44,982 nucleotides of DNA. Origin: Candidatus Altarchaeota archaeon (GTDB taxonomy: Archaea; Altiarchaeota; Altiarchaeia; IMC4; QMZM01). The notes under the pieces are model-generated. The model ran no database searches, was not told where the DNA came from, and saw only the letters and a program-made list of their open reading frames with translations. The DNA lies in the NCBI GenBank assembly GCA_016931955.1, contig JAFGDV010000017.1, forward strand, positions 1-44,982, given 5' to 3'. The position numbers and the translations under genes were made by a program. How positions within the stretch are numbered: position 1 is the first letter of the stretch; each line of letters begins with the position of its first letter. Below, piece by piece: positions 1 to 44,982 of this stretch.

Positions 1-15
1 CAAAGGAGGTGCAAG

Positions 16-74
16 CGCAAGGTAACGGGATATACGCAATTCCTCCGTGGACTAAAGTCCACGGTATCCTTGCG
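16..74. mobile_element. Possible IS200/IS605-type right end (hairpin-rich terminus)
   Basis: A perfect hairpin, CCGTGGAC-TAAA-GTCCACGG, lies at 45-64. It is enclosed by an outer pairing of CGCAAGG (16-22) with CCTTGCG (68-74). A CAATTCC-hairpin-CTTGCG layout resembles the right ends (and the overlapping 3' ends of the guide RNAs) of IS200/IS605/TnpB elements as I remember them. The body of any element lies outside the window, so the assignment is an inference. The structure ends within ten bases of the start codon of the next gene. Confidence 0.35.
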
Positions 75-82
75 TGTTTGTA

Positions 83-1093
83 ATGAAAAAAACAAAAAAG
101 ATTTATATTTTAATTTTTTTGGCCGTCGTTGTGAGTTTGTTTTATTTATCATGGTCACAGAACACGCCAACTGGCGCATTTATAGGAACAAAGGATGAAC
201 CTGTAAGGATATCTCTTTTAACATATACCGGTTATGCACCATTTTATCTTGCAAAAGAATTGAGTTTTTTTGAAAAAGAGGGTGTGAATGTTGAACTTAT
301 AAGGATAGATGATATTGGTGAAGGCAGAGCCGCATTAAAGTCAAAAAGAGTTGATGCTGCACCCATGACATTGGATATGATGATTGCAGCAGCAGATGCT
401 GGTGTTCCATGTACTGCTGTTTCAATGGTTGATAGATCACTGGGTGCCGATGGGATAGTCACTACAAATGAGATAACGAAAGTTGAGGATTTGCAAGGGA
501 AAAAAATTGCGCTGCAACGAGGTTACCCGTCATATACGCTTATGTTGTATCTCCTCCAGAATAAAGGCATGAAAACAGATGATATAGAGATAATAGAGAT
601 GAATGGAGAAGATGCTGCAGCAACCTTTATAGCAAGAAAAATTGATGCTGCTGGAACATGGGAACCATGGTTGAGTAAAGCAACATCAAGAAAAAATACA
701 CATGTACTTATATCCAGTAGAGACGAACCCGGCATAATATCCGATGTTTTAGTCTTCAATTCAGAGTTCGTAAAAGAAAGACCTGATGAAGTTAGAGCCA
801 TTATGCGAGCATGGTTTGATGCAATCGAATACTGGGAAGAACACAAAGAAGAATCAAACAGGATAATGGCTGATGCATACGATCTAAGTTTAGATGATTT
901 TATTATAATGACCGAAGGTGTTGAATGGTCAGACTACAATATGAGCCAAGAGTATTTTAGAACAGATGTAGAGTGCAAAATTTGTGAGATAAAGAAAACA
1001 ATAGAAAAGGCATACATAAATGAAGGTGTTATATCCGGCAATTCTTTGGCTCGCATAGATTCTTCATTTATGAAGGGACTTTATACGCTTTAG
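83..1093 (+). CDS. ABC transporter substrate-binding protein, SsuA/THI5 (NMT1)-like
   Basis: This is probably the extracellular solute receptor of a nitrate/sulfonate/taurine- or pyrimidine-precursor-type ABC importer. A basic N-terminus and one hydrophobic segment (about residues 5-25) form a signal or membrane anchor without a lipobox Cys. The mature part has the NMT1/THI5-like pattern: YTGYAPFYLAKE, then FFEKEGVNVELI, a GRAALKSKRVDAAPMT stretch, and a second lobe with LQGKKIALQRG and DAAGTWEPWL. The ORF track opens at a GTG at 74, but ATG 83 gives the normal MKK signal start and avoids the hairpin stem. No permease or ATPase gene is present in the window. The gene is AT-rich compared with the 10-40 kb region. 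Its 3' end overlaps the convergent regulator by 4 bases. The ligand cannot be told from sequence. Confidence 0.85.
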   Translation: MKKTKKIYILIFLAVVVSLFYLSWSQNTPTGAFIGTKDEPVRISLLTYTGYAPFYLAKELSFFEKEGVNVELIRIDDIGEGRAALKSKRVDAAPMTLDMMIAAADAGVPCTAVSMVDRSLGADGIVTTNEITKVEDLQGKKIALQRGYPSYTLMLYLLQNKGMKTDDIEIIEMNGEDAAATFIARKIDAAGTWEPWLSKATSRKNTHVLISSRDEPGIISDVLVFNSEFVKERPDEVRAIMRAWFDAIEYWEEHKEESNRIMADAYDLSLDDFIIMTEGVEWSDYNMSQEYFRTDVECKICEIKKTIEKAYINEGVISGNSLARIDSSFMKGLYTL

Positions 1094-2094
1094 GGTATAC
1101 TAATCACCTCGCCAGTTACATCAACAATTGGACGTAATTCCTTAAAGTCTATAAGGGAAAAAACGAACCGCGTATCAGATGTTATACCATACTCTCCCAA
1201 AGCAAAAATTAAGAATTCACCACCTAGTGCAGACACACCAGCGTAGTTCTCTGTAGGTAACACACCCAAAAATGGATGCGCTGGTTTCCCTATCAAGTAA
1301 AGGCCCCCAAATATCTCTGCAATTTTCCTTAGCTTGTCTCTAACCGCAAGTATTGATGTACCAGGATACTCTCGGTAATCTACTGGGATGAAACCATGTC
1401 CTGTTTCTGCTACTGATCGTATTTCTGTCATACCCTTCAGTAGAAAATCTTCGAATGGATCGACAGAACAATCTTTGGTAGGTACGAGATAAACGAACCT
1501 TTGCGGTTTTTTGTCAAAGAACTCTGCCATGCCCCCATATTTTACAATAGTGTATATCCCACTGTTGAGGAATATACCATCTAATATTGTGCTTGATATC
1601 GTGATTAAAGCCATTTTCCCTTCTGGGACTCTATAATCTAAGATGTCCTCCCCTTCATGCGCTGTCGCAACGAAAGGCGGTGCAAAATTTAAATCCATAC
1701 AAATCTTTTCAAGAAGTTTGAAAACTTCGGTTTCTTTTTCTGCGTCGAATAGTGAAAGATTTGCAACAACATTGCCTTTTTTCTTTTCTAAATCAAAAGA
1801 CATTTCAGTACTCAACTGTATAATTTCGTCAATTACGTAATTTAACTTCGTATGCACCATCGCTTTTCTCTTTTCTTCTTTACCTGCCGCGGTTATTAAT
1901 CTCCCATCTCTTCCATGATTTTCACTAAACCCTTTACTATCCAACAATTCAAGGTACTGTGTAATTCGTCTCCTGCTTAAGTCAATCCCGATTTTTTGTA
2001 ATTCTCTTTCTATTTCTGCTGAAGTCACTGCCCGGTTTTTCCGGTCTAGTACTGATAGTATTTCGTATTCTGTTCGGTCTGTTACTATCTCCAT
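1090..2094 (-). CDS. NrpR-like transcriptional regulator, copy 1 (most divergent)
   Basis: The protein has 334 residues. The N-terminal winged helix (about 1-70) follows the HTH_12 pattern EILSVL...TSAEIERELQKIGIDLSRRRITQYLELLDSKGF, ending in a GR-ITAAG wing. One NrpR/DUF128 effector domain follows (about 80-330), with VPEGKMALITISS and a C-terminal FKELRPIVDVTGEV. In methanogens NrpR represses nitrogen-assimilation genes and is released by 2-oxoglutarate, but no nif, gln or amt gene lies here, so the target and ligand are unknown. This copy is the least like the other five, with RRRITQYL in place of TDRMIRNYL. It lies 38 bases downstream of the four-gene array in the same direction and could be its last gene. 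The start is the ATG at 2094. Confidence 0.8.
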   Translation of the reverse strand: MEIVTDRTEYEILSVLDRKNRAVTSAEIERELQKIGIDLSRRRITQYLELLDSKGFSENHGRDGRLITAAGKEEKRKAMVHTKLNYVIDEIIQLSTEMSFDLEKKKGNVVANLSLFDAEKETEVFKLLEKICMDLNFAPPFVATAHEGEDILDYRVPEGKMALITISSTILDGIFLNSGIYTIVKYGGMAEFFDKKPQRFVYLVPTKDCSVDPFEDFLLKGMTEIRSVAETGHGFIPVDYREYPGTSILAVRDKLRKIAEIFGGLYLIGKPAHPFLGVLPTENYAGVSALGGEFLIFALGEYGITSDTRFVFSLIDFKELRPIVDVTGEVISIP

Positions 2095-2132
2095 GGTTAT
2101 TACCTTATCGGTTTCAGGCTAAAAATACTTTC

Positions 2133-3125
2133 CTATAGAAGAAGGACTTCGCCGCGGATGGGAGCGATAGGAGTGAGTTCTTTGAAGTTGATTGTTGATG
2201 CTAATGTGTCGTAGTTTGTTTTCACTCCTTTTGCTTCAAGTACTTCGAAAAGGGACTCAGGTGCTACTGTTATTAGACCAAAGTAGCCGCGTCTCGTTGG
2301 GATGCCGCGGAGGTTGTCTCCGTAGCCTCCAACAATTATCGTACCCCCAAGTATGTGCGCCACCTTCCGTGCTATGTCTACAACTCTTGCTCGGACAGTG
2401 TAAGGGACTTCGTCATACTCGAATAGGACTTGTCCATTACCGTTAGATACACAACCATATGTATCCGCCTGCTTATGTTCTATGAACGACTTAAACGGGT
2501 CGAAGGAAACACCTTCCAGTGAAACGAAATTCGTGCATCTTATGGGTTTCCATTCTCTGAATTCCAAGGTCCCTGTACTGCTAAAGCACATGAAGATTCC
2601 GTTATTGAACAAGATTTGTTCCATGACCGAGCATGTTAGCAGCGTCAACCCGAACATGCCTTCTGGAACTACTCTGCTGCCTATTTTCTCCCCTGAGTGC
2701 GAAATTTTTGCTAACTGAGAAAATAGCGGGCTCTGACAGATTTTTTCGAGAATGCACATAGTCTTCTCCTCGTATTTTTCTTTGATTATGCATGAATTGG
2801 CTAATAGTTCTCCTCTCTGGCGGACAAGATCAAAATTTGCATCCATAATCATCCGCGCGATGAGGTCAAAAATAAAATCCGCCCTAGCATAAACATAACC
2901 AGTCTTCAGCTCACCCCTACCCCCCTCAGTAATCCTCCTACCCTTCTTCCCCAAGTTTTCGGTGAAGCCTTTCTTGTCGAAGTCCTGTAGATAATTCCTA
3001 ATCATACGATCCGTCAGACGAATGCCTAAATCATCCAATTCCTTCTTCAGCTCACCCGAAGTCATCGGCTTATTATTTCGCTCCAACGCAGACAAAATCT
3101 CGAAGACATTATGCTCACGCTTCAC
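2133..3125 (-). CDS. NrpR-like transcriptional regulator, copy 2 (array gene 4)
   Basis: This is the last gene of the tandem array. It has 330 residues: a winged helix (VFEILSALERNNKPMTSGELKKEL, then TDRMIRNYLQDFDKKGF) and one NrpR effector domain with VVPEGMFGLTLL, GGTIIVGGYGDNLRGIPT and FKELTPIAPIRGEVLLL. The start is a GTG overlapping the upstream stop (GTGA). Its ribosome-binding site, GGTGAGGTGA, is supplied by the codons for the conserved C-terminal GEV of the upstream paralog. The DNA-binding domain is nearly identical to copies 4 and 5, so overlapping operator specificity is likely. The effector domains differ more. Confidence 0.82.
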   Translation of the reverse strand: MKREHNVFEILSALERNNKPMTSGELKKELDDLGIRLTDRMIRNYLQDFDKKGFTENLGKKGRRITEGGRGELKTGYVYARADFIFDLIARMIMDANFDLVRQRGELLANSCIIKEKYEEKTMCILEKICQSPLFSQLAKISHSGEKIGSRVVPEGMFGLTLLTCSVMEQILFNNGIFMCFSSTGTLEFREWKPIRCTNFVSLEGVSFDPFKSFIEHKQADTYGCVSNGNGQVLFEYDEVPYTVRARVVDIARKVAHILGGTIIVGGYGDNLRGIPTRRGYFGLITVAPESLFEVLEAKGVKTNYDTLASTINFKELTPIAPIRGEVLLL

Positions 3126-4114
3126 AGCAATATCACCTCACCTCTGACGGGAGCGATTGGTTCAAGCTCCTTAAAGTTAGTTTTTGTTGTGAATGTGTCG
3201 TAGTTCGTTTTTATGCCTTTTTCTTCGAGGGCGGCGATTATTGATTCTCCTGCGATTGGTATGATGCCGAAGTATCCTCTTTTTGTGGGTATGCCTAGGA
3301 GGTTGTCTCTGTAGCCTCCGACGACTACTGTGCCGCCTAGTACGCTCACCATCTTCTGGAGTACTTTTATTGTCTTGGATCTGACGGTGTATGGTATATC
3401 ATCGTATTCGACGAGGACGCCTCCGCGTCCTCTGGTTGCTGCATCATATACACCAACCATTTTGTAGTCTATGAACAACTTCCATGGGTCGAATGATACC
3501 CCTAAGCCCGATGCGAATTCCGTGCATCTAACGGGCGTATGGTCTTCGATTTTAGCTATGCCGCTATAACCGAAGTCGACAAATATTCCATTATTGAAGA
3601 TGCATTGATCTACTGCGCCGCTGCTGACAACAGAAAGACCGAACATATCCTTTGGCACTTCTCTGCCAGATATTTTTTCGCCTGCGTGGCTTATTTTAAC
3701 GAGCGGCGAGAACAGGCTGCTTTGACAGACTTCTTCAAGAATATGCAAAGTCTTCTCTTCATGGCTTTCTTTAATTAATACGTGGCAGGTCACCACTTCC
3801 CCTTTCAGCCTATCCAAATCAAACTTAGCGTCCATCATCAAACGCTTAACCAAATCAGAGATCAAGTCTGTGCGAGCATATATAAAAGAATTCTTCAATT
3901 CATCTCTTCCTCTTTCCGTGATCTTACGACCTTCTTTCCCAAACGTCTGAGTGAATCCCTTCCTGTCGAAGTCCTGCAGGTAGTTACGGATCATACGATC
4001 AGTTAGACAAATACCGATATCATCCAACTCCGCCTTTATTTCAGCCGAAGTCATGAATTTATTGCTCCGCTCTAAAGCAGAGAGTATCTCGAATATTTTA
4101 GGCCGATTCTTCAT
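3122..4114 (-). CDS. NrpR-like transcriptional regulator, copy 3 (array gene 3)
   Basis: A 330-residue protein with the same two-part layout: N-terminal winged helix (FEILSALERSNKFMTSAEIKAEL; TDRMIRNYLQDFDRKGF) and one NrpR-like effector domain. The latter carries VPKDMFGLSVVS in place of VPEGMFGL, plus GGTVVVGGYRDNLLGIPT and FKELEPIAPVRGEVILL. The ATG at 4114 overlaps the stop of the upstream copy as ATGA, and the GGTGAGGTGA ribosome site lies in that gene's last codons. The wing carries FGKEGRKITERGRDELK. Co-translation with its paralogs makes mixed oligomers possible. The ligand and target genes are unknown. Confidence 0.82.
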   Translation of the reverse strand: MKNRPKIFEILSALERSNKFMTSAEIKAELDDIGICLTDRMIRNYLQDFDRKGFTQTFGKEGRKITERGRDELKNSFIYARTDLISDLVKRLMMDAKFDLDRLKGEVVTCHVLIKESHEEKTLHILEEVCQSSLFSPLVKISHAGEKISGREVPKDMFGLSVVSSGAVDQCIFNNGIFVDFGYSGIAKIEDHTPVRCTEFASGLGVSFDPWKLFIDYKMVGVYDAATRGRGGVLVEYDDIPYTVRSKTIKVLQKMVSVLGGTVVVGGYRDNLLGIPTKRGYFGIIPIAGESIIAALEEKGIKTNYDTFTTKTNFKELEPIAPVRGEVILL

Positions 4115-5106
4115 AACAATATCACCTCACCTCTGACGGGAGCTATTGGCTCTAACTCCTTGAAGTTGATGGCTGATAAAAGCGTTGAATAATTGGTTTT
4201 GATTCCTTTTTCTTCCAATGCCGCGAAAATAGACTCACTGCCAACCAAGACAAGACCACAATAACCAGCCCTCGTTGGCACCCCAAGAAGATTATCGCCA
4301 TAGGAGCCGACTACCACTATACCGCCGATTATGTCCACAGTCTTCCTCAGCAAACTTATAACCCTTGCCCGGGCAGTGTATGGTATTTCACAATACTCTG
4401 CTAGAACACTTCCACCCCCCTTAGTGACGCAGTCATAGACCTGCACATATTTATGTCTTATAAACATCTCCCACGGATCAAAGGAAACACCTGAACCTGA
4501 AACGAATTTTGTGCATTTAACCGGATTCCAATTCTTGACCTCTAATATGGTGCTGTTTCCAAAATGCATAAAAACCCCATTATTAACTAAGATCTGATCC
4601 ATCACAGTAGCTGTGCTCAGCACAGCTAAACCAAACATTCCTTCAGGTACTACCCTATTACAGAGTCTCTCCCCTGAGTGGGCAGTTTTCACAAGAGGAG
4701 ATAAAAGACCACTCTGACAGATTTCACCTAAAATTTCCATGACTTTATCTTCCTTACTTCCCTTAATCATCACCAATGAAACTATAAGCTCGCCACGCTG
4801 CCTATTTAAATCAAATCTTGTGTCTGTTACCATTCGCGCGATTAAATCAAAAACAAAATCAGAGTGAGCATAAATAAAAGACGTCTTAAGTTCGTCTCGG
4901 CCTTTTTCTGTGATCTTCCTGCCTTCTTTCCCGAACGGCTGAGTGAAGCCCTGCTTGTCGAATTTCTGTAAATAGTTGCGGATCATGCGGTCAGTTAAAC
5001 GAATACCTATGTCAACTAGTTCGGCCTTAATTTCATTAGACGTCAGCGGCTTATTATTCTTTTCAAGCACGGACAAAATCTCGAAGACATTATGCTCTCG
5101 CTTCAC
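4111..5106 (-). CDS. NrpR-like transcriptional regulator, copy 4 (array gene 2)
   Basis: A 331-residue protein. The winged helix (VFEILSVLEKNNKPLTSNEIKAEL; TDRMIRNYLQKFDKQGF) is followed by one NrpR/DUF128-like domain with VVPEGMFGLAVLS, GGIVVVGSYGDNLLGVPT and FKELEPIAPVRGEVILL. The start is a GTG overlapping the upstream stop as GTGA, with GGTGAGGTGA just before it. The first residues (MKREHNVFEIL) are identical to copy 2, which points to recent duplication or gene conversion inside the array. The effector half is more divergent than the HTH half, as expected if ligand sensing has changed while DNA recognition was kept. Confidence 0.82.
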   Translation of the reverse strand: MKREHNVFEILSVLEKNNKPLTSNEIKAELVDIGIRLTDRMIRNYLQKFDKQGFTQPFGKEGRKITEKGRDELKTSFIYAHSDFVFDLIARMVTDTRFDLNRQRGELIVSLVMIKGSKEDKVMEILGEICQSGLLSPLVKTAHSGERLCNRVVPEGMFGLAVLSTATVMDQILVNNGVFMHFGNSTILEVKNWNPVKCTKFVSGSGVSFDPWEMFIRHKYVQVYDCVTKGGGSVLAEYCEIPYTARARVISLLRKTVDIIGGIVVVGSYGDNLLGVPTRAGYCGLVLVGSESIFAALEEKGIKTNYSTLLSAINFKELEPIAPVRGEVILL

Positions 5107-6092
5107 AGCAAAATCACCTCACCCTTAACCGGAGCTATTGGTTCAAGCTCCCTGAAATTGATGGCGCCATCTATCGTCTCAGTATTAGTCTCTATACCCT
5201 TCTCCTCCAAGGCAGCGGGCAGAGACTCTCCACTGAATGCCACAACGGGGGTATATGTTTCTTTGGGATGGATCCCGAAAATATCTTCCCCCGCCCTGCC
5301 CACAGCAACTTTACCTCCTAAAACCTCCAATCCCCCCCTGAGCAGCTTTATCGCCTTAACCCTTGAAGTATAGGGAAACTCCCGGTAATCCCCAAGTATC
5401 CTCCCAGTCCCAGTGGTTGCCGCACCGTAAACAGAGGCTGCTTTTTTTTCAATAAAGAATCCTAGTGGATCAAAAGAACAACCTATTGCATTTACAATAT
5501 CAACGCAACGCGTCGGCCTGTGATTTTTGATTTCAAGAATAATACCCCAAGAGATAATAGAGTATATGCCTTCATTCAACAACATTTGGTCGACTGTTAT
5601 GCTACTCATGGTGACGATGCCTATTTTGCCTTCAGGCACAAACCTATTACAGAGCTTCTCCCCCTCATGCCGGACACAGATAAAAGGTGGGAAAACCCCG
5701 GATGAACAAACATCCTCAAGAACCTTCAGAGCCCGGCTTTCTTCCTTTTCGAGGATATAGGACAGATTAACTATTACTTCGCCTCGACATCGATTGACAT
5801 CAAATTTCGTTTCAGTAATCATCCTCACAATCTTATCAAAAATAAAATCTGTCCGAGCATAAACATAACCGGTCTTCAGCTCATCCCTACCCACATCAGT
5901 TATACACCGACCTTCTTTGCCAAGATTCTTAGTGAAGCCTTTTTTGTCAAAATCCTGGAGATAGTTGCGGATCATGCGGTCAGTTAAACGAATACCTATG
6001 TCATCGAGTTCCGCCTTAATTTCTCCAGAAGTCATAGGCCGATTATTCCTCTCCAACACCGATAAGATCTCGAAGACGTTGCGTTCCTTCAT
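5103..6092 (-). CDS. NrpR-like transcriptional regulator, copy 5 (array gene 1, leads the operon)
   Basis: First gene of the array, 329 residues from ATG 6092 (MKERNVFEIL). The ORF track opens 25 codons earlier, but that extension crosses the TATA box at about 6121 and is not conserved in the paralogs. The winged helix is VFEILSVLERNNRPMTSGEIKAEL with TDRMIRNYLQDFDKKGF. The NrpR domain has VPEGKIGIVTMSS, GGKVAVGRAGEDIFGI and FRELEPIAPVKGEVILL. This effector domain is closer to the 8.8 kb copy (SFDPLGFFI, YREFPYTSR, ETNTETIDGA) than to copies 2-4. The relic at 7.0-7.2 kb matches this gene's N-terminus best. Confidence 0.82.
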   Translation of the reverse strand: MKERNVFEILSVLERNNRPMTSGEIKAELDDIGIRLTDRMIRNYLQDFDKKGFTKNLGKEGRCITDVGRDELKTGYVYARTDFIFDKIVRMITETKFDVNRCRGEVIVNLSYILEKEESRALKVLEDVCSSGVFPPFICVRHEGEKLCNRFVPEGKIGIVTMSSITVDQMLLNEGIYSIISWGIILEIKNHRPTRCVDIVNAIGCSFDPLGFFIEKKAASVYGAATTGTGRILGDYREFPYTSRVKAIKLLRGGLEVLGGKVAVGRAGEDIFGIHPKETYTPVVAFSGESLPAALEEKGIETNTETIDGAINFRELEPIAPVKGEVILL

Positions 6093-6105
6093 TCTGGAAT
6101 AATAT

Positions 6106-6125
6106 TTAGGGGAGCAGACGCTATA
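6106..6125 (-). promoter_or_regulatory. Promoter of the NrpR-like array (TATAG-N11-CTAA leader)
   Basis: On the minus strand TATAG (6121-6125) is followed after 11 bases by CTAA (6106-6109), and ATG 6092 follows 13 bases later. The same element with identical internal spacing precedes the relic and the 8.8 kb paralog. The position fits a TATA box plus an element near the transcription start, possibly an autoregulatory site. Confidence 0.5.
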
Positions 6126-6193
6126 AAGAATCCTAAGGGGGATGATCACGATGAATAGATCCCGCAATTAGTCAAAATAAAAGAAGAAAAAAC

Positions 6194-6481
6194 TTAGAGG
6201 TGCTTTTCAGCGTACTCCATAGCAGACTTCGCGTCCCCCAGCTCAAGGTTCACTGGAATACAGTAGGTCTTAAGCAGATCAAGGAACTCGGAAAGAGAGA
6301 CTCCGGCGAATCTCGCACCCAAGCCAAGGCTGACCTTACCCTCCCTGTAAAGCTCCAACGCCTCCATCTGCCTCCCCTTAAACAAAAGACTTCTTATAAC
6401 CTTGGACCTCTTCTTCCTCAGAATCCTGCCGATAAAATCCAAATCCTTCACACGCTCCAATCGAACAGATACCGTCTCCAT
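6194..6481 (-). CDS. UPF0175-family antitoxin
   Basis: A 95-residue protein. A short N-terminal strand and ribbon-helix-helix-like segment (VSVRLERVKDLDFIGRILRKKRSKVIRSLL) leads into the UPF0175 core with ALELYREGKVSLGLGARFAGVSLSEFLDLL. This family is the usual partner of DUF3368-type PIN toxins: it binds the toxin and represses the promoter. The gene starts 5 bases after the stop of the PIN gene, so the pair is one transcript with the toxin first, the reverse of the common antitoxin-first order. The start is ATG 6481. Confidence 0.75.
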   Translation of the reverse strand: METVSVRLERVKDLDFIGRILRKKRSKVIRSLLFKGRQMEALELYREGKVSLGLGARFAGVSLSEFLDLLKTYCIPVNLELGDAKSAMEYAEKHL

Positions 6482-6486
6482 TTTTT

Positions 6487-6972
6487 TTACTCCAACCTGC
6501 TTTTAAAGTAAGCATAAACCTCCTTCGAATACCTCCCATAATCATAAAGCCTGTCCAGCTTCCCCTCAGCCTCCTCTTTCGTAAAAAGCCCCTTCTCAAA
6601 CAACCTGACGACCACAGCCATCGCACAAACGAAGGGGATCCTCTCAACCCTGCACAACTTTATAAGCTCCCCGTCATCTGTCAACAAAGCCTTGGCTTCG
6701 GCTTCATTAAACAAAACATAAGCAGCTGCCTCGCCTTCATGGAGCCTGAACTGCTTAAGCACTGCCGTCAATTTACTCTTTTTTATTTCCCTCACCTCAA
6801 GTCTACCCCTCTCCACTTCCTTCCGGATGAGCACGGAATCAAATGCGTCCTTGTTCACAGACACCTCCCCTAAAACCTCCCCAGGAATAACCACCCTAAA
6901 GTTATCTAAAAACTCCTGGATAACAGACGCCTTCGCCAACAAAATCAAAGTCGACGCATTAGAAACCAACAT
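6487..6972 (-). CDS. PIN-domain (DUF3368-like) toxin, VapC type
   Basis: A 161-residue predicted Mg-dependent RNase toxin. The N-terminus, MLVSNASTLILLAKASVI, matches the DUF3368 opening (VSD/NTSPLI-LAK), with Asn at the first acidic position as in some members. Further acidic positions lie in HEGEAAAYVLF and LLTDDGELIKLC. The ORF track extends to 7047, but those 25 codons cross the dyad and the TATA-like region and read into the NrpR relic, so ATG 6972 is chosen. The pair interrupts the space between the relic and the array and is a likely mobile cargo. If the Asn weakens catalysis, the protein may act mainly as a regulator. Confidence 0.75.
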   Translation of the reverse strand: MLVSNASTLILLAKASVIQEFLDNFRVVIPGEVLGEVSVNKDAFDSVLIRKEVERGRLEVREIKKSKLTAVLKQFRLHEGEAAAYVLFNEAEAKALLTDDGELIKLCRVERIPFVCAMAVVVRLFEKGLFTKEEAEGKLDRLYDYGRYSKEVYAYFKSRLE

Positions 6973-6996
6973 ATTACAAATATATACATTTGCAAT
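6973..6996 (-). promoter_or_regulatory. Dyad operator at the PIN/UPF0175 promoter
   Basis: ATTACAAAT (6973-6981) and ATTTGCAAT (6988-6996) form an inverted repeat with one mismatch and a 6-base spacer, directly before the toxin ATG. A TATA-like TTTATATTG overlaps its upstream edge on the minus strand. Toxin-antitoxin complexes usually bind such sites for autorepression. Confidence 0.45.
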
Positions 6997-7003
6997 ATAA
7001 AAA

Positions 7004-7200
7004 TCACAGCAACAAAAACTCGCCACAGACGGAGGCAACCGATTCAAGCTCCCTGAAGTCCATCATAGTGCACAAAAACATGAAAATATGTGCAGTACAT
7101 TTTATCCACAGCCCAACCCGGATCCGATCCCGCCCGACATCATAGGCCGATTATTCCTCTCCAACACAGACAAGATCTCGAAGACTTTGCGTTCCTTCAT
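7004..7200 (-). pseudogene. Relic of a seventh NrpR-like gene (internal deletion)
   Basis: On the minus strand, ATG 7200 opens MKERKVFEILSVLERNNRPM, nearly identical to the N-terminus of the array's first gene. The reading then diverges (MSGGIG...) and stops at 7102. At 7066-7004 a second segment reads MDFRELESVASVCGEFLLL-stop, clearly the family's conserved C-terminus (FRELEPIAPVKGEVILL). About 290 codons between them are missing and replaced by roughly 70 unrelated bases. The leader upstream keeps the TATAR-N11-CTAA element. This is a decayed paralog, probably the original lead gene, now separated from the array by the toxin-antitoxin pair. Confidence 0.75.
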
Positions 7201-7216
7201 TTTCTTGGGTTATTGT

Positions 7217-7236
7217 TTAGGGAACACTGAGTTATA
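7217..7236 (-). promoter_or_regulatory. Relic promoter with TATAA-N11-CTAA
   Basis: TATAA (7232-7236, minus strand) and CTAA (7217-7220) are 11 bases apart, as in the two intact NrpR-like leaders. The element has outlived the gene it once served. Confidence 0.4.
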
Positions 7237-7340
7237 AGGGGGGGAGAACTTGGCTTATTTGTTTCTTGCAGACAATATTTAAGAGGACGTATTTTTATAA
7301 TTATACAACAAACCCCACACAGGCCCTGGAAAAACATAAA

Positions 7341-8801
7341 ATGATGCATTGGATAATGGCGGCCGTGGTAGGATTCTTCGCCATAATAATATTGGTAGGC
7401 TTATACCTCTCCAAGTCAGTGAAGGGGAGAAGCGAAAACTACATAGTAGCAGACAGAAAACTGATCCTCGGAGTAACAGCGGCAACGCTGACCGCCCAAA
7501 GCATCGACGCAGACATAACACTGGGGTTGACGAATTTCACCTTCCAATACGGTTTCTGGTCGGGTGCGGCAATGATCCTGGGCCTAGGCGGCGCACTAAT
7601 CCTGATAGGATTATTCTTCGCCGAACCACTGAACAAGATGAAACTACTCACACTACCAGACTTCTACCGGAAAACCTACGGAAGACACATGGAAGCCATG
7701 GTATCCATGCTAATGGCCCTAAGCGCCTCAATATTCATCGGCGGATGCCTCGTCGCCCTAGGCTTCATCTTCCAAAGCTTCCTCGGAATACCCTACTGGC
7801 CCGCCATAATACTCGTCTCGGCAGGCATACTAACATACACTATGGCAGGCGGCCTGGTCTCAATATCCAAGACAGACATCATACAGTTAGTCTTCGTTCT
7901 ATTAGGAGCAGCAGCCCTCATGTTCATCGTATTAGATTATGGATTACTATCCAACATAACACAGGGAATAGAAAACCCGAGCAAGATGCTGGACTCGAAC
8001 ACGGGTCCGGCAGTCAACATAGCGATCCTACTGGCCCTAGGGTTAGGGAACATTGTCGCAATAGACTTCATGGAGCGCGTATTCGCGACCGACAAACCAG
8101 AAACATCCAAGAAAGCATGCTACATCGCAGGAATAGGGACCATACTCATAGGGATACCCTTCATCCTCGTAGGAGTGTCCTCCAACAGCCTATTCACTGA
8201 ATTAGACATCCCAGTCAACCCAGACGCTGAGCCCGTGCTGCTGACCTTCCTATCCAATGTGCAGCCTCAGATCCTTACTTACCTGATCCTGTTGGGGCTT
8301 ATCGCGGCCGCCGTGTCTACGGCAGACGGATTGATTCTGGCGGCCTCCTCTATAACCTCCCACAACCTGCTGGGGTATAAGCCAGGTTCTTTGAATAAGA
8401 GAGGAGACCGGCTGCTGTACATGTCGAGGCTGTGCATGATACCTGTTCTCGCATTCAGCATAGTGTGCGCCATCACCCTGCCCTTCCCAGGCACGCTAAT
8501 AATACTATCATTCGACATACTGCTCTCCGGGGCAGCTATTCCATTCATACTGGGGGTGCACTGGAAGAAAGCCAACAAGCCGGCGGCCATCGCATCCTTT
8601 GTGGCGGGAGTGCTCACACGCCTCCTCCTCTTTGTGCTGACGCCGACCTTCTACGGCATAGAGAACAACATACTGTTCATAGAAGGCTTCCTAACACCAG
8701 CCTTCGATGGAGTGCCGACCATCCTATCACCCCTCATCGGCTTGGTGGTCTTCGTCGCAGTCGCCTCGATAACGCAAGAAAACAACATAAAGACGGGCTA
8801 A
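7341..8801 (+). CDS. Sodium:solute symporter (SSS family)
   Basis: A 486-residue polytopic membrane protein with about 12-13 hydrophobic segments. It has the SSS layout: a first helix followed by YIVADRKL, then LTAQSIDADITLGLTNFTFQYGFWSG, a GLFFAEPLNKMKLLTLPDFYRKTYG loop, and the core helix with LIAAAVSTADGLILAASS, the region that coordinates sodium in this fold. It imports an unidentified organic solute with sodium. ATG 7341 (or the next codon) is preferred over the ORF-track start at 7266, because a TATA box (ATTTTTATAA, 7291-7300) would place transcription after 7266. The neighbours are NrpR-like regulators on both sides, so it may be one of their targets (inference). The last 4 bases overlap the convergent regulator. 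Confidence 0.85.
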   Translation: MMHWIMAAVVGFFAIIILVGLYLSKSVKGRSENYIVADRKLILGVTAATLTAQSIDADITLGLTNFTFQYGFWSGAAMILGLGGALILIGLFFAEPLNKMKLLTLPDFYRKTYGRHMEAMVSMLMALSASIFIGGCLVALGFIFQSFLGIPYWPAIILVSAGILTYTMAGGLVSISKTDIIQLVFVLLGAAALMFIVLDYGLLSNITQGIENPSKMLDSNTGPAVNIAILLALGLGNIVAIDFMERVFATDKPETSKKACYIAGIGTILIGIPFILVGVSSNSLFTELDIPVNPDAEPVLLTFLSNVQPQILTYLILLGLIAAAVSTADGLILAASSITSHNLLGYKPGSLNKRGDRLLYMSRLCMIPVLAFSIVCAITLPFPGTLIILSFDILLSGAAIPFILGVHWKKANKPAAIASFVAGVLTRLLLFVLTPTFYGIENNILFIEGFLTPAFDGVPTILSPLIGLVVFVAVASITQENNIKTG

Positions 8802-9793
8802 TAGAGTAATAGACCGCCTCTCAATTCAGCGATCGGTTGAAGCTCATTGAAGTCCATGCTCGCCTCCACCGTCGTTGTGTTCGTTTTTATGTTACGCTCT
8901 TCTAGAGCAGACAACAGAAGTTCTCCGCCGAATCCAACTATTCCAGTATAGCCCTCCTTGGTCTTTAAGCCGAGCACTTCAGACCCTGTTCTGCCGATAA
9001 CGACCAAGCCGCCGAAGACGTCGACGAACTCTTTCAGTACTTTAAGCGCCCTCAGCCTGGCTGTTGAAGGTATCTCCCTGTAGTCGGCTGGTATGCCCCC
9101 AAGATTCTTCTTCACTGCCTCATAGACGCTGCCCATCCTGTTCGAGATAAAGATCTGGAGAGGGTCTATGGAGCTTCCCTCATAGGAGATCAGTTCAGTG
9201 AATCTCTTCGGCTTATGTTCTAGGAACTCAATAAGGCCGCCGTAGAGGGGGTTCACATAGATCCTCTCATTCAGGAGTACTTCCTCTATCGTCACACTCG
9301 ATATGGTGGCTAAACCGAACATGCCCTCAGGAACCTCTCTATTGCACAGGTTATCCCCCTGTCTCGCTGTTTTTATGAACGGGGGAGTCAGGTTTATTCC
9401 ATCGCAGATTTCCTTGAGTGTTTTTATGGTCTCATCCTCCTGGTCTTCTTGGATGAATGAAAGATTCACTATGACGTCGCCCTTCCCCCTCTCCAAGTCG
9501 AATCTAGTATCCGTGATAAGCCTGACGATCCTATCCAGTATGAAATCCGACCTACCAAAGATGTAGGCCTTCTTCAGCTCTTCCCTCCCAAGCTCGTTTA
9601 TCTGTCTCCCGGATCTGCCGAGTTTTCGGGTGAAGCCCATCCCATCAAGGGATTCCATATAGTTTCTGACCATCCTCTCAGTCAGATCAATACCGATATC
9701 ATGTAGTTCGTCCCTGATCTCTCCAGAAGTCATGGGCTTGTTCGCCCGATCCAACGCAGACAAGATCTCGAAGACGTTTTTTTCTTTGGTCAT
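8798..9793 (-). CDS. NrpR-like transcriptional regulator, copy 6 (single gene)
   Basis: A 331-residue protein. The winged helix is VFEILSALDRANKPMTSGEIRDEL with TERMVRNYMESLDGMGF. The single NrpR-like effector domain has VPEGMFGLATISSVTIEEVLLNE, GGLVVIGRTGSEVLGL and a divergent C-terminus, FNELQPIAELRGGLLLY. It is transcribed alone from its own TATA box (9823-9827) and is convergent with the symporter gene. The effector half groups by eye with copy 5 rather than copies 2-4. It is a candidate regulator of the symporter or the DMT transporter beside it, with no direct proof. Confidence 0.82.
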   Translation of the reverse strand: MTKEKNVFEILSALDRANKPMTSGEIRDELHDIGIDLTERMVRNYMESLDGMGFTRKLGRSGRQINELGREELKKAYIFGRSDFILDRIVRLITDTRFDLERGKGDVIVNLSFIQEDQEDETIKTLKEICDGINLTPPFIKTARQGDNLCNREVPEGMFGLATISSVTIEEVLLNERIYVNPLYGGLIEFLEHKPKRFTELISYEGSSIDPLQIFISNRMGSVYEAVKKNLGGIPADYREIPSTARLRALKVLKEFVDVFGGLVVIGRTGSEVLGLKTKEGYTGIVGFGGELLLSALEERNIKTNTTTVEASMDFNELQPIAELRGGLLLY

Positions 9794-9807
9794 CTTATGG
9801 TTATGGC

Positions 9808-9827
9808 TTAGGTAGGGAGAAGCTATA
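9808..9827 (-). promoter_or_regulatory. Promoter of NrpR-like copy 6 (TATAG-N11-CTAA)
   Basis: TATAG (9823-9827, minus strand) and CTAA (9808-9811) are separated by 11 bases, and ATG 9793 follows 14 bases later. This matches the array and relic leaders in composition and spacing. Confidence 0.5.
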
Positions 9828-9829
9828 TG

Positions 9830-10714
9830 CTATTTTCGGACGATGAGGTAGTTGGATAACAGGATCAATGCTCCGCCGGCTACTATGTTCAAGGTAATAG
9901 GCTGCTGGAAGAATACACAGGCGAGGAGGGTCGCGCTGATGGGTTCAAGGGGCATGATAACGCCCGCCCTAGAAGCCGACACAAAATCCAAGCCAGTATA
10001 GAACAATGTGTCGGGGATGATGAAGGCGACAAAAACATAGAGAAAGAAGAAAACAGGATACATTAAAGGAAAACCAAGAGAGAAACCGATGATGCTGGAA
10101 TCGTTCACGAAAAAAGACAATACAGGGAAAAACAACAACAGCCAGAAGAGGGGGAAGACCATGGAAGCAAATGTTGTCGTAAAATGATGCTGTTTATGTA
10201 GTTCGCTTTCTCTGCTGTAGATCACCCAAAGAGACAAGAAGACCCCGGAGAGTAGGGCGAGGAATAGCCCAAAGTTACCCGCTACGCCGCCGAAGAGCCG
10301 AGGATCCACTACTATGAAAACCCCCACGAAACTCAAAAGGATGGCTGAAAGCTTGTCTCGGGTGACTGGCTCCCCTAGGAATGGCTTCGCGAATAAGACA
10401 GTCCACAGAGGCTCCGTGTACAGGAGAAGTACTGCTACAGCAATTGGGACGCCTAAGACGATGGCACCGAAACAGGAAAGCTGGAGAAGACATCCAATAA
10501 GACCATAACCGAGGAAAAACAGGAACATACCCTTCTGGATCATGTACTGTCTCCTCAAAAGGAGGACGGAAGACATGAACAAGGAACCGGAGAGGAAGGT
10601 GTAGAAGGCGATCTCGTAGAGAGAGAAGCCAAGCTCTTTGAAGAACTGGCAGCCTACGGATATGAAGCCATAGAATACGGCAGCCAGCATGACAAAGGAG
10701 TAACCCTCGCGCAT
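9830..10714 (-). CDS. EamA/DMT-superfamily transporter
   Basis: A 294-residue protein with about ten hydrophobic helices in two EamA repeats. The first repeat runs from FVMLAAVFYGFISVGCQFF to LLLYTEPLWTVLFAKPFLGEPVTRDKLSAILLSFVGVFIVVDP. The second ends in SASRAGVIMPLEPISATLLACVFFQQPITLNIVAGGALILLSNYLIV. The PLEP and YTEP segments are typical of the drug/metabolite transporter family, whose members export or exchange metabolites. The substrate is unknown. A TATA-like GTATTATAGC at about 10718-10727 lies too close to ATG 10714 for a standard leader, so ATG 10690 (MLAAVFYG) is a possible alternative start. Confidence 0.82.
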   Translation of the reverse strand: MREGYSFVMLAAVFYGFISVGCQFFKELGFSLYEIAFYTFLSGSLFMSSVLLLRRQYMIQKGMFLFFLGYGLIGCLLQLSCFGAIVLGVPIAVAVLLLYTEPLWTVLFAKPFLGEPVTRDKLSAILLSFVGVFIVVDPRLFGGVAGNFGLFLALLSGVFLSLWVIYSRESELHKQHHFTTTFASMVFPLFWLLLFFPVLSFFVNDSSIIGFSLGFPLMYPVFFFLYVFVAFIIPDTLFYTGLDFVSASRAGVIMPLEPISATLLACVFFQQPITLNIVAGGALILLSNYLIVRK

Positions 10715-11074
10715 AAGCTATAATACAACGAAGGAGGTAAAAAACTTGACGGTTTCGGAAGAACCATTGAGTTATGGAAGGGGGTTTCCGTTTGCGGGGA
10801 CCAAAACACCCATTTTAAGGAACTTTAGAGTATTTATATCATCTTACTGCATAACATCCAGCATCATAGAACCCCAATACATATAAAAAAAGGATTTGTC
10901 TGGCTTATTTCCATTTCTAAGGCTGTCTGTGGCTGAATCAAGGCGGTAATGGGTTTCCGTAAGCTTTTTAAAGGCATGATACAGATATTAAGATTACATA
11001 GGGGCTTGTGAAAAAAAGGGTGCGCCCACGGAAAATACGGTGGGCGCATCCCTTACAAAAAAAAGGTGATTTAA
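10715..11074. other. 360-base intergenic region with leader elements and a possible small ORF
   Basis: This is the longest gap without a confident gene. A strong AAGGAGGT (10731-10738) precedes a TTG-initiated 46-codon reading frame (10746-10886, MTVSEEPLSYGRG...), which has no recognisable homology and is doubtful. GGGTTTCCGT occurs twice (near 10785 and 10951). A TATA-like CTTTTTAAAG at 10964-10973 fits the promoter of the small gene at 11075, and a strong hairpin follows at 11016-11054. Confidence 0.35.
11016..11054 (+). promoter_or_regulatory. Stable 5'-leader hairpin before the small AbrB-like gene
   Basis: AAGGG-TGCGCCCAC (11016-11029) pairs with GTGGGCGCA-T-CCCTT (11040-11054): 14 pairs with one bulged T and a loop of about ten bases. 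It lies between a TATA-like site (about 10964-10973) and the AGGTGAT ribosome site of the gene at 11075. It could act as a 5'-UTR control element or an attenuator. It matches no riboswitch class I know. Confidence 0.5.
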
Positions 11075-11260
11075 GTGAACCGAAAATTTGTTGGGGTGTT
11101 CTCGATAGACGGTTCAGGTAACGGCATCATAGAGGTAACGGAAGAATCCTTAGGGATAGAGGATGGCGAAGAAGTGAGTATCCTATGGGAGAGATCAGGC
11201 AAGGCTGAAACGCTTAAGGACGTCGTAGATGGAGAGAACGTTATACATCCCCCTGCTTAG
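11075..11260 (+). CDS. Small AbrB/SpoVT-like protein (hypothetical)
   Basis: A 61-residue product starting at GTG 11075 with a good ribosome site (AAGGTGAT) eight bases upstream. The stretch IIEVTEESLGIEDGEEVSIL resembles the swapped-hairpin strand-loop-strand of AbrB/MazE-type DNA-binding proteins (IxIPKEIRxxLGIxEGDxVEI). The last 66 bases overlap the 3' end of the convergent HTH-CBS gene, an unusually long convergent overlap. It is either a real small regulator preceded by a hairpin leader or a fortuitous ORF. The ribosome site and the AbrB-like pattern favour a real gene. Confidence 0.45.
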   Translation: MNRKFVGVFSIDGSGNGIIEVTEESLGIEDGEEVSILWERSGKAETLKDVVDGENVIHPPA

Positions 11261-12253
11261 GTCCACTACGTAGTGGTTGTGTTCGAAGCCATCCCCCTTC
11301 TTAAACAATTGCAGAAGGGTTGTATCCCCTGATATGATCTGGCCTCGTTCTATGGGAGTCATTATCTGCTCCACAGTGGTCTCCGCAAGAAAGCCCACAT
11401 TACCCAGGTTACTGCCTATCTTGTTCATTACGTTCTTCGTCGTTATAATACCCTTCGGCTCAGTGGAGAAGGCTATCACGAAATCGTTTGTGTGTAGGAT
11501 CCTCAGAAGCTTATGCGCTGAATCCCTCAGATCGGCTATAGGAACGGTCTCCGTAGTAAGATCACTCAGAGGGAGCTTCCACATGTCATGAATCCACTTC
11601 TCAATGGAGTTCTCATATTCCTTAAGGAATCTGTCGAAGATTTCATGAAGCCTTACGCCGTCCTCTGTCAGATGGTAGTCTCGCCCCTTGATGCCGAAGA
11701 TGCTTATCTTGGTGTCCCCGATCCTTATCTTTCTCGTCGAGAGGTGATAGCGTAGGGTGCTTGCTGGTAGATAGCCGTGGGCGCTCCGATACATGTCACC
11801 TATCTCGTTGAATTTTCTCGGCTTCATCATCAGCACATGTATGAGTATGTTGCTCACGTTGTCGAAGAACAGTTCAGAGAACACGTTCGCCGTATTCTGT
11901 AAGTCTTTGTCGTTTATCTTCCCGTCCTTCGGCTTATCCCCCACGAGGTCCAGTACCTGTAGGGCGGTCTCTGAGAGCAGGCGGAAAAATATGTCATTCT
12001 TTAAGACGTAGGTCTTCTCCACCTTGTCTACTATGTTGTGGTTCCTTAGCAGGGAAAGGGATTTGCTCACCACGAAGCTCTGCACATCCCTTAGGCTTCT
12101 GCGTATTTCGCGGACCTCCATTTCTTTTTTCTCATCGAGGAGGAACATTATCTTGCACACAGGCGACTGGGAGAATATGCTGAGCAGGCTTCCTATGTGT
12201 TCGTATGTGTAGCCGAACCTGCTGAGCTTTGAGATGTTGTATCCCTTTGGCAT
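11195..12253 (-). CDS. Winged-helix regulator with C-terminal CBS-like pair
   Basis: A 352-residue protein. An N-terminal winged helix (about 20-105; SPVCKIMFLLDEKKEMEVREIRRSL...VSKSLSLLRNHNIV) is followed by a second helical, possibly wHTH, module (about 120-215; NILIHVLMMKPRKFNEI...ASTLRYHL...YHLTEDG). A C-terminal segment (about 235-352) looks like a degenerate CBS pair (LLRILHTNDFVIAFSTEPKGIITTKNVM; VEQIMTPIE...DTTLLQLFKKG...YVVDLSRGMYNVLSIYDVLKRF). It is likely a DNA-binding sensor of an adenosyl nucleotide or a phospho-signal. It is divergent from the next regulator across a shared nested dyad, so mutual or autoregulation is likely. Confidence 0.6.
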   Translation of the reverse strand: MPKGYNISKLSRFGYTYEHIGSLLSIFSQSPVCKIMFLLDEKKEMEVREIRRSLRDVQSFVVSKSLSLLRNHNIVDKVEKTYVLKNDIFFRLLSETALQVLDLVGDKPKDGKINDKDLQNTANVFSELFFDNVSNILIHVLMMKPRKFNEIGDMYRSAHGYLPASTLRYHLSTRKIRIGDTKISIFGIKGRDYHLTEDGVRLHEIFDRFLKEYENSIEKWIHDMWKLPLSDLTTETVPIADLRDSAHKLLRILHTNDFVIAFSTEPKGIITTKNVMNKIGSNLGNVGFLAETTVEQIMTPIERGQIISGDTTLLQLFKKGDGFEHNHYVVDLSRGMYNVLSIYDVLKRFSLA

Positions 12254-12288
12254 TTTAAGTCAGATTTGATGCAATTTTTCGGAATATT

Positions 12289-12336
12289 ATTACATGTGCA
12301 GTCAAGATTAAAAAACTATTCTTGACAAAATGTAAT
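12289..12336. promoter_or_regulatory. Nested dyad operator between two divergent regulators
   Basis: ATTACAT (12289-12295) and GTCAAGA (12301-12307) are mirrored by TCTTGAC (12320-12326) and ATGTAAT (12330-12336). The two nested 7-base inverted repeats surround an AT-rich 12-base centre. They lie between the promoters of the genes at 12253 (minus) and 12399 (plus). Confidence 0.55.
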
Positions 12337-12370
12337 ATATTGTAATTAGATGGTTTACTTTCTGTTAGGT

Positions 12371-12377
12371 ATATAAG
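12371..12377 (+). promoter_or_regulatory. TATA box for the tandem-HTH regulator
   Basis: ATATAAG lies 22-28 bases before ATG 12399, the spacing expected for a leaderless archaeal transcript. This argues for ATG 12399 over the GTG at 12381 given in the ORF track. Confidence 0.5.
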
Positions 12378-12398
12378 CCTGTGAGAGTAATTTATACC

Positions 12399-13436
12399 AT
12401 GCTGAAGCTCACAGAACGAGAGAAGAAGGTCTTCTACGGCCTGATAAGGTGGCCGGAGCTGACAGACAAAGAGCTTTCAGAGAAGCTAGGTATTGGAAGG
12501 TCAACGGTAACCACAATAAGGAACCGATTAGAGGGACATGATTTATACAAAACGATAAACGTCCCCGACTTCGAGCGTATAGGCTGCGAGGTCTTCACCG
12601 CACTGTATGGAGAATACCATCCGAAAGCAAGCTACAGCAAGATCAGAGAAGACATAGAAAAAGAATTCGGTAGCATGTTCTTCATGATGTCGATGGGCGT
12701 CCACAAGCTCTCACTGGGGGCGTCAAAAACCTTCACCGAGGTAAAGAAGCACATAGAGGAATACCACCTCAGACACCACGAGATAGGGGTCTCATATGAG
12801 AAAAAACACACCTACGTTCTATTTCCGCTAAAACTGAGCAGGATCTTCAGGTTCTTCGACTACTCTCCGCTGCTGAAGGAACACTTCAAGCTGGATATAG
12901 AGGAAGAAGGAGAGAAAGGGGATGAGAGGAAGATAACGCTAACCAGAAACGAAAAAGAAGTGTATCACGCATTGATAAGGCATCCTGAGCTCACGGATGG
13001 GAAAATAGCCTCAAAGACTGGGATGAGCAGGCAGACAGTAAGCGCGATAAAAAAGAAGATCATGGAGCATGGGCTCATAAAGAGGATAAGGGTACCAGAT
13101 GTTGGGAAGCTCGGATTCGAGCTGCTGGCGTTCACGCACATGCACATGAACCCCAAGATGCCCATAGAAAAGAGGAGTGAAGGAATAGAGCTGATGATGG
13201 AAAGCCCGGCGAACATACTCAAAGTCTCAGGAAACCTGGAAAGCATCATGCTGTCCGTATTCAAGGACTACACTGAATACCTGAATACGTATGATAAACT
13301 GTTCTCATACTACAAGGAAAACGATTTCCTGTTAGAGGAGCCCACGGTCAAGATATTCTCCACCAGGGAGGCGGACTTGGAGATGCACCACCGCTATCAT
13401 CCCCTCGTAGAAAGTGTCTTTATGTCGACTGAATAG
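12399..13436 (+). CDS. Duplicated winged-helix (Lrp/MarR-like) regulator
   Basis: A 345-residue protein made of two similar halves. Each has an HTH (LTEREKKVFYGLIRWPELTDKELSEKLGIGRSTVTTIRNRL and LTRNEKEVYHALIRHPELTDGKIASKTGMSRQTVSAIKKKI) followed by an alpha/beta sensor-like segment (INVPDFERIGCEVFTALYGEYHP and IRVPDVGKLGFELLAFTHMHMNP). An internal duplication is evident, with a charged linker near residue 175 (EEEGEKGDERK). It probably binds a long or doubled operator, and the nested dyad 60-110 bases upstream is a fitting site. The 3' end overlaps the convergent PheT-like gene by 40 bases. Confidence 0.7.
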   Translation: MLKLTEREKKVFYGLIRWPELTDKELSEKLGIGRSTVTTIRNRLEGHDLYKTINVPDFERIGCEVFTALYGEYHPKASYSKIREDIEKEFGSMFFMMSMGVHKLSLGASKTFTEVKKHIEEYHLRHHEIGVSYEKKHTYVLFPLKLSRIFRFFDYSPLLKEHFKLDIEEEGEKGDERKITLTRNEKEVYHALIRHPELTDGKIASKTGMSRQTVSAIKKKIMEHGLIKRIRVPDVGKLGFELLAFTHMHMNPKMPIEKRSEGIELMMESPANILKVSGNLESIMLSVFKDYTEYLNTYDKLFSYYKENDFLLEEPTVKIFSTREADLEMHHRYHPLVESVFMSTE

Positions 13437-14227
13437 ATGGCTCCGCCCATGTCAGCTAAGGCGTATACGAGGATGTTCAAAGCCTGGTTTATAGCGTTTT
13501 CATCCATTCCAGTGACATCGATGAATAGATCAGTAGTGTCATAGGTCACCCTAGTAAGTTCGCCATTGATTATCGGGGGAAAGGAGAGAACATCATTGTT
13601 TCGGTCGACTATGATGGGATACCTGTCGCAGGATTCAAGAGTCCAGGCGTAGTCCACGCCCTTAGGATGATCTCTGAGGATCTGCTGCAGATTCATCCTC
13701 TCGCTCATGTCTAAGGGAACGAAGGAAATCTCTGTAGGCTTAACCGCTTTGTAGAGGAAGGGAGGCACCACCTTGCTTAGGTCGTGGACTCCGATGGCTA
13801 CCTTCTTGCGCTTTCTCCCATGCGTTATGTGGAGTTTCTCCTGCAGGTCCATCAGGGAGACCAGTTTTCCCTCATCAAAGCACAGGTTTCTCACAACGGC
13901 GGAGGTGACATATGGTCTGACTGAGGAAACGGAGGGATCCACCCTTAGCTGGATCCCCGAGTCTTTAAGGTGGATCTCACTGAATCCAGTCTCCAAGCCA
14001 AGTTTGCCCTTCAATGCTCTAGCAAAACCTTCAACTGAGAGGAGGTCAGGCCTGTTCGGGAAGACTTCCAAAGAGATCTTCTCTGTGTCTATGTGTTCTA
14101 AGTCGACGCCCAGCATGGATATCTCGTTCCTCAGATTCTCTGGCTTGTATTCTCTTCCAAGAAGGGATACAAGCTCCTGGAAACTAAACTCGACTGAAGG
14201 CATGTAATTTATAGTGTTTTCATCCAT
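13397..14227 (-). CDS. Stand-alone N-terminal half of PheRS beta (B1 + B3/B4 editing region)
   Basis: A 276-residue protein matching the first half of archaeal phenylalanyl-tRNA synthetase beta (full length about 550). MPSVEFSFQELVSLLG is the usual archaeal start, followed by EVFPNRPDLLSVEGFARAL and the B3/B4 editing region with VVRNL, DLQEKLHITHGRKRKKVAIGVHDL and FPPIINGELTRVTYDTTDLFIDVTG. The frame then stops after GGAIYSVDIKTL; no B5 or catalytic-like core follows, and the DNA downstream is the end of a convergent gene. It could be a trans-editing factor or a truncated pheT whose normal copy lies elsewhere. An open frame of this length favours retained function. The start may be ATG 14203 (MPSVEF) rather than 14227. 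Confidence 0.7.
   Translation of the reverse strand: MDENTINYMPSVEFSFQELVSLLGREYKPENLRNEISMLGVDLEHIDTEKISLEVFPNRPDLLSVEGFARALKGKLGLETGFSEIHLKDSGIQLRVDPSVSSVRPYVTSAVVRNLCFDEGKLVSLMDLQEKLHITHGRKRKKVAIGVHDLSKVVPPFLYKAVKPTEISFVPLDMSERMNLQQILRDHPKGVDYAWTLESCDRYPIIVDRNNDVLSFPPIINGELTRVTYDTTDLFIDVTGMDENAINQALNILVYALADMGGAIYSVDIKTLSTRG
14207..14215 (+). promoter_or_regulatory. TATA box for trkH
   Basis: AATTTATAG lies about 25-33 bases before ATG 14240 and fits a leaderless trkH transcript. It falls inside the first codons of the divergent PheT-like ORF as annotated from 14227, so the two genes share almost no spacer. Confidence 0.4.
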
Positions 14228-14239
14228 AATTAATCCACA

Positions 14240-15745
14240 ATGTTGACCCTACGCATGGAAGACCTAAAGATCGTAGCAAACGACCTTCGGGAGATATGCA
14301 AGATAGGCTCCTTCATCATGTTCGTGCCTCTCATAGTGACCATTTTTTTTCTTATAAAACAAGGCAACTCCGACTCTTTACACATACTGAAGAAGTTCGC
14401 AGCATTCATAATCCCGTCAATAGCACTACACCTCATGTATCTGGGATTGGGCAGGATACGCTCAGAAACCCAACCGAGGACAAAGCACAGAATGATCACG
14501 GTATCGCTAGCATGGCTCATCATCGCCTTGATAGGCTCCCTACCATACATCATCAACGGAACACTGGATCCACTAAGCTCGGTCTTCGAATCCATGTCAG
14601 GGTGGACGACCACTGGCATGACCATGATTTCGGCACCCGAAGAATTCGACATGGACGTTATATTCTACCGCAGCTTCACCCAGTGGGTGGGCGGCGTCGG
14701 CATAATAGTGCTAGCATTGGTTGTCTTCATGAGGAAGGGGACGTTCGCCATGGACTACTACGCATCAGAGGTTGGGGAGCAGAGGATAAAGCCAAGACTG
14801 AAGGGCACCATCAAGGAGACATGGAAGATCTACACAGTATACACGCTAGCATGTATCGTGCTCCTTTATGTACTTGGTGTGGAGCCATTCGATGCAATAG
14901 TCCACGCCTTATCTGCGTTGTCTACTGGGGGATTCTCAAGCCACGCAGACAGCGTGGGATACTACAACAACCACGCAAACGGTCTGCTGATACAGCTGAC
15001 ACTAATCGTGTTCATGATCATCGGGGCGATAAGCTTCTTGCTGCACTTCAGACTCTTTGAAGGCAAGTATAAGACCATGTTCAACAACGTTGAATTGAGG
15101 TACATGGTCTGGATTCTCTCCACCGCGACACTGATTACGTTCCTCCTTCTCCACACCTCAAACCCGGAAGACCCTATGAAAACGTTCATGGACAGCCTCT
15201 TCCACATGGTTGCTGCAATGACCTGCACTGGTTTCTCCACTGTTGACTTGCGCGCTTGGTCTGATCTGCCGCAGAGCATAGTGATAGTTCTGATGTACAT
15301 AGGCGGACTATATGGTTCAACTGCAGGCGGAATAAAGATCCTTAGACTGGTATTGATCGTCCAGGTGATAATGCATAGCATAAAGAGACTGCTTCTGCCG
15401 AAAACCGCGGTCCTGAGAATGAAGATCGAGGGAAAACAGGTGGAAGGCAACGAAATAATCTACGTATTCGCCCTCTGCTCAGTGTATTTGCTGGTCTCTG
15501 TCGTAGGGGCGGGATTTCTCATGTACTCCGGATATGGTGGAATACAGTCCATGTTCCTAAGCTTCTCCGCCATGGGCAATACCGGACTTACTGCGGTAAG
15601 CAATGACCTGTGGTTCACCATGCCGTGGACCGACAAGATCGTTTTAACGCTTTTGATGTGGATAGGCAGGTTGGAGATATTCCCTGTTCTAGTCTTATTC
15701 TCTTCATTGATTTACCGGGGAAAACAGATTAGGAGGGATACGTAA
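14240..15745 (+). CDS. trkH: TrkH-family potassium transporter, membrane subunit
   Basis: A 501-residue integral membrane protein with four pore repeats. The selectivity loops are visible as TTTGMT (about residue 125), STGGFS (about 235), TCTGFS (about 330) and GNTGL (about 450). Other marks are SMSGWTTTG, TQWVGGVGIIVLAL and GGLYGSTAGGIKILR. It moves K+ (possibly with Na+) across the membrane under control of a cytoplasmic TrkA ring, but no trkA is in the window. ATG 14240 is used; ATG 14255 is an alternative. The antiporter and ClC genes that follow suggest a local ion-homeostasis group. Confidence 0.93.
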   Translation: MLTLRMEDLKIVANDLREICKIGSFIMFVPLIVTIFFLIKQGNSDSLHILKKFAAFIIPSIALHLMYLGLGRIRSETQPRTKHRMITVSLAWLIIALIGSLPYIINGTLDPLSSVFESMSGWTTTGMTMISAPEEFDMDVIFYRSFTQWVGGVGIIVLALVVFMRKGTFAMDYYASEVGEQRIKPRLKGTIKETWKIYTVYTLACIVLLYVLGVEPFDAIVHALSALSTGGFSSHADSVGYYNNHANGLLIQLTLIVFMIIGAISFLLHFRLFEGKYKTMFNNVELRYMVWILSTATLITFLLLHTSNPEDPMKTFMDSLFHMVAAMTCTGFSTVDLRAWSDLPQSIVIVLMYIGGLYGSTAGGIKILRLVLIVQVIMHSIKRLLLPKTAVLRMKIEGKQVEGNEIIYVFALCSVYLLVSVVGAGFLMYSGYGGIQSMFLSFSAMGNTGLTAVSNDLWFTMPWTDKIVLTLLMWIGRLEIFPVLVLFSSLIYRGKQIRRDT

Positions 15746-15746
15746 C

Positions 15747-15755
15747 GGTTATAAG
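15747..15755 (+). promoter_or_regulatory. TATA box for the CPA2 antiporter gene
   Basis: CGGTTATAA lies 24-32 bases before ATG 15779, so the antiporter gene probably has its own leaderless transcript rather than depending on trkH. Confidence 0.4.
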
Positions 15756-15778
15756 GGTGAACAGTGTAAGATATAATC

Positions 15779-17074
15779 ATGAATGGGTTCCTGATAGTAT
15801 TCACGCTCTTCCTGACAGTGTCGTTCCTCATATCGGAGGTATTCTATAAGCTAAGATATCCGAGGGTTATTGGTTTAATCCTTGCCGGGATACTGCTAGG
15901 ATTCTTCTCCGGTCTCATATTCCCAGAAGGGAGCTTCATGTCCGCCCTTGAGAAGGAAAACCCGATAGCGTTGGTCATCAAGGGTCTGGGTGACGTGGGT
16001 GCTATATTCCTCCTCCTTATTGTGGGGTTGGAGATAGACCTGAACAAGTTGAAGACGGTCTCCAGGGATGTTTTCGCCATCGGCATATTCGCCTCCTTGA
16101 CCCCATTCATCGCAGGTTTTCTCTTGATGAGGTTAATCTTCCAAGTAACAATGACTGTGTCCTTTATCGTGGCTGCGTGCCTGGCCATATCAGCTGAAGC
16201 GACAACGAGTATGATGCTGCTTGAGGAGGGGAAACTCAAGAGCAGGGTCGGCGGGATCATGCTGGGCGCCGGGGCGATAGATGACGTCCTTGCAGTGATA
16301 TTCCTCAGCGCAATCATCGTCCTCACCCATGGAGTGGATCCCTCCAACATAGGAGCCTTCGCAGTTCACATAGTACCGTCCCTACAGGTATTAAATGAAA
16401 GCAGTAACGGTTTGTTTCTTCTACTGCTCCTGCCAGCGGAATTCTTCATATTCCTCATACTCTGCCGCCTCCTCTTCAACATAGTCCCGCAGGTGGTCGA
16501 GTACTCCAAACAGGAGCGCTCAGAGATAGCTGAATTCATGACCGTGGTCATAATCGGGCTCTCAATAGCCATAATCTCACAGTTCTTCGGGCTTGAGACC
16601 ATCCTCGGGGCATTGATTGCCGGCATTATAATGCAGACCTCCGTGAAAGACACTAAAGAGGAGGAGAGGATAATCAACACGCTCAAGATAGTAAGCCTCA
16701 GCCTTATAGTTCCATTCTTCTTCATAAGCATAGGTCTGTATTTTGATCCGACCTCCTTGTTTAGGACATACGCGCTCATCCTATCGGTATTAGTCATCTC
16801 GATCTTGGGGAAACTGGTCGGCAGCCTTGTCTCTAAGCCGTTCACTGACCTCAGTTACAGACAACTCTACCTGATAGGTTGGGGGTTGAATTCCCGGGGA
16901 GCTATAGAAATCGTCATAGCCTCCGTTGCGCTGCCCCTGCTGATCGAGGAGATGGGTGTTAAATACGCGACCGACATCTTCTCCGTCATAATAACAATGG
17001 CAATAGTGACGACATTCATATTCCCGTTCTTCATGAGGCGCGAGATAGGGAAATACCCGAAGATAATGGATTAA
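15779..17074 (+). CDS. CPA2-family cation/proton antiporter (NapA/KefB-like)
   Basis: A 431-residue protein with about 12-13 hydrophobic helices. It has YPRVIGLILAGILLGF, the acidic ILLLIVGLEIDLNKL helix, an unwound-helix segment ISAEATTSMMLLEEGKLKSRVG and the ion-binding motif GAIDDVLAVIFLS. The paired Asp (DD) is characteristic of electrogenic NapA/NhaA-like exchange, whereas KefB-type members differ there. A later FFFISIGLYFDP and GWGLNSRGAIEIVIASVAL complete the core. There is no C-terminal RCK domain. It likely exchanges Na+ (or K+) for H+. The gene ends six bases before the ClC gene. Confidence 0.87.
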   Translation: MNGFLIVFTLFLTVSFLISEVFYKLRYPRVIGLILAGILLGFFSGLIFPEGSFMSALEKENPIALVIKGLGDVGAIFLLLIVGLEIDLNKLKTVSRDVFAIGIFASLTPFIAGFLLMRLIFQVTMTVSFIVAACLAISAEATTSMMLLEEGKLKSRVGGIMLGAGAIDDVLAVIFLSAIIVLTHGVDPSNIGAFAVHIVPSLQVLNESSNGLFLLLLLPAEFFIFLILCRLLFNIVPQVVEYSKQERSEIAEFMTVVIIGLSIAIISQFFGLETILGALIAGIIMQTSVKDTKEEERIINTLKIVSLSLIVPFFFISIGLYFDPTSLFRTYALILSVLVISILGKLVGSLVSKPFTDLSYRQLYLIGWGLNSRGAIEIVIASVALPLLIEEMGVKYATDIFSVIITMAIVTTFIFPFFMRREIGKYPKIMD

Positions 17075-17080
17075 ATTGGG

Positions 17081-18835
17081 TTGGATTCTTTATTATATGA
17101 TGTTCAGAGGATGGTGCGTTATCCAGCACAGACCAGGGAGGCGTTATACCATATAACGCTGGCCATATTCGTCGGCTTATGCGGCGGAGTCGGCGCGATA
17201 GTACTGCGTCAAATGATTTCCCTAAACCTTAAACTCTTCTTTGAATGGGTTCTACCGTCGATATCAGTCATCTTTGGATACAATGCTGCGATAATAATGC
17301 TGCCTATGTTGGGTGGCCTGCTCGTTGGATTGATAACGGTGAAGACGACTGCTGAAGCGAGAGGCCACGGCATCCCGGAGGTTATAGAAGCCGTGAACGT
17401 GTACGGGGGCAGGATCCGAGGCAGGGTGGCGTTCATCAAGGCGTTTGTTTCATCCATAACATTGGGTTCTGGGGGGAGCGGAGGACGAGAAGGCCCCATA
17501 GGACAGATCGGCGCCTCCCTCGGCTCCTTACTAGGTCAGACACTAAAGCTGGGTGAGAGAGAGACTAAGCTGTTGGTAGCGTGTGGGTTGGCCTCCGGCA
17601 TAGGTGCGACCTTCAACGCACCGCTGGGTGGGGCAATATTTGCCATGGAGATACTGTTGACTGAATTCGAGGCCGTCTCAGCTACCTACATAATACTGGC
17701 CTCAGTTGTTGGTACAACATTCGCAGTCTACCTTCCAATACCTGGGCTGGAATCCTATGCCCTGGGGGCCTCCCCAGCCTTCAACGCCGTGGGGCTTAGT
17801 TTCAACCATCCCCTGGAGATTATATTTTACTTGATCATGGGCCTGGCCTTCGGTGTGCTCTCAATCATCTGGGTGAAATCCTTCTATGGGGTGGAGGGAT
17901 TCTTCGACAGACTCAATACTTCTCCTATCATAAAGCCTGCGATCGGCGGCTTTCTTACAGGGATCGTGGGTATCTTCGCCCTCGAATACGGGATACTTGG
18001 AGGTGGCTATGAAGGAGTAGACATCGCTCTCTTGGGCGGGATTCCATTCATCGTATTGCTACTTCTCGGTTTGGGTAAGATCATCGCAACATCCCTCACA
18101 GTAGGCTCTGGCGGCAGCGGAGGAACCCTGGCCCCATCGCTCTACATAGGCTGTATGTTCGGCGGAGCCTTCGGCATATTCTTCCATGGTGTATCACCGG
18201 ATATAGCGATTAATTCAGCAACCTATGCACTTGTGGGAATGGGCGCCCTCTTCGCCGGAGCCGCTAAGGCCCCTTTGACATGCATCATAATGATACCTGA
18301 GATGGTGAGTGACTGGGGTCTTCTAGCACCGATGATGGCTGCCTGCGTCTCAAGTTATCTTGTCTTCTCGTTGTTCACGAAAGAGAACCTGTTCACGTTG
18401 AAGCTCCACCGGCGCGGAGTTCCATTGGATGTCGACCACGTGCTAAGCGAGGTGCGCGTCGGAGACATAATGACGACTAACATAGACTATGTGCCAAACG
18501 ATGTAAGGGTCTCTGAATTGATATCAAAGATGCTGGTTCTGGGTCATACAGGATACCCTGTCATGAAAGACGGTAGATTGTTCGGTATCGTAACCTTCGA
18601 CGACATACAGCGGGCTGACCTCAATAAGACTGTTGAAGAGATATGCAGCAAGGATGTGTTCAAGCTCACCAACAGGAACTCAGTGCAGAAGGCTGTTAGG
18701 ATGCTCTACGAAAAAGACGTCGGAAGGCTTATTGTCGTGGACAAGGATGACCCGGAGAAGGTCGTCGGAATAGTCTCCAGGTCGGACATAATAAAGGCCT
18801 ACCAGAGGATGCTGGACGCAAAGAAGAAGTGGTGA
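17081..18835 (+). CDS. ClC-family chloride channel/transporter with CBS pair
   Basis: A 584-residue protein. The membrane core carries the three anion-site motifs: GSGGSGGREGP (with the gating Glu), GIGATFNAPLGGAIFAME, and GKIIATSLTVGSGGSGGTLAPSLYIG. The position of E. coli ClC Glu203, the internal proton glutamate, appears to be Ile (AMEILLTEF), which by family knowledge suggests channel-like behaviour rather than Cl-/H+ exchange. A C-terminal CBS pair (about 465-580; VGDIMTTNIDYVPNDVRVSEL and VGIVSRSDIIKAYQ) should sense an adenosine nucleotide. The start is uncertain: TTG 17081 follows the antiporter stop closely, and ATG 17111 is the first ATG. Confidence 0.9.
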   Translation: MDSLLYDVQRMVRYPAQTREALYHITLAIFVGLCGGVGAIVLRQMISLNLKLFFEWVLPSISVIFGYNAAIIMLPMLGGLLVGLITVKTTAEARGHGIPEVIEAVNVYGGRIRGRVAFIKAFVSSITLGSGGSGGREGPIGQIGASLGSLLGQTLKLGERETKLLVACGLASGIGATFNAPLGGAIFAMEILLTEFEAVSATYIILASVVGTTFAVYLPIPGLESYALGASPAFNAVGLSFNHPLEIIFYLIMGLAFGVLSIIWVKSFYGVEGFFDRLNTSPIIKPAIGGFLTGIVGIFALEYGILGGGYEGVDIALLGGIPFIVLLLLGLGKIIATSLTVGSGGSGGTLAPSLYIGCMFGGAFGIFFHGVSPDIAINSATYALVGMGALFAGAAKAPLTCIIMIPEMVSDWGLLAPMMAACVSSYLVFSLFTKENLFTLKLHRRGVPLDVDHVLSEVRVGDIMTTNIDYVPNDVRVSELISKMLVLGHTGYPVMKDGRLFGIVTFDDIQRADLNKTVEEICSKDVFKLTNRNSVQKAVRMLYEKDVGRLIVVDKDDPEKVVGIVSRSDIIKAYQRMLDAKKKW

Positions 18836-18836
18836 G

Positions 18837-19583
18837 TTAGGGCAGAAAAACCTTGATTCCCTCACCTTCCACGAACTCTATTGGGTGGATCATCTCGCTG
18901 TGTTTTGTAGCCCTCATCTTCCTGATCACGAGATTCCTTCCCTGCATGGAATCACCTATCGAATAATGCAGGGTTATCACCCCATCCGCCAAGAACTCTG
19001 ATATCGTGTCCCTGCTAAGCCCCTTAGACCCCTCCAATAATTCGGATATTATTATCGAAGTGCAGTCCATTTCCCTGATCTCTGTTAGTATCTTGTTAAG
19101 CAGGATCCTCGACGCAACCATGAGATTCTGCGGATCCGGTATGAGCTCATCCAGCTTTCCGGTGAAGATATACGGCACATCCATGTCCTTCCAGGCTATG
19201 GGATGCAAGAGGATGGCTGAAAGGGAGTCTATCACAACCCGCTTGTATCCCCCAGACCTTATCTCCCTCAGTATGTCATCTATCCGGATGTCCTTTATGT
19301 CATAAGACTTTAGTTTGAGCATTCCATTATCCATCAAGGTGCGAAGATCCCATCCAAAGACCCCCCCCTGCAGGATGACGTCATCGACCCTTTGGTCGAA
19401 GCCTATGTAGATGCCCTTCTCTCCTTTACGCGCTCCATGATACAGAAACTGCATAGCAAATATTGTCTTCCCTGTCCCGGGAGAACCAGAAATCAGGATC
19501 GTGTGATCCTTGGGAAAGCCTCCTTGAATCAACTCATCAAGACCCCCGACCCCAGTACTCACCCTTTCTATAACCATCCCCAT
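18837..19583 (-). CDS. KaiC-like RecA-superfamily ATPase
   Basis: A 248-residue single-domain KaiC/RadA-like ATPase. It opens with RVSTGVGGLDELIQGGFPKDHTILISGSPGTGKTIFAMQFL, containing Walker A, followed by GARKGEKGIYIGFDQRVDDVI. A Walker B-like strand is VVIDSLSAILL, and a late conserved segment is GRNLVIRKMRATKHSEMIHPIEF. Archaea carry many such proteins, thought to act in signalling. Catalytic glutamates occur near FDQR rather than the classic EE of KaiC. It follows nreA by 21 bases on the same strand, so the two are probably cotranscribed. The function is unknown. Confidence 0.8.
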   Translation of the reverse strand: MGMVIERVSTGVGGLDELIQGGFPKDHTILISGSPGTGKTIFAMQFLYHGARKGEKGIYIGFDQRVDDVILQGGVFGWDLRTLMDNGMLKLKSYDIKDIRIDDILREIRSGGYKRVVIDSLSAILLHPIAWKDMDVPYIFTGKLDELIPDPQNLMVASRILLNKILTEIREMDCTSIIISELLEGSKGLSRDTISEFLADGVITLHYSIGDSMQGRNLVIRKMRATKHSEMIHPIEFVEGEGIKVFLP

Positions 19584-19604
19584 CAGTTAGATATTATCTT
19601 CAGA

Positions 19605-20876
19605 TTAAAAATAGTCGGAGAGTTTTCTCTGCCTTAGGATCTCTGATCGTTCAGTGTACTCCTTTATGGGGATCCTCAGCCTGGAGCTGATGTCGTCTAA
19701 GGCCTCCTTTAGTGTTGTGAACCTGCTTGGTTTTTTCTCTAATGCGTGCCTGACGTTCTCTCTGACCTCCCACACTCCTACTGGAATCGTATACCCCCCA
19801 TATATTTCCCTGAACACTACGACTCGGGCTTGTTTTTTCATTCCGTGGAGCTTCTCTACCACAGCTATCCTCCCAGCGTAGTAGCCGCCGCCTTCCTTGT
19901 CGGCGTATCTTGTCCTGCCCTTAAAGCCCTCGTATTCCTCTTGGATCACGGGCTGATCATATGCCATCGTCCACAGCGTCTTGGGAGCCCACGCCTCGAA
20001 CTGCTCGAACTCCCATCCCCCCGGCATCATCAATACCTCAAAGTGGTTTTCAAGGTACGTGTTCTCGTATACCAGAAATCCGTTAAGCTCTGGGAAATCT
20101 CTTATATCCGCTATAAGCCCCTTCGCTATGATGTCGTCTATTGCGGTGATGGACCAACGTGTTGGCACAAGTCTTCTGTCTTCCTGAAGACCTAAGGCGC
20201 CTGAGGAGAGAACATTTGTGAGATAGTACACGTCAAGGTTTTTATTGTATAGTTGCAGGACGGCCTCACCTGCCCGGATTTCGTCCGAGACTACCGAGTC
20301 AACCCTTCTCGGAATCGTCGGATTCTCAGTTATCCTGAACCTCTCCACTACCCCGGAAGGACCCATTGGCTGGGTTATCGGGGAGAAGCTTACCCTGTAT
20401 GTGGGTTTCTCTTTGAATAAAACTTCGACGTCGGTGGGCTTTACTGAGAGCGCCAGCTCCTTCGAATTTTCAACGTACTTTGTTCTCTCCCTGATGCCCT
20501 GCCGCTTCTTAGACCTAACAAGAAGAGAACGCATATCTATTATTTCATCGATGCTTGAGCCGTACCATTTCTGGGGATTGTCCAATAGACAGGCCTTTTC
20601 TGGCTCCAAGGACGTCATGGGGCCGATGAATACGTCAGGGTACCCTTGTCGGCCGACGAAAATCGAGGGTGATGGCCCGAAGAAGTCCTCGACCAGTTTC
20701 TCCCTTACCGGATTCTGGATGTGTATCTTCTTGAGAAGAGGGCATGGCGTGATTCCGCATAAAGCCCGGCCGCCCTTGCATATAAGACAAAGCTGCTTTG
20801 ACATCGGCCGCTTCTTCTGCATGGCCCGCACTATCTCGCAGCCCTTCCTCTTGGGATAAGATAACTGACGACGCAT
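19605..20876 (-). CDS. nreA: NreA-like DNA repair protein with C-terminal PIP motif
   Basis: A member of the archaeal Nre family, linked in Haloferax to repair of mitomycin-type damage. An N-terminal zinc-binding stretch (CLICKGGRALCGITPCPLL, near residue 30) leads the conserved core with GPSPSIFVGRQGYPDVFIGPM, RGEAVLQL-like AGEAVLQLYNKNLD and NHFEVLMMPGGWEFEQFEAWAP. The last residues, QRKLSDYF, form a PCNA-interacting (PIP) box, as described for NreA. The ORF begins at ATG 20876, but most family members start just before the first Cys, and a TATA-like ATAAATTC sits next to 20876. ATG 20822 or 20804 (MSKQLCLIC) may be the true start. Confidence 0.88.
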   Translation of the reverse strand: MRRQLSYPKRKGCEIVRAMQKKRPMSKQLCLICKGGRALCGITPCPLLKKIHIQNPVREKLVEDFFGPSPSIFVGRQGYPDVFIGPMTSLEPEKACLLDNPQKWYGSSIDEIIDMRSLLVRSKKRQGIRERTKYVENSKELALSVKPTDVEVLFKEKPTYRVSFSPITQPMGPSGVVERFRITENPTIPRRVDSVVSDEIRAGEAVLQLYNKNLDVYYLTNVLSSGALGLQEDRRLVPTRWSITAIDDIIAKGLIADIRDFPELNGFLVYENTYLENHFEVLMMPGGWEFEQFEAWAPKTLWTMAYDQPVIQEEYEGFKGRTRYADKEGGGYYAGRIAVVEKLHGMKKQARVVVFREIYGGYTIPVGVWEVRENVRHALEKKPSRFTTLKEALDDISSRLRIPIKEYTERSEILRQRKLSDYF

Positions 20877-20902
20877 TTGAATTTATCTCAATGCCTCAAA
20901 AA

Positions 20903-21556
20903 CTACATTAATTTAATGCTTTTGAAATATTTTCTCATTTTTTGGAATCGCTTGAAATCTAATCTATACATTTTGTGTGTTTGCTTGATGTCGGAGAGTA
21001 AAATCCTTACTACGTTGCTGGTTTCTTTTTTCCCGACAATTTCTGTTACAGTAGACCAGTTGATGTTCTTGTGGTTTTCATCTAAGATGGCAAGTAGATC
21101 AGACAGGTCTTTCTCACCCTTTGCACTCCCCATTCTATCGATTACTGATCTCAGCTTCATTATCGTCAAATCTGTGATTGAGGCTATATCTACTTTTTTA
21201 TCGTCGATCCTCTCTTTGATGGCGTTCTCTATCACGGTGTTAACGTCAAAGCTCGCGACGGTTTCATCATAAACGTCAATCTCTATTTTATCGCCTTGGT
21301 ACAGCATAACAAATCCTTTTTTATCTAAATGTTCGCCGTATGTCTCGGAAAAGCCGAAGGATAAAAGAAATTCCTTAAGCCTCCAGTAATCCTTTCTGCC
21401 TACGACAAGGTCTATGTCTCTGGATTTCATATAGGGGTTGTAGGCATACACAGCCCAACCTCCAACCAATACAATCTTGAAGTTATTTCTCTCTTGGGCG
21501 TCGATTATCTGTTTCAATACCTCCAGTGATCTGTCATAGATATCCATCTCAACCAA
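20903..21556 (-). CDS. Nucleotidyltransferase toxin, AbiEii-like
   Basis: A 217-residue protein of the nucleotidyltransferase fold. IVLVGGWAVYAYNPYMKSRDIDLVVG carries the GGWAV-(n)-DIDLVV signature, in which the two Asp residues bind metal. KIEIDVYDE gives a third acidic position. The rest is helical. AbiEii-type enzymes act as toxins that modify tRNA or other RNA. The gene overlaps the upstream wHTH gene by 8 bases, the expected arrangement for an AbiE-like pair. It could instead be a housekeeping MNT-type enzyme, but the pairing favours toxin-antitoxin or phage-defence use. Confidence 0.7.
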   Translation of the reverse strand: MVEMDIYDRSLEVLKQIIDAQERNNFKIVLVGGWAVYAYNPYMKSRDIDLVVGRKDYWRLKEFLLSFGFSETYGEHLDKKGFVMLYQGDKIEIDVYDETVASFDVNTVIENAIKERIDDKKVDIASITDLTIMKLRSVIDRMGSAKGEKDLSDLLAILDENHKNINWSTVTEIVGKKETSNVVRILLSDIKQTHKMYRLDFKRFQKMRKYFKSIKLM

Positions 21557-22148
21557 TCAATCCATATTTTTCAGCCAAGTTAAATGCAACCCTTGACCCT
21601 GTTCCGCCAAGACTCATAAGATCTGTATAGTTCTGCACTACGGAGACCAATCTAAGTTTGTTAATGGTCTCCATGCCCTCAAAGACCTGTTCCTCACATT
21701 CATAGACGATGAAATTTGTTGGATTCTCTGTTCTGGCACCTAATTTTTTAGTGAATCCTTCAATCTTATCCGACACTACATAAACTTCAAAGGAATCTGT
21801 TTTCATGAACTTTGTCCTATGCCATGCAGCCCTAAATAATGTCAATACATAGCCTTTTTCTCTTCTAAGTAATCCTTCAATTTTCTCTTCAGAAAATGAT
21901 GTTCTTATGTAAATTGGTTGAGGTAGTTTTCTCGTGCTACTCCATCTATTCAAAAGCTTTGAGAATCCGATCAACACAACCTGGTTTTTATAGGGTCTTG
22001 CTATGATGTTTTCTGATTGAAATTTTTTCATTAGTTTGCTTACGAATGCTGTGGAACAATGCGTTTTCTCTGCCAGATCCTTTTGCACCCATCTCCTCTT
22101 TGGGTGTGTGAGTAACAAACGGATTATCCTCTCAGTTGAATTTTCCAT
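21549..22148 (-). CDS. AbiEi-like winged-helix antitoxin
   Basis: A 199-residue protein with an N-terminal winged helix (RIIRLLLTHPKRRWVQKDLAEKTHCSTAFVSKLMKKF). A middle segment, RKLPQPIYIRTSFSEEKI, and a C-terminal part with FEVYVVSD, NFIVYECEE, YTDLMSLGGTGSRVAFNLAEKYGLI fit the C-terminal half of AbiEi/type IV antitoxin-like proteins. It likely represses its own promoter and limits the partner nucleotidyltransferase. A TATA box about 20 bases upstream supports ATG 22148 and a leaderless message. A dyad lies just upstream of the TATA box. Confidence 0.68.
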   Translation of the reverse strand: MENSTERIIRLLLTHPKRRWVQKDLAEKTHCSTAFVSKLMKKFQSENIIARPYKNQVVLIGFSKLLNRWSSTRKLPQPIYIRTSFSEEKIEGLLRREKGYVLTLFRAAWHRTKFMKTDSFEVYVVSDKIEGFTKKLGARTENPTNFIVYECEEQVFEGMETINKLRLVSVVQNYTDLMSLGGTGSRVAFNLAEKYGLIG

Positions 22149-22177
22149 ATATAAATAAGGGTTTTATTTATAAAAAG

Positions 22178-22193
22178 TTAACCTTTAGGTTAA
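22178..22193 (-). promoter_or_regulatory. Inverted repeat upstream of the AbiE-like pair
   Basis: TTAACC (22178-22183) and GGTTAA (22188-22193) form a perfect 6-base inverted repeat with a TTTA spacer. It sits directly upstream of the TATA-like TTTATAAATAAA on the minus strand and 2 bases past the stop of the thioredoxin-like gene. It is a plausible AbiEi operator. Confidence 0.4.
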
Positions 22194-22194
22194 T

Positions 22195-22554
22195 TCACGC
22201 CTTCAGTTTCTCCACCAACTCCCCTCTTGAAGGAACGTCCTTGATGAACGCGAGCTCTCCGTCAACCACCAATGCGGGGGTGGAGGCTATCTGGTATTGG
22301 AGGGCCTCTATCGTGAAATCCTGACCGCCTATTGCCGCTGGCGTCTCCGTGATGTTCACAATGGAATCTGCGATATAGATATCCATTCCTTCGAGGTTCA
22401 TTCTCTTTCCTGGCTTCACGTTTTCCCCGTCTATCAGCTTCTCCACAAAGTCTCTGCCTTCCACCAAGCCCAGCTCCCCAGCAACCTCCCTGAGGAGTTT
22501 CCTGAAAGCGGGACAGTTAGGGCAGCTTGTGGACGTGTAGAGTATCGCCTTCAT
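22195..22554 (-). CDS. Thioredoxin/glutaredoxin-like protein, partner of NrdD
   Basis: A small thioredoxin-fold protein of about 119 residues. It opens with AILYTSTSCPNCPAFRKLL, containing the redox CPNC pair, and has a cis-Pro segment, ASTPALVVDGELAF, about 80 residues later. Between them an acidic, longer-than-usual insertion (about 35-75) separates the two halves. The gene starts about 15 bases after nrdD, so it probably supplies reducing equivalents to, or repairs, the class III reductase. The ORF track uses GTG 22566; ATG 22554 (MKAILYTS) is preferred because the fold begins there. Confidence 0.8.
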   Translation of the reverse strand: MKAILYTSTSCPNCPAFRKLLREVAGELGLVEGRDFVEKLIDGENVKPGKRMNLEGMDIYIADSIVNITETPAAIGGQDFTIEALQYQIASTPALVVDGELAFIKDVPSRGELVEKLKA

Positions 22555-22567
22555 TTTTTTTCCCACG

Positions 22568-24886
22568 CTATAGGTCGGTCTGCGTCGAGGTCCCGTATCT
22601 TCTCCGGTCCTTTAATTCAGCTATCTTTCCCTTATTCCAGCCCCCGACATTCTGGTAGTATCCTGTAATGCGAGACCACCAATCGATTTCCTTGTTCCCG
22701 CAGTTGGGGCATTTATTCAGTAGGCCGCCTGCAGTGAAAGAACAAGCCCTGCAGACTGAGAGGTCTTTAGTGAACGCGAAATATTGTATTGCTGTCTTCG
22801 TGGCTATCTTCTTCGTCAGCTCGTATATTCCTTCAGGTGAGGGATTCGCCTCGCCGAGGAAGACATGGCTCATGGCGCCTCCATCCGTCAGAGGATGGAA
22901 TGCCCCCTCTATGGTAAGCCTCTTCCATAGTGGAACGTCCGCTGAAGGCCTCACGTGGAATGAATTGGTGTAGTAGGCTGAATCTGCTGATCCGTTAAAC
23001 ACGGCTTTTCCATCATATCTGGCTAAGTCTATCTGAGGAAGCCGATGAGAGCAGCTTTCTGCAGGGGTCCTGGCGAGCGCGAAATTCAATCCTGTTTCCT
23101 GCCTGAACTCTGAGACGATTTCCTTCATCCTCTTCATGACCTTAAGACCAAAGCGCCAAGCATAGTCTGATTCATGTAGTTCGTCTCCGGTATGGGCCTT
23201 GACCATCTCATTTATCCCTAAGACGCCGATGATGTAGCTCTGCTTGTCCGGCTCCAAGTATCTTTCCTTGTCATTCACTGGCTGGCTCATGAAGGGCAGT
23301 AGATTGTTTTCCAGGTTCTTGTGTATGATATCCCTCTTCAGTTTATGGACGCTCTCTGCCTTCTTCATAGACTCCATCAGTATCTCAAACAATCTGTCGT
23401 CGTCTCCGTCGGCCCTGTAGGCCACTTGGGGCAGGTTTATCGTCACAACCTGCAGTCCTCCCCCCCTTATGGTTCCATTTATCTTGTCCTCGTCGGTGGA
23501 TGATTCAGAGAGGGGCATGAGGAAACTGCAGCATTGATAGCATGCGAATTCTGGCATGTAGGGCTGGTTTATTATGTAGTAGGGTGTCCCGAACTTTGCG
23601 GCAAGCTGAGAGACCTTAATCAACTCCTCCTCATTCCTACCCTGTCTTATGTCGCTTGGATAGACTTGGACCTCAAATTTCGGGAAATTGAAAAGCTTCC
23701 CTATGTAGTCGCCTTCCATGTAAACGTCTATGAGTGCGTTGAATATTGTTTTGGCTTCATCCTCGAAGTCTGCATAGGTCATTGAGTCCGCTACCTTCCC
23801 ACCTGGAAGAACAGCTGGTACGTCGAGGAATTGCTTTGGGATTGACATGTCGCAGTCTATTGATGAAAAAACGGTCTGCCCTCCCCTCGCAACATACATC
23901 TGGCTCAGCTCGTAGATAAACATCTGGGCTAGCTGCTTCACCTCCTTGTATCCCAAACCCCTCACGTATGGAGCCAGGAATGTGTTGAAATAGCTGAATC
24001 CCTGTCCGCCGGCGCAGTTCGTCTGGGATGCTGCGAGAACCTTCGTGGCATGCAGGAATGCAACCTCTGGTCTCTTGGCGGGAGCTGCTATCGCCGTATG
24101 GTTTCCAATCCCGTCCGCCTTGAATCCATTCCTAAGGAAGAACCTGATGTCATGGGAGAAGCAGAACGGCCTGATGAAGTAGTCGAGGTCATGTATGTGT
24201 ATTTCGCCGCACATGTGAGAGTCTGCAAGGTCTGTGGGCAGAATATTTATCAGAGCGTATTCTCTGGATATCTGATCTGCCATCAGTTTGTGGATTGATT
24301 CGGGATTGTATTGGAGGTTTGCGTTCTCCTTCGACGGCTTATCTATCAGATTCTTTACGTCGTAGACCGGCATACCCAACCTAGTGTACCGTGCCCTGTG
24401 TGCTTCTAAACCATACTCCAGGAGTTTGACGCTAACGATTTCCCTGATTAATGGAGCGGTCACGTAGCCCAACCGCATCCTACCAAGTTCTTTCTCAACA
24501 TCTCTGGCTATTGTTTCAGCCAGCCTCTCATCCAGTTTCGTCTCCCTTATCAGGGACTCCACGATCTTCTGTTTGTCGAATCTGTCCAGTGTGGTCTTCG
24601 ATGTCCTGACCCTGAGGTTCTCCCTGTACTTGAATCTTTCCGCGAGTTTCAGGTTTGTCTTCCTCAGCTGTGCGTATATCATGGAGCGGATTTCTTTGGT
24701 GCTTACCCCATCATACACTTTTTTCGATATTTCAGAAGCTGCCGCTGAAGCTGTTGCATAAGGGGCTCCGGCGTTCATACAGCTCGTGACTATCTTGTTG
24801 AAGTCGAAGCGCTCTGTGGAGTTGTCGCTTTTTACCACGCTTATTCTGTCGTCCTTAAAAAAAGCCAGATCAACCAAAACAATCAC
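22568..24886 (-). CDS. nrdD: Anaerobic (class III) ribonucleoside-triphosphate reductase
   Basis: A 772-residue glycyl-radical enzyme making deoxyribonucleotides without oxygen. An N-terminal ATP-cone (about 15-105; FDFNKIVTSCMNAGAP...) provides allosteric control. The core has HMCGEIHIHDLDYF, NCAGGQGFSYFNTFLAPYV and GGLQVVTINLPQVAYRA. The C-terminus has the zinc site CRAC-(12)-CPNC and the glycyl-radical loop RITGYYQNVGGWN. The activase NrdG, needed to form the radical, is not in the window. The start is GTG 24886, as no in-frame ATG lies nearby. It shares a divergent promoter region of about 120 bases with the TctA-like gene and is followed by its likely thioredoxin partner. Confidence 0.95.
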   Translation of the reverse strand: MIVLVDLAFFKDDRISVVKSDNSTERFDFNKIVTSCMNAGAPYATASAAASEISKKVYDGVSTKEIRSMIYAQLRKTNLKLAERFKYRENLRVRTSKTTLDRFDKQKIVESLIRETKLDERLAETIARDVEKELGRMRLGYVTAPLIREIVSVKLLEYGLEAHRARYTRLGMPVYDVKNLIDKPSKENANLQYNPESIHKLMADQISREYALINILPTDLADSHMCGEIHIHDLDYFIRPFCFSHDIRFFLRNGFKADGIGNHTAIAAPAKRPEVAFLHATKVLAASQTNCAGGQGFSYFNTFLAPYVRGLGYKEVKQLAQMFIYELSQMYVARGGQTVFSSIDCDMSIPKQFLDVPAVLPGGKVADSMTYADFEDEAKTIFNALIDVYMEGDYIGKLFNFPKFEVQVYPSDIRQGRNEEELIKVSQLAAKFGTPYYIINQPYMPEFACYQCCSFLMPLSESSTDEDKINGTIRGGGLQVVTINLPQVAYRADGDDDRLFEILMESMKKAESVHKLKRDIIHKNLENNLLPFMSQPVNDKERYLEPDKQSYIIGVLGINEMVKAHTGDELHESDYAWRFGLKVMKRMKEIVSEFRQETGLNFALARTPAESCSHRLPQIDLARYDGKAVFNGSADSAYYTNSFHVRPSADVPLWKRLTIEGAFHPLTDGGAMSHVFLGEANPSPEGIYELTKKIATKTAIQYFAFTKDLSVCRACSFTAGGLLNKCPNCGNKEIDWWSRITGYYQNVGGWNKGKIAELKDRRRYGTSTQTDL

Positions 24887-24939
24887 CAGACATTAGGGTA
24901 AACTATTAGAGACTTCGGGAATAAATACGTTATGGTGGG

Positions 24940-24953
24940 ATTTTTATAGATTA
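24940..24953 (-). promoter_or_regulatory. TATA-like promoter for nrdD
   Basis: On the minus strand ATCTATAAAAATCC lies 54-67 bases before the nrdD GTG, which would give a leader of about 30 bases. A second AT-rich site (GTATTTATT) lies closer to the gene. Confidence 0.35.
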
Positions 24954-24976
24954 AACATTGACCCTTAACTCTAGAC

Positions 24977-24990
24977 TTATTTATATTTCT
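24977..24990 (+). promoter_or_regulatory. TATA box for the TctA-like gene
   Basis: ACTTATTTATATTT lies about 17-30 bases before GTG 25007, fitting a leaderless transcript and supporting the GTG as the start. Confidence 0.4.
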
Positions 24991-25006
24991 AAAAGTAAAT
25001 AGATAC

Positions 25007-26209
25007 GTGTTAGACATACTATTGCTCGCTGTTCTGGGGTGTGTGCTCGGCGTTATAACAGGTCTGACGCCTGGGCTTCACGTGAACACTGTGGCAGTAA
25101 TCGGTCTCTCCGTCTTCCCTTCACTGGAACTCACGCCAACGCAGTTCGCCGTCGTTATGGTTGGGATGGCAGTAACGCACACCTTCCTGGACTTCATACC
25201 AGCCATATTCCTTGGAGTCCCGGAAGAGGAAACAGCGTTAAGTGTTCTGCCGACTCATCAACTCCTGCTCCAGGGAAAAGCCATCGAAGCAGTAAAGTTA
25301 ACAGCGTTGGGAAGCCTCCTAGGCCTAGGTTTCGCTCTACTAATGCTGGTGCCGACACTGATCTTGATCCCCTTGATCTACGAAGGCTTAAGGGGTTTCA
25401 TCGTATACGTGCTCATCCTGGCTGTTCTGTTCCTCATATTGAGGGAGAAATCCAAGGAGAGAATACTCTGGTCTTCTGCCACATTTATCCTATCAGGCTG
25501 CCTAGGAATCATCATGTTCGACCTGAAGATCCTGTCCACAACCCAGGTGTTGTTCCCCGTCTTCGTGGGCTTGTTTGGTTTAAGCAACATCCTCTACTCC
25601 CTAGGATCGAAGACCACAAACATCCCGCAGGAGCAGTTTATTCCATTAAAGATGAAAAAGGGTTACCTATCATCCGGCTTCCTGGGGGCCTTAGCAGGTC
25701 TTTTGGTCGGAGTCCTCCCAGCGATGAGCCCATCACAGCTTGGAATCCTTATGTACGGCCTGCTTAAATCAGACGTCAGGAACTTTCTGGTGTCGGTGTC
25801 TGCAATAAACACCTCCGACGCCATCTTTTCCTTTGTCTCCCTCTACACCATAAACAACCCCAGAAGCGGCGTCGCCACCATGGTAGGTAAGGTGCTAGAA
25901 TTCGATTTCCCCACACTATTATTGCTTGTAGGCGTTACCTCCTTCATCGCCGTCTTCGCCACCTATCTGCATATACGGATCGGGGGATTCACCATGAACG
26001 TTGTGGGAAGAATCAACTACCGGAATCTATCCATTGCCACCATCTTGCTCGTGCTGTCGCTAGTCTACCTGATCACCGGCTGGTTTGGCTCTCTCTTAGC
26101 GTTATTGGCAACGTCCATCGGCTTGCTGCCGATCTTCGCCGGCGTGTCGAGGACGCACTGCATGGGGGTGCTGCTGGTTCCTACCATATTGTATTTTCTG
26201 GGATTCTGA
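25007..26209 (+). CDS. TctA/DUF112-like membrane permease
   Basis: A 400-residue polytopic protein with about ten to twelve hydrophobic segments. It has an inverted-repeat look: the N-terminal half carries LGVITGLTPGLHVNTVAVIGL and the C-terminal half LAGLLVGVLPAMSPSQLGILMYG. The GLTPGLHVN motif matches the archaeal branch of the TctA/DUF112 family, related to the large permease subunit of tripartite tricarboxylate transporters. No TctB or binding-protein gene is present, which is common for the archaeal branch. The substrate is unknown. The stop codon is immediately followed by (and shares an A with) the first copy of the 15-base interspersed repeat. Confidence 0.78.
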   Translation: MLDILLLAVLGCVLGVITGLTPGLHVNTVAVIGLSVFPSLELTPTQFAVVMVGMAVTHTFLDFIPAIFLGVPEEETALSVLPTHQLLLQGKAIEAVKLTALGSLLGLGFALLMLVPTLILIPLIYEGLRGFIVYVLILAVLFLILREKSKERILWSSATFILSGCLGIIMFDLKILSTTQVLFPVFVGLFGLSNILYSLGSKTTNIPQEQFIPLKMKKGYLSSGFLGALAGLLVGVLPAMSPSQLGILMYGLLKSDVRNFLVSVSAINTSDAIFSFVSLYTINNPRSGVATMVGKVLEFDFPTLLLLVGVTSFIAVFATYLHIRIGGFTMNVVGRINYRNLSIATILLVLSLVYLITGWFGSLLALLATSIGLLPIFAGVSRTHCMGVLLVPTILYFLGF

Positions 26210-26244
26210 GTTAGGCACTACATGAACCTTTGATAAAGGTTCAT
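26209..26244 (+). repeat. Interspersed 15-base repeat copy 1 with hairpin
   Basis: AGTTAGGCACTACAT (26209-26223) is joined to a perfect 10-base stem, ATGAACCTTT-GAT-AAAGGTTCAT (26222-26244). The repeat begins on the last base of the TctA-like stop codon. Confidence 0.7.
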
Positions 26245-26342
26245 CAAAGATGCTGCATGCGCTTACGCTTAGCCGCGCTGTACAATCCGCCCTTTGTCCA
26301 CCCCTGCCCGCAACCCTTATAGATCCACCCTGAAGAGAGAGA

Positions 26343-26377
26343 AGTTAGGCACTACATCCGAGCTTTAGGAAAGCTCG
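26343..26377 (+). repeat. Interspersed 15-base repeat copy 2 with hairpin
   Basis: AGTTAGGCACTACAT (26343-26357) is followed one base later by an 8-base stem with a 3-base loop, CGAGCTTT-AGG-AAAGCTCG (26359-26377). The stem sequence differs from copy 1 but pairing and the CTTT/AAAG loop-closing pairs are kept. The 98 bases between the copies contain no gene that I can support. Confidence 0.7.
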
Positions 26378-26485
26378 AGCAAAAGAAACTCGATGATTAG
26401 CAGACCCAGTAAAGCGAAAGCTATTTTAACAAGGAATTATAAATATATTCACCCTAATTGGGGTATTAGGTTGTGTAACAAGAAA

Positions 26486-26731
26486 ATGGCGGAAATAGAC
26501 AAGGACAGGGTCGGTATAAGGATGGATGTGTTGTATAAAATTATCAAAGACCTTAACAACGACGTGGAGCTCCAACGGCTGTTCGGTGCACCAGTTGCAA
26601 AATCACTGTTCGCCGTCGCAGAAGAAAACGACTTCCGGATAGAGGAAGGCGGCAACGTCGAATTAAGCGACGAAGAGATCCAACAATTTCTCCAAAGGCT
26701 GAACAAGATTATAAAATCAAACACGGTCTGA
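26486..26731 (+). CDS. Small conserved-looking hypothetical protein
   Basis: An 81-residue acidic, helical protein (MAEIDKDRVGIRMDVLYKIIKDL..., then FGAPVAKSLFAVAEENDF and LSDEEIQQFLQRLNKIIKS). No family is recognised. The ORF track opens at 26393, but ATG 26486 is preferred. A TATA-like AATTATAAATATATT at about 26433-26447 would start the message after 26460, and the upstream codons read through it. It is followed after 8 bases by the YggU-like gene, so the two form a small operon. Confidence 0.55.
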   Translation: MAEIDKDRVGIRMDVLYKIIKDLNNDVELQRLFGAPVAKSLFAVAEENDFRIEEGGNVELSDEEIQQFLQRLNKIIKSNTV

Positions 26732-26739
26732 ATTCTGAA

Positions 26740-27033
26740 ATGCTAGAATGCATCCGATCCAGCAGAGCAGGAACATCAATAGACATACTTGTGATCCCAG
26801 AATCGCGAAAAGAGGGTCTGGAATATGATAAAACAAGAAAACGGCTTAAGATAAGGATTGCTGAACCGGCTGTAAAAGGAAAAGCAAACAAGGCCGCCCT
26901 GAAAAAGTTCAACAACCTCCTTGGGGAATGCGTAATCGTCTCCGGAAGACTCTCAAGAAAAAAGACCATCTTGGTGAAGGGGAAAAGCATCGAAGAAGTC
27001 GCCCAAATACTGGAAAAGGGGGGTTTTTATTGA
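26740..27033 (+). CDS. YggU/DUF167 family protein
   Basis: A 97-residue protein of the UPF0235/DUF167 family. The core pattern is IDILVIPESRKEGLEYD-(n)-LKIRIAEPAVKGKANKAALKKF with later CVIVSGRLSRKKTILVKG. The AEPAVKGKAN segment is the family hallmark. The biochemical role is unknown. In archaea it is often near replication or translation genes; here dnaG follows after a spacer that holds a candidate structured RNA. Confidence 0.85.
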   Translation: MLECIRSSRAGTSIDILVIPESRKEGLEYDKTRKRLKIRIAEPAVKGKANKAALKKFNNLLGECVIVSGRLSRKKTILVKGKSIEEVAQILEKGGFY

Positions 27034-27043
27034 TTAAATACAA

Positions 27044-27053
27044 AATATTATAG
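27044..27053 (+). promoter_or_regulatory. TATA-like box preceding the candidate ncRNA
   Basis: AATATTATAG lies about 30 bases before the start of the 11-base inverted repeat at 27083, the right distance for transcription to begin at the base of the predicted stem. Confidence 0.35.
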
Positions 27054-27082
27054 CTTACATGAAGATTATATCAAATTCATTA

Positions 27083-27169
27083 AGTCAAGAAAGCTGAGGT
27101 TTACCTCATCATGCTAATCAATCAGTTCATTTCATTAGATTAGGGGTATTTAGGAACTCTTTCTTGACT
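27083..27169 (+). ncRNA. Candidate structured RNA between the YggU-like gene and dnaG
   Basis: AGTCAAGAAAG (27083-27093) and CTTTCTTGACT (27159-27169) form a perfect 11-base closing stem. Inside are two further pairings, TGAGG-TTTA-CCTCA (27095-27108) and CTAATC (27114-27119) with GATTAG (27138-27143), giving a three-way-junction-like shape of 87 bases. It has no tRNA features and I recognise no known class. A TATA-like box lies at a suitable distance upstream, and dnaG's own promoter (GATATAAT, about 27174-27181) follows directly. The alternatives are a large operator or an inverted-repeat relic. Confidence 0.35.
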
Positions 27170-27214
27170 AAAGGATATAATCTGATTCTTAGGATTTTTT
27201 GTGAGGTGATTTAA

Positions 27215-28357
27215 ATGGCGAAAGCGCCAGCAGACACAATAAAATACAACATCTATGCGGAGATCTCAATAGACGGCGTAGTTGAGAAACCAGACGTCGT
27301 TGGAGCGATCTTCGGCCAATCTGAGGGATTGCTTGGAGAAGACCTAGAACTGAGGGAACTGCAGAAGACGGGCAGGATAGGTAGAATAGAGGTAGATATA
27401 AAGACGAAGGTTGGTAAATCCGTTGGTACGGTAATAGTGCCCTCGAGCCTGGACATGGTTGAGACATCTATAATCGCCGCGGCAGTCGAAACAGTAGACC
27501 GCGTCGGACCATGTAATGCGAAGATAAAGGTCAACGAAATCGAAGACGCCCGTTCATCGAAGAGAAAACACATCATCGATAGAGCGAAGGAACTGCTCAA
27601 GAAGCTGGTTGAGGAGGAGATCCCAGAAAGCGACCAGTTGACTGATGAAGTCAAGAAGTCGGTCCAGTTAAGCGAGATCACCAACTACCAAGGCCTGCCT
27701 TCCGGGCCTGGAATAGATGTGGCTGAAAGCGTGATCCTTGTGGAGGGAAGAGCGGACGTTCTAACATTGCTTAAATGCGGCATAAAGAACGTCGTCGCAG
27801 TCGGAGGCACAAACATACAGAAGCAGATAATAGACTTGAGCAAGGAGAAAACAACCATCGCCTTCTTGGACGGCGACCGTGGCGGGGAAATAATACTGAA
27901 GGAGTTAACCCAGGTTGCTGATGTTGACTTCGTCGCCAGAGCCCCGAGGGGTAAGGAGGTTGAGGAGTTAGGTAAGAAAGAGATAATAATGGCCCTCCGC
28001 AGAAAGGCCCCATTAAGTCAAGTGAGGGGATATGAGTCAAAGAAGGGACAACCGCAGAAGACTGAAGAAAAGGTGGGAGAAGACGATAAAAAACTGCTCG
28101 AGCTCCTGAAGGAGGTTAAAGGCAACCTGACTGCGCGATTATACGATAAAAACCTTGAATTGATAACCGAAATCGAGATTAAGGATCTTGTAGACAGCCT
28201 GAAGGACGTACAACCCTACTGCATCGTCTTCGACGGCATAGTAACCCAACGCCTCGTTGACGCTGCCGCAGATAGTAAGGTGGGGTATATCGTCGGTGTC
28301 AACAAGTCCGCAATCTCGAACACACGGAAGGTGAACATCCTAACAGAGAAGGAATAG
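27215..28357 (+). CDS. dnaG: Archaeal DnaG (Toprim) protein
   Basis: A 380-residue archaeal DnaG-type protein. The N-terminus TIKYNIYAEISIDGVVEKPDVVGAIFGQSEGLLG is characteristic of the archaeal family. The Toprim domain (about 165-260) has ILVEGRADVLTLL with the catalytic Glu and AFLDGDRGGEIIL with the DxD motif. The C-terminal part resembles the region that binds the exosome. In archaea DnaG is a core exosome subunit and can also prime DNA in some species. A GAGGTGAT ribosome site stands before ATG 27215. An AT-rich T-tract with GCCTT/AAGGC ends follows the stop. Confidence 0.95.
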   Translation: MAKAPADTIKYNIYAEISIDGVVEKPDVVGAIFGQSEGLLGEDLELRELQKTGRIGRIEVDIKTKVGKSVGTVIVPSSLDMVETSIIAAAVETVDRVGPCNAKIKVNEIEDARSSKRKHIIDRAKELLKKLVEEEIPESDQLTDEVKKSVQLSEITNYQGLPSGPGIDVAESVILVEGRADVLTLLKCGIKNVVAVGGTNIQKQIIDLSKEKTTIAFLDGDRGGEIILKELTQVADVDFVARAPRGKEVEELGKKEIIMALRRKAPLSQVRGYESKKGQPQKTEEKVGEDDKKLLELLKEVKGNLTARLYDKNLELITEIEIKDLVDSLKDVQPYCIVFDGIVTQRLVDAAADSKVGYIVGVNKSAISNTRKVNILTEKE

Positions 28358-28361
28358 CTTC

Positions 28362-28384
28362 GCCTTTTATTTCTTTTTTAAGGC
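28362..28384 (+). terminator. Probable dnaG terminator
   Basis: GCCTT and AAGGC flank a T-rich stretch (TTATTTCTTTTTT) just after the dnaG stop. Oligo-T tracts are the main archaeal termination signal. The TATA box of the next gene starts right behind it. Confidence 0.4.
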
Positions 28385-28416
28385 TTTTATATCCAAGAAT
28401 CTACATTATACTTAGC

Positions 28417-29898
28417 ATGACTTCTCCAGGAGGAACGTATCTAGATGACATAGAGACTACAGAGGATGTTGAGATACCCCGAAATCCAATAGAGAGGATC
28501 ATCGGACAAGGCCATGCCATCAACAAGGTAACAAGCGCCGTAAAACAGCGGAGGAATCTTCTTCTCGTCGGCCCACCCGGCATAGGTAAGAGCATGATTG
28601 CCCAAGCCCTCGCATTAAATCTGCCGAAGCCTACTGAGGAGGTAAGGGTCGTGCATAACCCACATAACCCTGAGAGGCCGATTCTTGAGACCATAAAGGG
28701 GGAAGAGATGGAGAAGGAACATAAAAGCCAGTACATTAGCGGCTTCGTCGTCTCCGCCAAAGAGGTTCCGTCATTTGTTGCAGAGCAACTGGGTTTCAGG
28801 TGCAAGACCTGCGGCGAAATCAGCGACGTCAGTGAGACCATATGCCCCAAATGCGGTACAAACAAGTACAGCAAGATTTCATGGGGTAGACGGAACACGC
28901 CATTCGGTGACATAATAACTGAGGTCTTTGAAATAGGGACTAAGAGGCCTGAGAGGGAGGTTAGAACCACAAGGATAGGCAGCGATGGAAAAGAAACGAT
29001 TATCGTCTACCAGCATGCCGGCGACGGAAAGATTCGAGTCATGGACCAGTCTGCCATTGAGAATATAAAACAGAAAGACTGCAAGACGCAGATGAAGATC
29101 ATTGTTCCGCTAGACCGCTTCCCCTTCGTGCAGGCAACTGGTGCCTCTGAGACTGAACTGTTAGGTGACGTGCGGCATGATCCATACGGCAGTCATCCTG
29201 AGATAGGGACTCCTGCGTATCAGCGGGTTGTTCCGGGAGCGGTTCACGAAGCGCATGAGGGTGTTTTGTTTATAGACGAACTGCCTCAGATGGAGTATCT
29301 GCAGACCTACATACTTACGGCAATGCAGGAAAAGAAATTCGCAATAATCGGTAGAAACCCGCATTCTGCGGGGGCGTCTGTGAAGGTGGATAATGTTCCA
29401 TGCGACTTCATCTTCGTGGGGGCCTGTAACATAGGAGACATCGCTAGGATTCTCCCGCCTTTGAGGTCGAGGATACTGGGCAACGGATATGAGATTCTAT
29501 TGGAGACCTTGATGGAGGACAACGAAGAAAACAGAAAGAAGCTTACGCAGTTCATCGCCCAGGAGATAGAAAGCGATGGCAGAATACCCCACGCCAGCGC
29601 AGGGGCTGCTTTGGAGATAATCAACGAATCGAGGAAAAGGGCCTTCGAGCTGGATGGGAAGAGGAACATGCTAACCTTAAGGCTGCGGGACCTTGGGGGG
29701 TTGATACGGCTTGCTGGCGACCTAGCAATCCTTGACGAATCTGATGTGATAGAAGCAGAACACGTCAAGAGGAGCGTTAAAGAATCAACGCCTATAGAGC
29801 ACCAGATACAGGAGAGGTATGGTTCCATGTGGCTGGGCGCTGAAAAGGATCGCAACATCTCCTTTAGACGCGACAGACCGGATGAAGGATACATATGA
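28417..29898 (+). CDS. Lon-family AAA+ ATPase with a zinc ribbon and no protease domain
   Basis: A 493-residue protein. The AAA+ module matches archaeal LonB: PRNPIERIIGQGHAINKV, Walker A LLVGPPGIGKS (about 50), an Asp-Glu Walker B in HEGVLFIDELPQM (about 288), and PLRSRILGNGYEI near the sensor region. Where LonB has its membrane insertion, this protein has a zinc ribbon (CKTC-(10)-CPKC, near residues 130-145) and no transmembrane helix. The frame ends at ...EGYI just where the LonB serine-lysine protease domain would begin (LonB is usually about 620-700 residues). It is probably a soluble remodelling ATPase. A TATA box at about 28385-28392 gives a leaderless ATG 28417. Confidence 0.82.
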   Translation: MTSPGGTYLDDIETTEDVEIPRNPIERIIGQGHAINKVTSAVKQRRNLLLVGPPGIGKSMIAQALALNLPKPTEEVRVVHNPHNPERPILETIKGEEMEKEHKSQYISGFVVSAKEVPSFVAEQLGFRCKTCGEISDVSETICPKCGTNKYSKISWGRRNTPFGDIITEVFEIGTKRPEREVRTTRIGSDGKETIIVYQHAGDGKIRVMDQSAIENIKQKDCKTQMKIIVPLDRFPFVQATGASETELLGDVRHDPYGSHPEIGTPAYQRVVPGAVHEAHEGVLFIDELPQMEYLQTYILTAMQEKKFAIIGRNPHSAGASVKVDNVPCDFIFVGACNIGDIARILPPLRSRILGNGYEILLETLMEDNEENRKKLTQFIAQEIESDGRIPHASAGAALEIINESRKRAFELDGKRNMLTLRLRDLGGLIRLAGDLAILDESDVIEAEHVKRSVKESTPIEHQIQERYGSMWLGAEKDRNISFRRDRPDEGYI

Positions 29899-29941
29899 GG
29901 GGGGGGTCACTTCCTGTATTATTGGATGGGTTCTTGTTCTG

Positions 29942-29978
29942 GAAGAAGTTAGGCACTACATGATGTATCTACTTCTTC
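29942..29978 (+). repeat. Interspersed 15-base repeat copy 3 within a stem
   Basis: AGTTAGGCACTACAT (29947-29961) lies between the convergent ends of the Lon-like gene and serB. GAAGAAGT (29942-29949) pairs with ACTTCTTC (29971-29978), so most of the repeat sits in the loop of an 8-base stem. Confidence 0.6.
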
Positions 29979-31177
29979 AAATGCTTTTTAGAAACACCAA
30001 GACAGTACATCAGGCCCTTCAGGTTGTTTTTTGTTATACTGCCGTCGGCGACCTTCTTCAGAACATCCTTCGCGTTAAAGGCTATGCCAAGTCCGGCATT
30101 CCTCAACATGATCTGGTCATTCGCCCCATCACCGACAGCGACAACGTCTTCCCTGGGTATGCCTTCCCTTCTAGCGAGTTCTTGCATGATTTCTGCCTTC
30201 CTTTCTGAGTCTATGATTTCGCCCTTGACTTCGCCGGTTACCCTCCCATCTAGGATAACCAACTCATTACCAAAGGCATAATCAAAGCCAAGCCGCTCCC
30301 TTAAGGCGTCGGTGAAGTAGGTAAATCCCCCACTTATTAATGCGATCCTATAGCCCATGCTCTTCAGTGTTGTTATCAGCTCCTCCGTCCCGGGGGTGAG
30401 CTTCATCTCATCTCTTATCTTCTCTAGAACAGGCTCCGGCAAACCTTCTAGCATCTTAACCCTTCTGCGCAGGGACTCCTTAAAGTCCATTCCCCCCTGC
30501 ATCCCCCTCGCAGTGATTTCCGATACCTGCGGTCCGACACCCGCCGCCTTAGCCAGTTCGTCTATGATCTCGTAATCAACTATGGTTCCATCCATGTCAA
30601 AGACGACCAGCCCCCTCTTAGACCCTGAAACCTCCTCGGGTTGAACTATTATGTCCACTTCTATGGACCTGCTTGTTTCATCCATGATACTTCTCAGCTC
30701 GCTTAGCGAGACATTCTTGGAATCAACGAGCATCTCCATGGCGAGCAAATCGCCACGAGCTATCATCTTGATCCTCTCAATGTTCAGGTTTACGTCAAAC
30801 AAGGCCTTGGAAATCCCTGCAACAATCCCTGGCTTGTCTTTCCCGAATATAGTTATCCTCTGAATGTTTCTTTCATCGTTTGCTTTCTCGCCATCGTATT
30901 CAGATAAGGAGACAATGCTCACTATCATGCCCTGCTTTTTTACGTAGTCACTTAGCATATCCTCTAGCTCATCAGCATTTACGGTCGCTTTACTCAGGTC
31001 CACCAGCATGAACATGGAGAATAAGCCGTGAATGACACTCTGCTCTATGTCTACTATGTTGATTTCGGCTTTCGCTAATTTGCCTGTGATTTCAGAGACA
31101 AGGCCTTCCCTGTCCTTGCCTAACACGGTGACAACAAATAAGTTATCGATCATCTTCAGTGGAATAGAGACTTCCAT
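29969..31177 (-). CDS. serB: Phosphoserine phosphatase with N-terminal ACT domains
   Basis: A 402-residue protein catalysing the last step of serine synthesis. Two ACT domains (about 10-85, DNLFVVTVLGKDREGLVSEITG; about 105-175, RITIFGKDKPGIVAGIS) probably bind serine for feedback. The HAD phosphatase domain (about 190-400) has FDMDGTIVD (nucleophile Asp), ISGGFTYF and VGDGANDQIML with the Mg-binding Asp. ACT-SerB fusions occur in several archaea and bacteria. ATG 31177 is used rather than the GTG one codon upstream. The start is 6 bases after the stop of the OB-fold gene, so they share a transcript. Confidence 0.93.
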   Translation of the reverse strand: MEVSIPLKMIDNLFVVTVLGKDREGLVSEITGKLAKAEINIVDIEQSVIHGLFSMFMLVDLSKATVNADELEDMLSDYVKKQGMIVSIVSLSEYDGEKANDERNIQRITIFGKDKPGIVAGISKALFDVNLNIERIKMIARGDLLAMEMLVDSKNVSLSELRSIMDETSRSIEVDIIVQPEEVSGSKRGLVVFDMDGTIVDYEIIDELAKAAGVGPQVSEITARGMQGGMDFKESLRRRVKMLEGLPEPVLEKIRDEMKLTPGTEELITTLKSMGYRIALISGGFTYFTDALRERLGFDYAFGNELVILDGRVTGEVKGEIIDSERKAEIMQELARREGIPREDVVAVGDGANDQIMLRNAGLGIAFNAKDVLKKVADGSITKNNLKGLMYCLGVSKKHLKK

Positions 31178-31183
31178 CACATG

Positions 31184-31468
31184 TTACTCTACAACAATCT
31201 TCCCGAATTTTCCGGCGCCCACCTGAAGCTCTCCTCTGTATTCCTTCGTCCAACCGTTTTCAATCCTTATCTTGACGCCTTGGCTGACTAGATTGATTTC
31301 GTCATTCCATAGAGTGAGCTTAACCTCCCCTGTTTTGTCCTTAACTGTGGCGTTGGCTACCTTTCCACTTCCGCGAAAGCTGCTGAATTCCCTTGGTTCG
31401 CTGACCTCGGAGACCTCTACCTCCAAGACGTCTATGGGCGTGTTCGGCTTCAAATCTTTTATCTGCAT
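31184..31468 (-). CDS. Small OB-fold (RPA/SSB-like) protein
   Basis: A 94-residue single OB-fold protein. IKDLKPNTPIDVLEVEVSEVSEPREFSSFRGSGKVANATVKDKTGEVKLTLWNDEINLV is the typical RPA-like nucleic-acid-binding pattern (TVKDxTGExxLTLW), followed by VKIRIENGWTKEYRGELQVGAG. It likely binds single-stranded DNA or RNA. The ORF track starts at 31549, but ATG 31468 has a GAGGTGA ribosome site, and the upstream codons run through copy 5 of the interspersed repeat. It is cotranscribed with serB downstream. Confidence 0.8.
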   Translation of the reverse strand: MQIKDLKPNTPIDVLEVEVSEVSEPREFSSFRGSGKVANATVKDKTGEVKLTLWNDEINLVSQGVKIRIENGWTKEYRGELQVGAGKFGKIVVE

Positions 31469-31526
31469 CAGATTCACCTCTATCCCAGAGTTAAGTATTA
31501 TGTAATGAAGTATAAAAGTCAAATTC

Positions 31527-31541
31527 ATGTAGTGCCTAACT
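31527..31541 (-). repeat. Interspersed 15-base repeat copy 5
   Basis: The minus strand reads AGTTAGGCACTACAT, 59 bases upstream of the OB-fold start. It is a direct repeat of copy 4, 61 bases away. Confidence 0.65.
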
Positions 31542-31587
31542 TTTCCCAACCTTCACCCACCGAATCCCACTCAAGGTGTTCCTTCCG

Positions 31588-31602
31588 TTGTAGTGCCTAA
31601 CT
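31588..31602 (-). repeat. Interspersed 15-base repeat copy 4 (one mismatch)
   Basis: The minus strand reads AGTTAGGCACTACAA, 12 bases after the stop of nadX. It pairs with copy 5 in direct orientation. Between them ACCTT (31550-31554) can pair with AAGGT (31573-31577). Confidence 0.6.
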
Positions 31603-31614
31603 CCCCACCAAAAA

Positions 31615-32394
31615 CTATGTGCCGATATGCACAACATTAGTCAACTTCTTCAGTAAGGCGATCGCTGATAGCGCAGCGATCCAGCTGGTCTTGGGGTTCT
31701 GCGTAGAAGGCAGATTCTTCGCGATGGTCGTGAATTCCCCGAAGTCCCCTTTGACATGAACTTCGTGAATGTTTTTGTCGACCTTTGGGTCAGCCACGAT
31801 CCTGAGAAGGGTTCCGTCCAAGCCGACGCCTGCGATGCCTAGGGTTGCGGCAACGTTCACGCTCTTCGGGAATTTCCTCACACCATCGAGAGCCGCACCC
31901 TTGAAGATGACAGTCTCCTCTTTAACGTCTACACCCAAGGTCTTCGGATTCTTCCTTGTCGTTATCTCCACAGAATCTATGGTAGCGAGGCTTGCAGCGT
32001 TCAAACCATCGACTCCGACGATGCCGCCGGAGGGGATGTAGATTTTCACATTCCGTTTCATGGCGGCCTTTTTCATATCCCTGAAGAGTCTGTTGTCCGC
32101 AAGCGCCCCGACACTCATAATCATAAGGCTTTTCCCAGACTCCAAGATTCTTAGTGCGTATTCTGTAACGGCTTCCTGTGAGGCCGCTTCCACGACCAAA
32201 TCTACGCCCTCGATGAGGTCATCTATGTTGTCCACTACCTCGAAGTCTAGGTTAACATCCTTGAGGAAGTCTTTCGATCTGTTTTTGTCTTTGTCGAAGA
32301 CCTTAACCAGCTTGCAGTGTATTATGCCTCGGTAAACTGCGTTGGCGATGAATTCCCCGATGTTCCCGCAACCCAATAAAGCAATCTTGATCAT
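31615..32394 (-). CDS. nadX: L-aspartate dehydrogenase
   Basis: A 259-residue enzyme that oxidises aspartate to iminoaspartate, the first step of de novo NAD synthesis in many archaea. The Rossmann motif is IALLGCGNIGEFIA. Further family segments are VVEAASQEAVTEYALRIL, MIMSVGALAD, PSGGIVGVDGL, and the C-terminal SVNVAATLGIAGVGLDGTLLRIVADP and NPKTSWIAALSAIALLKKL. Quinolinate synthase (NadA) is not in the window, but nadC lies 2.5 kb away on the other strand. The start overlaps the TraB-like gene's stop as ATGA, so these two are translated together. Confidence 0.93.
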   Translation of the reverse strand: MIKIALLGCGNIGEFIANAVYRGIIHCKLVKVFDKDKNRSKDFLKDVNLDFEVVDNIDDLIEGVDLVVEAASQEAVTEYALRILESGKSLMIMSVGALADNRLFRDMKKAAMKRNVKIYIPSGGIVGVDGLNAASLATIDSVEITTRKNPKTLGVDVKEETVIFKGAALDGVRKFPKSVNVAATLGIAGVGLDGTLLRIVADPKVDKNIHEVHVKGDFGEFTTIAKNLPSTQNPKTSWIAALSAIALLKKLTNVVHIGT

Positions 32395-33191
32395 CTTCTG
32401 AATCTAAATTTGATTTTCATGAATATATACACAAAGATCAGGGAGATGAGAAGCGGCAATAACTGTATCTTGGATACTGGGCGCAGTTCCGATAGCTTCT
32501 CCATCTTGATTCCTTCAGGATTCCTGAGGTAGTGGTCTATCCCCTTAAGGTGGCCGGCGCCAACCACCGCCACGATGTTGGCCTCAGGAAAACACCCCAT
32601 TAGTTTGAGAAGCGCTTGAGCCATGTACATGTCTCGTTCATCGACCAACGCAGAGTATAGCATTGGAAGTGTCTGCCTCAATTCGTGGAGGATCTTTTCT
32701 ATGTTTTTTTCCTCCAGGATATCCTCAATGTTGGTTCCAAGGAGTGAGCCTAGCATCTCCATCTCCTTACCGCCTCGCGAAAAAAGCCTTAATTTCTCTT
32801 TTAATGGTATGCTGAGGACGTGATTCAGTGTTATGTTGATGTCTCTATCGATTAAGGCGATCTTGCAGCCAATTTTTCTAGCTGAATGGATTGCTGCGAG
32901 CATGTCCGAACCTGCGTGCACCCCGAATTGTCTGCCCAGGTCTCGCTGTATCATGGCGAGAAAGCCCTCCAATAATACAGGAAGTGACCCCCCCCTCACA
33001 GCGTCCTTCAGGAGGGAGACAATACTGGTCTCCTCAGGCAAGTCAAGACGCCACCCGCGCGCTTCAAGAGCAGCGAACCTCTTACCATCAAGTTCTATCG
33101 CCACGATGTCGGGTTTCTCGCCATCAACGGATTTTTCAACGGCTTGAACGCTTTTCTCGAAAATATGACCTGTGCCTATCAGACGTATCAT
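32391..33191 (-). CDS. TraB/PrgY-family protein with C-terminal membrane anchor
   Basis: A 266-residue protein. It opens with MIRLIGTGHIFEKSVQAVEKSV, whose GTGH motif is the TraB-family hallmark, followed by PDIVAIELDGKRFAAL (ExD-like), a long helical region, ERDMYMAQALLKL and VVAVVGAGHLKGIDHYL with the second conserved GxGH. One C-terminal helix, LLPLLISLIFVYIF, should anchor it in the membrane. TraB proteins resemble the Tiki/EreA fold and may be metallo-hydrolases. The ORF track begins at 33347; ATG 33191 is chosen since the TATA-like TTTATTAAATTA (about 33211-33222) lies 20-30 bases upstream. ATG 33203 is the alternative. Confidence 0.82.
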   Translation of the reverse strand: MIRLIGTGHIFEKSVQAVEKSVDGEKPDIVAIELDGKRFAALEARGWRLDLPEETSIVSLLKDAVRGGSLPVLLEGFLAMIQRDLGRQFGVHAGSDMLAAIHSARKIGCKIALIDRDINITLNHVLSIPLKEKLRLFSRGGKEMEMLGSLLGTNIEDILEEKNIEKILHELRQTLPMLYSALVDERDMYMAQALLKLMGCFPEANIVAVVGAGHLKGIDHYLRNPEGIKMEKLSELRPVSKIQLLPLLISLIFVYIFMKIKFRFRR

Positions 33192-33233
33192 ATTTATACC
33201 CATCTTACATAATTTAATAAATAGGGGATTAAA

Positions 33234-33518
33234 ATGAGCAAACGATTGTCGGAGATATATGGGATGGACATCTTCACGGAAAAGGCAGAATATGTCGGCA
33301 AAGTAGGTGATATCATCCTGAACCTGGAACAGGGGGAAATCATGCAATTAAGCCTTTCGCCTCTGAGAACACTCGGCACAGATGTGAGGAGAGTCCTTCA
33401 GGAGGAGACAATCCCATACGAGGAAGTCATCAGGATCGGAGACATAATAATATGCAAGAAAAACCCCCGCAGGGAAGGGAAGACGAAGGAGGGAAAAGCC
33501 CCCAGAACAACAGTCTAA
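33234..33518 (+). CDS. PRC-barrel domain protein
   Basis: A 94-residue small PRC-barrel protein: LSEIYGMDIFTEKAEYVGKVGDIILNLEQGEIMQLSL, then IPYEEVIRIGDIIICKK, with a basic Lys/Arg-rich tail. Small archaeal PRC-barrel proteins include the CdpB cell-division factors that work with SepF, and others of unknown role. It is divergent from the TraB gene and separated from NAD kinase by 66 bases. ATG 33234 follows a GGGGAT stretch that may serve as a weak ribosome site. CdpB identity is a suggestion only. Confidence 0.8.
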   Translation: MSKRLSEIYGMDIFTEKAEYVGKVGDIILNLEQGEIMQLSLSPLRTLGTDVRRVLQEETIPYEEVIRIGDIIICKKNPRREGKTKEGKAPRTTV

Positions 33519-33584
33519 GGTAAACAGTCAATACACAGTAATTCTATTTAATTATCCTGTAAAATCTAATTCTTATTGTTTAGA

Positions 33585-34364
33585 ATGGGCATATCCAATA
33601 TCGGTGTAATAACACACCCTAGGGTGGGCGACGATTTCGCAAGAAAGGTGTTGGATAGATTAGCCGTTGATGGCATAGTGTTATCCTTAGACCCCATAAC
33701 CGCGGAAAAGATAGGCGAAGAGAAAACGGATGTGAAGGATATGAGGGTAGACCTTGCAGTCATCATCGGTGGAGATGGCACCATCCTGTGGGCGATCAAT
33801 GAACTGCAGAAGGATCCATTGGTTCTCGGCATTAATGTGGGAAATGTTGGATACCTGACGGAGCTGACACCGGAAGACGTTATGGATAAGCTTGATCTAC
33901 TATTAAAGGGAGACTATGAAGTAGAAGAGAGGATGAAGCTGTTGGTTGACGACCGCGTTGAGGCGTTGAACGAGGTCCTGGTAGTATCTGCCGAACCTGC
34001 AACGCTCCTCGAGTTCGGGGTAAGGTTGGACAATCTGGAAATCGCACGCTTTCGTGCTGATGGCGTCATCGTTTCCACACCGACTGGTTCAACAGCGTAT
34101 TCCCTGTCTGCAGGAGGCGCCTTGTTGCATCCAAAGGTGAAAGGATACGTAATAACCCCCGTAAACCCATTCCAGCGTAAACAGCACCCATTGGTCGTGC
34201 CCGAGGATTCGGAGACAACAATAGAGTTGCTCAGAGAGGAGAGGGAAGCATGCCTCATAGTTGACGGCAGGCGTGTGAAAAAAATAGGCGCGCACCAAAA
34301 AATATCCATAAGAAAAGCGCAACATAAGGCGAGATTCGTCAGATTCACGCAAAAAAGAGGATGA
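33585..34364 (+). CDS. nadK: NAD kinase
   Basis: A 259-residue enzyme phosphorylating NAD to NADP. The signature motifs are IIGGDGTIL (about 65), NVGNVGYLTEL and the glycine-rich TPTGSTAYSLSAGGALLHP, with PVNPFQRKQHPLVVPE and a C-terminal DGRR. The ORF track uses TTG 33576, but ATG 33585 is the normal start. It heads a run of overlapping genes: its stop overlaps the pyrE ATG by 4 bases, and pyrE overlaps nadC by 11. With nadX and nadC nearby, three NAD-related genes lie within 4.2 kb. Confidence 0.94.
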   Translation: MGISNIGVITHPRVGDDFARKVLDRLAVDGIVLSLDPITAEKIGEEKTDVKDMRVDLAVIIGGDGTILWAINELQKDPLVLGINVGNVGYLTELTPEDVMDKLDLLLKGDYEVEERMKLLVDDRVEALNEVLVVSAEPATLLEFGVRLDNLEIARFRADGVIVSTPTGSTAYSLSAGGALLHPKVKGYVITPVNPFQRKQHPLVVPEDSETTIELLREEREACLIVDGRRVKKIGAHQKISIRKAQHKARFVRFTQKRG

Positions 34365-34909
34365 ATAAAAGAAAAAGGCTTCTGGAATTGATACGAGAGA
34401 AGGCATTATCCAAGGAAGCCATGACCCTATCATCAGGGAAAAAGAGCGACTACTACGTGGACTGTAGATTGATTACAATGGAGCCTGAGGGGGCGACCCT
34501 CATATCAGAGATATTCTTCGACATGTTGAAGGACAAGGGCGTGGATTCGCTTGGTGGGCCGACCATCGGTGCAGACCCGATAGCGGGGTCATTCGCAGTG
34601 ATAAGTCTCCAGCACGGGCAACCAATCCCTACATTCATCATCAGGAAGGAGCAGAAGACTCATGGAAAACAGAAAACAGTAGAGGGCCCCCTTAGAGAAG
34701 GATCGAGGGTTGCGATAGTGGATGATGTTGCCACCACAGGAAACTCACTACTTAACGCAATCCGGGCGGTTGAGGAATATGAATGTAAAGTTGAGGCTGT
34801 TTTGGTTGTAGTAGACCGCCTTGAAGGCGCTAAAGAAAAACTTGCCGAAAGAGGGTATGAGTTGATGAGCATCTTCACCAAAGAAGACCTTCTGAAGAAT
34901 GAACCCTGA
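34361..34909 (+). CDS. pyrE: Orotate phosphoribosyltransferase
   Basis: A 182-residue enzyme joining orotate and PRPP in pyrimidine synthesis. LSSGKKSDYYVDCRLITMEPEGATLI is the PyrE N-terminal pattern. GGPTIGADPIAGSFAV and FIIRKEQKTHGKQKTVEG follow, and the PRPP-binding loop is VAIVDDVATTGNSLLNAI. The ATG overlaps the nadK stop (ATGA). PRPP is also the co-substrate of NadC, encoded next, which is a reasonable metabolic link for the operon. Confidence 0.95.
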   Translation: MNKRKRLLELIREKALSKEAMTLSSGKKSDYYVDCRLITMEPEGATLISEIFFDMLKDKGVDSLGGPTIGADPIAGSFAVISLQHGQPIPTFIIRKEQKTHGKQKTVEGPLREGSRVAIVDDVATTGNSLLNAIRAVEEYECKVEAVLVVVDRLEGAKEKLAERGYELMSIFTKEDLLKNEP

Positions 34910-35735
34910 GGTACTGGAGGAGAAACTCCTCAAGATGGTTGAAGAAGATGAGGGAAGCGGGGACATTACATCAGCCCTAACGCCGAACAAGACCGTTGAG
35001 GCAGAGATCATAGTAAAAGAGCAATGCGTCCTTTCCGGCATATCTGAATTAAAGACACTATTCAGGCTCTTCAACATAAAGGTCCTTAAGTCCGCCGACG
35101 ATGGTGAATCGATAAAAAAAGGGCAACAGGTCCTCATGCTATCAGGGAAAGCCCACGATATACTCCTTACTGAGAGAACGGCGTTGAACATACTGTCGAG
35201 GATGAGCGGTATAACCTCCCTTACGAGAGAATTCATCAAGCAGGCACGGAAGGGGAATACCAGGGTTAGGGTCGCAGCCACAAGGAAGGTCACCCCCCTC
35301 TTTGGGTACTTCGAGAAAAAGGCGGTGATGGTTGGGGGAGGAGATCCGCATCGTCTGGGATTATATGACATGGTCCTGATAAAAGACAACCACATCAGGC
35401 TGTTCAAGGACGTGAGGGCTGCCGTCAGAAAGGCCAGAGAGTCCTCTTTTGCCCACAAGGTAGAGATCGAGGTCGAAACGGTTGAGGGGGCCGTTACAGC
35501 AGCTGAGGAGAAGGCGGACATAATAATGCTGGACAACATGTCTGTGAAGCAGGTCAGGTCTGCGATCTTGAAGCTGGGGGAAAAGGGTTTGCGTAACAAC
35601 GTATTGATTGAGGTCTCAGGTGGGGTAACCCTGGGAAATATTGCAGAATATGCTGCGTGCAGCCCAGATATTATCTCAGTCGGTAGATTAACGCATTCTG
35701 TGGGGGCTAAAGACTTCTCCCTTAAAATCCTCTAA
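34899..35735 (+). CDS. nadC: Nicotinate-nucleotide pyrophosphorylase (carboxylating)
   Basis: A 278-residue quinolinate phosphoribosyltransferase, completing de novo synthesis of nicotinate mononucleotide. Clear motifs are EDEGSGDITSALTP, LTERTALNILSRMSGITSLTREF, RVAATRKVTPLFGYFEKKAVMVGGGDPHRLGLYDMVLIKDNH, EIEVETVEGA, IIMLDNMS and EVSGGVTLGNIAEYA. TRKT is read here as TRKV. The start overlaps pyrE by 11 bases. Confidence 0.95.
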   Translation: MNPEVLEEKLLKMVEEDEGSGDITSALTPNKTVEAEIIVKEQCVLSGISELKTLFRLFNIKVLKSADDGESIKKGQQVLMLSGKAHDILLTERTALNILSRMSGITSLTREFIKQARKGNTRVRVAATRKVTPLFGYFEKKAVMVGGGDPHRLGLYDMVLIKDNHIRLFKDVRAAVRKARESSFAHKVEIEVETVEGAVTAAEEKADIIMLDNMSVKQVRSAILKLGEKGLRNNVLIEVSGGVTLGNIAEYAACSPDIISVGRLTHSVGAKDFSLKIL

Positions 35736-35780
35736 AATTGTCTTTTAAAGAAATGTTTCTAATTAATAACCCGAGGGCTG

Positions 35781-36215
35781 ATGATACCCAACAATAATCC
35801 GGTCTATAAGAGGCTTGAGAAGAGCCTTTTCCTCTTTGGTTTATTGTTGGTAATCTCCTTTCTCTCGTATTTCGTGTTCATGGATGAGGTCTTCATGTGG
35901 AGGTTTTTCGCATTCGGCCTTGGTGCTTCAATATCATTGTTCATCTTCTATCCGACAATCCGCGGTATCAAGGCAGGTGACATAGTCATGGTCCCCATAT
36001 GGAAGGAGATAGAGACCCCATTCATGGAGGAATCCTACATGGATTCTGTTCCCACTGTGGCGATGGAAGGCGGCAGGAGGAACGAGTTAATAGAAGTCCG
36101 CCTCGGCGATGGAACCTCTGGTCTGGTTAAACTACTGCACTACGGGCTTATCTCGTTCCCAGAAGGCAGGTTGATAGAGATAGAGAAACCATTGAGTGAT
36201 GTGCAGTCTATGTAG
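35781..36215 (+). CDS. Archaeal two-helix membrane protein (hypothetical)
   Basis: A 144-residue protein with two adjacent hydrophobic helices (about 17-35, LFLFGLLLVISFLSYFVFM, and 40-58, WRFFAFGLGASISLFIFY). A soluble beta-rich C-terminal part follows with GIKAGDIVMVPIWKEIETPFMEESYMD and LGDGTSGLVKLLHYGLISFPEGRLIEIEKP. I recognise no family. The layout, a hairpin anchor plus a small OB- or SH3-like domain facing the cytoplasm, resembles NfeD-like or mechanosensor-type partners, but this is only an impression. The 3' end overlaps the convergent tsaC gene by 8 bases. Confidence 0.7.
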   Translation: MIPNNNPVYKRLEKSLFLFGLLLVISFLSYFVFMDEVFMWRFFAFGLGASISLFIFYPTIRGIKAGDIVMVPIWKEIETPFMEESYMDSVPTVAMEGGRRNELIEVRLGDGTSGLVKLLHYGLISFPEGRLIEIEKPLSDVQSM

Positions 36216-36789
36216 GCCTAAGGACTCTACCGCTTTTCAGGTCAACCACTTTGGATGGCTTACCTATCCTGCACCTACCAGAATCTATTGCAAGGTCTGC
36301 ATTGGAAAGTATGCCCGCACTTATCTCTTCAAAGCTGGCGGGGTAAGGCTCGCCCGAGACGTTGGCGGAGGTCGTTATTATCGGAACACCAGCGATTTCT
36401 ATGACCTTTTTAACCACCAAGTGGTTTGGGATCCTCACCCCCACAGTATCACCCCCAGAGGTTACTATGTCAGGGATAGATCTTTTCTTTTCAACTATGA
36501 AGGTGTAAGGCTTCAGTATGTTCTCTCTGATGAATGATTCCTCCTTGGGTGTTATGTGGGTGTATTCTTTCACCATGTCCATGTCCGAGCACGCGATGGA
36601 TAATGGCCTATTCAGGGGGCGCTTCTTTATCCTGAACACTTCCATGACCTTCTCTGAGTGGTGGGAGCAGCCGATGCCGTAGACCGTGTCTGTTGGATAT
36701 ACAAGAATCCTACCCTCCTTTAAGGCGGTTGCAGCAAGAAGTATCGAGGATTTGTCTGGTTTCTTGGGGTCTATCCTGAGAACTTTCAT
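36208..36789 (-). CDS. Threonylcarbamoyl-AMP synthase (Sua5/YrdC/TsaC)
   Basis: A 193-residue enzyme making threonylcarbamoyl-AMP for the t6A tRNA modification. YrdC-domain motifs are RILVYPTDTVYGIGC, FRIKKRPLNRPLSI (the KxRxxxxPL signature), PYTFIVEKKRSIPDIV, VGVRIPNH and PIITTSANVSGEPYP. It lacks the C-terminal Sua5 domain, so it is TsaC-length. ATG 36789 overlaps the zinc-ribbon gene stop as ATGA and is preferred to the track start at 36807. Confidence 0.93.
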   Translation of the reverse strand: MKVLRIDPKKPDKSSILLAATALKEGRILVYPTDTVYGIGCSHHSEKVMEVFRIKKRPLNRPLSIACSDMDMVKEYTHITPKEESFIRENILKPYTFIVEKKRSIPDIVTSGGDTVGVRIPNHLVVKKVIEIAGVPIITTSANVSGEPYPASFEEISAGILSNADLAIDSGRCRIGKPSKVVDLKSGRVLRPT

Positions 36790-36941
36790 GGCCCCTCGAA
36801 TTCGCATTCACTGCAGCGGTACTTGGCTCCAAGGGTCCTGCATGAACTACACCTCACTATAAGACCTTTACCGCAGTTGGGGCACTTAAATTCGGTGTGT
36901 CCCTTGTCTGCCTCTGTCCCACAGCTTGTACACTTCTTCAT
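36786..36941 (-). CDS. Small zinc-ribbon protein (HVO_2753-like)
   Basis: A 51-residue protein with four CxxC pairs (CTSC, CPNC, CSSC, CSEC), giving two zinc ribbons: MKKCTSCGTEADKGHTEFKCPNCG and CSSCRTLGAKYRCSECEFEGP. This matches the archaeal HVO_2753 type of RNA-binding-like zinc-finger proteins. It lies inside a longer ORF of the track (36786..37214), but only the part from ATG 36941 looks coding. The stop overlaps the tsaC start, so it is the first gene of a two-gene operon. Confidence 0.8.
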   Translation of the reverse strand: MKKCTSCGTEADKGHTEFKCPNCGKGLIVRCSSCRTLGAKYRCSECEFEGP

Positions 36942-36986
36942 ACATATTATTTTGTATTGAAAAGTAATAAGTAACAACTTAATAAA

Positions 36987-37505
36987 ATGGCGGTTAAAGT
37001 CTTCGCAAAACTGGGGGACATAACAAGGGAGAGGGCTGACGCTATCGTAAACCCGGCTAACTCCCTCGGCGTTATGGGCGGCGGCGTGGCGTGGGCTATC
37101 AAGAGTAAAGGAGGAACCGAGATTGAGAAGGAAGCCGTTGAGAAGGCCCCTACGCCGGTAGGCAAGGCCATTGCGACAACAGCTGGTAGATTGCCTGCCC
37201 GCTTTGTGATACATGCACCTACCATGAGTTCCCCAGCCCAGAGAATAGGCATAAAAAACATTGAGAAGGCGACGTATGCTGCTCTTGAGTGTGCCTCCAG
37301 GCTTGGGGTTAAGTCGATAGCCTTTCCTGGGATGGGTACTGGGGTGGGTGGTGTTTCGAAGAGGGATGCTGCGGAAGCCATGATAAGATCGGTTAAGGGG
37401 TTTATAAGCTCGGAGCTTTCTGGTCTTGATAGTATTTCATTGATAGCGTTCGACCGTGAGTTGTTGGAAGCGTTTGAGGTGAGCCTGAAGGATGCTGGAA
37501 TGTGA
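36987..37505 (+). CDS. Macro-domain (ADP-ribose-binding) protein
   Basis: A 172-residue single macro domain. LGDITRERADAIVNPANSLGVMGGGVAWAIKSKGG holds the NPAN and GGGVAxAI ligand loops, and SIAFPGMGTGVGGVSKRDAAEAMI the distal phosphate loop (usually GIGTGVGG). It likely hydrolyses or binds ADP-ribose derivatives such as ADP-ribose-1''-phosphate or O-acetyl-ADP-ribose. The last 14 bases overlap gatD, so the two are translationally linked. Confidence 0.92.
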   Translation: MAVKVFAKLGDITRERADAIVNPANSLGVMGGGVAWAIKSKGGTEIEKEAVEKAPTPVGKAIATTAGRLPARFVIHAPTMSSPAQRIGIKNIEKATYAALECASRLGVKSIAFPGMGTGVGGVSKRDAAEAMIRSVKGFISSELSGLDSISLIAFDRELLEAFEVSLKDAGM

Positions 37506-38766
37506 GCCTGGTGATTGGGTCGAGATAGAAACCGAGGATGGGAAATACACAGGAATCTTAATGGAAAGACCAGAGTTAGCTGGTGATAAGCATATGGTAA
37601 TAAAACTGGAATCTGGGTACAACATAGGAATAAAGAAAGACAAAATCAAGAAGATACGGAAGATTAGCACAAGAATAAGGGAAGAATTCAAGCTAAAAAA
37701 ACACGAAAGGGATCCCTCAAAGAAGGACATCTCAATCCTGGCTACAGGCGGAACCATAGCAAGCAGAGTAGACTACATAACAGGCGGTGTGCATTCAGCG
37801 TTCTCAGCGGAGGAACTAATCTCAGCCGTACCGGAGCTGGGGGAAATAGCAAACGTACAAGGAAGGCAGATATTCAACAAATTCTCTGAAAACGTTGCCC
37901 CCACTGATTGGGTCACAATAGCGGAAGCCGTCTATGAGGAGATAAAGAAGAAAGCCTCTGGTGTGGTGATAACGCATGGAACGGACACCATGGGTTACAC
38001 CTCAGCAGCCGTGGCATTTATGCTCCAAACTTCAGTTCCTGTGGTTTTAACTGGCGCACAGAGAAGCTCTGATCGAGGAAGCAGCGACGCAGCCACGAAC
38101 CTCATACACTCAGCGATCGTTGCATCTTGCGGAAATTTCTCCGAGGTTGTGGTAGTAATGCACGCCGAAAGCTCAGACTCATACTCTTTTATACATCCGG
38201 CGACGAAGGTAAAGAAGCTGCATTCCAGTAGAAGAGACGCCTTTAAGACGGTGAACACGAAACCCCTCGGCAGGGTTTTCAGGGAGGGGGTAGAGTTCAT
38301 GCAGGAGGTTAAGAAAGACAAGGAACTAACATTAGACACTAAATTGGATGAACAGGTCTTTTTGCTTAAGTATTTCCCCGGGCTTAAGCCCTCAGTAATA
38401 GATTCTCTCGTAGATGGCGGCTATCATGGGATCGTGTTGGAGGGGACCGGCTTAGGGCATACCGCGGAGGGGCTTTTCGAAGGGATACGAGAAGCAATAA
38501 ACAGCGATGTAGTGGTTGCAATGACCTCTCAGACCATCTTTGGCAGGGTTAACATGAACGTCTACTCCACCGGGCGCATCCTGTTGGATACTGGAGTAAT
38601 ACCCTGCGAGGACATGCTTTCGGAGACGGCCTATGTGAAACTCATGTGGGTCCTAGGGCACACAAGAAAGCCAGACAAGGTAAGGGAGATGATGCTAACA
38701 AACTATGCGAGAGAAGTCAGTGAGAGAAGCATTTTCACTCACAAGAACTCAAGGAAAAACCAGTAA
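37492..38766 (+). CDS. gatD: Glutamyl-tRNA(Gln) amidotransferase subunit D
   Basis: A 424-residue asparaginase-like subunit of the archaeal GatDE complex, which releases ammonia from glutamine or asparagine so that GatE can convert Glu-tRNA(Gln) to Gln-tRNA(Gln). An N-terminal SH3-like segment (about 5-50; CEPGDWVEIETEDGKYTGILMERPELAG) is followed by the amidohydrolase: ISILATGGTIASRVDY (nucleophile Thr), VVITHGTDTMGYTSAAVAFML, VVLTGAQRSSDRGSSDAATNL and HTAEGLFEGI. GatE is absent from the window. The 3' end overlaps the convergent permease gene by 28 bases. Confidence 0.96.
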   Translation: MLECEPGDWVEIETEDGKYTGILMERPELAGDKHMVIKLESGYNIGIKKDKIKKIRKISTRIREEFKLKKHERDPSKKDISILATGGTIASRVDYITGGVHSAFSAEELISAVPELGEIANVQGRQIFNKFSENVAPTDWVTIAEAVYEEIKKKASGVVITHGTDTMGYTSAAVAFMLQTSVPVVLTGAQRSSDRGSSDAATNLIHSAIVASCGNFSEVVVVMHAESSDSYSFIHPATKVKKLHSSRRDAFKTVNTKPLGRVFREGVEFMQEVKKDKELTLDTKLDEQVFLLKYFPGLKPSVIDSLVDGGYHGIVLEGTGLGHTAEGLFEGIREAINSDVVVAMTSQTIFGRVNMNVYSTGRILLDTGVIPCEDMLSETAYVKLMWVLGHTRKPDKVREMMLTNYAREVSERSIFTHKNSRKNQ

Positions 38767-39980
38767 ACAACGAAGTTTATAAGAGTCAGAGGCAGTCCGA
38801 CCCGGGAGAACTCTGTAAAGGAGATGGTTTCGCCCGCTTTTTTTTCCGCATTCTGTATCACTATAACGTTGCTAGCAGCTCCTAGGATTGTTAGGTTTCC
38901 TGCGATGGTGCTTCCAGCAGCCAATGCTATCAATCCCGTCTTCGACACACTGGAGTGGAGCAGCAGCGGCAGATACAGCATAACAAGTGGAACATTTGAT
39001 ATCAGTTGGCTGAGGAGGGCGCTTATCAATAAAATAGCTTCATTCGAAGTCGGATCGAAGCCCGCGCCCTCAATGAATCCCTGGAAGAAGTTCGAATCCC
39101 AGACACTCTCCATGAGCACGAACATTGCCGCAAAAAAGATCAGCGTATGCCAGTCGATTTTCTTAGCTATCTCAAACCTTTTAGTGCTTAACGCAAGCAC
39201 CGGCAAGGCAGCAATGAGGGCGATGTACGTAAGTTTTAGATCGACGTTAACCTCAAGGAAGACCGCAGCCACCTTAACCACCACCAATAGGATGATCAGG
39301 ATAAGAGAGAACCGGCAAATAGCGGCAAGTCCAGGGTCTATGATCGGTTCCCTGTAGTGATTCAGAGGATTGTCGTGGAAGTGCTCACGGTAGAAGAACT
39401 TCAACACAAAATAAGCCAAGAATAGATTTATTATCGTTGGAATCAGCAGAAAAAAGAAGAAGTCGACGAATGGATTCTCCATACCCCCATTGATGGCTAT
39501 CAGAAGGTTCTGGGGGTTACCTATAGGGCTCATGACGCTGCCAATAGTCACGGCAAAGCAAAGGGAAAGCAGCAGAATCTTGGGGGGCATGTTATGCTTC
39601 TTCGCGAGCAGAAGGACAACTGGCGTGCCTATTATGGCTAAGGTGTCATTCATCAATAACGCTGAGGAGATGCCAACCACGAAGAGGATGGAGAGCACAA
39701 GGGTGTCAACTGATTTCGCTCGCCTAAAAAACCTATAGGAGATGTGTGAGAGGTAGCCGCTTTCCTCGAGGGCCTGACCTACAACAAACATACAGAAAAG
39801 AAACACCATGACATCGGGGTTTATTGAATTCAGGGCATCTGCGGGCGTTATCTGTCTCGTAAACAATACCGCGAGAGCCCCGAAGAGCATTATCTGCCAT
39901 ATACGGAGATTGATGCCGCCTGTCCTCCTTACAGCGATCAGAAGGAGAACCACGATGAGGATCAATACAGGGATTTCCAC
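38739..39980 (-). CDS. ArsB/NhaD (ion transporter)-superfamily permease
   Basis: A 413-residue protein with about 11-12 helices. The two re-entrant motifs of the superfamily are visible: SSALLMNDTLAIIGTPVVLLLAKK with GSVMSPIGNPQNLLIAING in the first half, and SQLISNVPLVMLYLPLL with GSTIAGNLTILGAASNVIVIQNAEKK in the second. These mark the DASS/ArsB/NhaD ion-transporter fold. The substrate may be an anion, arsenite or Na+/H+. It is the third gene of an operon (methyltransferase/ATP-grasp, SdpI-like, permease), with an 18-base gap to the SdpI-like gene. Confidence 0.85.
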   Translation of the reverse strand: MEIPVLILIVVLLLIAVRRTGGINLRIWQIMLFGALAVLFTRQITPADALNSINPDVMVFLFCMFVVGQALEESGYLSHISYRFFRRAKSVDTLVLSILFVVGISSALLMNDTLAIIGTPVVLLLAKKHNMPPKILLLSLCFAVTIGSVMSPIGNPQNLLIAINGGMENPFVDFFFFLLIPTIINLFLAYFVLKFFYREHFHDNPLNHYREPIIDPGLAAICRFSLILIILLVVVKVAAVFLEVNVDLKLTYIALIAALPVLALSTKRFEIAKKIDWHTLIFFAAMFVLMESVWDSNFFQGFIEGAGFDPTSNEAILLISALLSQLISNVPLVMLYLPLLLHSSVSKTGLIALAAGSTIAGNLTILGAASNVIVIQNAEKKAGETISFTEFSRVGLPLTLINFVVYWFFLEFL

Positions 39981-39998
39981 GTCAGCTTTCCAGGAGGA

Positions 39999-40631
39999 TT
40001 ATTCTTCTTTCCGGTATTCGAGATAGGAGTAGACTACGGTGTAGGCTGTAACCAGCAGCACTGGAGCGAGGATGAAGTACATTGCATAGTCCGGTAGAAG
40101 AACTCCAGCAAGCGCTATCAATCCAGCGGCTTTGAACAGTTTTCCGCCTATTCGGTGGGTTTTCTCCCACACGCGGTCGCTGCTCAGCGTCCAAGGCGTC
40201 CTGATCCCGATGAACCAGTTCCTCTTAGCGTTCTCTATCAGGATGCCGCAGTAATAGAATAACCCGGCTAAGGCGGGGGACAGCACAAGGTTCATATTCA
40301 GCCTGGTTCCGAGATTCCATAGGAGGATTATCACGTGTATGTAGAAAAGGAACAAAACAATTAATACGACGAAAATGTCATAGTATTTCCTGAATTCTTG
40401 GATGTTCTTCTTTAGGGGATCGATTTTTGGGATTAGAATGAACAGCACAAGCAATCCCGCCAATATTACTGGTATGAGGAAGATACTCCATACCTTGGGC
40501 ATGTAGCCGTCGACCTCCCACCTAGCGTTCCAGTGAGACGCCATCCTGTCCGGCATCTGAGGGTAAAGCCAGACACCTAAGGCAAAAGCCAATACGATCA
40601 ATCCCAAGGCCATGTATTCGCTTCGTCTCAT
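39999..40631 (-). CDS. SdpI/DUF1648-family membrane protein
   Basis: A 210-residue protein. The N-terminal DUF1648 domain has the first helix plus MPDRMASHWNARWEVDGYMPK, and two or three further helices follow. The SdpI signature is KRNWFIGIRTPWTLSSDRVWEKTHRIGGKLF (about 140-170). In Bacillus, SdpI gives immunity to a secreted killing peptide and sequesters a repressor. In archaea the role is unknown. It starts 13 bases after the stop of the methyltransferase/ATP-grasp fusion, which makes an immunity or envelope role linked to that enzyme's product an attractive guess. Confidence 0.85.
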   Translation of the reverse strand: MRRSEYMALGLIVLAFALGVWLYPQMPDRMASHWNARWEVDGYMPKVWSIFLIPVILAGLLVLFILIPKIDPLKKNIQEFRKYYDIFVVLIVLFLFYIHVIILLWNLGTRLNMNLVLSPALAGLFYYCGILIENAKRNWFIGIRTPWTLSSDRVWEKTHRIGGKLFKAAGLIALAGVLLPDYAMYFILAPVLLVTAYTVVYSYLEYRKEE

Positions 40632-40644
40632 TGCAGTTCCACTT

Positions 40645-42654
40645 TTAATAAGCAGTTGGTTTCTTATCCACTAAGGTCATCTGTGCCTTGTCCTTCAAAT
40701 GCTCTTCCTCTAAGCGCACCCTCAGCCTATGCTCTGCGGACTTCAGGATGGATGCGAGCATCTCGGAGTATTTCATGCCAATGGCCTTCGCCATCTTAGC
40801 CAGATGCCCGTCCCAGCACCATCCGGGGTTGGGGTTGACCTCAAGCAGCTTCGGCTTCCCATCAGAATTCAGTCGCCAATCGAACCTGCAGTAGTCCCTA
40901 CACTCAAGCCGCTCGAACAATTTCAGGCAGCATTCGACCACGAACTTCTCCGTATCCTCCGGGAGGTTGGCTGGGATGGATTTTATTTTCCAGTAAGGCG
41001 AGTCCGGAAGCCACTTGGCCTCGTATCCACATATCTTCGGCAGATCAGAGGGCAGCTCTGAGTAGTCTTCTTCCGTGATCGGCAGAACCGTGTAGGATTC
41101 GGGTGGATTTCCTATGATGCCGACGCTGATGTCGTTCCCTGTCAGAAATTCCTCGATGATGAATGGTTTGTCGTAGCCGAATTTTTCCCTGATGTTGGAG
41201 ATGGCGTTGACGAGTTCTTCACTGTTGCTGGCTATGCTCTTCTGGGTTATCCCGAAGCTCGAGTCGCCGAAGTTCGGTTTAATTATTACCGGAAAGCTGA
41301 AGGGCAGCTCAAATGTGCTGTCCTCAGGCTTGATGAATAAGCCCTTGGGCACTGGGATACCCATCTCCTCAGCGATTCCGCGGACGAGGGATTTGTCGTA
41401 GCAGAAGGCGAGACACTGCGGCCCAGAGCCCGTATATGGGATGTTGAGCATCTCAAGCAATGCTGGAACGTGAAGCTCTTTTCTGGCGTCGTTGTTGTAT
41501 CCCTCATCGCAGAGGTTGAAGATGAAGTCTATCCTACCCTTTATCTTCATCATGTCATGTATCAGTGAGTCGTGGTTGTTCAGATAGACGAACTTGTAGT
41601 TCTTGTTTTCCCTCAACGCAGCCTTCAGTTGGTCGATTGTATAAAAGTCGTCTTCGTCGAATACGCAGCAAGGTTTTAGTGGATCTGGCTTGCTGTAGTC
41701 ACCCAAGACCACGGCAACATTCCTGACAGCCGCCTTCGGTTTTCCTCTAACAGGAGACCACTGCTTTTTCACCACAGCGGTCACAATAAGCCTGCGCTCC
41801 ATCATTCCAAGATCCTGGGCCCTCTGTGATTCAGTCGCTATCCCCCCATTGAACTCTACGTTACTGAAGCCCGCGGTCTTCAGGAACCTATTCAGGTCTT
41901 CCTTGTTGTAGAGGCGTTCAGCGTAGAACTGGTCTGCGATGACCCCCTTGTTTACGTGGGATATGACCTCTCTTGAGATTAAACGTTCTCCGTCTACGGA
42001 GAGGGAGCGCTCCCGGCAGACGAAGTATTTCTTGTCTATCCACTCCCAGGAGCGGGGCTGAAAGTTCTGCTTCATGTGTTCGCCGTCTGCTACATCAATA
42101 AGGAGCCTGCCCCACGGCTTCAGGACCCTGAAGATCTCCCTCAGAACCTTCAGGTCGTCTTGGGAGTTTTCGAAGTATCCGAAGCTGTTCCCGAGAATCA
42201 TCACGACGTCGAACGTATCAGCTGGGTAGGGGATCTTTCTTGCATCGCCTTCCTTGAATTTCACTGGTAGGACGTCGCGTTTTGCGTCAGCCTTTGCCTT
42301 CTGTATCAGGTAATGTGATCTGTCCAGTCCTTCAACGTTCTCGAATCCGCGCCTCGCGATTTCGAGGGAATGTCTTCCTTGGCCGCAGGCGAGGTCTAGG
42401 ATCCTGCTCTTTGGTGAAGGCTTAAGGATGTCGAGAAACATGTCAATCTCTCTGCTGGTTATGTTCTGGTCGTCAACTACATCCGAGTCCGTTTTCAGGT
42501 ACATTGAGTTGAAGATGTAACGCCACCAGTCTGAACGGACGTGTTCTTCGAGATTTAGTACCGGCCCCAGAACCCCCCTCTGGTGTTTGCCGTTTCCCTT
42601 GCTTTGACGGCCTTTCTCCTTTGTTGAATCCCGCTTCACTTCTAAACAACCCAT
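40645..42654 (-). CDS. Fusion of SAM methyltransferase and D-Ala-D-Ala-ligase-like ATP-grasp
   Basis: A 669-residue two-domain protein. The N-terminal half is a class I methyltransferase (SRILDLACGQGRHSLEIARRGFENVEGLDRS at about 80-110; VLREIFRVLKPWGRLLIDVADG). The C-terminal half (from about 310) is a D-Ala-D-Ala-ligase-like ATP-grasp enzyme: FNLCDEGYNNDARKE, SFPVIIKPNFGDSSFGITQKS, FIIEEFLTGNDISVGIIG and DYCRFDWRLNSDGKPKLLEVNPNPG. It probably ligates an amino acid or peptide and methylates the product or its precursor. The TTG start of the track (42705) lies upstream of a TATA box (about 42685-42692), so ATG 42654 is used. Two membrane-protein genes follow in the operon. Confidence 0.85.
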   Translation of the reverse strand: MGCLEVKRDSTKEKGRQSKGNGKHQRGVLGPVLNLEEHVRSDWWRYIFNSMYLKTDSDVVDDQNITSREIDMFLDILKPSPKSRILDLACGQGRHSLEIARRGFENVEGLDRSHYLIQKAKADAKRDVLPVKFKEGDARKIPYPADTFDVVMILGNSFGYFENSQDDLKVLREIFRVLKPWGRLLIDVADGEHMKQNFQPRSWEWIDKKYFVCRERSLSVDGERLISREVISHVNKGVIADQFYAERLYNKEDLNRFLKTAGFSNVEFNGGIATESQRAQDLGMMERRLIVTAVVKKQWSPVRGKPKAAVRNVAVVLGDYSKPDPLKPCCVFDEDDFYTIDQLKAALRENKNYKFVYLNNHDSLIHDMMKIKGRIDFIFNLCDEGYNNDARKELHVPALLEMLNIPYTGSGPQCLAFCYDKSLVRGIAEEMGIPVPKGLFIKPEDSTFELPFSFPVIIKPNFGDSSFGITQKSIASNSEELVNAISNIREKFGYDKPFIIEEFLTGNDISVGIIGNPPESYTVLPITEEDYSELPSDLPKICGYEAKWLPDSPYWKIKSIPANLPEDTEKFVVECCLKLFERLECRDYCRFDWRLNSDGKPKLLEVNPNPGWCWDGHLAKMAKAIGMKYSEMLASILKSAEHRLRVRLEEEHLKDKAQMTLVDKKPTAY

Positions 42655-42707
42655 GTGTGAGTTTACCTTCCGCCCCCGGGCAATAAATTTTATAGGTTGA
42701 CTCAAAA

Positions 42708-42771
42708 ATGGTTATATATGTTTTTTTGCAAACTCTAATAAATATTTGTTATTATGGTTATATAAGTTTTT
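42708..42771 (+). promoter_or_regulatory. Tandem TATA-containing direct repeat before tiaS
   Basis: ATGGTTATATATGTTTTT (42708-42725) recurs as ATGGTTATATAAGTTTTT (42754-42771), 46 bases apart with one mismatch. The second copy is placed 23-40 bases before ATG 42794, right for the tiaS promoter. The first is a duplicated promoter or an operator. Confidence 0.45.
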
Positions 42772-42793
42772 AAGTCGAACTTTTTTGGTGAGA

Positions 42794-44095
42794 ATGTTTA
42801 TCGGAGTAGACGACACTGACTCGTTGAAGGGTGGCTGCACCACCTACTTGGCTGCTTTGCTTTGTGATAGCTTAGGGGTTACTGGTTATCCTAAACTTAT
42901 CCGTTTAAACCCTAACATACCCTATAGAACACGCGGTAACGGTGCAATAGCATTCCAAGTTGAAGGTGATGCTGGGAAGATAGAAAAGACGACACTTGAT
43001 CTGGTGAAGAAACACGCTCAACTGGGGGATGATAACACTAACCCTGGGGTAGTGTTCATCCATGAATTAACCCCAGAGCAGAGGAAGAGGCTTGAAGGAT
43101 TCTACCTGAAGACTGTATCGGAGCTGGTCACCTTAGAGGAAGCTGAAAGTGTTGCAGCCGAAGTCAACGCAGAAGTCCATAGGTTCAAGAACGGCCGTGG
43201 CGTCATCGGTGCGCTGGCGGCGGTAGGTTCAAAATTACCCGACAAAACATATGAGCTTATAGCTTACAGGGTGAAGAGGAACTATGGGAAAGAAAAGAGC
43301 GTAGATGAGGAGTCAGTTTACAAGATGGACAGAGAAACATACCCTGAAACCTTCGATAATATAGATCCTGATAAGAAACAGATCCTTATCTCACCTCACG
43401 GATATGATCCAGTGCTATGCGGCATACGCGGCGATTCCGTCGAGGTTGTCCGCCGCGCCTGGAAGCTGCTGAAGGTTTCCGAGGAGGTTGAACGCATCCA
43501 GGTGTTTGAGACCAATCAGGGAACAGATGCGCACTTGAGGGATAGGCGGATATCTGAACTGAAGCCTTACGATTGCGTGATTATCGAGGGCGAGGTGATC
43601 ATATCACCTCAAGACATCGAGGGCGGGCATGTGTTGTTCGGTTTATCTGATGGCTCTGGGAAGATTGCTTGCGCCGCCTATGAACCAACCGGTGACTTCA
43701 GAAAAGTTGTAAGGAAGCTGGCGGAGGGGGACAGGATTCGGGTTTTTGGCGGCATAGGTAAGCATCCGAACACATTGAACCTGGAAAAGCTGCAGGTTTT
43801 GGAGTTAGCCAGGTTGTGTGAGAGGATCCCTCCAGAGTGCTGCGGCAGGAGGATGACCTCGGCTGGAGCAGGTAAGGGTTTTAAGTGCAGGAAGTGCGGC
43901 AAAAAGGCTGGGATGGATGCGGTCGTCTTGAGGGAGGTGGGGAGAGACCTTGGTCCTGGGTTATATGAGGTTCCTCCGAGGGCTAGAAGGCATCTTAGTA
44001 AGCCACTTGTCAGGTTCAGGCAGCCTAAGGGCAGATTTAATTCCCTGAAATCCAAGTTATTTAAGGTGATGAGAAGAGGGTCATCTGAGCCTTAG
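42794..44095 (+). CDS. tiaS: tRNA(Ile2) 2-agmatinylcytidine synthetase
   Basis: A 433-residue archaea-specific enzyme that attaches agmatine to C34 of tRNA(Ile2) so that it reads AUA. MFIGVDDTDSLKGGCTTYLA is the family's start. RTRGNGAIAFQV, NTNPGVVF and FKNGRGVIGALAAVG belong to the catalytic domains. ETNQGTDAHL marks the linker, followed by an OB-fold (DCVIIEGEVIISPQDIEGGHVLFGL) and a zinc ribbon (CCGRRM-(n)-CRKCGKK). The start is ATG 42794 with a GGTGAG site. The 16-codon extension in the ORF track crosses the TATA box. Confidence 0.95.
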   Translation: MFIGVDDTDSLKGGCTTYLAALLCDSLGVTGYPKLIRLNPNIPYRTRGNGAIAFQVEGDAGKIEKTTLDLVKKHAQLGDDNTNPGVVFIHELTPEQRKRLEGFYLKTVSELVTLEEAESVAAEVNAEVHRFKNGRGVIGALAAVGSKLPDKTYELIAYRVKRNYGKEKSVDEESVYKMDRETYPETFDNIDPDKKQILISPHGYDPVLCGIRGDSVEVVRRAWKLLKVSEEVERIQVFETNQGTDAHLRDRRISELKPYDCVIIEGEVIISPQDIEGGHVLFGLSDGSGKIACAAYEPTGDFRKVVRKLAEGDRIRVFGGIGKHPNTLNLEKLQVLELARLCERIPPECCGRRMTSAGAGKGFKCRKCGKKAGMDAVVLREVGRDLGPGLYEVPPRARRHLSKPLVRFRQPKGRFNSLKSKLFKVMRRGSSEP

Positions 44096-44148
44096 GCTGT
44101 GATGAGACTTATGAGCGCTGAATTTAGTGTTATGTGTTAAGTCGTTGT

Positions 44149-44167
44149 ATGGGGCCGCAGGCCCCAT
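44149..44167. terminator. Perfect hairpin between convergent tiaS and the glycosyltransferase gene
   Basis: ATGGGGCC-GCA-GGCCCCAT is a perfect 8-base stem with a GCA loop closed by C-G. It sits between two convergent genes, so it may act as a bidirectional end signal, though it lacks a flanking T-tract. The rest of the 87-base spacer shows nothing notable. Confidence 0.4.
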
Positions 44168-44182
44168 GAACTCGTTCTGGTC

Positions 44183-44842
44183 TTAGTCTCCGAGGCGGCT
44201 TGTTATGAGCATCATAATAAGGAAGCTTACTAGTTTTATCCCGTCTCTTATGCTGAAGTAGCTCTTATTGGCTTTGTAGTTAATCGATACTGGGGTCTCC
44301 GTTATCCTGCAACCGGTTTTCTTTAACTTGATCAGCATCTCGGTTTCTGTTCGGAAGTCGTCTCCAATCAATTCTATACTCTTTATGGAGTCTCTGGTTA
44401 CTGCCCGGAAACCTACCAAGGGGTCTCTGAATTTTTTGTCTGTAATCAACCACATAGCGAACCTGGTTAGTTCGTTTGTTATGCGCCTCTTTAGGGGGAT
44501 GAGGTTGAAATCCCTGACTCCCAGAACGAGGTCTGCCTTGTTTTCCTGTATTGGCGTGATGAGCTTCTGGATTTCTGAGGAATTGAATTGACCGTCTCCG
44601 TCTAGGAAGACGAGGACTTCGCCGGTGGAGTTTTTTATCCCTGTTTTTATGGCGGCTCCTTTGCCGCTCTTCTTTGGGTGGGTTATCACCTTAACCTGTG
44701 GGAATTTCTCAGCAGCCTGTTTTGTCTTATCTGTTGAGCCGTCGTCTACCACTATTGTTTCATATGCTCTGGGTATCGATTTTAGGACGGAGCCGATGAA
44801 TTTTTCTTCATTGTATGCGGGGATTATGATGGATACTTGCAC
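44183..44842 (-). CDS. Family 2 glycosyltransferase (DPM1/DPG-synthase-like)
   Basis: A 219-residue GT-A enzyme. VSIIIPAYNEEKFIGSVLKSI opens the fold. IVVDDGSTDKT and GKGAAIKTGIKNSTGEVLVFLDGDGQFNSSEI contain the donor and metal-binding DxD-like motif (DGDGQ). DPLVGFRAVTRDSIKSIEL and ETEMLIKLKKTGCRITETPVSINYKANKSYFSIRDGIKL follow the polyprenyl-phosphate glycosyltransferase pattern. One C-terminal hydrophobic stretch (SFLIMMLI) may touch the membrane. It likely loads a sugar on dolichyl phosphate for glycoprotein or glycolipid synthesis. Copy 6 of the interspersed repeat is 36 bases upstream. Confidence 0.9.
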   Translation of the reverse strand: MQVSIIIPAYNEEKFIGSVLKSIPRAYETIVVDDGSTDKTKQAAEKFPQVKVITHPKKSGKGAAIKTGIKNSTGEVLVFLDGDGQFNSSEIQKLITPIQENKADLVLGVRDFNLIPLKRRITNELTRFAMWLITDKKFRDPLVGFRAVTRDSIKSIELIGDDFRTETEMLIKLKKTGCRITETPVSINYKANKSYFSIRDGIKLVSFLIMMLITSRLGD

Positions 44843-44878
44843 GTAAGTATTTTGTTGCGGCCTAAATAAATAGTTTTC

Positions 44879-44893
44879 ATGTAGTGCCTAACT
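44879..44893 (-). repeat. Interspersed 15-base repeat copy 6
   Basis: The minus strand reads AGTTAGGCACTACAT, 36 bases before the glycosyltransferase ATG. Here the hairpin lies on the 5' side of the repeat: TTTCTTT-GGG-AAAGAAA at about 44897-44913 on the plus strand. Confidence 0.65.
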
Positions 44894-44934
44894 TCTTTCT
44901 TTGGGAAAGAAAAGCGTTGGCGGAAAAGAAAGAA

Positions 44935-44982
44935 GAATTCCCGCAGGGAATTCCTTTGGGATGATAGCCCTTTTTGAAAGGG
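44935..44982. repeat. Cluster of short-loop hairpins at the window end
   Basis: GAATTCCC-GCA-GGGAATTC (44935-44953) and CCCTTT-TTG-AAAGGG (44968-44982) are two perfect stems with 3-base loops. The GCA loop closed by C-G matches the hairpin at 44149. The region is non-coding as far as it can be read and runs off the window. Confidence 0.5.

Follow-up and report, generated by a model that had tools for sequence, protein, structure and literature searches.

The locus analysed here raises the question of what might be made by a single archaeal protein that joins a SAM methyltransferase to an ATP-grasp ligase of the D-Ala-D-Ala ligase (Ddl) fold, and whether the two membrane-protein genes beside it take part. 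The stretch of DNA analysed, referred to here as the window, comprises 44,982 nt of contig JAFGDV010000017.1 (GCA_016931955.1) from a Candidatus Altarchaeota archaeon. The coordinates of the features discussed are given in Table 1.

Table 1. Coordinates of features in the window and at other loci.
Locus	Feature	Positions	Strand	Basis or remark
Window	Fusion gene, SAM methyltransferase + Ddl-fold ATP-grasp ligase, 669 aa	40645..42654	-	ORF, Pfam, ~80 fusion loci, AlphaFold model
Window	N-terminal tail, residues 1-28; charged, disordered, poorly conserved	42571..42654	-	Alignment, AlphaFold model
Window	Methyltransferase half, ~residues 40-295	41770..42537	-	Pfam, alignment, structure matches
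Window	ATP-grasp ligase half, ~residues 310-643	40726..41727	-	Pfam, structure match, DdlB alignment
Window	Putative TATA-box-like element CTATAAAAT, ~35-40 bases 5' of the start codon	42685..42696	-	By eye
Window	SdpI-like membrane protein (DUF1648 + SdpI)	39999..40631	-	Pfam; possibly co-transcribed in the window
Window	CitMHS/ArsB-like permease	38739..39980	-	Pfam; possibly co-transcribed in the window
Window	gatD, Glu-tRNA(Gln) amidotransferase subunit D	37492..38766	+	Conserved left border of slot
Window	tiaS, tRNA-Ile2 agmatidine synthetase family	42794..44095	+	Conserved right border of slot
L041 (Cloacimonadota MAG)	attC-like sites either side of fusion	5016-5098 and 7053-7138		
L027 (Methanophagales MAG)	attC-like sites either side of fusion	746-826 and 2816-2892		
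L155 (archaeon of the window's order)	Tandem Ddl-like ATP-grasps + lysine 2,3-aminomutase family gene	10708-13941		
L161	Single Ddl-like ligase + KamA	7547-9777		

The fusion gene is a single intact ORF on the minus strand that runs from an ATG at 42654 to a stop at 40645, with 0 internal stops. Pfam analysis placed Methyltransf_25 (PF13649) at residues 85-182 (74 bits, cut-off 27) and Dala_Dala_lig_C (PF07478) at residues 447-637 (97 bits, cut-off 24), which bears out the reading of two catalytic domains in one chain made in an earlier note on this DNA. The AlphaFold model of the whole protein had a mean pLDDT of 84 and a pTM of 0.71, with values below 50 for residues 1-26. Because about 80 further fusions were found at 61-73% identity, and given the mean pLDDT of the model, the fusion is neither a chance event nor an assembly artefact. 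On either side lie gatD and tiaS, both members of archaeal families, and the fusion is therefore not a stray bacterial sequence. An Rfam search of the window gave no match.

Members of the family were collected by scanning named bacterial and archaeal genomes with two peptide patterns, so that their count is a lower bound. At least 80 fusion loci were obtained in the above identity range, these being the best 80 of 130 confirmed stretches; every one of the 80 encodes the fusion, a few being cut by contig ends. The rows of the tree included 22 named phyla, together with unplaced members, from both bacteria and archaea. Carriers include Atribacterota, Planctomycetota, Thermodesulfobacteriota, Actinomycetota, Spirochaetota, Bacteroidota, Jordarchaeia and Nitrososphaerota, among others; one member, a thermophilic homologue, comes from a Thermodesulfobacterium MAG. 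Bacteria account for the majority of the members found, and the archaea-specific framing given to the gene at the outset did not hold. In the window's own class, the fusion was present in only two of the 29 genomes searched, several of which are incomplete: that of the window and G016, where the gene is divided between two contig ends. It was absent from the remaining genomes of the window's genus and family in that set. At 70% identity, it occurs in two archaeal genomes that are much farther removed. Outside the family, identity to the ligase half falls to about 37% or less. All 20 fusion genomes tested have one close copy each (62-76% identity).

The two halves are similarly conserved, with mean pairwise identities of 68% and 69%, and their divergence is correlated (Mantel r 0.72, with 0 of 999 permutations as high); they therefore evolve as one unit. 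An alignment of 70 fusion sequences contains approximately 100 invariant columns, and the family signatures include NLCDEGxxN, GPQCLAxCYDKSLVRG, CGYEAKW and LEVNPNPGWCWDGHLAKM. The window copy differs from the 90% consensus at six positions only. The fusion is thus a real and tight protein family, and identity at this level across bacteria and archaea implies strong selection on its product wherever the gene is carried. Searches of open-licence papers yielded no description of a methyltransferase-ligase fusion and no characterised member; this is apparently a strongly conserved, one-gene, two-activity enzyme that has gone uncharacterised. Two loci (L021, starting at 2143, and L023, starting at 7989) have a longer ORF, in which a second, incomplete copy of the N-terminal ~50 residues of the fusion lies upstream of the first.

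In the METHYLTRANSFERASE half, the family conserves motif I (LDLxCGxGRH) and the acidic residue that binds ribose, with G91, G93 and D111 invariant. This half also contains a GNSFGYFE loop and an invariant WEW at residues 203-205. As judged from its sequence, the N-terminal half is a class-I SAM methyltransferase. The best solved structure match was 9ri2, itself named a putative methyltransferase, followed by various small-molecule enzymes, glycine-sarcosine N-methyltransferases among them; the glycine-sarcosine N-methyltransferase model NF051855 gave 61 bits against a cut-off of 350. Because the similarity of this half extends to many small-molecule methyltransferases, and its top match is only putative, methylation of an amine is proposed tentatively. 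Known anti-phage defence systems were also considered and set aside, as PADLOC gave no specific match for the fusion; only the methyltransferase region matched (mad2, 68 bits).

The ligase half of the model matched the Ddl of B. anthracis (3r5x) with an E-value of 1.5e-21 and a TM-score of 0.81 by target (Foldseek), and the 50 structure matches listed were all Ddl-type enzymes, aligning to about half of the fusion chain. The 81 ligase halves were aligned to E. coli DdlB and read against the known functional roles of its residues. The equivalents of K97, K144, E180, K215, R255, D257, E270 and N272 are kept in 80-81 of 81 sequences (K421, K459, E501, K547, R590, D592, E605 and N607 in the window). 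Three other positions, Tyr216, Ser281 and Leu282 in DdlB numbering, are Trp, Gly and His in 81 of 81 (W548, G616 and H617 in the window); in DdlB, the first belongs to the D-alanine triad, and the other two keep the second D-alanine in place. The Glu15 loop of DdlB could not be aligned with confidence; a conserved acidic FDDDD stretch lies nearby (residues 332-336) and may take the place of Glu15. Since the catalytic residues are kept and the D-alanine pocket is changed, the C-terminal half is most likely an ATP-dependent amide or peptide ligase and not a D-Ala-D-Ala ligase. The active-site residues, which the earlier note had wanted checked for loss, are thus retained, and its expectation of a product other than D-Ala-D-Ala is probably correct. 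Four cysteines in this half (C382, C418, C542 and C613) vary little or not at all among family members, with a possible metal or structural role.

To see which genes accompany the fusion, 120 adjacent genes of other loci were tallied by Pfam. They contained 153 families, the commonest of which occurred in four proteins, and no conserved partner gene was present in this tally. An AstE/AspA amidohydrolase-like gene directly adjoins the fusion at three loci from three phyla (L032, L073 and L087), and two of the three genomes concerned have one clear copy of it. This adjacency fits amide metabolism, the three loci having been picked out after many families had been viewed. The Mg2+ transporters CorA and MgtE, which recur at a few loci, were rejected as partners, since isocitrate dehydrogenase and ArsR turn up about as often and the transporters do not rise above background. 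No shared upstream element was seen, except among near relatives and in a leader common to three loci described below. At one of these three (L022), a cobalamin riboswitch (RF00174, 68.5 bits) lies downstream of the fusion at 4403-4612 and probably serves the next gene.

These neighbourhoods also bear on whether the fusion acts on a macromolecule and, for instance, attaches an amino acid to a protein tail, a polyamine or a lipid and methylates it. ATP-grasp families are generally known to include protein- and peptide-tagging enzymes, as in a survey of graspetides (PMC8939145), and a deoxyhypusine-synthase-family gene lies near the fusion at five loci. However, because isocitrate dehydrogenase recurs equally often, as do other unrelated metabolic families, that count is not above background. 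No conserved target gene stands beside the fusion, and the solved structures nearest to it are those of Ddl enzymes, whose substrates are free amino acids. We consider a macromolecular substrate unlikely, although it is the strongest of the alternatives to a small-molecule product.

Slightly less probable again is that the ligase half uses beta-lysine or another beta-amino acid, with the fusion adding methylation to that chemistry. The closest unfused ligases found, at 36-37% identity, form a tandem Ddl-like ATP-grasp pair adjoining a KamA-type gene in an archaeon (G020), and a more distant ligase relative in G071 also stands beside KamA. The tandem pair has the EAKW motif, and the Tyr-to-Trp change that it has in common with the fusion suggested a beta-amino acid substrate. 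Against this, 17 of 24 fusion genomes, that of the window included, have no KamA-family match, and KamA did not recur among the fusion's neighbours in the Pfam tally.

The two membrane-protein genes of the window were the basis of the operon proposed in the earlier note, in which the fusion, the SdpI-like protein and the permease would form one pathway for the synthesis, protection and export of a natural product or an envelope modification. The arrangement itself was confirmed by the ORF coordinates and Pfam: 13 bases separate the fusion from the SdpI-like gene and 18 bases separate that gene from the CitMHS/ArsB-like permease gene, all on one strand, so co-transcription in the window is plausible. 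The 3' end of the permease gene shares 28 bases with the convergent gatD, and tiaS lies upstream of the fusion and is divergent. In relatives, however, the three genes are apart. The SdpI and permease homologues of G004, G015 and G016 lie on different contigs or far from one another; in G004, SdpI is near gatD, with neither the permease nor the fusion beside it. In G007, G009, G012, G016, G018 and G021, gatD and tiaS are close neighbours with a gap of ~0.9-1.9 kb, and the gap holds other cargo, which by eye is a lipoprotein-like gene, a ferritin-like and antiporter-like pair, or an ATPase-like gene. In each slot compared, the main cargo gene is read in the opposite direction to gatD and tiaS, as are the permease, SdpI and fusion genes in the 4 kb gap of the window. 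The fusion-positive G016 has the ATPase-like gene in this slot and carries its fusion elsewhere, and other fusion loci have different neighbours. As the cargo differs between relatives, the gatD-tiaS gap is a variable slot and the trio is a lineage-specific assembly. Thus, of the conservation that had been proposed for checking, that of the fusion was found in both bacteria and archaea and that of the gene order was not; the three genes are unlinked in every relative examined, the outcome named beforehand as speaking against the operon, and a common pathway is now very improbable. A tight-looking archaeal operon can therefore have come together at a variable slot in a single lineage, which is a warning for guilt-by-association.

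The least credible alternative, and in our view a nearly negligible one, is that the protein is a genuine D-Ala-D-Ala (or D-Ala-D-Lac/D-Ser) ligase to which a methyltransferase has been joined. The fold and the retained catalytic residues speak for it; against it stand the uniform pocket replacements, scores of 132 bits at best in NCBIfam Ddl models with cut-offs of 243 or more, the other Ddl-family genes (~30% identity) that bacterial carriers have, and the archaeal hosts, since archaea lack murein.

The fusion has the patchy distribution expected of a mobile gene, which suggests mobility. In the Cloacimonadota and Methanophagales MAGs (L041 and L027), attC-like sites with a GTTAG-type core and paired arms lie on both sides of the fusion. 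Three of the four sites fold better than their shuffles and the fourth does not. A crude attC scan over all loci gave no signal above shuffles, and integron cassette status is therefore suggested for these two loci only. The host assignment of L027 is weak because its contig is only 3.5 kb; integrons are known from archaea (PMC9668308). A leader that follows the attC-like site is common to L041, L027 and L022, from three phyla, and their fusion proteins are 76-80% identical. One pattern-based scan of viral contigs found no relatives of the fusion, phage records gave only ligase-half matches (36% coverage), and plasmids gave only unfused rhizobial ATP-grasps at about 30-34%; a methyltransferase gene near one of the latter is only generically similar.

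The tree placed the window fusion beside Deltaproteobacteria, and several separate transfers into archaea were considered. An AU test did not reject a single clade of the ten archaeal members (L027 left out; p 0.70), and the position of the window is thus no proof of a separate transfer. As it stands, the tree neither shows nor excludes several such transfers.

Taken together, the best explanation, which we hold with middling confidence, is that the fusion is a self-contained two-step small-molecule enzyme and a single accessory unit, to which the two adjacent membrane-protein genes of the window would be unrelated. With ATP and Mg2+, the C-terminal half would convert a carboxylate into an acyl phosphate and couple it to an amine, in Ddl-like chemistry on substrates other than D-alanine. 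The N-terminal half would use SAM to methylate either one of the partners or the product, the acceptor most likely being an amine, as in glycine/sarcosine-type methyltransferases. Both halves would then serve one pathway, and the product is most likely a methylated amino-acid or dipeptide-like conjugate, which could have an intracellular role such as that of a solute, protectant or metal ligand. A bolder version, in which the fusion alone makes a novel conjugate of this kind and has been widely traded across 22 or more phyla, partly as an integron cassette, is possible but doubtful. Since a single gene may be enough, the product could be revealed directly by metabolomics after expression in E. 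coli.

Several known systems resemble parts of the fusion. Its C-terminal half is like Ddl (E. coli DdlB, 3r5x) in fold, ATP and Mg binding and catalytic residues, but is only ~25% identical, has the D-alanine pocket replaced, falls below every NCBIfam Ddl cut-off and is joined to an extra methyltransferase. The KamA-linked tandem ligases of G020 have the EAKW motif and the Tyr-to-Trp change in common with it, but have neither a methyltransferase domain nor the NPNPGWCWDGHLAKM signature. Glycine/sarcosine N-methyltransferase and related class-I enzymes share the class-I domain and are among the matches of the N-terminal half; the fusion differs from glycine/sarcosine N-methyltransferase in scoring far below the curated cut-off, in its invariant WEW region and in carrying a ligase. 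As an analogy of chemistry only, carnosine synthase is an ATP-grasp dipeptide ligase that acts before an N-methyltransferase, the two working in sequence to give anserine. The second step is that of carnosine N-methyltransferase (PMC3660329). These enzymes are separate animal proteins, whereas the fusion is one chain. In the synthesis of mycosporine-like amino acids, MysB, MysC and MysD are a methyltransferase, an ATP-grasp enzyme and a Ddl-like ligase. In principle, methyltransferase and ligase activities are there likewise directed at one small molecule; however, they are separate genes of a conserved cluster, and the fusion stands without such a cluster, as one gene.
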